Below are positions 1 through 32,896 of a DNA stretch of 32,896 nucleotides, one piece after another. How positions within the stretch are numbered: position 1 is the first letter of the stretch; every line of letters begins with the position of its first letter. The DNA is from Desulfovibrio sp. (GTDB taxonomy: Bacteria > Desulfobacterota > Desulfovibrionia > Desulfovibrionales > Desulfovibrionaceae), in the NCBI GenBank assembly GCA_031288535.1, contig JAITRF010000134.1, positions 1 to 32,896 of the forward strand, given 5' to 3'. The notes beneath the pieces are model-generated. The model had not been told where the DNA came from. It made no database searches and was given only the letters and a program-made list of their open reading frames with translations. The translations under genes and the position numbers were made by a program.

Positions 1-110
1 GTTTTCTGCGGCCGGCTGGCGCGGTACAAGAACCGGTTTATATTTAACCGTTTGATTGGGGATGGTCTGATTTTTGGGGGCGGCGCCCAAATAAATCAGC
101 CCTTCCCTAG
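1..110. other. Left-edge spacer with hairpins
   Basis: No gene can be assigned. All three forward frames end at stops before base 121, so a few terminal codons of a truncated gene could lie in the first ~55 bases, but nothing is recognisable. There is a small hairpin (CGGTT...AACCG, about 33-50) and a larger one at about 67-99 (TTTGGG/CCCAAA core inside CTGATTT/AATCAG outer arms). The second could end a transcript entering from the left, but it has no T tract. Confidence 0.3.
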
Positions 111-206
111 AGCAGTTTAACTTTGAGATTATACACGGTTTATCTTCAGGCCGCGCCCACTTCGGCGCTTAACCGCGCAAATAAATTGCGCTTGTGCCTT
201 CGCGGC
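111..206 (+). repeat. 96-bp dispersed intergenic repeat, copy 1
   Basis: This segment is nearly identical, with roughly ten differences, to 5605-5700 in the same orientation. It begins AGCAGTTTAACTTTGAG and ends with a GCGCAA-ATAAA-TTGCGC hairpin followed by GC-rich sequence. A further small palindrome (GAGCAATTTCA/TGAAATTGCTC) lies just downstream at 231-256. It sits beyond the 3' end of the asparaginase gene. No transposase is linked to either copy. Confidence 0.75.
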
Positions 207-368
207 GGGCGTCCGCTCGCGCGGCCGCCGGAGCAATTTCAAAGTGAAATTGCTCTAGAATTTCCCCCGGAAACGCCAGGTGTTTCGCGCGGCTGCGGCA
301 AAACGGCAGTCTTGCCGCAGCCGCCGGATAGAAACAGCGGGCGGGGTCCTCTTGAATGCGGCTTCGTA

Positions 369-1433
369 TCAATAGGTATCGAAAATACGTTGAATCTCTT
401 TCACGTTCTTGGTTTTGGTGAGGGCGAGCATGAGCAGGATGCGGGCTTTCTGCGCGTTAAGCGAATCGGAGGTGACGAATCCCGCCTCCTCGTCGGCCGC
501 AACCCGCGTAACCATACCCGTGCCGGTTCTCGAGGCGCGCACGACCACAACGCCTTTCTTGGCCGCTTCGGCCAGAATTTTGCGCTGCGGGGTGAAGATG
601 CTGCCGTTGCCCATGCCCGCGACGATTATCCCGGCCGGGTTGCCGGCAAGAATGCCGTTCAGGGCGTCCGGACCGGCATCTACGTATGTGTAGAGAATTT
701 CCACCTTGGGCAGGGAGGTGAGCGAGCTTACGTCAAATTCGCTCTCGCTGGTGTGCTTGCGCAGGCTGCCGCGGTAGAATACCGGCTTGTTGTTCACCAC
801 GTAACCCAAGAAGCCAAGATCGTTGGAGCGGAACGTCTCCGGCTGCAGGGTGTTGGTCTTGGTCACTTCGCGCGCCCCGTTGATCTCGCCGTTCAGGATC
901 AGAAAGGCTCCCTTGCCTTGGGATTCCTTGCTGCCGGCGACGGATACGGCCTGGAGAAGATTCAGCGGCCCGTCCGCGCTCATGGCGGTGGCGGGACGCA
1001 TCGCGCCCACCGTGACCACCGGTTTTTTGCTTTTAACGGTCAGGTTCAGGAAATACACCGTTTCTTCCTGCGTGTCCGTTCCGTGGGTGACGACCACCCC
1101 GTCCGTATCCCCGGCAAAGAGCTCGTTAATCCGTTTGGCCAGTTTGAGCCAGATGTCTATGGTCATGTCGTAGCTGCCGATGTTTGCGATCTGCTCGGCC
1201 TTGATTTGCGCGAAGTCTTTCAGGTTGGGCACGGCGGCGATAAGTTGCTCCGCGGTCAGGTCGCCGGGTTTGTAACCCGTGAGTTGCGTGGCCGAGCCGC
1301 CCGATCCGGCTATGGTGCCTCCCGTCGCCAGAATGCTTACCTTCGGCAGGGCTTCCGCGGAGAAAGCCGGGCCGGACGCCGCAAGCAGGAAAACGGACAG
1401 AACAAGACAAATGACCGGTAAACATATCTTCAT
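369..1433 (-). CDS. ansB: Type II (periplasmic) L-asparaginase
   Basis: This enzyme hydrolyses L-asparagine to aspartate and ammonia in the periplasm. The 354-residue product has a Sec signal peptide (hydrophobic residues 4-20, AxA-type site near 24-26) and the family nucleophile motif ATGGTIAG (Thr40 equals Thr12 of the E. coli enzyme). The second catalytic motif HGTDT is at 117-121, and SADGPLNLL follows later. Length matches AnsB. The start has a good ribosome-binding site (GAGGAGAG about 6 bases upstream). An oddity is that the usual SQDM substrate-binding motif reads SYDM near residues 87-90, replacing the glutamine that contacts substrate in E. coli AnsB. The gene stands alone, with palindromic spacers on both sides. 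The family assignment is firm; glutaminase activity cannot be judged from sequence. Confidence 0.95.
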   Translation of the reverse strand: MKICLPVICLVLSVFLLAASGPAFSAEALPKVSILATGGTIAGSGGSATQLTGYKPGDLTAEQLIAAVPNLKDFAQIKAEQIANIGSYDMTIDIWLKLAKRINELFAGDTDGVVVTHGTDTQEETVYFLNLTVKSKKPVVTVGAMRPATAMSADGPLNLLQAVSVAGSKESQGKGAFLILNGEINGAREVTKTNTLQPETFRSNDLGFLGYVVNNKPVFYRGSLRKHTSESEFDVSSLTSLPKVEILYTYVDAGPDALNGILAGNPAGIIVAGMGNGSIFTPQRKILAEAAKKGVVVVRASRTGTGMVTRVAADEEAGFVTSDSLNAQKARILLMLALTKTKNVKEIQRIFDTY

Positions 1434-1687
1434 AACACTCTCCTCGGCGGATGCCGCGATTGAATTGTGGAACGTAAGATTTCACCTATGCAAATCGCGG
1501 GCCGTTACGCACGCTTTCGCGCACGCGGCCCCGTTCCGGCTTTGGGACAAATCCGGCGCCGTCCCCGGAGGGATTGCCTAAGGCAAATTCACATTCGTGT
1601 TGTAATCCGAAGGAAATTTTCTACATAATTGTCGCAAACAGCGCCTTGCGCATACCCGCCCCGGGCGTTTTGGAGCGATCCGCCCTG

Positions 1688-1752
1688 GCAAAGATCGCAT
1701 CTCTCCGCAAGGATTTGCCCCGCAAAGCTTTGCGGAGGGATGCGATCTTTGC
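1688..1752. repeat. Long near-perfect palindrome in 1434-1838 spacer
   Basis: Two 23-bp arms (1688-1710 and 1730-1752) match at 22 of 23 positions, beginning GCAAAGATCGCATC, around a 19-base loop. It lies in the spacer between two minus-strand genes, about 60 bases upstream of the asparaginase promoter region on one side and downstream of the exporter stop on the other. It has no T tract, so it is probably a REP-like repeat rather than a classical terminator. The rest of the spacer shows no gene. Confidence 0.7.
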
Positions 1753-1838
1753 CCGCAAGCGGGCGGCAATCTCGTTCCAAACCGCATTCAGGCGGGTCTG
1801 AACGCGGAAAGGCGCGCCCGCTTGAATGGCGGTCGGCG

Positions 1839-2795
1839 TCATGGGCCGGGTTTGCGGGTATGCACGGCGATGAGCAGTCCGGCGACGATGGTGAGCATGC
1901 TTGCAAAATGGACCACGAAGATTGGTTCGCCAAGGAGCAGCACGCCTTCGATGCCGCAAAACAGGGGGAGCAGATAATAGATGATGGCGGCCCTGGCCGG
2001 GCCGGCATGGCGCACGGCCAGATTCCAGAGGCCGTAGGCGACGAGGCTTGATCCCAGGCTTATGTAGAGGAGCGCCAGGGCCGCCTGCGCGGAAAACACG
2101 AAAGGCGCGTCGCCGCTTCTTTCCCAGACCGCTCCGGGCAAGGCGAAGACTGTTCCCAGGACCATCATGGCCAGCATGATGCTCATCGCGCTCAATCCCT
2201 CGGGCGTCTTGCGCACCAGAAGGGTATAGATTGCGAAAGGCACGGTGTTGCCGAACATGAACAGGTCCCCTTTCTGAAAGCGCAGGTGCAGCAAGGTCTC
2301 GAGGCTGCCTCTGGAAAGGAGCAGCAAAACCCCGCAAAGGACCAGTCCGACCCCGAGAATCCGCGTGCCGCTCAAAGGTTCCCCGAAGAATACGCGCGAG
2401 AGGACCAGCACGAAAAGCGGGGTGGTTAGGGCGATGATGGAGAGGTTCACCGCTTCGGAGCCTATTGCCGCCACGTAAACGAAGGTGTTGGGAAGGGTCA
2501 GGCCGAGAAAGGAGATCAGGCAGAGATAGGGGAAGCGTCTGCGTATGGCCTGCCAATCCCGCCTGAGTGCCGGCAGGGCGAAAGGAAAAAGCAGTGCGGA
2601 GGCCAGGATGCCGCGTAGCGCCACAAGGGTCAGCGGGGGGACGCGGTCCACGAAAAAGCGCCCGGCAATGAAGTTGCCCGACCAGACCGCCGTGGCCAGA
2701 AAAGCGCAAATAACGCCGAAAAGCTGCGGCCGGGCGGCGATAAGACCGTCTATCATCCGTAGCGGGAACGGTTCCGGACGCATGTCGTCCGACAT
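1839..2795 (-). CDS. EamA/DMT-superfamily transporter
   Basis: This is an inner-membrane permease of the drug/metabolite transporter superfamily, usually exporters of amino acids or other small metabolites. The 318-residue product has about ten hydrophobic segments arranged as two EamA repeats. The first carries the typical motif around NFIAGRFFVDRVPPLTLVALR, and the second repeat includes YISLGSSLVAYGLWNLAVR. The C-terminus ends in a short basic tail. I chose the ATG at 2795 (MSDDM); an in-frame GTG at 2816 and an ATG at 2783 are alternatives and none has a strong ribosome-binding site. It is a single gene with no partner that would reveal a substrate. The family is clear; the substrate is unknown. 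Confidence 0.88.
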   Translation of the reverse strand: MSDDMRPEPFPLRMIDGLIAARPQLFGVICAFLATAVWSGNFIAGRFFVDRVPPLTLVALRGILASALLFPFALPALRRDWQAIRRRFPYLCLISFLGLTLPNTFVYVAAIGSEAVNLSIIALTTPLFVLVLSRVFFGEPLSGTRILGVGLVLCGVLLLLSRGSLETLLHLRFQKGDLFMFGNTVPFAIYTLLVRKTPEGLSAMSIMLAMMVLGTVFALPGAVWERSGDAPFVFSAQAALALLYISLGSSLVAYGLWNLAVRHAGPARAAIIYYLLPLFCGIEGVLLLGEPIFVVHFASMLTIVAGLLIAVHTRKPGP

Positions 2796-2887
2796 TTCAG
2801 CGGACCCGGCCCGCACGGTTTTTTAACCCGCGGATATTTTCAGTTCGTCGTGTCATTTCCAAACTAAAACTGCGATACGCGCCTTTG

Positions 2888-3010
2888 AGATTCGCGGCGG
2901 CGGCAAAGCCGCCTTGCTCCTTACGAAGCCTGCGGCTTCGGGCGACGCTTGCGCATCGCCGCAGGGCCGATGCATCTTGTTGCGTCGGCCCTGCGGAGGG
3001 TATGCAAGGC
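2888..3010. repeat. Cluster of hairpins in the 2796-3434 spacer
   Basis: Several back-to-back palindromes are visible: GGCGGC/GCCGCC near 2892-2912, GAAGC/GCTTC near 2927-2941, and the strongest with 12-bp perfect arms CCGCAGGGCCGA (2959-2970) and TCGGCCCTGCGG (2985-2996). The last resembles REP-type elements. The spacer separates the divergent exporter and LuxR-type genes. No protein-coding gene is convincing here. Confidence 0.6.
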
Positions 3011-3157
3011 AAAGCCCGGCGTCAAGCTGGAATCGCGCTGAGGTGAGAGGCTGCCACAAGGGAATTTCCGGCGAAAAAACCGGGTGGCGCAAATACAGGC
3101 GGACCGCGGCTCCGGCATAAAATTTTCCGGAAATGTGTCCGGAGTGCGTCAAAAGTA

Positions 3158-3188
3158 TTGACCTCGGCGGGAAGATATATTACATAAT
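3158..3188 (+). promoter_or_regulatory. Candidate sigma-70 promoter for the LuxR-type gene
   Basis: TTGACC (3158-3163) is followed after 17 bases by TACATA (3181-3186) in an AT-rich patch that contrasts with its GC-rich surroundings. The leader to the start at 3435 would be about 240 bases long. It contains small hairpins: GTTTCC/GGAAAC near 3199-3217 and TGAGG/CCTCA near 3232-3251. The promoter call is a pattern match only. Confidence 0.35.
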
Positions 3189-3434
3189 CGAGCTACTGTT
3201 TCCTGTTTGAGGAAACGCCGGGTCATTCTTTTGAGGGGCGACGCCGCCTCAGGAGAACAAACCGGCGCTTCCCTGAAAATTCGGAAAAGACCGGCCCGCC
3301 CGTCCACGCATGACGAAGCGGAGCTTATGGAAACGCCGGGGTCCGGGAACCTGGTTTCATATCCCGGCGGCCCTTTTGTAGTCGCTTCAAATCGCGATTA
3401 TCAGAGGAGGATTTAAACTGTTAAGGAGGCGAGC

Positions 3435-4715
3435 ATGCCTGTACGCTATACATACGGTAAATCCGGCGAGTTGCTGGATTGTCTGCTGGAATTATGCGGA
3501 CATATGAATGTGAACGAATTGTTTGACGCCTATCTGCGGCGCATAACCGGCCTCATTTTTTTGGATACCTGCGGTTTTTACATCTACGACAAAGACGGAG
3601 AGGAGGTCGTCGATGTGGGCTCCATCGGAGTGGAGAAGCGTTTTCTGGACCTCTACGAGAAAAAAGGACGGAAAATAGACCCCTTGCTTGCCAAGGTCAA
3701 AGCTGAACGAACCATCTGCTGCTCGGATCAACTGATGAGTCTCGGGGAGTGGCATTCCCACCCGGTCTTCAAGGTTTTCGACCTGGAGCGGATGAGCTAC
3801 ATCATGGACGCCCCGATTTGCCTGTCCGGGCTTCTGGTCGGCACGCTGCACTTTTCGCGTACCATCGAGAACGGGCCTTTCGGAGCCGCCGAGGTGCGGA
3901 TGGTGGAAGTCCTCCGCCGTTTCGTCGAACTCGGCATGTCCAATGCCCTGAAGTACTCGGATATTAAGCGCGACGGCGAAATCTTCCGCCAGGCCCTGCA
4001 TTGTTCCCCTGAAGCGGTGGTGATCGCGGACAGTGGGGGCGAGGTCAGGTTCATGAACCGCTCCGCGGGAGAAATGTTCTCCGGTTTGGGCGAAGGCGCC
4101 GGAGAAGAGGCTGTTCAAAGTCTCATACGGACGGGACGGGATCTCCTGTTGCCGACGGACGGAGCAGGCGCATTGGCGGACGATGAAAAGCCCGTGCGGG
4201 CGGACGGCGGTTTCGGAGCGCCGGAGGCTCGGCAAAATCCGGAACGGATCGTGAACGGCTTCCACGCGTCAGCGGCGGAACGAAAATCCTGGCGGACAGC
4301 GGATGGCTTCGGCCTTTCCGATACAGCCTGGCGGGCGGCGGACAACCCCGGCGTTTTGCAGGCGGGACGCGAATCCGGAGAGGGGGACGGAACACTCCTC
4401 ACTGTCGAAAATGGCGGGCTGCGGGCCGGCCTGTGCGCCCTTCCGGGCACGGCGGGTCTGCTGCTGGCCGTCCTGCGCAAGGGGGAAAGATGCCTGCTCC
4501 CGGTGTGGGAACGGATTCTGAGCAGCCGGGAGAAAGATATCCTGCATCTGGCCGCCAAAGGCCTGCGCAACCGGGAAATCGCCGCCGCCGCCTTTGTTTC
4601 CGTGAACACCGTGAAACGGCATCTGGACAACATGTACGTCAAGCTGAACGTTTCGGGACGCACCTCCTTGGTGGCCAAAGCCTTCGGTTTGAATGAATAT
4701 CCGCATCCAGCGTAA
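3435..4715 (+). CDS. GAF/PAS-containing LuxR-family transcriptional regulator
   Basis: This is a cytoplasmic one-component sensor and DNA-binding regulator of 426 residues. Residues ~10-170 look like a GAF-type sensory domain (LDTCGFYIYDKDGEEV near 43-58). Residues ~183-220 read as the start of a PAS domain (FRQALHCSPEAVVIADSGGE). Residues ~360-420 form a LuxR/GerE helix-turn-helix (LSSREKDILHLAAKGLRNRE, then NTVKRHLDNMYVKL). Between them (~235-320) is a low-complexity, Arg/Ala/Gly/Asp-rich stretch with imperfect internal repeats (ADGGFG, TADGFG, RAADNPG), unusual for a PAS core. AAGGAGG at 3423-3429 makes a strong ribosome-binding site. No kinase or quorum-sensing synthase is adjacent, so the signal and targets are unknown. 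An intrinsic terminator follows at 4933. Confidence 0.88.
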   Translation: MPVRYTYGKSGELLDCLLELCGHMNVNELFDAYLRRITGLIFLDTCGFYIYDKDGEEVVDVGSIGVEKRFLDLYEKKGRKIDPLLAKVKAERTICCSDQLMSLGEWHSHPVFKVFDLERMSYIMDAPICLSGLLVGTLHFSRTIENGPFGAAEVRMVEVLRRFVELGMSNALKYSDIKRDGEIFRQALHCSPEAVVIADSGGEVRFMNRSAGEMFSGLGEGAGEEAVQSLIRTGRDLLLPTDGAGALADDEKPVRADGGFGAPEARQNPERIVNGFHASAAERKSWRTADGFGLSDTAWRAADNPGVLQAGRESGEGDGTLLTVENGGLRAGLCALPGTAGLLLAVLRKGERCLLPVWERILSSREKDILHLAAKGLRNREIAAAAFVSVNTVKRHLDNMYVKLNVSGRTSLVAKAFGLNEYPHPA

Positions 4716-4734
4716 CGCGCGCTGAAGAGCGAAA

Positions 4735-4838
4735 TGCTCGCTTGACGGCGGGCAAAGCTCGCCTGCAAGCGTTTCTCTGCAAGGATTTGCAAGCGAATCC
4801 TTGCAGAGCGGTCCGACTTTTCAAAGTTGAACTGCTCC
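4735..4838 (-). repeat. Dispersed repeat family R2, copy 1
   Basis: Read on the minus strand from 4838, this segment begins GGAGCAGTTCAACTTTGAAA and continues through a GCAAGGATT...AATCCTTGC hairpin. It ends in a GCAGGCGAGCTTTGCCCGCC-type stem. It is clearly related to 9990-10083 on the plus strand and shares its first ~17 bases with the 96-bp repeat at 5605. It lies just downstream of the LuxR-type gene. Confidence 0.65.
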
Positions 4839-4840
4839 AG

Positions 4841-4881
4841 ATGGCCGTCCGCCCCGGACATCGTCCGGGACGGACGGCCAT
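4841..4881. repeat. Perfect-stem hairpin abutting repeat R2
   Basis: ATGGCCGTCCG (4841-4851) pairs with CGGACGGCCAT (4871-4881), and the interior also pairs (CCGGAC/GTCCGG), giving an almost fully paired ~41-base stem. There is no T tract. It sits between the LuxR-type stop and the terminator at 4933. Confidence 0.6.
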
Positions 4882-4932
4882 TCTCGCAGGTCTTGCGCCG
4901 GCGTACGGATTCCCCCTTGCGGAAATCCGCAA

Positions 4933-4962
4933 AAATCACCCGTTCGGGTGATTTCCTTTTTC
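4933..4962 (+). terminator. Rho-independent terminator
   Basis: AAATCACCC (4933-4941) pairs with GGGTGATTT (4946-4954) across a four-base loop and is followed by CCTTTTTCC. This is a good intrinsic terminator on the plus strand and most simply ends the LuxR-type transcript about 220 bases after its stop. The A-rich left arm gives it some minus-strand potential too. Confidence 0.75.
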
Positions 4963-5458
4963 CCGAACCCCGTTATTCTGCAATCGCAATTTCACTTTGG
5001 GATTGCCCGGCGACGCGACGCGTAGCGGTTATAACCGGACGTTTCCGTATTTCGCCGACCGTCGCCGGTTTCGGAAGAGATTGACAATAACGCCGCTCAG
5101 GCGGCGAATCCATATGCCTGGAGTGGTTGGATGCTCAGGACGATTTCAGACAGGGGCGCGCTCATGAGGGTGGCACGGTATCGCAGGCGAACGGGGGATT
5201 TCCTGCGGACGGCCGGCGCCGTCACGGGCGCCCGGTCGCGCGGCGGACGCCTCGCGGCCGGTGAATTCGGAGGTCCCTGAGGCCGGCTTTATCCTGAAGC
5301 GTTGTCGCCCGCGCCTTCCGTTTCCTTGTCTCCGGCATCTGCCCGGGGCGGGCGAAAAGCGGAAATACGGGGATAACCGATTGCCAACAATGGGCGATAC
5401 GCCCAGATTAACTTCTTCGCGGGGATTTTCCGGCTCTCCGCGAAGAATTTTTTTTAGA
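4963..5458 (+). other. Gene-poor region ending in a strong terminator
   Basis: No convincing protein gene is present. A perfect -35 hexamer TTGACA (5081-5086) lies upstream, but its -10 is poor, and a CGCCGC-TCAG-GCGGCG hairpin occupies 5091-5106. A 49-codon Arg/Gly-rich ORF starts at 5131 (ATG after GGAGTGG) and stops at about 5280; I do not consider it established. Because a strong terminator closes the region at 5413-5455 with no gene in front, an untranslated RNA of roughly 300 bases is possible. I could not match it to any known ncRNA family. Confidence 0.3.
5413..5455 (+). terminator. Strong rho-independent terminator without an assigned gene
   Basis: TTCTTCGCGG (5413-5422) pairs perfectly with CCGCGAAGAA (5438-5447) and is followed by eight T residues. 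This is the best intrinsic terminator in the window. It lies about 700 bases beyond the LuxR-type stop, with another terminator in between, so it probably ends a separate transcript. Confidence 0.85.
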
Positions 5459-5601
5459 GGGAACCTCTACAAACCAGGATTTTTGTTTCCTGGCAAGGAA
5501 GGCGAGTTTCGACAAGTGGGAGTATATTCAACATATTCGACCCGTTGGCGAAAGGAGCCTGACGCCGCCAAGAGGCAAAAAGACGGTTTATAAAGGTTCC
5601 C
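5459..5601. repeat. 143-bp element bounded by inverted repeats
   Basis: The 17-base ends GGGAACCTCTACAAACC (5459-5475) and GGTTTATAAAGGTTCCC (5585-5601) are inverted copies with two mismatches. Inside is a further hairpin, CCAGG/CCTGG near 5475-5494. The mismatches would be G-U pairs in a minus-strand transcript. It looks like a small non-autonomous mobile element or a long structured RNA. It lies between a terminator and the 96-bp repeat, and no transposase is nearby. Confidence 0.55.
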
Positions 5602-5604
5602 TGG

Positions 5605-5700
5605 AGCAGTTCAACTTTGAGATTATACACGGTTTATCTTCAGTCCGCGCCCGCTCCGGCGCTTAACCGCGCAAATAAATTGCGCTTGCGCCTTCGTGGC
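5605..5700 (+). repeat. 96-bp dispersed intergenic repeat, copy 2
   Basis: This is the second copy of the segment at 111-206, same orientation, with the same GCGCAA/TTGCGC hairpin near its end. It lies immediately upstream of the trehalose-6-phosphate synthase gene and could influence its expression. The in-frame ATG at 5712 falls at the edge of this repeat, which argues against using it as the start of that gene. Confidence 0.75.
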
Positions 5701-5792
5701 AGGGCGCGCTTTTGCCGCGGACGCCCATGCTCAAGCGCAGGACGCAATTTTGCGCTGTATGTGAAATAAGGCTTGCCGCAAAGGTCAAGGCC

Positions 5793-7958
5793 ATGAAATA
5801 CGTTATCATTTCCAACAGATTGCCGGTCTCGCTGGCCGGCGAGGGCGAGGATCTTACTCTTGAGCGCAGTAGCGGCGGTCTGGCCACGGGTCTGGATTCT
5901 CTCGAAACCGCAACGGAAAAACACTGGCTCGGCTGGCCGGGGGTCCACGTCCGGGAGGCGTCAACGCAGGCGCGCATAGCCGCCGATCTGAAAAAACAGC
6001 GTCTCTATCCCGTCTGGCTCAGCCAGGAACAGATACAGGACTACTACGAAGGCTACTGCAACAGCATCCTCTGGCCCCTGTCACACTATTTTTTCAGCTA
6101 TATAGAATACAAGGAGCTATATTGGGAGACGTACCGGGAAGTCAACGGGCTTTTCTGCCGGGAGGCTCTTAAAATCATCGAGCCGGGTGATTGGGTATGG
6201 ATCCACGATTATCATCTCATGCTCCTGCCCGGCCTTATCCGGGAGCGGATGCCCGAGGTCGGCATCGGCTATTTCCACCATATTCCCTTCCCTTCCTATG
6301 AACTCTTCCGCTGTCTTCCGGAGCGGGGCGAAATCCTGCGCGGGCTTTTGGGGGCGGATATCGCGGGTTTTCACGTCCACGACTACATGCGCCATTTCAT
6401 CAGTTCGCTCTACAGGGTGCTGAACCTGGACTGCCGCCTGGACGAGGTGCGGCTGAACAATCGCGTCACCCGCGTCGAAGCCTTCCCGATGGGCATCAAT
6501 TACAGCCTGTACAACGAAGGCCCGGCAGGCCCGGAAGCGGCGGCCTTTGCGGAGGAAGTGCGCAAACTGGTGGGCGAGTGCAAAATAATCCTGTCCGTGG
6601 ACCGCCTGGACTACAGCAAGGGCATCCTGTTCCGTCTGGAGAGCTATGCGGCTTTCCTGGACAACAACCCGGAATACAGGGGACGGGTGACGCTTGTCAT
6701 GGTTGTCGTTCCTTCGCGGGACGGGGTGGAGAAATACGCGGCCCTGAAAGACGGGATCGACAAGATGATCGGCGCGATCAACGGCGCTTACGCCCGCGTG
6801 GACTGGACGCCCGTGCATTATTTCTACCGCTCCTTTCCCGTTCCCGCACTGACCGCCCTCTATCACATGGCGGACATAGCCCTCGTCACTCCCCTGCGCG
6901 ACGGCATGAACCTGGTGGCCAAAGAGTATCTGGCGGCAAAAGGGAACCGCCCCGGAGTGATTATTCTGAGTGAAATGGCCGGGGCCTCGGTCGAGCTCTC
7001 CGATGCGTTGATCGTCAATCCCATGGACACGAGGCGGATGGAAAAGGCCCTGCTCGAGGCCCTGACCATGCCGGAAGACGAGCAGATGCGCGCCCTGCGC
7101 GGCATGCAGCGCACCGTCTCCAGGTATGACGTGAAGAAATGGGCGAGCGACTTCTTTTCCGGACTGCGCGAAGCAAAGGCGCGCAATGACGCCATGCGGG
7201 AAAAATTCCTTGAGAAAGAGAAAATCCTGCATCTGTTGGACGCTTACCGTTTGGCGGAAAAGCGTCTTCTGCTTCTGGACTATGACGGGACCCTTGTTCC
7301 CCTGGCGAAAAGACCGGCCCTGGCCTACCCCCGGCCGCCCCTGCCGGAAATCCTGGCCGCCCTTGCCGTAGATCCCGGCAACAAGATCGTGATATGCAGC
7401 GGCCGCGACCGGGAAACTCTGGAAAAGTGGCTCGGTTCGCTGAATGTCGACATTTCCGCGGAACACGGGGCCTTTTTCAGGGAAAACGGGGTCTGGGGCC
7501 GGGTTCTCGAGGCCGCTCCCTGGGATGAGGAAATCCTGGACATAATGGAGAAGATTGCGGACAAGACGCCAAGATCCGCGGTCGAGCGGAAAACGACGGC
7601 CCTGGTCTGGCATTATCGGGAAGTGGACCCCTGGCTTTCGGACTTGCGCGTCACCCAGCTCATTAACGCCCTGATCACCCCCTGCACGCGTCTCGGTTTG
7701 CAAATCATGCAGGGCAACAAAATAGTGGAGGTGAAGCAGGCCGGCTTCAACAAAGGCACCGAGGTGAAACGTCTGCTGGCGAAGGACACTTACGATTTCT
7801 ATCTGGCCATGGGCGACGACACCACGGATCAGGACATGTTCGCCGCCCTTCCGCCGGAGGCGGTCAGCATCAATGTGGGGTTTTTTTCCGACGCGGCCAT
7901 GTTCTACCTGCCGGATCAGGAGGGGGCGCTCGCCCTCCTGGCCTCTTTGAGCGCCTGA
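5793..7958 (+). CDS. otsAB: Fused trehalose-6-phosphate synthase/phosphatase (OtsA-OtsB)
   Basis: This bifunctional cytoplasmic enzyme makes trehalose from UDP-glucose (or another NDP-glucose) and glucose-6-phosphate via trehalose-6-phosphate. The 721-residue product starts with the GT20 motif ISNRLPVSL. It continues with DWVWIHDYHLMLLPGLIR, FHIPFPSYELFRCLP-like and DRLDYSKG motifs through about residue 465. A HAD-type phosphatase domain follows from about 485, with DYDGT at 496-500, a CSGRDRETL motif and GDDTTDQDM near the end. Both active sites look intact. I chose the ATG at 5793 because homology begins there; the longer form from 5712 would run through a repeat. The next gene, a GH15 enzyme, suggests a trehalose turnover unit, used for osmotic or stress protection. 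Confidence 0.95.
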   Translation: MKYVIISNRLPVSLAGEGEDLTLERSSGGLATGLDSLETATEKHWLGWPGVHVREASTQARIAADLKKQRLYPVWLSQEQIQDYYEGYCNSILWPLSHYFFSYIEYKELYWETYREVNGLFCREALKIIEPGDWVWIHDYHLMLLPGLIRERMPEVGIGYFHHIPFPSYELFRCLPERGEILRGLLGADIAGFHVHDYMRHFISSLYRVLNLDCRLDEVRLNNRVTRVEAFPMGINYSLYNEGPAGPEAAAFAEEVRKLVGECKIILSVDRLDYSKGILFRLESYAAFLDNNPEYRGRVTLVMVVVPSRDGVEKYAALKDGIDKMIGAINGAYARVDWTPVHYFYRSFPVPALTALYHMADIALVTPLRDGMNLVAKEYLAAKGNRPGVIILSEMAGASVELSDALIVNPMDTRRMEKALLEALTMPEDEQMRALRGMQRTVSRYDVKKWASDFFSGLREAKARNDAMREKFLEKEKILHLLDAYRLAEKRLLLLDYDGTLVPLAKRPALAYPRPPLPEILAALAVDPGNKIVICSGRDRETLEKWLGSLNVDISAEHGAFFRENGVWGRVLEAAPWDEEILDIMEKIADKTPRSAVERKTTALVWHYREVDPWLSDLRVTQLINALITPCTRLGLQIMQGNKIVEVKQAGFNKGTEVKRLLAKDTYDFYLAMGDDTTDQDMFAALPPEAVSINVGFFSDAAMFYLPDQEGALALLASLSA

Positions 7959-7980
7959 CGTCCGATTGCAAAAATAGTTT

Positions 7981-8085
7981 TAGAGCGTTTTGTCGTTGAA
8001 AGTATCTTTCCGATAAATGCTCTGGCGTTGCGAAGCATTGCTTCGCAACGCCCGCGAGATTGGCATAGGCGGGCTTTGCCCTCTG
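7981..8085 (+). repeat. Modular repeat family R3, copy 1
   Basis: A 43-base module starting TAGAGCGTTTTGTCGTTGAA and ending AAATGCTCT is followed by a perfect hairpin (GGCGTTGCGAAGCA 8024-8037 / TGCTTCGCAACGCC 8039-8052), then CCGCGAGATTGGC and a GGCGGGCT stem. The same order of modules occurs inverted at 27780-27893, but there the hairpin has a different sequence. The element fills most of the gap between the otsAB and GH15 genes. Confidence 0.7.
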
Positions 8086-8176
8086 TAAGTGTTACACGTA
8101 CCAGTCGCCGCAAAACATTTAAGGGTTCGCAGTAGTTGCTTTTGCGGGCAAACACTGAAATCGACCGGAATTTATC

Positions 8177-9970
8177 ATGCCAGATCTGGACTATGGGGTA
8201 ATAGGCAACTGCAGGACGGCCGCACTGGTCTCAAAGAGCGGCGACATCCGCTGGCTCTGCCTGCCGGACTTCGACAGCGCCGCTGTTTTCGCGTCCATCC
8301 TTGACGCGGAAAAGGGCGGGCATTTCGGATTCAGCCTGTCCGGCGAGCACTCCTGCTCGCAGTCGTACATAGCGCAGACCAACATACTGCGCACGCTTCT
8401 CGTCACGGAAAACGGAGTGGCCGAGGTGCTGGACTTCATGCCGCGCTACCGCGTTTCCGACTCGGACTACCACATGCCCCCGGAGATATACCGGCTGCTG
8501 CGCCCTCTGGTCGGCAAGCCGCGCCTTGGCGTCGTCTATGCGCCGGCGCTGAACTACGCGAGGGAGGCGGTCCGCCACGAAAAGCGCGGCGGCTGTGTGC
8601 TGAGCTACTCCCTGTGCAACTCGAACAACAACATATACCTGTATTCCAGCCTCGATCTCGACGCTGTCCTCGAGGGCCGCGAGTTCACTCTGGAAAATGA
8701 CGAATTTCTGCTTCTTTCCTACCACCAGAAGCTGGTAGGCATTACTCTGGAGCACGTCAACCTCGAGCTTGAGCGGACAAGGGTCTACTGGCTCAACTGG
8801 TCGCAGCGTTCCGTAACATATCAAAAATACCGGGAGCAGGTTTCACGCAGCCTGCTGGTGCTGAAACTCATGACCTTCGAACAGACCGGGGCCATTCTCG
8901 CCGCCCTCACCACCAGCATCCCCGAGACGATCGGAGGGGAGAGGAACTGGGACTACAGGTACTGCTGGCTGAGGGACGCGTCCATGTCCATGGTCACTCT
9001 GCTGGAGATGGGGCACCCGAACGCCGCCAGGCGTTTTTTGCGGTTCATCAGGCGCATCCTGCGCTCGAAACAGGACAGCTTCCAGGTCATGTACGGAATT
9101 CGCGGCGAACGCGTGCTCACGGAAGAGCGTCTTTTACATCTGGCCGGGTTTGAGAATTCCAGGCCCGTACGCGTCGGCAACGCCGCTTACGCCCAGAAAC
9201 AGAACGATTCCTTCGGCTACCTTCTGGACGTCATGTACAATTATTACCGTTTTTTCGGCGGGTCCCCGGATGACATCGAAGAGATGTGGGAGATCGTGAA
9301 AAAGATAATCAGCACCGTGCTGGAGGACTGGCGCAATCCGGACCACAGCATCTGGGAATTCAGAGCCAGGAAGGACCATTTCGTATTTTCCAAGGTCATG
9401 TGCTGGGTGGCTCTGGATCGGGGGGCGAAGATCGCCGAGTTTTTCGGGTGCGGGGACGAGCGCGCGAGCTTCGCCGCCGAGGCCGAGGCGGTGCGGAACG
9501 AGGTGTTCGCCAAAGGCTGGAACGAGGAATTGCAAAGCTTCTCCCAGGTGTACGGGAGCGCGGAAGTTGACGCTTCGCTTCTGCTCATGGAGCAGTACGG
9601 CTTTGTAAACGCAAGCGACGAGCGTTATGTGAAAACCGTGGACCGGGTGAAAGAGAGGCTTTTCCACAATGGCCTCATGTACCGTTACCGCAACGACGAC
9701 GATTTCGGGCGGCCGGAATCGGCCTTCACCATCTGCACCTTCTGGCTTGCGCGGGCGCTTTACGTGACGGGGCGAAAAGAAGAGGCCCTGGCCGTTTTCG
9801 GCAATGTCCTCGCCCATTGCAACCATGTCGGCCTTTTCAGCGAGGACCTGGATTTTGAGACGAAGTGGCAGCTCGGCAACTTCCCGCAGGCCTATTCGCA
9901 TCTGGCCCTTATCGAAACGGCTTCGCTCCTGAACGAGGGCAAAAGCTGTCCCCGCTTCATCACGCCCTGA
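8177..9970 (+). CDS. GH15 family glycoside hydrolase (trehalase/glucoamylase-like)
   Basis: This 597-residue, probably cytoplasmic enzyme belongs to the bacterial GH15 family, which includes glucoamylases and trehalases. The N-terminal beta-sandwich begins with the typical DYGVIGNCRTAALVSKSGDI. The (alpha/alpha)6 domain carries NWDYRYCWLRDASM (from Asn257), then SRPVRVGNAAYAQKQND, and IWEFR with Glu394. Near the C-terminus the conserved LGNFPQAYSHLALIE block follows an acidic stretch. No signal peptide is seen. Its position directly after the trehalose-forming enzyme makes trehalose, or a trehalose/maltose-type glucan, the likely substrate; this is inference from context. The start at 8177 has only a weak ribosome-binding site, but the N-terminal motif fits the family start. 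Confidence 0.9.
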   Translation: MPDLDYGVIGNCRTAALVSKSGDIRWLCLPDFDSAAVFASILDAEKGGHFGFSLSGEHSCSQSYIAQTNILRTLLVTENGVAEVLDFMPRYRVSDSDYHMPPEIYRLLRPLVGKPRLGVVYAPALNYAREAVRHEKRGGCVLSYSLCNSNNNIYLYSSLDLDAVLEGREFTLENDEFLLLSYHQKLVGITLEHVNLELERTRVYWLNWSQRSVTYQKYREQVSRSLLVLKLMTFEQTGAILAALTTSIPETIGGERNWDYRYCWLRDASMSMVTLLEMGHPNAARRFLRFIRRILRSKQDSFQVMYGIRGERVLTEERLLHLAGFENSRPVRVGNAAYAQKQNDSFGYLLDVMYNYYRFFGGSPDDIEEMWEIVKKIISTVLEDWRNPDHSIWEFRARKDHFVFSKVMCWVALDRGAKIAEFFGCGDERASFAAEAEAVRNEVFAKGWNEELQSFSQVYGSAEVDASLLLMEQYGFVNASDERYVKTVDRVKERLFHNGLMYRYRNDDDFGRPESAFTICTFWLARALYVTGRKEEALAVFGNVLAHCNHVGLFSEDLDFETKWQLGNFPQAYSHLALIETASLLNEGKSCPRFITP

Positions 9971-9989
9971 AGCATCCAGTCCTGATGCC

Positions 9990-10083
9990 GGAGCGGTTCA
10001 ACTTTGAAAAGCGGACCGCTCGCAAGGACTTGCTTGCAAATCCTTGTCGCGAAATGCTCGCAGGCGGGCTTTCCCCGTCGTTA
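9990..10083 (+). repeat. Dispersed repeat family R2, copy 2
   Basis: It begins GGAGCGGTTCAACTTTGAAA and continues through GCAAGGACTTGCTTGCAAAT and a GCAGGCGGGCTTTCCC-type end, matching the minus-strand reading of 4735-4838. It sits about 20 bases after the GH15 stop codon. Confidence 0.65.
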
Positions 10084-10425
10084 AGAAGACATCCGGCATA
10101 ATGTTTGCATTAGTCCTAGAAAAACTCTAGAATCTGGACATGAACACACTCACCTCTCTTGCATGGCTCAAGGGTTTTCGAGCCATCCGCACAAGATACT
10201 GCCAACGACTGTGCAATTACTTAGCTATGGTGCAATTTGCCTGCGCAATTATTCTTTTTCGAAGAATTGCTGTTTATCTGCAGTAATTGTGCCGGATATC
10301 TTCTACGTTCGGGACGGACGACCCCGGCCCCCCTCATTTGCGCGCCGCGTCTCAAATCATAACTTTCTTCTTTATCCTGATAAATATCCCCGGCATTCGG
10401 CCGATAAATATGTACAGAGGTGTTT
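10084..10425 (+). promoter_or_regulatory. AT-rich upstream region with palindromes
   Basis: The base composition drops in GC here, between two GC-rich genes. Visible structure includes CTAGA/TCTAG (10116-10130), ATGGCTC/GAGCCAT (about 10163-10186), three GCAATT direct repeats (10213, 10232, 10245), and an ATTCTT/AAGAAT palindrome near 10249-10266. These probably form the control region of the following gene. AGAGG at 10416-10420 is its ribosome-binding site. I cannot assign a specific regulator. Confidence 0.4.
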
Positions 10426-12378
10426 ATGTCTATGTGGGGCAGCCTGAGCAGCATACTTAACACAAGCAGCATCGGGACCGTATGGCAACCCAAATCCAAC
10501 CGCATACAGGTCGGCCGCGATGTGGGTGCTCTTTCCGCGACAGGCTTCTGTGGCGGGCCTGATCGCAACAGGGTCCTCGGGCAGGGTGACGATGTGACGC
10601 TCAAGTCCCGGTGGCTTTTCGACTTCGTTAAAGCCAAGACCGAATCCGGCGGCACGGTACCCGACTTTCGCGAACTCTCCAAAGTGATCAAGGAATTCGG
10701 TGAGACCGGCTTTGCCTCGCCCAGTATGCTGAAAGGCGTCGACGGCACGGTGCTCCAGCAGAAAGGCGACTATGTCGTCTCTTACAACGGCGGCGGGCTC
10801 CTGGTCTACAAAAAGAACGCTGAAGCAGGCGAGTTTACGCAAGTAACCGCCGTATCGGGCAAGCAGGACATCAGGATCGCCTGGGACGGCAACGGCGAGC
10901 CTCAAATCCTGACGGGCGGCGCGGCCCTCACCAACGGCGTTCTGGCGGCCCAAGGGGAAAATGAGTTCCTATTCCGCGCCTCCAAGGCCGATGTTGCCGC
11001 CGGCAAGGGAACCACGGTCTTTAACGCATCGTTCGCGGAGGGAACGTATTCCGGCGGCGACAATGTGACGTACCTGGGCCGTTACGCAGGCGGCATCTTT
11101 ACCGAAACCACGGGCAAGATCACCTTTGCCGGATATTTCAGCGGCGCCTCTTTTGAAAAGCTCACCGGGGACAGCATTTTTTCCGGCGTCTTTACAAATG
11201 CTTCCGTGACCCTTGAAAAGGGCAAGAGTACGTTCAGCGGATATTTTTCCGCCTCCGAGATTCAGGCAGGCAACAACGGCAGCACGGTAAACGGCCTTTT
11301 CATGGATGCCTGCATCGTCAAGGGCGGCGATGGAGACGACAGTTTTTCCGGCCGGTTCATCGACGGCGAAGTGGACGGCGGCAAGGGAGACGACAGTTTC
11401 GGCAACACGCAGTCCATGAACCCGGAAATACTGGCCTGTCAGACTGACAACGAAACCAGAGTCTACAGTGGGCTTGCAGCGGATTTCGTCAATGCCACCG
11501 TTAACGCGGGAGAGGGCAGCGACACCTTCGAGGGCGTCATGTGGGGCGGCGCCCTGAACCTGGATGAGGGCGAAAACACCGTTCGCGGCATGTTCGGTGA
11601 AGCAACGGTCAACGGCGGCAAGGATAACGACGACATCCATGCTGCCTACAGTTCTATGAGCTTCTTTACTACGGGCCTGGGCGACGATACGGTTACTCTG
11701 GTCACCGCCGATCAAAGTTCGGTGACCACGGACGAGGGGACCAACCTTGTCACTATGGGCCAAAACAACCCCACACCGGGCGACCACACATGGCAGACCA
11801 GGGACGAATATTTCTCTAAAAGCCGCCCCATGGAAACCGGCGAGTTGCGGCACAATACCGTGAACACGGAAAAAGGCGACAACACCGTGGGCATCCATAA
11901 CGGGGAGTCCATCGTGGCCGTTCTCAACGGTAATGAGTACGAAGAAAAGACCGTGGGCCGGAAAGCGGACGACGCCGGAACCGCAGAAGGGCCGTCTTCC
12001 CGGGGAACCGCTGAACAACCTTCCGTGCAGAACGCCGCTTCTCCCATAATGCCGCAAGCTCCCGCCCTACTTGACACTGCCGGACCGCAAGCCGCCGGAG
12101 ACGCTGAAAACGGCGTGCAGACCTCCCCCTCGGCGGATGAAAGAACCCTACGCTATGCCATCGGGCGCTACCTGAACGTGTACGGTTTTGAACCGCTTGC
12201 GGGCGAGACCCCGGCCGTGACCGTCCAGACCGACGGTGAATCGCGGATCTTTAACGGTGTGGAACGACACAACACCTTTGAGGACAACGAAGAAAACCCC
12301 GGCATGATGCGGGTCATTCGCCGCTACAACGGCTTCGGCTCTTTTTCCTGGGACAGGTGGACGCGCCTGCGGGCATAA
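10426..12378 (+). CDS. RTX-like beta-roll repeat protein of unknown function
   Basis: I do not recognise a named family for this 650-residue, acidic, Gly/Asp/Thr-rich protein. Residues ~1-190 are non-repetitive. Residues ~196-490 form tandem repeats of about 18 residues (pattern xxTFxGxFxxAxVxxxxG), which become calcium-binding RTX-type nonapeptides in the middle (GGDGDDSFS near 300-308, GGKGDDSFG near 318-326, GLGDDTV near 417). The C-terminal ~160 residues contain a Pro/Ala-rich linker followed by a compact segment ending in an aromatic/basic tail. There is no N-terminal signal peptide, which would fit type I secretion, but no type I exporter is nearby. The ATG at 10426 is preferred because GAGG lies five bases upstream; GTG 10420 and ATG 10432 are alternatives. 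A secreted adhesin or structural protein is possible. Confidence 0.8.
   Translation: MSMWGSLSSILNTSSIGTVWQPKSNRIQVGRDVGALSATGFCGGPDRNRVLGQGDDVTLKSRWLFDFVKAKTESGGTVPDFRELSKVIKEFGETGFASPSMLKGVDGTVLQQKGDYVVSYNGGGLLVYKKNAEAGEFTQVTAVSGKQDIRIAWDGNGEPQILTGGAALTNGVLAAQGENEFLFRASKADVAAGKGTTVFNASFAEGTYSGGDNVTYLGRYAGGIFTETTGKITFAGYFSGASFEKLTGDSIFSGVFTNASVTLEKGKSTFSGYFSASEIQAGNNGSTVNGLFMDACIVKGGDGDDSFSGRFIDGEVDGGKGDDSFGNTQSMNPEILACQTDNETRVYSGLAADFVNATVNAGEGSDTFEGVMWGGALNLDEGENTVRGMFGEATVNGGKDNDDIHAAYSSMSFFTTGLGDDTVTLVTADQSSVTTDEGTNLVTMGQNNPTPGDHTWQTRDEYFSKSRPMETGELRHNTVNTEKGDNTVGIHNGESIVAVLNGNEYEEKTVGRKADDAGTAEGPSSRGTAEQPSVQNAASPIMPQAPALLDTAGPQAAGDAENGVQTSPSADERTLRYAIGRYLNVYGFEPLAGETPAVTVQTDGESRIFNGVERHNTFEDNEENPGMMRVIRRYNGFGSFSWDRWTRLRA
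11011..11895 (+). repeat. Coding tandem repeats of about 18 residues
   Basis: About a dozen units of 18-19 codons are visible. The first group (residues ~196-290) carries hydrophobic T-F-x-G-x-F patterns with few acidic loops. The later group carries GDD-type loops. Eighteen residues equals one turn (two nonapeptides) of an RTX beta-roll, so alternate half-turns appear to lack the calcium-binding consensus. Confidence 0.65.
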
Positions 12379-12543
12379 ACAGCCATTGCAAAGGGAAAAT
12401 GCCGATTGCAGACAAGGCGCTTGCACGCCGGTATAAGGCATCCGCGCCAGGCGCTATGAGCGCAACGCGCCAGCACCCGAACCGGGCGTTATGAACGGGA
12501 CTTGCAGACCAGAGTCGGGACGGTTCAGCTTAAAGGGTAGTGT

Positions 12544-12929
12544 CTAATCCTGTGGACAAAATGATATCAAATCAAGCCCAAGATTTTTAAAATGTTTGTT
12601 ATTACCAGTATAGAGCTTTAATCCATAGTGCATGGCACTTGCCGCAATCAGAGCATCATCCGTTTCCAGTCCGTCACTGAGGGCATGAGTCGTCATCAAT
12701 TTCCAGGCAAGATTGCTGATTGCCTCATGTAGCGGCAATATTCGAAAGCTCATAACAATCAGCCAACTTTGAAGCTTCTCCAATTCCTGCTTGTTTCGTA
12801 CGCCCTCAATCAACTCCATACAGGAAATTACGGATAGTCCGCGAGATTGAGCATCTACGCGCTTATAGTATCAAGGGCGCTGATTTTACCCCGTAAAGCC
12901 CAGATAAGGATATCCGAGTCAAACAGCAT
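12544..12929 (-). pseudogene. VapC-like PIN-domain toxin, frameshifted
   Basis: The toxin would be a PIN-domain ribonuclease of about 128 residues. Translation from ATG 12929 gives MLFDSDILIWALRGKISALD and then a stop at 12855-12857. A second frame, open from about 12875, supplies VDAQSRGLSVISCMELIEGV and runs to the stop at 12544. Joining the frames between about 12855 and 12877 restores a normal PIN domain. It includes the acidic residues in LFDSD, MELIEG and ETDDALIAA. The shift equals one missing or two extra bases, with no homopolymer at the site. The start overlaps the antitoxin stop by 11 bases, a typical toxin-antitoxin arrangement. A sequencing error cannot be excluded. An internal ATG at 12819 could yield only a 91-residue C-terminal fragment. 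Confidence 0.75.
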
Positions 12930-13230
12930 CGGCTGCACCGTAAAGATGACGACGACGGGCGGAGCGTTGTTTCCTGATCCAAGCGGACGGATCGGTCATG
13001 TCTTCCCTGTCGGCCCACATGCCGAATGCCGGATGGTTTTCCGGAGAATCTTCATAAACGGAATGCGCCGGTTCTCCGGACTTCGTTACTTCATTCCAGA
13101 GAGGGAACTGCCCGGATTCGACAATATGTTCCAGCGTTATGCGCACAGCGTCCTGAAGAGACAAACCCAGATTATGCAACACCGCATCGGCTTTGACTTC
13201 AATGTTGGGATCAATTTCGACAGTCAGCAT
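12919..13230 (-). CDS. RelB/DinJ-type (VapB-like) antitoxin
   Basis: This small cytoplasmic protein of about 103 residues would bind DNA through an N-terminal ribbon-helix-helix and neutralise the adjacent PIN toxin. The N-terminus reads LTVEIDPNIEVKADAVLHNL, followed by GLSLQDAVRITLEHIVESGQ and FPLW, a clear RelB/DinJ pattern. The C-terminal half (WADREDMTDPSAW then a basic ARRRH stretch) would be the toxin-binding tail. The open frame extends to 13314, but I chose ATG 13230 because homology begins there. Its stop overlaps the toxin start. If the toxin is dead, the antitoxin may persist as an autoregulator or simply be decaying. Confidence 0.75.
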   Translation of the reverse strand: MLTVEIDPNIEVKADAVLHNLGLSLQDAVRITLEHIVESGQFPLWNEVTKSGEPAHSVYEDSPENHPAFGMWADREDMTDPSAWIRKQRSARRRHLYGAADAV

Positions 13231-13316
13231 AGCTTCGCCGTATGTTTCCGGAACAGATACCACAGGACATTTACTGTACGAAAGCAAAGTAGCTGCTTCC
13301 GGGGTCTGCGTCAATC

Positions 13317-14650
13317 AGACGAAATTTTAGGGGCGGCGGCAATCCTATTCGCGGACAGAGTCAGGGCGCTACGGACGGACCCGGCCGGGAGCGTGGAACG
13401 CATGGCGGCGCGGGCGGCGGAAGGTCTGGGCGAGGACAAGCTGCTTGCCGTGCGTCTGGACTTGCAGGCGCGCAACGGCGTTCCCGCGGGTGAACGCAGG
13501 GTGTTGCCCAAGGCGCAGGCGGAGAGCCTCAAGGCGCAGTGGGAAGGAGTGGAGGACGCGGAGCGGAAGGCTGCGCTGCTGGCCGAATGGAAGGGGCGCT
13601 TCGGCGCGTATTTTCCCGAGGTTGTGTCCGAGGCGAAGCTGCCGGCCGCCGCGCTTGCGGCCGGTGAACGTCGGGAAAGTCCGGGGGATCAGGGAAACCC
13701 TGAGCCGCGTTTACGACACGGTGTTGCGCGATCCCTTGGGCGGCCCGGCCGACGAAGTTTTGGCCGTGCTGCGAAGTCCGGAGTTTGAAAGAATGTTGCA
13801 AAAGAGAAACCCCTGCTTCCCCCGCCCGGCTAACCACAGAGGGTCAGAACACTGGCGGGGATACCGCTGCCGGGCCTTTCGATCGTCACCGGCAGGGGCT
13901 TTCCGGAGAAAACACAGGCGCTCCGGCAACGGAAGTCAAGATCGTCACAGACCCTTTGAAGTGCGTCTGAAGGTGAGAGAAGCGCAGAACGGAAAGTTTT
14001 TCTATGATTTTTACAATGAGTCCGAATGGGGAAGGAAGACCCCGCCCGATACGCGCATTGCATCCGTCCATGCAAGCGCCAAAGACGGGGGAGATTCCCG
14101 CGTAGCTCTCGGGGAGCTCGGTGCGGCACACGGGGAGCGGCCGGCGGTCCGCATTGATGACGGGAATCTTTCGAAAAAGATAATCGCTCCCGCGGATGCC
14201 GTCAACCTCGACGTGCGGGAAGGTTCCCCGCCTGATCCGCGCGCTTCCTCCGCCGCCGAAAGCGCCAAGGGCGGGGCGGGCTTCGAGGGTACGGAACCGC
14301 AGGCTCACGGACAGCGGCGACCGCCAGCACACGCGCCAAGCCCCGAAGCGCCTGCTGCGACAATAGCGCAAGCGCCTGATGCCGTCAACCTCGACGTGCG
14401 GGGCGTGACGCCAGACTGGACGCCGGAGCCTCCGGAGCGAGCCGCGCCGGCCGCGCGCGTGCCGGATGAGCGGGCAGCCGTCGATCGCGCTCTGGATCAC
14501 GAGGCGGCGCGGATACTTGAGGAAGGCGGGGGAACGCCGGAAGATCGCGCCGCTCTGGAAAGCGCCGCCGAGGATATGGAAACCGTCAACCGCGAGGAAG
14601 AGGCGGCTCTGACCGTCCTTTCCTGCATCACAGGAGCAAGCGATGTTTGA
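13317..14650 (+). pseudogene. Decayed phage-like large protein gene
   Basis: Protein-like sequence continues through this stretch but switches frame at least three times. One frame gives FADRVRALRTDPAGSVERMA through WKGRFGAYFPEVVSEAKLPA up to about 13665. A second gives RETLSRVYDTVLRDPLGGPA to about 13800. A third gives ATEVKIVTDPLK near 13930-13965, and the second resumes with FEVRLKVREAQNGKFFYDFY to the stop at 14650. The composition and motifs resemble large multidomain virion or polyvalent proteins of phages, but I cannot name a family. The last third is Ala/Pro/Glu-rich and contains a duplicated DAVNLDVR motif (around 14197 and 14378). The 5' end is not definable and abuts the toxin-antitoxin module, suggesting a broken prophage remnant. 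Confidence 0.5.
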
Positions 14651-14744
14651 TGGTGGAGCAGGGCAAAACAAATGTCATGGAAAACTACCTGGGGGATCCG
14701 CCCCCCGCAGACCCCCCAGGTCGCTCCGGGAAAAGCACGGTCGC

Positions 14745-14835
14745 GTCATTCTGAACGGAGCGAAGCGGAGTGAAGAATCCATCTTGATTGTTCAGAAAGG
14801 CGTGAAGATGGATTCTTCGCTTCGCTCAGAATGAC
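14745..14835. repeat. Inverted-repeat (REP/MITE-like) element
   Basis: The left arm (14745-14785) begins GTCATTCTGAACGGAGCGAA and the right arm (14805-14835) is its inverse, ending CTTCGCTCAGAATGAC. The arms pair over about 31 bases, with a ~10-base insertion in the left arm and a ~20-base loop. Elements starting GTCATTCTGA are common dispersed repeats in several bacterial lineages. It lies in the 14651-15048 spacer, which otherwise contains only a short open frame from ATG 14643 overlapping the preceding stop and no recognisable gene. Confidence 0.75.
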
Positions 14836-15048
14836 GGAGATAGGGCGGGAATCCTCAGGCGTCGCAGACGGCGGCCGTGGCCGCCAAATGGAGCGATATC
14901 GTTGCTGTCGATGCCCGTACGGCGGCTTCGCCGCCAACGGGCACAAGCCCTTCGGGTCGCAAGGCGGCGCGGGCGGGGATTTGCCCCGGCCGCATGGTTG
15001 CCGCGTAAGAAAGGCGTGGGGCAGTTCTCCGTAAAGGAGGTTGCCTGA

Positions 15049-15138
15049 ATGGTACAGTTCCTGCGAGATATTGCCGTCAATGTGATTGGTAATATCCTTG
15101 TGGCCCCCATAAGGCGCTTATTCAAAGATAACCGCTAA
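15049..15138 (+). CDS. Candidate 29-residue amphipathic peptide
   Basis: A short ORF of 29 codons plus stop follows a near-perfect ribosome-binding site (AAAGGAGG at 15033-15040, eight bases before ATG). The peptide begins MVQFLRDIAVNVIGNILVAP and ends in a basic RRLFKDNR-type tail, so it has one hydrophobic segment of about 15 residues followed by charges. It could be a small membrane protein or a type I toxin-like peptide. It is followed nine bases later by a strong hairpin. Function is unknown, and the ribosome-binding site is the main argument that it is translated. Confidence 0.5.
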   Translation: MVQFLRDIAVNVIGNILVAPIRRLFKDNR

Positions 15139-15146
15139 AAGAGCTT

Positions 15147-15178
15147 GCCCCTGAAGGAACGCCATTCCTATCAGGGGC
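15147..15178 (+). terminator. Long hairpin after the small ORF
   Basis: GCCCCTGA (15147-15154) plus AGGAA (15155-15159) pair with TTCCT (15165-15169) and TCAGGGGC (15171-15178), with one bulged A and a five-base loop. There is no T tract, so it may be a weak terminator, an RNA-stability element or part of a structured RNA. Confidence 0.45.
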
Positions 15179-15295
15179 ACAACTTGGAGATTACCTATAA
15201 TCTTCGGGGAACTGTCCTAGGGCCGGGGGTGTTAGCGCACTTCCGGCCCGCTTGTTTTGGAGTATAAGTCATTCCCGCCGCTTGTCAAGCCTCCC

Positions 15296-15478
15296 ATGAC
15301 AAAGCCGGTAACTGCGCATCTCAAGAGCGGCAACCGGGGCTGTTATCTGCGCGCGAACCTCAACCGGGCGGTGAAGCGGAGTTTGCGGCAGTTCCGGTAC
15401 ATATTTTTCATCAAGCGGGACTGGATGCGGCGGTTGAACTTCAAGGTTCAGGCTTACCCGAAGCGGGGGGAAATGTAA
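15296..15478 (+). CDS. Hypothetical small basic protein
   Basis: A 60-residue Arg/Lys-rich ORF begins MTKPVTAHLKSGNRGCYLRA and ends KVQAYPKRGEM. An in-frame ATG at 15257 would add 13 residues. There is no clear ribosome-binding site and no family I recognise. It lies in the phage-remnant neighbourhood and may itself be a fragment. Coding status is doubtful. Confidence 0.3.
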   Translation: MTKPVTAHLKSGNRGCYLRANLNRAVKRSLRQFRYIFFIKRDWMRRLNFKVQAYPKRGEM

Positions 15479-15630
15479 CGGCGTTACGAATGGCGTAATT
15501 TTTCGGCGAGAGAATTATCCTGTTTTTCGCGCCGGTTTTTCCCGCGCCGCATCACAATCCCTGAAAAAATAATGGAAAAGCGCCGGGAAATGGCTTATTC
15601 TGCCGACAAAACACAAAGGGCGCGACGAAT

Positions 15631-16170
15631 ATGGAATATTTTCTGCCGGGACTGTTCCTGGCGATCCTGGGCTTTGTGCTGCTGCTCAACATCCTGACCC
15701 TCCCGGCCAACTGGATCATGGTCATCCTGGTCGTGATCTGGCGTTTCGCCAACCCGCATCCGGGGGCGATGGACGCCTTTTATTTCATAACCCTGGTCGG
15801 TCTGGCCCTGGTCGGCGAAGTGATCGAATTTCTGGCCCAGGCCTGGGGGACCAAAAGATACGGGGCCACGAACACCGGGACCATAGGCGGCATTATCGGG
15901 GCCATAGCCGGGGCTGTCGTCTGCGCGCCCTTCCTTCTTGGGGTAGGCGCGCTGTTCGGCGCCCTGATCGGGGCCTGGTGCGGCTGCTATGTCTTTGAAC
16001 TCCTGCGCGGCCGTTCCGCCGGCGAGGCTTGGCGCTCGGCCAAAGGCGCCATGATTGGACGCTTTTTCGGCATCTGCATCAAATGCGGCATCGGCGTGGC
16101 CATGCTCGTGCTGACCTACCATGCCGTATGGCCGGGGGCGACGCCACAGCTTCCCGCCTTCCAGGTATAA
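15631..16170 (+). CDS. DUF456 family membrane protein
   Basis: This 179-residue inner-membrane protein has hydrophobic segments at about 3-25, 28-42, 50-68, a Gly-rich stretch around 85-125 (GTIGGIIGAIAGAVVCAPFL) and a last segment near 145-165. This layout, with the duplicated glycine-rich GxxxG helices, is typical of DUF456. The function of the family is unknown. The start ATG 15631 follows AAAGGG about ten bases upstream. It converges with the end of the large minus-strand respiratory operon and is probably not part of it. Confidence 0.85.
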   Translation: MEYFLPGLFLAILGFVLLLNILTLPANWIMVILVVIWRFANPHPGAMDAFYFITLVGLALVGEVIEFLAQAWGTKRYGATNTGTIGGIIGAIAGAVVCAPFLLGVGALFGALIGAWCGCYVFELLRGRSAGEAWRSAKGAMIGRFFGICIKCGIGVAMLVLTYHAVWPGATPQLPAFQV

Positions 16171-16213
16171 TTCCGTTCCCTGGCGCGACAAATCAGAGCT
16201 TCCCCAACTCGCT

Positions 16214-17347
16214 CTATTCTCCGCCGCGAATGGCCGCGTACGGTTCCAGAGAACGCGCCCGCAAGGCCGGGTACAGGGCCGCCAGCACGCCTACGGCCAC
16301 CGTCAGGAGCAGGATCAGGACCATCCTGGCCAGGGCGAAGCCCATGGATGACAAAGCGGAACCTTCGCTAGGGACGGCGCCGGCCGCCGCCAGCCATGCC
16401 GCCGAGCACACGATGCCGAGAAGGCTCCCCGCCCCCGCGAGCAGAGCGGCTTCGCCCACAATCAGCCTGAAAACGAAGGCGTTTTCGGCGCCCATGGCTT
16501 TCAGCAGGCCGAATTCCCGCCTGCGCTCATGGACCGTCAGGGCAAACATGGCGCCTGTAACCAGAAAGACCGCAAAAGCCACAAAGACCGTGGCGATACG
16601 GAAACCGCCGCCTTGCAGCAGGCCGTGCAGCTGATCGTTGATGGTTTTGAGCATTTCCGGGCGGGCGATGACCTCGACCCGGGCGATGTTCGTTTCCAGC
16701 ATGTTGACCGTAAAATCCGGAAAGGCGTCTTTCCGCAGACGGACCAGAAGCCAGGAAGGGTCCGGGATTGTTTCGCCCGGCACAGGAAAAAAGATCGCCG
16801 TATCCAGAAATGTGCCTGTTTCCCGCAGACGGCCCGCAATCGAAAACTTCCCGCCGTCCACCTCCAGGACGTCGCCGGGAACCTTTCCCGCCCCGACCCG
16901 CGCCCCCAGCACGATTTCTCCGGAATCTCCGCGCCATTCTCCGGGCGCCTTCCCTTCCAGCCAGGGCAGGACGACAAAGTCGGTTGCCGGAGCGAAACTG
17001 ACGAGGGTCGCCAAAACGTCCCCCACGCGCGCTTCGCCCCTGTATTTCTGAGGAGTCACGACGTCAACGTCGGAAAACGTCTTCAACTGCTCCGCCGCCT
17101 CCCCCGGCACCACGCCCCGGACCGGAGGTCCCTTGGCCAGATCGACTTGTCCGGTCTCTTTTGTTCCCGTCGGAACAAGGGCCAGATCCGCTCCCGTCAG
17201 CAGGCGGTTGCGCTCAAGTTCTCCCTGGATGCCGCCGGACGTGAAAACGGCCGTCAGGGCCATGGTGACCGCCAGGGCGACGGCAAGAACGATAAAGACG
17301 TTGTACGCCTTGTGTCCTTTCAGGTTTTTCAGTGCCAAGTTCCACAT
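16214..17347 (-). CDS. FtsX/MacB-type ABC transporter permease (last gene of operon)
   Basis: This 377-residue inner-membrane subunit has one N-terminal membrane segment (~17-37), a large periplasmic MacB-type domain (~40-255), and three C-terminal segments. The conserved cytoplasmic loop reads HERRREFGLLKAMGAENAFV, and the protein ends with ALYPALRARSLEPYAAIRGG. It is similar in design to the permease at 19678-20886, and both probably share the single ATPase at 18976-19671. Such complexes usually do mechanotransmission or extract lipoproteins and periplasmic substrates rather than classic import. Within this operon a role in assembling or maintaining the copper or heme protein is possible, but that is inference. 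It is 41 bases after the BNR-propeller gene. Confidence 0.9.
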   Translation of the reverse strand: MWNLALKNLKGHKAYNVFIVLAVALAVTMALTAVFTSGGIQGELERNRLLTGADLALVPTGTKETGQVDLAKGPPVRGVVPGEAAEQLKTFSDVDVVTPQKYRGEARVGDVLATLVSFAPATDFVVLPWLEGKAPGEWRGDSGEIVLGARVGAGKVPGDVLEVDGGKFSIAGRLRETGTFLDTAIFFPVPGETIPDPSWLLVRLRKDAFPDFTVNMLETNIARVEVIARPEMLKTINDQLHGLLQGGGFRIATVFVAFAVFLVTGAMFALTVHERRREFGLLKAMGAENAFVFRLIVGEAALLAGAGSLLGIVCSAAWLAAAGAVPSEGSALSSMGFALARMVLILLLTVAVGVLAALYPALRARSLEPYAAIRGGE

Positions 17348-17388
17348 GGCGTCGTTTTTCCGATCAAGGTGTTCGTTCGCATTCGGGA

Positions 17389-18555
17389 TTACCAGACGGG
17401 CTTCCGGGAATCAGGCGAAGCCCGCCTTCTGCTCCGCCGGACCAGCAAAAATACCGCGACCGCCAGGACCGCGACCGCCGCAAGGCCGTACCGGACAAGA
17501 GGAGGGACATCGTCTCCCGCGCCGGGCAAGGTTGCGATGTTCGCATCCGTGTAGGATAACAGGCCGTATGTCGTGCCGGCAAGAATGACCGGAGGTTTTC
17601 CCGGCAGGACGTAAACCTTGTGCAGGAAGGGGTTGTCCAGGCCGGTGTTGATATCCGTCCAGGTCGCGCCCCTGTCCGTGCTCCGGTACGCCCCGCCCCA
17701 GGCCCCGGCGTAGACCACGCCCGGATACTGCGCATGCGCGGCGAAGGAAAAAATGGTGATCGTCAGCAGGCCGGTTTCTTTCCAGGTTCTTCCCCCGTCC
17801 ACCGTCCGGAAGGCGCCTCCGTTGGACTGGCCGACGTAAAAATCCGTCGGGGTGGCCGGATGGTACGCCCCCGCCAGCACGACGTCCGGGTCTTCCGGGT
17901 CAATGTACAGGGAGAGAACGCTCAGACTGCTCAACCCCTCGTTGACGTCGATCCAGGAGACCCCGCCGTTGCCGCTCTTGAAAACGCCGGCGCCGCCCGT
18001 GCCGGCGAACAGGTACTGGGGATTCCTGGGATCAATGGCGATGCAGTTGACATTGACCGCGCGCCTGAACCCGGAGGACATGTGCCACTGTTTCCCCCCG
18101 TTGGTGCTGATGGCTACTCCGTCCTGTATGCCCACATAGAGGAGATTGGGGTCCTTCGGGCTTATGACGATGCAGCGGACGTACAGGTTGGGAAGCCCTT
18201 CATTGAGAGACCGCCAGGTGCTTCCGCCGTCAAGGGTTTTGAAAATCCCCAGGCCCTCATAGCCGACGTATATTTCCTTGCTGTTGAGATAATTGACCGC
18301 CACGGAATTGGGCGGGATATCCCCCGGCAAATCCGCGCCGATGCCCGTCCAGGTATTCCCGCTGTCAAGGCTCTTCTTCAGACCCTGGGACGTGACCGCG
18401 TAGAGCGTGGAAGGCCGCGCGGGGTCGCCGGTCAGAGAAAGGATATGCACCGCGTCCAGGGCGATTTTGTTCCAGGCGTTATCCCCGGCCGAAGCCGGAG
18501 CAGGAGCGGCGCACAGAAAAACGCAAAACGGAAGGATGGTGAATATTCTGGTCAT
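17389..18555 (-). CDS. Membrane-anchored BNR/Asp-box beta-propeller protein
   Basis: The 388-residue protein has a Sec signal peptide (residues 1-23), a beta-propeller with at least six Asp-box repeats (SLDSGNTW, TLDGGSTW, STNGGKQW, SGNGGVSW, TVDGGRTW, STDRGATW), and a C-terminal membrane helix (~350-368) followed by a basic tail. It is related in fold to sialidase/YCF48/sortilin-type propellers, but sialidase catalytic residues are not evident. YCF48-type propellers act in cofactor-protein assembly, which fits this cluster. ATG 18555 has AAAGGA seven bases upstream; the frame extends further, but without a signal peptide at the N-terminus. It lies 10 bases after the NTF2-like gene. It could take the place of NosD as periplasmic scaffold; that is a hypothesis. 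Confidence 0.85.
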   Translation of the reverse strand: MTRIFTILPFCVFLCAAPAPASAGDNAWNKIALDAVHILSLTGDPARPSTLYAVTSQGLKKSLDSGNTWTGIGADLPGDIPPNSVAVNYLNSKEIYVGYEGLGIFKTLDGGSTWRSLNEGLPNLYVRCIVISPKDPNLLYVGIQDGVAISTNGGKQWHMSSGFRRAVNVNCIAIDPRNPQYLFAGTGGAGVFKSGNGGVSWIDVNEGLSSLSVLSLYIDPEDPDVVLAGAYHPATPTDFYVGQSNGGAFRTVDGGRTWKETGLLTITIFSFAAHAQYPGVVYAGAWGGAYRSTDRGATWTDINTGLDNPFLHKVYVLPGKPPVILAGTTYGLLSYTDANIATLPGAGDDVPPLVRYGLAAVAVLAVAVFLLVRRSRRRASPDSRKPVW

Positions 18556-18565
18556 CCCGTTTCCT

Positions 18566-18979
18566 TTATGGATGGATAATCTTCCATTCCCGTTTGACGC
18601 GGACCAAATCCATATTGGAATTGGAACTGTACGGGCCAAACCACAGGGGGACGACAACCTTGGTCTCCACAACGGCGGTGTCGTCCTTGATGGTTTCTCC
18701 CGTTACTTCCAGTTGCATGTCCGGGGAGTACATGGAGACCCTGTCGATAAACTGGTTGTAAGAATTGTTGTAATGCCGGATGCTGACAAAGCCGTAGGCT
18801 TTTTTGTAGTCCCTGCTTTTCAGGGCCGCAAAATATTCAGCGATCACCTGCCGGGGAGAAACGTCGGGAAGTTTGACGTGATCGAGATAATACCGCATCC
18901 CGAAAATTCCGGCGAGGACGACATGAAAGGCGCAAACGGCCATCAGAACTGTTTTTCTGGTTTTCTTCATCATGCTCAT
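18566..18979 (-). CDS. Small membrane-anchored NTF2/DUF4878-like protein
   Basis: This 137-residue protein has one N-terminal membrane helix or uncleaved signal (~10-30) and a soluble domain. The domain begins SPRQVIAEYFAALKSRDYKK AYGFV, an arrangement typical of NTF2-like folds, where a helix-rich start is followed by beta strands (TVVETKVVVPLWF-like). It would face the periplasm. No catalytic motif is seen. Its start overlaps the ATPase stop by four bases (ATGA), which implies translational coupling to the transporter. A role as a small accessory or substrate-recruiting subunit is likely but unproven. Confidence 0.7.
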   Translation of the reverse strand: MSMMKKTRKTVLMAVCAFHVVLAGIFGMRYYLDHVKLPDVSPRQVIAEYFAALKSRDYKKAYGFVSIRHYNNSYNQFIDRVSMYSPDMQLEVTGETIKDDTAVVETKVVVPLWFGPYSSNSNMDLVRVKREWKIIHP

Positions 18980-19671
18980 GATGCCCCGCTCTTTGCGCCT
19001 TTTGGAGAAGATTCCCCCTCATAGGGGAGCACCTGCTGATTTTTCAGGAGGTAGGGCGTCCCGAAGGAGGAATAGTCCAGAGCGTGGGTCACCATCACGA
19101 CGAGGACCCCCTGCCTGTTGATGCGCTGGAAAAGGCCCATGATCTCCGCTTCGGTCGTCTCGTCCAGGTCGCCGGTGGGTTCGTCGGCCAAAATGACGGA
19201 GGGGCGGTTGATCATCGCCCTGGCGATGGCCACACGGCGTTGCTGTCCCCCGGAAAGCTGGGAGGGGTAGGCGTCCTCCTTGCCGGTTATCCCGACCATC
19301 CCCAGAAGCGACAGGGCGGATTCCCTGTCTTCGCGGTCAGGGGTCCTGCCGCTGAAGGCGATGGGCAAAAGGACGTTGTCCAGCACGCGCAGGGTCGGAA
19401 TCAGACTGGGGAACTGAAAGACAAAGCCGAGCTTCCGGTTTCTCAGGGCCGCCAGATCAGGCTCGGACAAGCGCCAGATGTCCACGTCGTCAATGAACAC
19501 CTTTCCTTCATCCGGTCTGGTCAAACCGCCCATGATGCTGAGCAGCGTCGTTTTTCCCCCTCCGGAACGCCCGGTGACAAGGACAAAGGCGGCGTCCTCA
19601 ATCCGCCAGTCTATCCGGTCCAGCACAGTAAGGTCCTTATATCGCTTGCCGATATTTTCCAACCGGATCAT
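18976..19671 (-). CDS. ABC transporter ATP-binding protein (LolD/MacB type)
   Basis: This 231-residue cytoplasmic ATPase has Walker A GRSGGGKT (34-41), a Q-loop at about Gln86, signature LSGGQQRR (139-146), Walker B VILADEPTGDLD (from 159) and the switch His near 196. The PTGDLD form and overall similarity place it with the LolD/MacB/FtsE group, which pairs with FtsX-type permeases. Two such permeases lie in the operon, one six bases upstream and one three genes downstream, so the complex could be a heterodimer. It occupies the position NosF would hold in a classical nos cluster, but it is not the NosF family by its motifs. Confidence 0.93.
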   Translation of the reverse strand: MIRLENIGKRYKDLTVLDRIDWRIEDAAFVLVTGRSGGGKTTLLSIMGGLTRPDEGKVFIDDVDIWRLSEPDLAALRNRKLGFVFQFPSLIPTLRVLDNVLLPIAFSGRTPDREDRESALSLLGMVGITGKEDAYPSQLSGGQQRRVAIARAMINRPSVILADEPTGDLDETTEAEIMGLFQRINRQGVLVVMVTHALDYSSFGTPYLLKNQQVLPYEGESSPKGAKSGAS

Positions 19672-19677
19672 CGCTGC

Positions 19678-20886
19678 TCATTCTCCTCTTCTGATGGCTT
19701 CATAGGGCTCAAGACGGCTTATGCGCAGGGCCGGGTACAGTCCGCCCAAGATTCCGGTGATCAGCGAGGCGGCCATGATCAGCAGGACGATGGCGAGAAA
19801 ATCCCGGTTGCCCGGCCAAACGTATACGTTGCCGATCATCCCGGTGATCAGGTCCTTGCTGAAATAGGTCGCGCAGGCTCCGATCAGCACGCCGATCGCG
19901 CCGCCAATCCCGGCGATGCACGCCGCTTCCAGGATAATGAGCCGAAAAACGACGCCGCGCCCGGCGCCCATGGCCCTGAACAGGCCCAGTTCCCGCATCC
20001 GCTGCCGGACGGACAGGGCGAACAGGCTGCCCACCAGACCGGCGGCCAGAAAACCGAAAATGCCGCCGGCCAGAAGGAGGGCGTCCGCCAGACCTTGCAG
20101 CCGCAGGCTGAAAAAACGGGTCAGACGGCCGGAGGTCAGGGCCTTCACCTCCGGAACGTTCCGCTCGATGTCTTCCGCCACAGCCGCGGGGTCCGTCCCC
20201 TCCTCCACCTGGACCAGAATGGTGGAAACCTGGTCCTGGCGGATGGGGACAGGGTAGAGCGGCGATTCCCGGACCAGCCGATAGGCGGTCTCCATGGTAA
20301 GAAAGACCGTATAATCGGCGCCGAGTCCCGTCGGCTCCAGAATACTGGCCACGGTAAAAGGCTTGCCCATGAAGATCAGCCTCTGCCCGATGGCTTTCGC
20401 CGGAGTGCCGACCACGGCGGAAATGACCTTGGCCCCCACGATGATCTGGTTGTTTCGCTGCCTCTCTCCGGTTTTTTGCAGAACCCAGGGGGCGATGGTG
20501 AAATCCCGCTCCGGGTCGTAGCCGATCAGGGTCACCTGCACCACGCAGCAGGCCGCGTCCAGGCTGCGCAGGTAAACCTGCGCGCAGGTCCGCTTCACCC
20601 CCGGGATCTGCCGCACCTGCGCTTCCAGAGAAGAAGGCATGTAAAAAGTGGTGGGTTCGCCGGAAATCAGGGCCGCCAGCGCCTCTTCCCGGGACTGTGC
20701 CGGTACCGCCACGATATCGGCCCCCATGCGTTCCCTGGAGGTTTGCAGGGTGTCCTGAATGCCTTTGGAGAGGATGGCGGCCGGAAACAGGGTCGCGCAG
20801 GCCAGGACGATGCCGCCGATCATCAGCCAGGCGCGAAACGGCCTGCGCCGGAGATTCTGCCGGACCAGATACAAAAGCTGTCGCAT
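19678..20886 (-). CDS. FtsX/MacB-type ABC transporter permease
   Basis: The 402-residue inner-membrane protein has an N-terminal membrane segment (~20-40), a large periplasmic domain (~45-270), and three C-terminal segments. It has the RQRMRELGLFRAMGAGRGVV loop and a GGLYPALRISRLEPYEAIRR end, both diagnostic of the family. The periplasmic domain contains two adjacent cysteines in a CCVV context and a further Cys ~15 residues before, unusual for this family and possibly metal-binding or disulfide-forming. It lies 68 bases after the YtkA-like gene and six before the ATPase gene, so it is the natural partner of that ATPase. Confidence 0.92.
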   Translation of the reverse strand: MRQLLYLVRQNLRRRPFRAWLMIGGIVLACATLFPAAILSKGIQDTLQTSRERMGADIVAVPAQSREEALAALISGEPTTFYMPSSLEAQVRQIPGVKRTCAQVYLRSLDAACCVVQVTLIGYDPERDFTIAPWVLQKTGERQRNNQIIVGAKVISAVVGTPAKAIGQRLIFMGKPFTVASILEPTGLGADYTVFLTMETAYRLVRESPLYPVPIRQDQVSTILVQVEEGTDPAAVAEDIERNVPEVKALTSGRLTRFFSLRLQGLADALLLAGGIFGFLAAGLVGSLFALSVRQRMRELGLFRAMGAGRGVVFRLIILEAACIAGIGGAIGVLIGACATYFSKDLITGMIGNVYVWPGNRDFLAIVLLIMAASLITGILGGLYPALRISRLEPYEAIRRGE

Positions 20887-20954
20887 GATTGTAGCGCCTT
20901 GTTCGTTTTGCCGCCGGTACGCCGTAATACCTCAAAATGTATATGTTACCGGGT

Positions 20955-21404
20955 TCACTGCCCGATGTCAAAATCAAAGGACTGCCGCAAGACCCGGCCG
21001 TCGTCGTCCCCGAACGTCGCCCTGATCTGCCAGTACCCTCCATGCCCGTACTGGACCAGCGCTACATACCGTCCGTCCTTGTCCTCCGCAAACTGCAATT
21101 CCAGGGGATAGCCCTCCATCTGCATGTCGGGCATCCGCACGTCCCCGGTCACGACCTTGCCCTGCACCGGATTGCCGGCGGCGTCCCGCAGGACCAGGCT
21201 GACCTGGGCCACGCCGGGCCGGGCCGGGGTGGTCAGTATCCAGGTAATCCCCTGAGATTTCTTTTCCACGGTTATCGCCGGGGAAGACGCCCGGTCGGCC
21301 GCCGCGAAACCCGATGCGGCCGGAAAAGCGGCGGCGGCCCAGCACAAAAGGCAGAAAACAGAGAAAAGGCGCCGCCGGTGTTTCATTCCACGAATCATCT
21401 CCAT
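20955..21404 (-). CDS. YtkA/FixH-like periplasmic protein with Met-rich motif
   Basis: The 149-residue product has a Sec signal peptide (basic KHRRR then hydrophobic residues to ~35) and a single Ig-like beta domain. The motif VRMPDMQMEGYP (Met91, Met94, Met96) matches the MPxMxM pattern of YtkA-like domains, which is suited to copper binding; a histidine follows at 121. Family members occur with cytochrome oxidase and copper-enzyme assembly genes. In this operon it lies directly after two redox genes and before the transporter, so it may supply copper to the NosZ-like protein, as NosL does elsewhere. This role is inference. ATG 21398 is a better-spaced start than ATG 21404. Confidence 0.7.
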   Translation of the reverse strand: MEMIRGMKHRRRLFSVFCLLCWAAAAFPAASGFAAADRASSPAITVEKKSQGITWILTTPARPGVAQVSLVLRDAAGNPVQGKVVTGDVRMPDMQMEGYPLELQFAEDKDGRYVALVQYGHGGYWQIRATFGDDDGRVLRQSFDFDIGQ

Positions 21405-21437
21405 ACCTCGCGGTTTGCGGGAATTTTTCCGCCGCGG

Positions 21438-22658
21438 TCACCAACTCGGCGCATCGGCGTCCATCATCCAGAAATACTGCGGAAACCGGTAATGCAGGGC
21501 CAGCCACTTGTTGTCATGCCGGGTGGAAAAGGCGTCAATCGTTCTCGGGGCGGCGGCGAAGGACTGGCCGAAGTCCTTTTTGTGGCAGCTCGCGCAACTC
21601 CAGATGGGGGTGGTGCTGCAGGTGTGATAGGTGACGACCGTAAAGGCGAGGAATACAGTTAGACTGACGGGGAAAACCAGCCATCTGATCCGCTTTTTCC
21701 GGGCGTTTCCCCGATCCGCCAGAGGCAGCAGGCACAGCCCCAGAAGCAGGAGCGCGGGAATCCAGAAGACACCGAGCATTTCCATGTCTTCCTGGAAATA
21801 GCGGGTCACCTGAAAAAACATCATGTACAGCCAGTCGGGCTGAGGCACGGAGGAGGTGGTGACGGGGTCGGCGAAGTCCTGCTTCTGGATCCCGAAAGCC
21901 GCCAGGGCAAGGAGCAGCAGGGTCGTCCCCGCCACCGCGGCCGCGGCGCGCGGGAACCGCCCGGAAAAGAACCGCCCGGGGCGCGCCGGTCCGGTTCTTT
22001 TGTCGCCATGTGCGGGCCCGTTCGCATCGGGCGGCGCATCTTTTTCACGGAACCCCGGCCTGCCGCGAAGCGCGGGGAAATGGCCGCCAAGGCAGACCCC
22101 GGCCAGCAGGGGGAGCACAAGGGTATGCAGGGCGAACCACCTGCCGACCGGCACAACGCCGTTCACAGTATCCGAAAACAACAGCCACTGCAGCGCGCCC
22201 GCGAACAGGGGCAGGCCGTCAATCCAGTGCCCGATGGTCTTCACCGTCCAATAGGCCCTGAAATCCCAGGGCAGCAGATAGCCGGTCACGGTAAAAGCCG
22301 CGGCCAGCGCCAGCAGGAGGATGCCGGTACACCACTTCCGTCCTCCGCGGCGCCATGCCCCGCGGAAGATCACGATCAGAAGATGCAGCGTCAGGAAGGA
22401 CATCAGGACAAAGGCGCCCCAGCGGTGGAGGGATCGGAAAAATCCGCCCGCCCGGACCTGCGTTTCGATAAATTCGACGCTCGTCCAAGCGTCCGCCGGG
22501 GTCGGCTGAAAAAACATCGCCATATAGATCCCGGACGCGGCCTGAAACAGGAACACAAGAACGACAAGGCCGCCGGAACGGCCCAGGAAACAGACCAGAT
22601 CGTGCCCCGCCCCGCCGGTCTTTCCGCCGGCGGGGCGGGGAGCGCATTCTCTGTCCAT
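21438..22658 (-). CDS. Full-length cytochrome b with C-terminal c-type heme motif
   Basis: This 406-residue integral membrane protein contains both the b6-like and subunit IV-like parts of cytochrome b. Heme ligands are His78/His92 and His178/His193, on two helices with the usual 13 and 14 intervening residues. GYLLPWD is present at about 126-132. The quinol-site PEWY motif is altered to PDWL near 274-277. Uniquely, the last ~60 residues are periplasmic and carry CASCH (355-359), a c-type heme site, so electrons could leave directly to a partner such as the NosZ-like protein encoded just upstream. ATG 22658 is chosen because residues before it are a shadow of the nosZ end. The two genes are 19 bases apart. 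Confidence 0.88.
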   Translation of the reverse strand: MDRECAPRPAGGKTGGAGHDLVCFLGRSGGLVVLVFLFQAASGIYMAMFFQPTPADAWTSVEFIETQVRAGGFFRSLHRWGAFVLMSFLTLHLLIVIFRGAWRRGGRKWCTGILLLALAAAFTVTGYLLPWDFRAYWTVKTIGHWIDGLPLFAGALQWLLFSDTVNGVVPVGRWFALHTLVLPLLAGVCLGGHFPALRGRPGFREKDAPPDANGPAHGDKRTGPARPGRFFSGRFPRAAAAVAGTTLLLLALAAFGIQKQDFADPVTTSSVPQPDWLYMMFFQVTRYFQEDMEMLGVFWIPALLLLGLCLLPLADRGNARKKRIRWLVFPVSLTVFLAFTVVTYHTCSTTPIWSCASCHKKDFGQSFAAAPRTIDAFSTRHDNKWLALHYRFPQYFWMMDADAPSW

Positions 22659-22677
22659 GCTGTACGACACCCTGGAA

Positions 22678-24249
22678 TTACGCCTCGACGATAAACCAGC
22701 CGCGCATCTCCAGATGGAGCGGTCCGCAGAAATAGGAGCAGAACATGGCGAATTTGCCGGGCCTGTCGGCGACGAACTCGAAGATGATCGACTTGCCCTG
22801 CGGGACGCCCCAGTTGGTCTGCAGACCGTATTCGTTGATGATGAAGCCGTGAACAGGGGCGGGGTCATTGGTCAGCCCGGTGGCCTTGTCGATATTCGTC
22901 AGGATGACGCGTACCTTGTCGCCCTTTTTCACAGTCACGTTATCCGGCTTGAAGCCGTAACTGAACTCCTGCAGACGGACTTCCACCACCCCGCCGTCGA
23001 TCCTGGTCACCCCCGGGGCGCCTTTGTCCTCGGGCACCAGCTTGGCGTTCACGTTGGGGTCTTTATGCGGAGCCCAGATGGAGGCGTGGCCTTCCGGAGG
23101 CAGATCGGCGTTGAGGTATCCCCGCACGACGTCCGCCTTGATGATTTTGGCGTTATGCGGTTCGGGCACTGTGGGCGCCCTGGCGATGACCTCTTCCGTG
23201 GCCAGATCGATCAGCTCCACGTTGGTCGGGTCCTGGTTGGAAATGGAACCGGCGAAAAGGCCCGTGGAGTATTTGTTCCAGATGGTGAGGTACTTGCTGT
23301 CCGGCGTGATCTGCAGGTGGCCCGGCCGGTAATGGACGGGGATCTTTTTCACCATTTCCATCTTTTCCAGGTCAATCTTGGCCACGGCGTTGTCCACGAA
23401 CAGGGTCGTATAGGCCCATTTCCCGTCGTTGGTGAAGACGGTGTGCAGAGGACCGGGGGCCGGGCTCTTGTTGAAGCCGGGGACGGCGGGGGTCATGTCG
23501 ATCTCTTTGATCACCTCCATCTTGGCGATGTCGATGACCGGGACGTTTCCGGAAAGCTTGCCGGCGACAAAGGCCAGTTTGCCGTCAATGGTCAGGTCTA
23601 TGCCGTGGGGATTTCTGCCCGCCGGGATGAACTTGGTCCGTTTGAAGCCGTCCACCTCGATCACATGCACGCCGGAACGGTAATAGTCCGTGGCCAGACA
23701 ATATTTTCCGTCATGGGTGACCACAAGATAGTCCGGGGCTGATTCCTGCCCGTCGGAGACGTCGATTACCTCGACCTTGCCGCTGGCGATGTCGATTTTG
23801 GCCATTTTCCCGGACAATTCGCCTGTGGCGAAAAGGGTTTTCCCATCGGGGGTGATGGCGATGTGGTGCGGCCCGAAGGGCGCGGGGATGTTGATCTTGC
23901 GGATCAGCTCCTGGGTGGAGATATCCACGACCCCGACGGAGGAATCCCCCTTGTCGTTGATAAAGACGTACTTGCCGTCCGGGGTCCCGTTGGTGCCGGG
24001 CTTGTTGGAGCCGGAAAAGACCGGCTCGTGGGTGTCCACGCCCACCGGGATCAACTTGATGGTCCGCAGGCTGGGCAGGCCGATGACCTGCAGGGTTCCG
24101 GAAATTCCGCCGGAAGCGAAAATGATGTATTCGTCCTTGTCCTGGGCAAGTCCGCCCGGCTGGGCGGCGCCGGCCTCCAGGCAGGCTGCCGTGAGAAAAA
24201 GCGCGACCAGCAACGCGACGGCCGGATGCAGATTTTTTTTGTTTTTCAT
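22678..24249 (-). CDS. nosZ: Divergent NosZ-like (nitrous oxide reductase) multicopper protein
   Basis: NosZ reduces N2O to N2 in the periplasm using a catalytic CuZ cluster in a seven-bladed propeller and an electron-entry CuA site. This 523-residue protein has a Sec-type signal peptide (as in clade II), YVTN-like blades (HHIAITPDGKTLFATGELSG) and a cupredoxin tail. CuA ligands are complete: His467, Cys504, Cys508, His512, Met515. CuZ-type histidines are seen at 74, 128/129, 215 (NPHG), 269 (GPLHT), 311 (PGHL) and 365 (EPHN). The usual DxHH is DTHE (72-75), so one ligand is Glu, while an extra His appears at 128/129. It is about 110 residues shorter than ordinary NosZ. GAGGGAG precedes ATG 24249. 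Membership of the family is strong; N2O as substrate is likely but untested. Confidence 0.88.
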   Translation of the reverse strand: MKNKKNLHPAVALLVALFLTAACLEAGAAQPGGLAQDKDEYIIFASGGISGTLQVIGLPSLRTIKLIPVGVDTHEPVFSGSNKPGTNGTPDGKYVFINDKGDSSVGVVDISTQELIRKINIPAPFGPHHIAITPDGKTLFATGELSGKMAKIDIASGKVEVIDVSDGQESAPDYLVVTHDGKYCLATDYYRSGVHVIEVDGFKRTKFIPAGRNPHGIDLTIDGKLAFVAGKLSGNVPVIDIAKMEVIKEIDMTPAVPGFNKSPAPGPLHTVFTNDGKWAYTTLFVDNAVAKIDLEKMEMVKKIPVHYRPGHLQITPDSKYLTIWNKYSTGLFAGSISNQDPTNVELIDLATEEVIARAPTVPEPHNAKIIKADVVRGYLNADLPPEGHASIWAPHKDPNVNAKLVPEDKGAPGVTRIDGGVVEVRLQEFSYGFKPDNVTVKKGDKVRVILTNIDKATGLTNDPAPVHGFIINEYGLQTNWGVPQGKSIIFEFVADRPGKFAMFCSYFCGPLHLEMRGWFIVEA

Positions 24250-24299
24250 ACTCGGCTCTCCCTCTATTCCAGATAAAAAAGGTGAAATTCTTCCGCCAT

Positions 24300-24320
24300 G
24301 GCATTTACGCTTGAAATGCC
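24300..24320 (-). promoter_or_regulatory. Perfect palindrome in the nosZ leader
   Basis: GGCATTT (24300-24306) and AAATGCC (24314-24320) flank a seven-base spacer about 50 bases before the NosZ-like start, in the 161-base gap after the QcrC gene, the longest within the operon. On the minus strand a TATCAT box lies a little upstream. It may be an operator for an internal promoter or an mRNA hairpin. No known regulator consensus matches. Confidence 0.35.
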
Positions 24321-24410
24321 CTGCAACACCCGCGACCTGACGCCGCAACGCCCCATGATACCGCAAAAATAAAAAGCGCGTGAACACGTTTCCCGGCTGA
24401 TTCCTCCTTG

Positions 24411-25103
24411 TCATTTTTTTCGGGAAAGATAGGCGGAGACCGCATGCCTTTCCGTATCGCTCAGGGGGACGAGCGACATGATGGTCGTCTGGCTGACGAT
24501 TTGCGGTTGAAGAATAACCCGCTCGATATAGGCCCGGTTCGTCCTTGAGCCGATTTGGGTCAAATCGGGGGCGAAAAAGCCTCCTTTCCCGTCCATGCCA
24601 TGGCAGGACTGGCAGAACCGTCTGAACAGATCCTGCCCCTCGGCGATCTGCTCCCCGGTTATCGGCGGCAAAACCATCCTGTAGCCGTGCCGTTCGTCCT
24701 CCAGGATGGAGACCGCGGTCAGGCCGGCGACGGAAAACGCCACGGCCAGACATACGGCGGCGGCGACAGGCCGCTTTCTTACGTCGACGGTCTCGCCCTT
24801 GTCCAGAAAGGGCAGAAGAAGCAGCAGGACAAAAACCAGGGCGGGCAGAACGCATGTGCCGACGACGGTCAGAGGGCCTTCAAAATATTTCAGCAACTGA
24901 AAATAAAATAAAAAGTACCATTCGGGCCGGGGGACGTAGGTGACGTCGCCGGGGTCGGCCATTTCTTCCAGAGGCGCCTGCCAGACGAAGGAAAGGGCGA
25001 CCAGAACCGCCAGGACCGCCAAGGCGGTCATGCATTCAAAAAACATCTGGTGCGGATAAAAAAAGGACCGGTCTCTTCCTCCGGAGGGGGAATCCGTCTC
25101 CAT
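24411..25103 (-). CDS. qcrC: Cytochrome b subunit IV fused to cytochrome c (QcrC-like)
   Basis: This 230-residue membrane protein joins a PetD-like subunit IV (three membrane helices at ~24-42, 80-100, 112-132, with the quinol-site PEWY at 60-63) to a periplasmic cytochrome c domain. CQSCHG is at 164-169 and a probable Met ligand at 209 (TIMSL). This architecture is that of menaquinol:cytochrome c reductase QcrC of Bacillus and similar anaerobe complexes. It pairs with the b6-type gene immediately upstream. The METDS start at 25103 is supported by AAAGGA six to seven bases upstream; an earlier ATG at 25142 has no good site. Confidence 0.92.
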   Translation of the reverse strand: METDSPSGGRDRSFFYPHQMFFECMTALAVLAVLVALSFVWQAPLEEMADPGDVTYVPRPEWYFLFYFQLLKYFEGPLTVVGTCVLPALVFVLLLLLPFLDKGETVDVRKRPVAAAVCLAVAFSVAGLTAVSILEDERHGYRMVLPPITGEQIAEGQDLFRRFCQSCHGMDGKGGFFAPDLTQIGSRTNRAYIERVILQPQIVSQTTIMSLVPLSDTERHAVSAYLSRKK

Positions 25104-25167
25104 CAAAAATTCCTTTTCCGACGGATGTGTCTGTCCGTGCATTGAAACATGCCTGTTGTCCAACCTC

Positions 25168-25836
25168 CTACAGGGGACGGGAAATGCCCTGCCGCCGCAC
25201 CATAAAGAAATGGGCCGCCAGGAATATGACCAGAAACGCCGGCAAAAACATGACGTGAATGACGAAAAAGCGGACCAGGGTGAGGGCGCCCACCTCGCTG
25301 CCGCCCCGGAGGGCGTCGGCCAAAAAACCGCCGGCAAGAGGAATGCTCGCGACCATGTTCACGCCTACCGTCGTCGCCCAATAGGCTTTCTGATCCCAGG
25401 GGAGCAGGTATCCGGTAAAGCAGGACCCCGCCACCAGCAGCAAAAGGAATATGCCCGCGATCCAGTTCAGTTCGCGCGGTTTCCTGTACGACCCGGTCAG
25501 AACGACGCGCAGCATGTGCAGGGAAACCATGACCACGGCCGCCGTCGTGCCCACCCGGTGAATCCCCCGGATGAAGCCGCCGAAGGCGGTTTCGTTCTCG
25601 ATGTAGTTGACGCTGGCGTAGGCGTCCTCGGGCGAAGGCACATAATAGAGCATAAGAAAAACTCCGGTCAGCGCCTGAAGCAGAAGAATGAAAAAGGCGA
25701 TGCCGCCGAAGCAGTACATGAACGCGGAAACGTGCTTCGAGGGATCGGCGTGTTCGGGAACCTCATGGTCCGCGATGCTTCTGATCAGCGGAGTGAGGTT
25801 CAAGCGTTCGTCGAGGAACTTGTAAACCCTGCTCAC
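25168..25836 (-). CDS. qcrB: b6-type cytochrome b (QcrB/PetB-like)
   Basis: This 222-residue, four-helix membrane subunit binds two b hemes via His93/His107 and His194/His209 and forms the quinol-oxidising core with the subunit IV fusion. The motif FMYCFGGI with Cys42 matches the cysteine that anchors the extra heme c(n) in b6-type proteins. GYLLPWDQKAYWA is conserved at about 142-154. I chose GTG 25836 because homology (SRVYKFLDERLNLTPLIR) begins there and the codon follows the Rieske stop with a one-base gap. A TTG at 25872 would overlap the Rieske gene by 35 bases. Confidence 0.93.
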   Translation of the reverse strand: MSRVYKFLDERLNLTPLIRSIADHEVPEHADPSKHVSAFMYCFGGIAFFILLLQALTGVFLMLYYVPSPEDAYASVNYIENETAFGGFIRGIHRVGTTAAVVMVSLHMLRVVLTGSYRKPRELNWIAGIFLLLLVAGSCFTGYLLPWDQKAYWATTVGVNMVASIPLAGGFLADALRGGSEVGALTLVRFFVIHVMFLPAFLVIFLAAHFFMVRRQGISRPL

Positions 25837-25837
25837 A

Positions 25838-26329
25838 TTACGCGTCCCGGATGAAGATTTTATCGGCTTCAACCTTTACCGCCAACTGCGCCAGCGGTTC
25901 TGGAGGGGGGCCTTCCAGCACCCTGCCCTGCGCGTCAAAGGCGCCCCCATGACAGGGGCAGGTGAAGCGCTGCGTGGCGGAATTCCAGTCCACACCGCAA
26001 CCCAGATGGGTGCATCTGTTGGTCAGGGCCACGAGTTTGCCGTCGTCCTGCCTCACCACAAAGGCCATCCGGCGCGCTTCCGACATCCGCCAGCCGTCTT
26101 TGCGCACGTAGCGGTAGGTGATCTTCGAGGGTTCACCCTGCCGCAACTGCCCCAGATCCGCGATTTCAATCCAATCCGCCCGGCTCTTCTTCAAGGCCGG
26201 AGAAAGAAAAAAACCGGCCAGGGGGATACCTAAACCCAACCCGAAAAGACCGGCCAGCGCTTTGATGCCGTTGGCGAGGAACCTGCGTCTGGGCGACGGA
26301 TGCTTTTCTTCGGAACAAACCACGCGCAT
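25838..26329 (-). CDS. qcrA: Rieske iron-sulfur protein (QcrA-like)
   Basis: The product carries the [2Fe-2S] cluster of the quinol oxidase complex and passes electrons from menaquinol to cytochrome c. Cluster motifs are CTHLGC (106-111) and CPCHGG (124-129). The N-terminus has a Tat-type signal/anchor (PRRRFL followed by a hydrophobic helix, ~12-44), as expected for a Rieske protein exported folded. ATG 26329 is one base after GGAGG, too close for use. GTG 26323 is spaced seven bases from it and may be the true start; a TTG at 26371 extends the frame further. It is the first gene of the operon. Confidence 0.93.
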   Translation of the reverse strand: MRVVCSEEKHPSPRRRFLANGIKALAGLFGLGLGIPLAGFFLSPALKKSRADWIEIADLGQLRQGEPSKITYRYVRKDGWRMSEARRMAFVVRQDDGKLVALTNRCTHLGCGVDWNSATQRFTCPCHGGAFDAQGRVLEGPPPEPLAQLAVKVEADKIFIRDA

Positions 26330-26369
26330 GCCTCCGTGTCGTCGTTCTTGCGCCAGCCTGCGATTTTTC

Positions 26370-26448
26370 AAATAATACGGACGTGTTATTTGGAATCCGA
26401 CTTATGCGGATTCTATATTTACTAATAACAGGAGGGAGGAATAGTCAA
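26370..26448 (-). promoter_or_regulatory. Candidate promoter and operators of the respiratory operon
   Basis: On the minus strand TTGACT (26448-26443) is followed after about 18 bases by TAGTAA as a possible -10. Immediately downstream lie two palindromes: GAATCCG/CGGATTC (26393-26399 and 26407-26413, perfect 7-bp arms) and AAATAATAC/GTGTTATTT (26370-26378 and 26383-26391, 8 of 9 bases matching). Their position just downstream of the likely start of transcription suits a repressor or redox/NO/copper sensor. Neither matches the FNR (TTGAT-N4-ATCAA) or CRP consensus. Confidence 0.45.
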
Positions 26449-26476
26449 GAAAAAATTCTACTTCCTCAAGTTTTCC

Positions 26477-26485
26477 GGGGGGGGG
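26477..26485. repeat. Nine-base poly-G tract
   Basis: A run of nine G residues preceded by TTTTCC lies about 30 bases upstream of the candidate -35 of the respiratory operon and about 60 bases past the HypD stop. Such tracts are prone to slippage and could modulate promoter activity, or could be a sequencing weak spot. Confidence 0.6.
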
Positions 26486-26547
26486 TGTTCAGGGGACAGT
26501 CGGGTTTTGACGGAACAGCGTCTTGAAAATTAAGCGGCGGCAGATAT

Positions 26548-27696
26548 TCACAGGTCCGCCTGATAGCGGAATACGGCGGCGCAGCTTCCCTCTGTGGAAA
26601 CCATGCAGGGTCCGGATGGGTGTTCCGGGGCGCAGGCTTTGCCGAAGAGGGGGCATTGCCGGGGCCGCAGGCGTCCGCGCAGGATGTCCCCGCATTTGCA
26701 GGCGGGGTTTTCCTCCGGTTCGGGTCGGGCCGTGTCCGCAAGGAAGCGTCTGGCCGCGTCAAAGTCCGCGTAAGCGGGGCGGATTTCCAGGCCGCTTTGC
26801 GGGATGGCGCCCAGGCCGCGCCAGAGGGCGTTCGCCGGCGCGAACACTTCCGCAAGCAAGGCGCGGGCTTTGGCGTTTCCTTCCGGTTCCACGGCGCGCC
26901 GGTACTGGTTTTGTATCTCCGCCTCTCCCCTGTTCCGCATCCGGATCATCAGCAGGAGCGAGTGCAGGATATCGGCCGGCTCAAAGCCGCCGACCACCCC
27001 CGGTTTTCCGAATTCTCCGGCTATGAAGCCGTACGGTTCAAGTCCGATGATCGTGGAAACGTGTCCGGGCAGGAGGAAGGCGTCCACCGCCGCCGGGGAA
27101 GCGCCGTCGCTCCCGGAGTCCGCCTCTTCCCCGGTCCCTCCGCCTTCTTCTCCCAACAGGGCGCGCAGGGCCGGGGGAACCAGCTTGTGCAGGCTCAATA
27201 CGGCAAAATTTTTCAACCGCGCGCGAGCGGCGCGGAGTATGACGGCGGCCGCGGCCGGGGCGGTCGTCTCAAAACCCACGCCCAGAAAAACGACCGGCCG
27301 GTTCGGGTTTTCCGCCGCATAGTCCAGGGCTTCCAAAGGAGAGTAAACAACGCGCACGTCCGCCCCGCCGGCCCTGGCCTTCCCCAGACTCAGGCCGCCC
27401 GGCCCCGGAATGCGCATCATGTCCCCGAAACAGGCCAGGGTCAGGTTTTCCCTGCCCGCAAGCTCAAGGCAGGCGGCTATGTCCCGGACATGGGTCACGC
27501 AGACCGGACAGCCGGGTCCGGAGATGTGGGTGATTTCCTCGGGCCAGAGGGCGGGTAGTCCGGCGCGGAAGACCGCCGCGGTATGCGTTCCGCACACTTC
27601 CATAAAACGCAGGGGGGAGCGGATCTCGGCGCGGATTTTCTCCAGAAGCCCCCGGCATAGGACCGGATCGGAAAAAGCCCGGTTTTGCGCTGACAT
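26548..27696 (-). CDS. hypD: Hydrogenase maturation protein HypD
   Basis: HypD is an iron-sulfur scaffold that, with HypC, builds the Fe(CN)2CO unit of [NiFe] hydrogenases in the cytoplasm. The 382-residue length is normal. Diagnostic motifs are FMEVCGTHT (Cys35), GPGCPVC (Cys63, Cys66) and a C-terminal cluster-binding region (CKCGDILRG, then QCPLFGKACAPEHPSGPC) that holds the [4Fe-4S] cluster. No other hyp gene is adjacent, so the remaining maturation genes must lie elsewhere. It precedes the respiratory operon on the same strand by about 220 bases and may be separately transcribed. Confidence 0.96.
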   Translation of the reverse strand: MSAQNRAFSDPVLCRGLLEKIRAEIRSPLRFMEVCGTHTAAVFRAGLPALWPEEITHISGPGCPVCVTHVRDIAACLELAGRENLTLACFGDMMRIPGPGGLSLGKARAGGADVRVVYSPLEALDYAAENPNRPVVFLGVGFETTAPAAAAVILRAARARLKNFAVLSLHKLVPPALRALLGEEGGGTGEEADSGSDGASPAAVDAFLLPGHVSTIIGLEPYGFIAGEFGKPGVVGGFEPADILHSLLLMIRMRNRGEAEIQNQYRRAVEPEGNAKARALLAEVFAPANALWRGLGAIPQSGLEIRPAYADFDAARRFLADTARPEPEENPACKCGDILRGRLRPRQCPLFGKACAPEHPSGPCMVSTEGSCAAVFRYQADL

Positions 27697-27779
27697 AAGT
27701 GTCGTCCTAAAGAGCGGTTTGACGTTGAAAATGTATAAGCCGCTGTTATGATTTCTCTATAGCATTTTGCGCTTGAGAT

Positions 27780-27893
27780 TGTCGCTTGACGGCGGGCGCA
27801 GCCCGCCTGCGCCAATCTCGCGGACGGTGTTGCGCTTCGCTTCACACCGTCAGAGCATTTATCGGAAAGATACTTTCAATGACAAATGCTCTA
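27780..27893 (-). repeat. Modular repeat family R3, copy 2
   Basis: Read on the minus strand from 27893, TAGAGCATTTGTCATTGAAA leads into the 42-base module ending AAATGCTCT, then a hairpin with GACGGTGT/ACACCGTC arms, then CCGCGAGATTGGC and a GGCGGGC/GCCCGCC stem. Module order matches 7981-8085, but the hairpin arms differ in sequence while staying complementary. It fills the divergent hypD-argJ spacer (27697-27994), where related short motifs (AGAGCGGTTTGACGTTGAAA at 27712) also occur. Confidence 0.7.
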
Positions 27894-27994
27894 AAACATG
27901 TGAGAGGAAGTTACGCAATTTACCCGTCCGGGGCGCGCTTGTCAAAAAGTCCCGGCCGGTCTACAAGAGCCCATCCCGTCAAGGAAAGGAAATC

Positions 27995-29179
27995 ATGAGC
28001 ACGCAGGTTCCCAAGGGTTTTCGCCTGGCCGTGGCCGAAGCCGCTTTCAAAAAAGCGGAACGCAAGGATCTGGCCTTGGCTTTGAGCGATTTTCCGGCCG
28101 CTTCGGCCGGTGTGTTCACCACCAATCTCTTCAAGGCGGCGCCGGTGCTCGTGGGCCGGGAGTTGCTCGACGAGCGCCGTTTTGCCCGCGCCGTGCTGAT
28201 AAATTCCGGCCAAGCCAATGCCTGCACCGGTCCAGCGGGAATCGCGCGCTGCAGGGAAAGCCTCGCTCTGGTCGGTTCCGCTCTGGATCTTGAGGCCGCC
28301 GACATTTTGCCCGCCTCCACCGGGGTGATCGGGGTGCAGATTGACCTTGAGGCTTTTGCCGGGGCCGTGCCGAAGCTTGTTCAAAACCTGGGGAAAGCGG
28401 GAATTGAGGATTTTGCCGCCGCCATCATGACCACTGACGCTTTTCCGAAGTTCTGCGGCGAACGTCTGGATTTTTCCGGGAAAAAGGTTCTGCTGGCCGG
28501 AGTGGCCAAAGGGGCGGGCATGATCTGCCCGAACATGGCCACCATGCTCTCGGCGGTGTTCTGCGACGCCGAAGTGCGAAGCGAAGACTGGCGCGAAATG
28601 TTCAAAAGAACGGTGGAACGCAGCTTCAACAGGGTCACCGTGGACGACGACACCAGCACCAACGACACGCTCTACGGTCTGGCCAACGGCGCGTCCGGGG
28701 CGAAGGTTGAGGGACAGGCCCTGCACAAGCTGGAGGAGGCCCTGGTCCGGGTGCTGGAGGATTTGGCGTACAAACTTGTGCAAGACGGCGAGGGAGCGAC
28801 CAAGGTCATGCACATCAGGGTGCGCGGGGCGGCGAGTCGGTCGGATGCGGAAGCCGCGGCCCGCACCGTCGGACGCTCGCAGTTGGTCAAAACCGCCATG
28901 TACGGCAGGGACGCCAACTGGGGGCGGGTGATCTGCGCCCTCGGGCGGTCCGGTGCGGACTTCAACCCGGAAGAGGTCAGCTTTGCGCTCTGCGGCCTCA
29001 CGCTTTTCAGGGACGGGCAGCCCGTTGACACGAATTTCGACGCCCTGCTCAAGGACGCTCTGGAGAAAAGGGATCTGGCCCTGGACATCAGCCTGGGCGG
29101 CGGTCCTGGCGAATATCTGCTGCTCGCCTCGGATCTGGGGCATGAATACGTGAGCGTAAACGCCGACTACCGCAGTTGA
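27995..29179 (+). CDS. argJ: Bifunctional glutamate N-acetyltransferase ArgJ
   Basis: ArgJ transfers acetyl from N-acetylornithine to glutamate (and, in bifunctional members, uses acetyl-CoA) in the arginine pathway. The 394-residue proenzyme cleaves itself before Thr183 in the conserved ICPNMATML motif to give alpha and beta chains. Other family motifs are FTTNLFKAAPV, INSGQANACTG, ILPASTGVIG and the C-terminal EYVSVNADYRS. AAGGAAAGGA lies just upstream of ATG 27995, and the upstream extension of the frame is not conserved. A hairpin at 29193 follows the stop. No other arg gene is adjacent. Confidence 0.96.
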   Translation: MSTQVPKGFRLAVAEAAFKKAERKDLALALSDFPAASAGVFTTNLFKAAPVLVGRELLDERRFARAVLINSGQANACTGPAGIARCRESLALVGSALDLEAADILPASTGVIGVQIDLEAFAGAVPKLVQNLGKAGIEDFAAAIMTTDAFPKFCGERLDFSGKKVLLAGVAKGAGMICPNMATMLSAVFCDAEVRSEDWREMFKRTVERSFNRVTVDDDTSTNDTLYGLANGASGAKVEGQALHKLEEALVRVLEDLAYKLVQDGEGATKVMHIRVRGAASRSDAEAAARTVGRSQLVKTAMYGRDANWGRVICALGRSGADFNPEEVSFALCGLTLFRDGQPVDTNFDALLKDALEKRDLALDISLGGGPGEYLLLASDLGHEYVSVNADYRS

Positions 29180-29192
29180 TGCCTTATTCCAA

Positions 29193-29234
29193 TGCCAAGT
29201 CAAACATGTAGTCATGTCTGATTTGATATTGGCA
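29193..29234 (+). terminator. Hairpin after argJ
   Basis: TGCCAA...TTGGCA outer arms (29193-29198 and 29229-29234), TCAAA/TTTGA and ACATG/CATGT inner arms make a mostly paired 42-base structure starting 13 bases past the argJ stop. No T tract follows, so it is either an inefficient terminator or an mRNA-end stabiliser. Between it and 29492 the DNA holds only an in-frame, non-conserved extension of the next gene. Confidence 0.45.
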
Positions 29235-29491
29235 CTATACGTACATTTTGGCCTGAATTGTGCATGTCCGGGGCAGGCGCGCCATTTTCCCGACGCGCCG
29301 TGAAAAAGGAGGGGCCTGTGTACGGACAATCCGCGGCCTCAAGACGCGCCCGCCCCGCCCTGGAGCGGACTGACATTGAAAAGGTCCATCCGCCCTGCGG
29401 GGCGTTGCCTGTAAATCCCTGCCGCGAGGTTGTTGCGGGGCGAACCCGTTTCGCCTGTGGGCGACAGGCCCAAACGCAAAACGCCCCGGGC

Positions 29492-30244
29492 ATGCGCCTC
29501 GCCGCCGCTCTGGCCTGCCTCGCCCTGCTGCTTTTCGGCGCAGGCATGGGCCTGTGCGGACTTTCACCCGGGCCCGGTCCGGCCCATGCCGTGAACGCCT
29601 CGGGGCAGACACCGTCTTCCGCCGTCTTTCCGCAAAGAGCCGCTCTTTTGCAAACTACGGTGGACAGCGTGGCTTTAAGCCTCGGGCGGGCCTTCGCCGA
29701 GGAAGCCGCTCTGGATATGGAAGCCAGAACACGTATGCTGCGCAAGGCCTTGAGCTCCCTGATCCTTGAATTGGGCGGCGGGATTTATTTCACCGCCTGG
29801 CAGGGGACGCGCAACGTCTGCTCGCCCCTCAGCCCCGATGCCGAAGGGCTGGATTTTGCCGGAAACCTGGACGCAGACGGGGCGCCCTTTGTGCTGGAGA
29901 TGGAATCTCTGGCCGGGAGAGGCGGAGGCTTTTTATACGCCAGACTGCCGCTTGCGCGTCCGGGCGAGGAGTCCCCCGGTCCCGTGCTGGAGCATCTCAT
30001 ATATGCCCGGCAAGTCCCGGCCGACGCGGGCATTTTTCTCGCGGCCTTCCTGCCCGTCGCGCCTGTGGAGGAAGGCGGATTTCCCGCCTCCTGGACTTTG
30101 GCGCGCCATGAGGAGCTCAATGTCCGGGCTCTGGACAATCTGCGCAAAGGACTTTTTCTGTCCGGGTTTTCCCTGTCCGGGCTTTCCGGACTGCTTCTGG
30201 CCTTTTCGCGCGGTTCGAAAGACCGCGGGGCATGCGCCGCCTGA
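29492..30244 (+). CDS. Membrane protein with a Cache-like sensory domain, no output domain
   Basis: The 250-residue product has an N-terminal membrane helix (~2-25), a periplasmic domain and a C-terminal hydrophobic segment (~225-243). The periplasmic part (QRAALLQTTVDSVALSLGRA, then GGIYFTAWQGTRNVCSPLSP) resembles single-Cache ligand-binding domains of chemotaxis receptors and histidine kinases. No methyl-accepting, HAMP or kinase region follows, so it would need a partner. The frame is open back to 29258; I chose the ATG at 29492 before the hydrophobic segment, without a strong ribosome-binding site. It overlaps the nuclease gene by 13 bases, suggesting coupled translation. The Cache assignment is moderate. 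Confidence 0.65.
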   Translation: MRLAAALACLALLLFGAGMGLCGLSPGPGPAHAVNASGQTPSSAVFPQRAALLQTTVDSVALSLGRAFAEEAALDMEARTRMLRKALSSLILELGGGIYFTAWQGTRNVCSPLSPDAEGLDFAGNLDADGAPFVLEMESLAGRGGGFLYARLPLARPGEESPGPVLEHLIYARQVPADAGIFLAAFLPVAPVEEGGFPASWTLARHEELNVRALDNLRKGLFLSGFSLSGLSGLLLAFSRGSKDRGACAA

Positions 30245-30774
30245 AAATCCCCCGGATGTTTTCCCCGGCAAGGCTGCCCCGTAAGGCGGTCCTGCTGTTC
30301 ATAGTCGCTCTCCTGACTCTCGCCGGCGGAATTTTTTCCCGCGGCGGCATGGTGGTCTCCGTTTCCGATGGAGATTCCTTCGTTTTTATTACCGGTGGAG
30401 GAGAGCGGCTTACCGTCAGGCTTTACGGGGTGGACGCCCCGGAATACAGCCAGCCCGGAGGACGGGAAGCCAAAAAATTCGTTTCAGACATGATTCTCTT
30501 CGAGCATGTGGAATTGAGCGTCCTGGACACGGATGCCTACGGCCGCTCCGTTGCCCTCGTCAGCGCCAAAGACGGACGGGTGCTGAACGAAGAATTGGTG
30601 CGGGCCGGTCTGGCCTGGGTCTACAGGGCCTATTGCCGACTCCCGGCCTGCGCGCGCTGGCTGATTTTGGAAAAGGAGGCGCGCCGCGCCAAAATCGGGC
30701 TCTGGAAGGATAAAAAACCCGTTTATCCGGAAAACTGGAGACGGCGCGCATCGGGAGTACGTTCCAATCCATAG
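30232..30774 (+). CDS. Membrane-anchored thermonuclease (SNase) family protein
   Basis: The 180-residue protein has a basic start, a membrane helix or signal (~18-35) and a staphylococcal-nuclease-like OB-fold domain. Catalytic features are SDGDSF (Asp47), VRLYGVDAPE (Arg63, Asp68, Glu71) and YGRSVALV (Arg105), all in the expected order. It would cut nucleic acids outside the cytoplasmic membrane. The start overlaps the preceding Cache-like gene. The C-terminal tail (ENWRRRASG) is basic. Active-site residues appear intact. Confidence 0.9.
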   Translation: MRRLKIPRMFSPARLPRKAVLLFIVALLTLAGGIFSRGGMVVSVSDGDSFVFITGGGERLTVRLYGVDAPEYSQPGGREAKKFVSDMILFEHVELSVLDTDAYGRSVALVSAKDGRVLNEELVRAGLAWVYRAYCRLPACARWLILEKEARRAKIGLWKDKKPVYPENWRRRASGVRSNP

Positions 30775-30777
30775 GGC

Positions 30778-30846
30778 ATATTACGCTTGGGATCGGCGCA
30801 GGCGGACTTTGCCTGCCGTTGATCCGCAATCTCAAGTGCAAACGCC
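30778..30846. repeat. Degenerate hairpin repeat (R3-related)
   Basis: This segment contains a GGCGCAGGCGGACTTTGCC core flanked by TTACGCTTGGGATC and a matching inverted GATCCGCAATCTCAAG end, giving a long imperfect palindrome. It resembles the inner part of the R3 element at 27760-27820. It lies just after the nuclease stop. Confidence 0.5.
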
Positions 30847-30988
30847 TTAATTGAATTTTTGCAGGGCTGACGCAATAAGATGCGAGCCCTGTGAATTTTT
30901 GACGAAGCCCTTGCCCTTTGCCGGAGGCGGAGGTATATTCAGTCCGATATGCGCGTTGGATATTCTTTTTCCTCGTGGGGGTAATCGC

Positions 30989-31798
30989 ATGCGCGTTCTA
31001 CAGTTTTTTCTCGTCCTGGTCCTTGCGGGTCTGGCGCAGGGCTGCGCGCTTCAATCCACAGGAGCGGAGCGGGGCGGCTTCCACGCAGGCGGGCGAACCG
31101 GGGCGCACGTGTCCGTGAGTCCTCCCCTTTCGCTTGCGGCAAGCGGCAGGTTTAGCGTGCCTACGCCCTCCGACGTCATGACCAATTCCCCATACGCCGA
31201 TTTTCTCTTTGCGGCTTTCAGCGAAGAAGAAAGCGGACCTGTGCGCGCCAGTGCCCACGTCATCTTGAGCGAGCTTCCCTATCCCGACTGGCGTTGGGAA
31301 ATGGAGACTTGGGCCAGGCCGGAATCCATGCGGTACAGCAAACTCACCGCGGCGAGACGCAACTGGACCGTGCAGATTTTCCCCGTGATGGCCGCCGGCG
31401 ACTGGTTCAGCGAACTCTGGACGCTGAACGGCCGGCAGACGCCGGATTTCTGGCTGGCCAAGCGCTGGTCCGCCACCCCGGACGAGGAACTGCGCATCGT
31501 GGCCGAATACCGCGAAGCGTCGCCTTCCTGTATGCGCGAGCAGTTGCTGGCTTATGCGGAAAGCAGAAAAAACAAGGAATTCGCGCCGATACAGGGCAAA
31601 AATCTGGCCAATCGCTGCGACAGGGAGATGGAGGAGTTTTCCGCCCGCGCCGACGCGGCCGTTCGCCTGGATGAAGACCTCTCCCGGCCCCTGGACGAAA
31701 CCGGCAGAAAAGCCCGTCTGCCGGACGGGCGGCCGAACATGCGCTCTCTGGTGGGAGTTGCGGAATTTATCCGCACCCAGCGCATTGGGACCAGGTGA
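30989..31798 (+). CDS. Predicted lipoprotein of unknown function
   Basis: The 269-residue product starts with a lipoprotein signal (MRVLQFFLVLVLAGLAQGC, with LAQGC as lipobox and lipid-modified Cys19). The mature domain has a Ser/Gly-rich start, then SPYADFLFAAFSEEESGPVR and a WRWEMETWARPESM region with several tryptophans, and a charged C-terminus. It may belong to the Desulfovibrio-type DUF4851 lipoproteins, but I recall this only loosely. The frame extends upstream to 30851; the ATG at 30989 is chosen for the lipobox and a G-rich ribosome-binding site. It is 13 bases upstream of glucokinase, so the two are probably co-transcribed. Confidence 0.75.
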   Translation: MRVLQFFLVLVLAGLAQGCALQSTGAERGGFHAGGRTGAHVSVSPPLSLAASGRFSVPTPSDVMTNSPYADFLFAAFSEEESGPVRASAHVILSELPYPDWRWEMETWARPESMRYSKLTAARRNWTVQIFPVMAAGDWFSELWTLNGRQTPDFWLAKRWSATPDEELRIVAEYREASPSCMREQLLAYAESRKNKEFAPIQGKNLANRCDREMEEFSARADAAVRLDEDLSRPLDETGRKARLPDGRPNMRSLVGVAEFIRTQRIGTR

Positions 31799-31811
31799 GG
31801 CGCAAAGGACA

Positions 31812-32867
31812 ATGATCCGCATCCTGGCCGCGGACATCGGGGCGACGCACTGTCGTTTCGCCCTGATCGCGGCCGAAGTTTCCGACGAAGACCTTCCGTT
31901 GCTCTCCATAAGGCGCAAGCGCGTCTTTCCGGGACGCGCCTTCCCGGACTGCGCCCGGGCTCTGCGCAGCCTCTTTGCCCCGGACGCCGACACGCAAGCC
32001 CTGCTCTCCCATGACGAACCCGTGGACGCAGCCGTTCTTGCCCCGGCCGGACCCGTTCTCGCGCAAGGCGACGAGGCCGTCTGCGCCATGCCGAACCTGC
32101 CCTGGGTGCTGCGCAGTGACGAACTGCGCTCCCTGCTCGGCGTCCCCCGCGTCATGCTGTTGAACGATCTGTCCGCCCAAGCCTACGCCTGCCTGCTCCC
32201 CGCTGAGGCGGATACGGTTTGCGCGCTTGCGGGGGAAGCGATGTCCGGCGCTCCGCTTGCCGTGGCGGCGGCGGGCACGGGTTTCGGCAAGGCCCTTTTG
32301 CTTTGCGAAAGCGGATATGCCGGCGAAAGGAAAAAAGAGCGTCTTGACCGCATGTCCCGCGCCCGCGTCCTGCCCAGCGAAGGCGGACACGCGGAATTTC
32401 CCTTTGTCGGAGAGGAAGAGTTCGCTTTCGCGCGGTTCGCCGCGCGCAAAAAGGGCGGGGACAGGCTGATCGGAGACGATATAGTGAGCGGAATCGGTCT
32501 GGCCCTTATTGCGGACTACCTCACGGGCGCGGGCGCGCCGCCGGAGCAGGCGGCGAAAATGTGCGCCGATCGTCCGGAGATTCTGGAATGGTACGCGCGT
32601 TTCTACGGGCGCTTTTGCCGCAATTACGTGCTTGACGCCCTGGCCTTGGGCGGGCTGTACGTCAGCGGGGGCATGGCCCTGCGCGTGCCGGTCTTGGATC
32701 ACCCGGCCTTTGCGGAGGAATTCTACGCGCAAACGCCGCCGGGGCATTTTTTGCGTTCCGTCCCGGTATGGCACATGCGCGCGCCTGAAGCCGGGCTGTT
32801 CGGCGCTGCTCTCTACGCCCTGCTGCGCCTGCGGGTCCGGGAAAAGCAGCCCGGCGGGCGCGGGTAA
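31812..32867 (+). CDS. glk: Glucokinase
   Basis: Glucokinase phosphorylates glucose to glucose-6-phosphate in the cytoplasm. This 351-residue protein has the Glk-type (PF02685) features: phosphate motif ADIGATHCRFAL near the N-terminus, catalytic LNDLSAQAYA (Asp in NDL), AAAGTGFGKALL, and LPSEGGHAEFP with the zinc-free EGGH signature. The C-terminal region (YVSGGMALRV) completes the fold. Its length is slightly above the typical ~320 residues. AAAGGACA precedes ATG 31812. It could supply glucose-6-phosphate to the trehalose synthase encoded 24 kb away, but that link is general metabolism only. Confidence 0.92.
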   Translation: MIRILAADIGATHCRFALIAAEVSDEDLPLLSIRRKRVFPGRAFPDCARALRSLFAPDADTQALLSHDEPVDAAVLAPAGPVLAQGDEAVCAMPNLPWVLRSDELRSLLGVPRVMLLNDLSAQAYACLLPAEADTVCALAGEAMSGAPLAVAAAGTGFGKALLLCESGYAGERKKERLDRMSRARVLPSEGGHAEFPFVGEEEFAFARFAARKKGGDRLIGDDIVSGIGLALIADYLTGAGAPPEQAAKMCADRPEILEWYARFYGRFCRNYVLDALALGGLYVSGGMALRVPVLDHPAFAEEFYAQTPPGHFLRSVPVWHMRAPEAGLFGAALYALLRLRVREKQPGGRG

Positions 32868-32896
32868 AGGCCGCGAAACGGCTCGGGAAGAGGAAT

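Follow-up and report, generated by a model that had tools for sequence, protein, structure and literature searches.

A probable clade III nitrous oxide respiration operon in Desulfovibrio sp. with candidate copper-site assembly genes

In the systems characterized so far, assembly of the CuZ centre relies on NosDFY and NosL. Paracoccus requires NosL for CuZ when copper is limiting (PMC6530538). N2O reductase is the only enzyme known in biology that converts N2O to N2 (PMC13122619). According to papers citing He et al. (Nature 2025, 646:152), a further group, clade III or L-NosZ, has recently been reported, and the passages of PMC13274427 that cite this work count Sporomusa acidovorans Mol and Desulfitobacterium nosdiversum among the clade III N2O reducers. 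Clade II nos clusters of the Desulfosporosinus and Wolinella type are already known to contain Rieske and cytochrome genes (PMC11096178), and in Bacillus subtilis the YtkA-domain protein CtaK has been implicated in CuA assembly (PMC13344008).

The DNA analyzed here is a stretch of 32,896 nucleotides from a Desulfovibrio sp. (contig JAITRF010000134.1), hereafter the window. It contains eleven genes on the minus strand between 16214 and 26329 (Table 1) that, judged from their sequences, very probably form an operon of this known but young family for respiring the greenhouse gas N2O. All eleven open reading frames were confirmed in place, and their Pfam and NCBIfam domains agree with an earlier interpretation made without database searches (the sequence-only reading). 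That reading had also taken the eleven linked genes as one unit, which is borne out by the recurrence of the same order in S. acidovorans and in Desulfovibrio/Deltaproteobacteria MAGs. In transcription order, the genes are separated by 1, 25, 161, 19, 33, 68, 6, -4, 10, and 41 bp, and the 161 bp ahead of nosZ could accommodate a second promoter. A promoter and terminator scan gave nothing convincing at the operon ends (8 promoter-like matches versus 3.3 expected, 26 terminator-like versus 15.3). The upstream regions of the operons that we compared have no clear common motif and no FNR box, and a sigma-54-like match occurs once, in Sporomusa only. The operon is flanked upstream by hypD on the same strand (26548-27696) and downstream by a DUF456 gene on the opposite strand. 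Elsewhere in the window, a trehalose-6-phosphate synthase/phosphatase fusion precedes a GH15 enzyme whose N-terminus resembles trehalase (5712-9970), and a Gly/Asp-rich, repetitive open reading frame of 652 aa (10420-12378) has no Pfam match.

Table 1. Genes of the operon in order of transcription, with window coordinates and the basis of each assignment.
Gene product	Coordinates	Strand	Basis
Rieske [2Fe-2S] protein, one N-terminal TM helix	25838..26329	-	PF00355 1e-15
Cytochrome b6, GTG start	25168..25836	-	PF00033 2e-50; NF002990 300 bits vs cut-off 325; four TM peaks
Subunit IV fused to class I cytochrome c	24411..25142	-	PF00032 + PF00034; PEWY, CxxCH
L-NosZ, clade III lactonase-type N2O reductase: propeller with CuZ-type His + C-terminal CuA cupredoxin	22678..24249	-	NF052460
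Second cytochrome b, b6-subunit IV fusion, short C-terminal CxxCH heme domain	21438..22658	-	PF00033 5e-29 + PF00032
YtkA/FixH-like periplasmic protein, candidate Cu chaperone	20955..21404	-	PF13115 28.7 bits
MacB_PCD/FtsX permease 1 (FtsX1), vicinal Cys C113-C114	19678..20886	-	PF12704, PF02687
LolD/FtsE-like ABC ATPase	18976..19671	-	LolD and FtsE models 186 bits each, below cut-offs
TM-anchored NTF2-like protein	18566..18979	-	Linkage to L-NosZ; AlphaFold, Foldseek
Membrane-anchored BNR beta-propeller (BNR/Sortilin), signal peptide + C-terminal TM	17389..18555	-	PF15902 1.6e-12
FtsX permease 2 (FtsX2), no Cys pair	16214..17347	-	PF02687 1e-16; four TM peaks

The product of the fourth gene had been described as a NosZ-like copper enzyme. 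The NosZ type stands, but the protein is not an unnamed look-alike: its 523 aa score 876 bits against NF052460, the model for the clade III lactonase-type nitrous-oxide reductase (cut-off 700). It differs from clade I and clade II NosZ in remaining below the cut-off of 625 for both models (197.6 and 239.6 bits, respectively). Nor is it a stray look-alike, since the closest cultured carrier is S. acidovorans Mol, one of the N2O reducers listed in PMC13274427. We aligned 18 L-NosZ with 11 clade I/II-type sequences over the CuZ and CuA residues. Seven histidines (H74, H128, H129, H215, H269, H311, and H365) are kept in 18/18 L-NosZ and are the probable CuZ ligands. One of the seven canonical CuZ His positions is lost: the second His of the DxHH motif, present in 11/11 controls, gives way to Glu75 in the window protein and is absent from all 18 L-NosZ. 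The other six are retained, and His129, adjoining His128, is new and invariant in L-NosZ. At the CuA site, C504, C508, H512, and M515 are likewise kept in 18/18. With H467 they complete the ligand set of the window protein, which the near group keeps intact; the distant clade III sequences (L110-L115) have Met in place of this first CuA His (6/6).

The first three genes encode a full Rieske/b6/IV-cytochrome c complex, as the sequence-only reading had claimed: besides the Pfam domains we found the Rieske motifs, a b6 protein with four TM peaks, PEWY, and a heme c motif. The Rieske residues C106, H108, C111, C124, C126, and H127 are kept in 10 homologues, and C177, C180, H181, and M222 of the subunit IV-cytochrome c protein in 12. 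The link between such a complex and a NosZ-type enzyme, which the same reading pointed out, is already known from other nos clusters. Rieske, cytochrome b, and cytochrome c genes stand beside nosZ in clade II nos clusters as they do in the window (PMC11096178), and we found Rieske/cytochrome genes beside nosZ in two clade II-type control loci (L135, L136). What separates the window from those clusters is that it encodes neither NosD nor NosL and has the FtsX/LolD-type ABC and BNR genes instead, with the NTF2-like gene added. The second cytochrome b has no Rieske partner of its own, and its C-terminal heme segment resembles subunit IV of distant L-NosZ-linked clusters. Menaquinol would be oxidized by the Rieske/b6/IV-cytochrome c complex, and electrons would pass from its cytochrome c domain to CuA of L-NosZ and on to CuZ, where N2O is reduced to N2. 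The second, Rieske-less cytochrome b with its terminal heme c may have been inherited with the enzyme as an additional connection, either from quinol to enzyme or as a quinone loop.

A scan of genome contigs revealed L-NosZ of 80-95% identity in ten Desulfovibrio/Deltaproteobacteria MAGs and in S. acidovorans Mol. Sporomusa and one MAG locus (L036) lack ytkA; otherwise the gene order is identical wherever the contigs reach. The occurrence of this order in both Sporomusa (Bacillota) and Desulfovibrio/Deltaproteobacteria MAGs argues against a chance arrangement. The cluster of S. acidovorans Mol shares ten of the eleven genes with the window in the same order, with an L-NosZ that is 80% identical over its full length. 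In addition to lacking ytkA, it differs in a second cytochrome b divided between two genes, in an additional ABC ATPase plus two further FtsX permeases downstream (L038:17759-20894), and in a sensor kinase and a sigma-54 regulator upstream. Sporomusa was the only carrier found in a wider search of 398 Bacillota genomes. Of 247 relatives searched, 7 of the 15 genomes belonging to the own genus carry L-NosZ, as do three from a second genus; the only other carrier is a distant member of the phylum. The tree places S. acidovorans within the Desulfovibrio group at modest support (88/85), a position that suggests horizontal transfer. Sample codes in PMC7024585 trace the MAG Nt197P3bin4 to the hindgut (P3) of the termite Neocapritermes taracua, and we infer a gut origin for the window organism.

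The sequence-only reading had not recognized NosD or NosL in the window and had left open their presence elsewhere in the genome. Profile searches of the whole own genome (95% complete) gave no match for TIGR04247 or PF05573, and neither protein was found in the ten near genomes searched, including Sporomusa. Sco was found neither in the own genome nor in eight near genomes searched. The ABC ATPase query returned 66 matches in the own genome, generic ABC matches that do not single out NosF. With nosD, nosL, and sco absent, the neighbours in the operon are the best candidates for building the copper centres.

Most constant among these neighbours is the NTF2-like gene, which adjoins L-NosZ in 17/17 clade III loci with sequence at that position. 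Its profile matched at 0/68 clade I-type NosZ loci, a limited control since all 68 are from Gammaproteobacteria, and at 0/5 other NosZ loci (four of the five clade II-type). The protein has no Pfam match over cut-off. A TM helix and an NTF2 fold are predicted (AlphaFold pLDDT 92), with Foldseek matches to MecA-N and NTF2-like transpeptidase folds (E about 2e-4). The YtkA protein exceeds the PF13115 cut-off of 25.9 bits and keeps M91, M94, M96, and H121 in nine homologues. It has the YtkA domain in common with CtaK, along with a conserved Met motif and His, but the window genome offers no Sco partner; its absence in Sporomusa and L036 means that it is not essential.

The FtsX/MacB_PCD permeases and LolD-like ATPase are of the kind found in LolCDE, MacB, and FetBCD. 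However, the window proteins are below the LolCE, LolD, and MacB cut-offs (LolD model 186 bits versus 308, LolCE model 38.7 bits versus 362), so that the set is not classed as LolCDE, and the likeness to FetBCD does not come from sequence comparison. The pair C113-C114 of FtsX1 is kept in 11/11 homologues. We considered it as a Cu site specific to L-NosZ and rejected this, as the pair is also present in Treponema and Fusobacterium permeases at loci without nosZ linkage. On plasmid pTS2 of Treponema saccharophilum (L155), a related FtsX permease with the same Cys-Cys motif lies beside a DUF4418 gene and an ABC ATPase, and this locus appears to be part of a wider uncharacterized ABC family. No link to P19, FTR1, or DUF2318 was annotated at the Treponema and Methylocella loci checked. 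The BNR protein has four invariant His and an invariant C-terminal VW in a nine-sequence alignment. It shares a propeller fold with the photosystem II assembly factor Ycf48 (TMt about 0.7), a similarity of fold only, as it scores 21.2 bits against PF14870 (cut-off 27); it differs from Ycf48 in its target and in its C-terminal TM anchor.

More distant clade III clusters, from seven genomes of the same phylum (one partial), show which of these partners vary. In these clusters L-NosZ is followed by the NTF2-like gene. In three of them NTF2 precedes cytochrome b6 and a subunit IV carrying a short heme c, without a Rieske gene. Six have an ABC ATPase nearby, which is GldA-like in the two annotated; one of this pair also has two Vgb propellers and c-type cytochromes. 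FtsX/LolD and BNR genes are missing from these clusters and are thus not required by the enzyme class. The sequence-only reading had proposed conserved co-occurrence of the eleven families as a check; the FtsX/ABC and BNR genes are not constant partners of L-NosZ. In one distant cluster (L111:9365-10700, minus strand), a NosD-like beta-helix domain is fused to cytochrome c.

This variation bears on an alternative in which the respiratory half (Qcr, L-NosZ, and second cytochrome b) works as described, while the ABC/FtsX-NTF2-BNR genes were co-transferred as an envelope or stress transporter and take no part in enzyme maturation. Such a role would fit the absence of FtsX and BNR from the distant clusters, the occurrence elsewhere of permeases that resemble FtsX1 and share its Cys motif (e.g., next to DUF4418 in Treponema), and LolD/LolCE scores so far below cut-off that they indicate no substrate. 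We nevertheless consider it unlikely, because the set stays adjacent to L-NosZ across the phylum boundary between Sporomusa and Desulfovibrio and the distant clusters, too, retain NTF2. Of the 247 relatives, ten have a close BNR homologue, and nine of these also have L-NosZ; the tenth genome is 58% complete and its contig starts inside ftsX1. Hence no close BNR homologue was found in a setting that excludes L-NosZ, the kind of separation that the sequence-only reading had named as evidence against itself. A different reaction for L-NosZ, whether detoxification of N2O or radicals or a YVTN/lactonase-type function, is highly improbable: the window protein shares about 42% identity with the distant clade III group and about 29% with clade I-type NosZ, with E75 altering the CuZ His pattern, but the seven conserved His, the intact CuA, the quinol-oxidizing complex in the same operon, and the listing of its close relative S. 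acidovorans Mol in PMC13274427 all speak for N2O respiration.

We therefore regard the operon as likely to be a self-contained clade III N2O respiration module with its own copper-site assembly set. That YtkA, FtsX/ABC, NTF2, and BNR are this replacement set is plausible, the observations above being grounds rather than proof. YtkA, with its Met motif and likeness to CtaK, would deliver Cu to CuA. The FtsX1-ABC-FtsX2 transporter, with membrane-anchored NTF2 and BNR on the periplasmic side, would do the work of NosDFY(L), possibly by ATP-driven supply or release of sulfur or copper while apo-L-NosZ is held during CuZ assembly. More tentatively, and with somewhat less than even confidence, we propose a dedicated clade III maturation system that needs neither NosDFYL nor Sco. 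Its constant part would be the NTF2-like protein, with interchangeable ABC and propeller components (FtsX/LolD and BNR in the Desulfovibrio-Sporomusa type versus GldA-like ABC and Vgb in the distant type).

The window operon adds a member to a known kind, clade III, and its accessory genes are the informative part. In a genome that has no NosD, NosL, or Sco, a clade III operon narrows the search for replacement factors to a few candidates, with NTF2 foremost, all open to testing in a cultured organism. The operon also places genes for N2O respiration in Desulfovibrionaceae-type MAGs, including at least one from a termite hindgut.

Follow-up and report, generated by a model that had tools for sequence, protein, structure and literature searches.

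A short-tailed monoheme cytochrome b in the L-NosZ operon of a Desulfovibrio, a candidate membrane electron entry for clade III nitrous-oxide reductase

How do electrons reach L-NosZ, which removes the greenhouse gas N2O, and what is the role of a second cytochrome b encoded directly beside it? L-NosZ joined the known N2O reductases only recently, as their third clade (He et al. 2025, as cited in PMC12569097). The locus considered here lies in a 32,896-nucleotide stretch of DNA from Desulfovibrio sp. (contig JAITRF010000134.1), the whole of which we call the window. All relevant operon genes are carried by the minus strand, as is the focal gene, and follow each other in this order:

25838..26371, minus strand: Rieske iron-sulfur protein (QcrA); no other Rieske domain was found genome-wide
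25168..25836, minus strand: cytochrome b_N (QcrB, b6-like), with YCFGG and its c_i cysteine
24411..25103, minus strand: cytochrome b_C with a full cytochrome c domain (QcrC-like) and PEWY
22678..24249, minus strand: L-NosZ, a lactonase-type nitrous-oxide reductase of clade III, counting 523 aa from its likely start
21438..22658, minus strand: focal gene, cytochrome b_N and b_C fused, with a C-terminal monoheme tail, 406 aa and seven predicted transmembrane helices
20955..21404, minus strand: FixH/YtkA-like protein, downstream of the focal gene
19678..20886, minus strand: MacB/FtsX-type ABC permease
18976..19671, minus strand: LolD-like ABC ATPase
18566..18979, minus strand: NTF2-like small protein, whose relatives adjoin L-NosZ in distant operons too
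17389..18555, minus strand: BNR/sortilin-type propeller protein
16214..17347, minus strand: second MacB/FtsX-type ABC permease

The first-pass annotation, made from the sequence alone, had described a complete QcrB/QcrC pair, a further cytochrome b and a NosZ-like protein. Indeed, Rieske, cytochrome b_N and cytochrome b_C plus cytochrome c genes are all found upstream, and the NosZ-like neighbour is an L-NosZ according to NCBIfam NF052460 (874.5 bits for a cut-off of 700). Its CuA motif, C504-x3-C508-x3-H512-x2-M515, and eight histidines are invariant in 12 L-NosZ proteins from the focal and distant genomes. The focal gene is separated from L-NosZ by 19 bp and from the FixH/YtkA-like gene by 33 bp. 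Further downstream, MacB/FtsX-type permeases and a LolD-like ATPase (16214-20886) form part of the L-NosZ operon; at distant L-NosZ loci (e.g. L041:15602-17328), the ABC ATPase is a different one and comes with a 259-aa permease. An NTF2-like small protein is encoded beside L-NosZ in most of the operons that we saw (e.g. L046:8061-8516).

The focal frame (22658-21438, minus strand) contains no internal stop, and its product is built as follows:

22065..22658, minus strand: b_N half, about residues 1-198, with heme-b ligands H78, H92, H178 and H193
21945..22064, minus strand: K/R-rich linker of about 40 aa, predicted cytoplasmic, containing the out-of-frame ATGGCGACAAAA
21828..21839, minus strand: Qo-site motif PDWL replacing PEWY, residues 274-277
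21441..21632, minus strand: periplasmic tail, residues 343-406, with CASCH at 355-359 and W385-x3-H389-x3-P393

Matches to Pfam Cytochrome_B (residues 29-198, 5e-29, 101.8 bits for a curated cut-off of 27.2) and Cytochrom_B_C (residues 263-345, 9e-6, 26.3 bits for a curated cut-off of 20.7) assign the predicted protein to the cytochrome b superfamily, with both its b_N and b_C parts. All 43 aligned cytochromes b share the two heme-b histidine pairs, H78/H92 and H178/H193. The c_i cysteine of YCFGG has been replaced in the b_N half, which reads GRSGG, so the protein does not carry the residue of a b6-type heme c_i (c_n); this cysteine is mostly lost in the focal genus group, and is retained in G001 and G013 and in distant pairs linked to L-NosZ. 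Nor is the Qo site of the PEWY type: PDWL is found in all seven genus members, while relatives have PEW[Y/T/F/W/I]. Hydropathy, together with the positive-inside rule (charged loops 99-110, 193-238 and 314-323), agrees with a cytoplasmic N-terminus followed by seven transmembrane helices, and the tail beyond residue 343 is therefore predicted to be periplasmic. An alignment-based AlphaFold model of the protein had a pLDDT of 51.7, too low for a reliable structure.

CASCH starts 13 residues past the last predicted transmembrane helix, and only 52 residues extend from CXXCH to the C-terminus, in which no Pfam cytochrome c domain was detected; the protein does not resemble a subunit bearing cytochrome c1, cytochrome f or a full cytochrome c domain. 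No solved homologue of the tail was found either, as profile matches in the PDB stop before it. CXXCH is accompanied by W-x3-H-x3-P in the seven genus members, and likewise in each complete tail recovered from related families; CASCH is therefore not a chance occurrence. Cytochrome c assembly genes are present in the focal genome, so that the CXXCH can be loaded with heme. On the basis of this motif, of the invariant H389 and of the assembly genes, we infer that the tail carries a covalent heme, which is probably bis-His with H389 as sixth ligand. The features first read from the window alone were thus recovered: four heme-b histidines in the second cytochrome b, PDWL instead of PEWY, a CASCH tail that the positive-inside rule places in the periplasm (residues 355-359), and a short monoheme tail rather than a full cytochrome c domain.

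In the genus, the focal orthologue directly follows L-NosZ and has the same neighbours wherever the contig allows (seven genomes including the window). PDWL, CASCH and the tail WLALHYR[FY]PQYFW are kept by all seven members. The two cytochrome b halves are fused in the window, G004 and G005, where a single gene is found, but the fusion varies across the genus: four of the seven genomes (G001, G013, G008 and G007) have two genes, b_N and then b_C with the CXXCH tail. The fusion is therefore recent, and the tail is the conserved part. Comparison of DNA and its three frames across the seven relatives revealed that the linker ATGGCGACAAAA corresponds to the beginning of b_C in G008, where b_C is a gene of its own; in the window it is now out of frame with b_C, so that the fused frame keeps b_C translated. 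We rejected the fusion as an essential state, given the split in four of seven, and we likewise discarded a restriction of the short tail to the focal organism, since tails were found in genus relatives and in distant genomes.

Using a profile of the b_C-tail half (A1) to search genomes of the phylum, we found the same b_N/b_C-tail pair in distant L-NosZ genomes. In these, b_N and b_C-tail are separate proteins with PEWY, rarely PEWT or PEWF, and the tail ends in W-x3-H-x3-P-x3-W. A further group, which we call family B, consists of fused cytochromes b of about 390 aa with the tail CNSCH...W-M-x2-H-W-x2-P (loci L077-L084, L137:726-1880, L138:1698-2870, L139:1677-2840 and L142:12402-13568). Its genes are flanked by those of a TPR protein and an NTF2-like protein, the latter being another one that comes after family B, and are sometimes found on the L-NosZ contig. 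In a tree of b_N and b_C from which the tail columns had been removed, 19 short-tail proteins are set apart with a support of 98/95 from 24 other cytochromes b, which comprise the Rieske-linked ones and the QcrB/QcrC of the window. A tree of b_N only recovers the same split (96/91). At the level of sequence, these trees show a separate ancestry for short-tail and Rieske-linked cytochromes b. The focal branch is long (1.1) and, for the b_N half, an AU test does not reject a sister position of the focal group to the operon's own QcrB (p 0.14), so the deep position of the focal group is good but not final. A recent duplication of the operon's QcrB as the origin of the focal gene is disfavoured by the trees, with the same reserve for the b_N half. 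We propose a short-tail (CXXCH...W-x3-H-x3-P) cytochrome b family, in which the focal protein would be included by both motif and clade.

The presence of this cytochrome b follows that of L-NosZ closely. Of 15 genomes of the genus, seven encode L-NosZ, and the focal orthologue occurs in precisely these seven. Among 395 genomes sampled from the phylum, L-NosZ was detected in seven, and strong A1 matches (E at most 5e-55) in six of these seven and in none of the 388 others. In the class of G289 (63 genomes), 14 genomes have L-NosZ, 14 have the pair and 12 have both (Fisher p 3e-9, uncorrected for kinship). The two genomes scored as having the pair only are a genome with a C-terminal fragment of L-NosZ at a contig edge (G552) and one that is 62% complete (G553). 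The real exceptions are G525 and G526, from one genus, which have L-NosZ without the b_N/b_C-tail pair; the operon of G525 is syntenic yet lacks both cytochrome b genes, and the cytochrome b module is therefore not indispensable. Where L-NosZ and the pair co-occur, they lie on one contig within about 5 kb in nine of 12 genomes, and on different contigs in G134, G549 and G550, which belong to one family. This sampling was drawn from one phylum.

Distant operons typically run L-NosZ, NTF2-like protein, b_N and b_C-tail, often with a cytochrome c or a NosD-cytochrome c fusion inserted between the last two. The fusions combine a NosD-like beta-helix with a C-terminal cytochrome c (Pfam NosD and Cytochrome_CBB3) and were seen at four loci of distant L-NosZ operons; three of the four lie between the two cytochrome b genes:

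L137:10521-11951: NosD-cytochrome c fusion
L139:12582-14051: NosD-cytochrome c fusion
L140:2319-3653: NosD-cytochrome c fusion
L135:4601-5944: NosD-cytochrome c fusion

Another gene set adjoins L-NosZ or family B at L041:1766-6755, L079:1037-6192 and L080:637-6008. Its products are a membrane protein resembling cytochrome bd, cytochromes c with one and with two hemes, and one fusion of a cytochrome c with an ethylbenzene-dehydrogenase-type heme b domain.

Altogether, the first-pass annotation had regarded the architecture as unusual and tied to a NosZ-type enzyme, a view that homologues lacking the CXXCH or a NosZ-like partner would have refuted. No complete orthologue lacks the CXXCH. The second cytochrome b is distinct and has a short monoheme tail, but it represents a conserved family rather than a curiosity. 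The tie to L-NosZ is supported by the counts above (7/15, 6/7 and 12 of 14) and loosened by the two genomes of one genus without the pair. Likewise, the orthologues track L-NosZ, but family B, a fused paralogue family with the same tail, is present in two genomes without detected L-NosZ (85% and 94% complete).

Is a Rieske protein needed alongside? The single Rieske protein of the focal genome adjoins the other cytochrome b, and the focal protein has none of its own. We searched for Rieske domains in L-NosZ genomes. None was found in the draft genomes G178 and G212, and G171 (100% complete, 40 contigs) has a lone 110-aa Rieske protein of the ferredoxin type, encoded far away from every cytochrome b gene. 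Short-tail cytochromes b are encoded in all three, the pair in G171 and G212 and family B in each of them. Some carriers would thus be devoid of a Rieske/cytochrome b complex, as far as absences from draft genomes can tell, and they offer a test of whether a cytochrome b of the bc family works without a Rieske protein. In the comparison set, a Rieske motif adjoins 11 of the 19 other cytochromes b, and by similarity those of L096, L097 and L099 as well. In these last three, which belong to distant L-NosZ genomes, the Rieske/cytochrome b locus is separate, has PPWY and is followed by a multiheme cytochrome with eight CXXCH.

That a conserved cytochrome b travels with L-NosZ suggests that it probably passes electrons from the quinone pool towards N2O reduction without a Rieske protein. 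We thus favour, with a probability of roughly 55%, the focal protein as a Rieske-independent, menaquinol-oxidising b/c module that provides the membrane electron entry of an L-NosZ respiratory operon. Menaquinol would be oxidised in the membrane, and the two b hemes would relay the electrons to the single covalent heme of the periplasmic tail, which would hand them on to L-NosZ either itself or by way of a small periplasmic carrier; both the acceptor and the direction of flow are presumed. Putative direct transfer from the tail heme to CuA, as first proposed, is plausible; the separate cytochrome c or the NosD-cytochrome c fusion of distant operons could also be the real carrier. PDWL and the loss of the c_i cysteine suggest that the focal protein is a simple quinol dehydrogenase more than a Q-cycle enzyme. 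In distant pairs, PEWY and the c_i cysteine are both present, so that the two quinone sites may be preserved there. In the focal genus, the module would stand beside the canonical Rieske/cytochrome b/c complex of the same operon, making two routes to L-NosZ.

Three observations speak against this b/c module: L-NosZ exists without such a cytochrome b in G525 and G526, family B has the same tail in genomes without detected L-NosZ, and the complete Rieske/cytochrome b/c complex of the window operon could alone feed L-NosZ. In Campylobacter, a Rieske-type Qcr complex is established as feeding periplasmic nitrate and TMAO reductases (PMC6195509). By this precedent, the canonical complex may be the main route in the focal operon.

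With the respiratory flow carried by that complex, the module could instead be a NosR-like reductase supplying electrons for the maturation or reactivation of the L-NosZ copper sites. The canonical complex encoded in the window is in line with such a role, as are the downstream FixH/YtkA-like and ABC transporter genes, which resemble copper or assembly functions, and the NosD-cytochrome c fusion lying between the two cytochrome b genes of distant operons. We nonetheless consider it unlikely, because the module would have to carry the main flow too in L-NosZ carriers without a Rieske/cytochrome b complex, and the PEWY and c_i cysteine retained in distant pairs point to quinone turnover.

The same retained features might indicate a Q-cycle without Rieske protein, in which the tail heme would replace the Rieske cluster and cytochrome c1: the first quinol electron would go to the tail heme at Qo and the second through the b hemes to Qi, menaquinol electrons thus being bifurcated to feed N2O reduction. 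If true, this would be a bc-type enzyme without an iron-sulfur subunit, and N2O respiration would conserve energy without Rieske. PEW(Y), both b hemes and the YCFGG cysteine, hence both quinone sites, are kept by distant pairs that occur in genomes without a Rieske/cytochrome b complex, and the tail heme site is predicted directly after helix G on the p-side. This mechanism appears quite unlikely to us, as a bis-His heme is expected to have a low potential and to be a poor substitute for Rieske, and, in the window protein, PDWL stands at the Qo site and the c_i cysteine is gone.

Alternatively, the focal protein might share the operon's Rieske protein and serve the same bc complex as a second kind of cytochrome b, either as isoform or as heterodimer partner. 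The only Rieske gene found in the genome does sit in this operon, and the AU test on the b_N half leaves room for a sister relationship with QcrB. We hold this to be very improbable, for the homologous module is found in genomes without a Rieske/cytochrome b complex and the combined tree splits the focal protein from Rieske-linked cytochromes b. Most improbable of all is a redundant duplicate decaying after the canonical complex took over: the long branch, the lost c_i cysteine, the change from PEWY to PDWL and the linker frame change that made the fusion would agree with drift, but none of the seven genomes has lost the reading frame of either half, and each retains PDWL, CASCH and the tail motif; the b-heme ligands are intact and the operon position is preserved.

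Our literature search yielded nothing specific on cytochrome bc complexes that lack a Rieske protein, nor on this component of the operon, which the original L-NosZ description may already note; nor did it yield a paper on the electron route to L-NosZ, that description being outside the search. The focal type is a conserved, little-described kind of membrane cytochrome b. Being co-inherited and having its own heme tail, it is a concrete candidate for the electron route to L-NosZ.

Among known systems, Bacillus-type QcrABC, the kind encoded upstream in the window, also combines b_N (four transmembrane helices) and b_C (three) with four heme-b histidines and with a C-terminal extension on the p-side that has a covalent heme c site. 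The focal protein differs by its separate clade, PDWL, the lack of a Rieske partner of its own, and an extension of about 50 residues with a His-based motif instead of a cytochrome c domain of 80-90 residues. Cytochrome b6f (b6 and subunit IV; PDB 2e74) is among the closest solved relatives by sequence, and the H178/H193 spacing of 15 residues is b6-like; unlike b6f, the focal protein has no cytochrome f, Rieske protein or c_i cysteine, and has an extra tail heme site. Split b cytochromes of the ExtP/ExtQ type (NCBIfam NF040969 and NF040970) likewise place a b_N-type cytochrome in a respiratory operon, but the match is far below the cut-off (129.5 for 290 bits) and leaves the tail unmatched. 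Family B shares the architecture, the tail motif and the side of the tree, and differs by forming its own clade, usually at another locus, and by its presence in the two genomes without detected L-NosZ. Finally, the clade II nos modules of Wolinella, described as comprising NosG, C1, C2 and H with a Rieske/cytochrome bc complex (Hein et al. 2017, as cited in PMC13274427), also provide nos-associated electron input from the quinone pool. Those modules rely on NosGH-type proteins and a Rieske complex, whereas the L-NosZ operon itself encodes a tail-heme cytochrome b.

Follow-up and report, generated by a model that had tools for sequence, protein, structure and literature searches.

A protein encoded in a 32,896 nt stretch of Desulfovibrio sp. 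DNA, in the following called the window, resembles nitrous oxide reductase (NosZ) along its length, but has Glu75 at the second histidine of the DxHH motif. The question raised by this locus is whether such a protein is a nitrous oxide reductase and, if so, of which kind. Enzymes of this class convert the greenhouse gas N2O to harmless N2. We consider it very likely (probability about 0.92) that the protein, designated L-NosZ here, belongs to the clade III (lactonase-type) nitrous oxide reductases and has the electron route and the sink or detoxification role proposed below.

Gene, Domains, and Family Assignment

The sequence-only reading had placed the gene at positions 22678–24249 and had given no strand. 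These coordinates were correct, and the frame was found on the minus strand, where it runs intact from an ATG at 24249 to a stop codon ending at 22678 and encodes 523 aa. A plus-strand reading of the interval was rejected, as it gave a shadow frame interrupted by a stop codon and no gene. The translation of the minus-strand frame contained every motif quoted earlier at the same numbering: D72-T-H74-E75, G126-P-H128-H129, NPHG (213–216), GPLHT (266–270), PGHL (309–312), EPH (363–365), and a CuA site, H467...C504-S-Y-F-C508-G-P-L-H512-L-E-M515, with the full His, Cys, Cys, His, Met ligand set. The N-terminus looked by eye like a Sec-type signal peptide and was followed by a seven-bladed propeller (approximately residues 39–375) and a CuA cupredoxin domain (approximately residues 420–523). 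Chains of solved N2O reductases have 581–646 aa. The blades had been described as lactonase/YVTN-like, and the Lactonase family (PF10282) indeed matched with an E value of 1.6e-18, together with YNCE and YVTN repeats. The presence of PF10282, PF18764, and PF13473 in one protein identified a fusion of a lactonase-like propeller with a CuA cupredoxin domain.

The NCBIfam model NF052460.1 ("clade III lactonase-type nitrous-oxide reductase") matched L-NosZ with 876.1 bits (E 5.2e-264, cut-off 700) over positions 1–479 of 480. The models for clade II (TIGR04246, Sec) and clade I (TIGR04244, TAT) gave 239.6 and 197.6 bits, respectively, and both failed the cut-off of 625. A phmmer search against solved N2O reductases gave an E value of 1e-45 and, as judged by sequence comparison, the likeness to these enzymes is far above chance. 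A phylum-wide survey for clade II yielded a single usable row, which formed a long branch in the tree; the split between the L-NosZ rows and the clade I/II rows had full support there (100/100). The suggestion that the protein belongs to neither clade I nor clade II but to a lactonase-type clade was therefore right. Clade III was first described by He et al. (2025, Nature 646:152–160), and N2O-reducing activity of clade III is reported in papers citing that study. We concluded that the Desulfovibrio protein is a new member of an already published enzyme class with its own HMM.

Active-Site Ligands and Predicted Structure

We aligned 17 L-NosZ proteins: the Desulfovibrio protein, eleven close relatives (81–94% identical), and five distant members (42–45% identical) that a whole-genome search found in other families of the same phylum. 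D72, H74, E75, H128, H129, H215, H269, H311, and H365 were invariant in all 17, as were the CuA residues C504, C508, H512, and M515, down to 42% identity. Aligned jointly with NosZ of clades I and II, the proteins had E75 at the second histidine of DxHH. H128 corresponded to the single clade I/II histidine (PsNosZ H178), and H129 was an extra histidine at a position where clade I has glycine. These alignments indicate that DTHE is no local oddity and is normal for clade III. One histidine is shifted from the DxHH pair to the next blade (DxHE...PHH versus DxHH...H), and the total remains seven.

In the N2O reductase of M. nauticus, CuZ is bound by seven histidines, with one blade supplying two and another none (PMC11573801). 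In P. stutzeri NosZ, metalation was lost when any one of six of the seven CuZ histidines was replaced (PMC11573801), and for this reason the paired His-to-Glu and Gly-to-His change probably represents compensation.

The AlphaFold model of L-NosZ had a moderate mean pLDDT of 75.5, with values mostly of 80–97 in the propeller blocks and below 50 in the CuA loops 455–466 and 507–513. According to strand positions in the model, the CuZ histidines are located close to where the equivalent strand begins in six blades, one of which carries two, as in the M. nauticus enzyme. The top 50 PDB matches of the model in Foldseek were all N2O reductases (E 2e-32). The earlier idea that seven histidines could still build a cluster was thus backed by family-wide invariance and by the histidine positions in the predicted fold.

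A sister L-NosZ branch (L094, L095, L097, L098, and L099 from genomes G093, G281, G055, G100, and G212, respectively; 42–45% identical) scored 690–779 bits, straddling the NF052460 cut-off. It retains DxHE and all seven CuZ histidines. In all five members, Met replaces the first CuA histidine (H467 in the Desulfovibrio protein, PsNosZ H583), and the C-terminal tail is longer; a CuA site lacking its first histidine would be worth a structure.

The Eleven-Gene Block

L-NosZ is the fourth of eleven genes that run in one direction with gaps of -4 to 161 bases (Table 1). The order of the block was unchanged in relatives with long enough contigs, which comprised Desulfovibrionaceae-like MAGs and Sporomusa acidovorans (Bacillota), and L-NosZ was the most conserved block member in nearly all of them. 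The YtkA/FixH-like gene was not detected in the blocks of Sporomusa (L009) and of one MAG relative (L007). Homologues of the DUF4864-like protein were also found beside L-NosZ of the sister group (E 1e-6 to 1e-9 in L095/L097).

In the neighbourhoods of the sister branch (L112–L116), which differ from this arrangement, L-NosZ is accompanied by c-type cytochromes and by propeller proteins that resemble virginiamycin B lyase. A Gld-like ABC set was seen by eye in L112. The cytochrome b pair recurs in L112 and L116, and a DUF4864-like protein was found by search in L113 and L115 and by eye in the others. Features of the window outside the block are listed at the end of Table 1.

Table 1. Positions of the L-NosZ gene, its motifs, the block members, and other features of the window.
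Feature	Position	Strand	Evidence
L-NosZ, 523 aa	22678..24249	-	NF052460.1 876 bits; Pfam Lactonase, nos_propeller, Cupredoxin_1; Foldseek
DTHE motif (D72 T73 H74 E75), counterpart of clade I/II DxHH	24025..24036	-	17-member alignment and joint alignment
GPHH motif (H128, H129)	23863..23874	-	17-member alignment and joint alignment
First CuA His, H467	22849..22851	-	
CuA loop C504 to M515	22705..22740	-	
Rieske 2Fe-2S protein	25838..26371	-	PF00355; upstream in relatives too
Cytochrome b6-type N-terminal half	25168..25839	-	PF00033, E 2.5e-50
Cytochrome b C-terminal half fused to monohaem cytochrome c	24411..25103	-	PF00032 and PF00034
Second cytochrome b, C-terminal CASCH haem motif	21438..22658	-	PF00033 and PF00032; downstream in relatives too
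YtkA/FixH-like exported protein	20955..21404	-	PF13115, PF05751
MacB/FtsX-type ABC permease 1	19678..20886	-	PF12704, PF02687
ABC transporter ATPase (LolD/FtsE-like)	18976..19671	-	PF00005
DUF4864-like exported protein, 137 aa	18566..18979	-	PF16156 weak, E 0.004, below cut-off
BNR/sortilin-type propeller protein, C-terminal TM segment (by eye)	17389..18555	-	PF15902
FtsX-type ABC permease 2	16214..17347	-	PF02687
RelB/DinJ-like ORF (possible toxin-antitoxin pair, 12544..13314)	12919..13314	-	By eye
PIN-domain-like ORF, downstream of the RelB/DinJ-like ORF	12544..12819	-	By eye
ORF of 652 aa, repetitive, Gly/Asp/Asn-rich	10420..12378	+	
Fused trehalose-6-phosphate synthase/phosphatase (first of two in 5712..9970)	5712..7958	+	By eye
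Glycoside-hydrolase-15-like ORF (second of two)	8177..9970	+	By eye

Distribution, Transfer, and Selection

L-NosZ of Sporomusa acidovorans was about 80% identical to the Desulfovibrio protein, compared with 42–45% for the L-NosZ proteins of other families in the host's phylum. In the host's own family, no other sampled genus had an L-NosZ above the cut-off. Among 398 Bacillota genomes and 28 genomes of Sporomusa's order, Sporomusa acidovorans was the only one with a member. Because of the high identity across phyla, the lower identity within the host's phylum, and the lack of an L-NosZ above the cut-off in the other sampled genera of its family, a transfer between phyla is the simplest reading. 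The forks inside the Desulfovibrionaceae/Sporomusa group were weakly supported in the tree, and we therefore claim no direction of transfer. The dN/dS ratio of L-NosZ to its relatives was 0.04–0.13, with dS to Sporomusa near saturation; the protein is under strong purifying selection.

Accessory Genes and Host Physiology

Neither NosL (PF05573) nor NosD (PF05048) gave a match in the host genome (95% complete) or in three congeners. Sporomusa had no NosL match and one weak NosD match on a separate contig. A NosD-family match is located near L-NosZ of G281, a genome of the sister branch. In P. denitrificans, normal CuZ assembly requires NosL (PMC6530538). For the host, with no match to NosL or NosD, the ABC transporter of the block is a candidate maturation factor.

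The host genome encodes dsrA and NrfA. No COX1-family protein was found in it and, therefore, no NO reductase of the cNor/qNor type was detected. As far as its gene content indicates, the host would be a non-denitrifying N2O reducer.

Proposed Function and Alternative Explanations

We infer copper loading and activity of L-NosZ, and the electron route from the functions of the families involved. The exported protein would hold a CuZ copper-sulfide cluster at the propeller hub, with H74, H128, H129, H215, H269, H311, and H365 as ligands and E75 near the cluster, and a binuclear CuA in the C-terminal cupredoxin domain. The adjoining Rieske/cytochrome b/cytochrome c complex would oxidise menaquinol and deliver the electrons, by way of its cytochrome c domain, first to CuA and then to CuZ, where N2O would be reduced to N2. 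In the sulfate-reducing host, the enzyme may serve as an extra electron sink or in N2O detoxification, and not as the final step of denitrification.

A NosZ-like protein that kept the CuZ histidines but lost or changed its catalysis, for example to copper storage or to another N-oxide, with E75 blocking normal CuZ assembly, would also fit DxHE in place of DxHH, the sensitivity of P. stutzeri NosZ to single histidine replacements, and the failure to find NosL and NosD in the host. However, the missing histidine is offset by H129, which is equally invariant, strong purifying selection acts on the protein, and it scores well over the threshold of NF052460.1, an equivalog model that bears the name nitrous-oxide reductase. 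N2O reduction by clade III was moreover described as acetylene-sensitive (PMC13274427). We regard lost or changed catalysis as unlikely.

The best Pfam match was Lactonase, as would be expected for an ordinary lactonase/YncE seven-bladed propeller that is joined to a cupredoxin domain and has a function unrelated to N2O. The Lactonase and YncE equivalog/exception models gave 22–28 bits against cut-offs of 370–500, the seven invariant histidines are in CuZ register, and the fold matches were headed by N2O reductases, which makes this alternative extremely improbable. If the protein were a clade I or II NosZ whose propeller had been truncated, the significant matches to both clade models would be accounted for; with scores of 240 and 198 bits where the models demand 625, DxHE instead of DxHH, and a position across the 100/100 branch from the clade I/II rows (one clade II row, long branch), there is hardly any chance of this either. 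Both clade I/II membership and a plain lactonase were rejected on curated cut-offs.

Termite Guts and Surveys for nosZ

The source of the L007 relative is the humus-feeding termite Neocapritermes taracua (Nt197, PMC7024585), and the remaining carrier MAGs have names that, by the names alone, resemble termite-gut sample codes. We compared the gene in silico with standard clade I and II primers. The clade II forward primer had 1 mismatch, and the clade II reverse primer and both clade I primers had 4–6 mismatches. Together with the failure at both HMM cut-offs, the 4–6 mismatches of three of the four primers supported the suggestion that surveys tuned to clades I and II could miss the gene. Clade III is new enough for surveys with such primers and models to overlook it.

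A termite-gut study (PMC12993464) quantified only nosZ1 and nosZ2, and clade I abundance and ratios already accounted for much of the N2O reduction. A share of clade III in this reduction is possible and is not required by these data. The clade III genes of Desulfovibrionaceae, at least one of which is from a termite gut, are specific candidates for N2O reducers there, and the gene block raises the concrete question of how CuZ is assembled without NosL and NosD. As a tentative and rather doubtful extension, the Sporomusa/Desulfovibrionaceae branch might mature its copper enzyme without NosL/NosD by means of the linked MacB/FtsX-type ABC transporter and exported helpers, and might account for part of the N2O sink that has been measured in termite guts and that, in the studies we found, was surveyed with clade I/II primers only.

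Comparison with Known Systems

L-NosZ shares the blade repeat pattern with the Lactonase, YncE, and YVTN seven-bladed propellers, but differs from them by its CuA domain and by scores far under their curated cut-offs. With clade I/II NosZ it has in common the combination of propeller and CuA domain, the full CuA ligand set, the alignment of H74, H128, H215, H269, H311, and H365 with CuZ ligands, and K291, which aligns with an invariant Lys unchanged through all clades. In contrast to clade I/II NosZ, Glu replaces the second histidine of DxHH, PHH stands in place of xHG, and NosL and NosD were not found together with L-NosZ in the host (95% complete) and three congeners; identity to clade I is about 28–30%. 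Compared to clade III L-NosZ (NF052460; He et al. 2025), we found no difference in the protein itself: DxHE, the seven histidines, and the CuA ligands are the same as in the close members collected.
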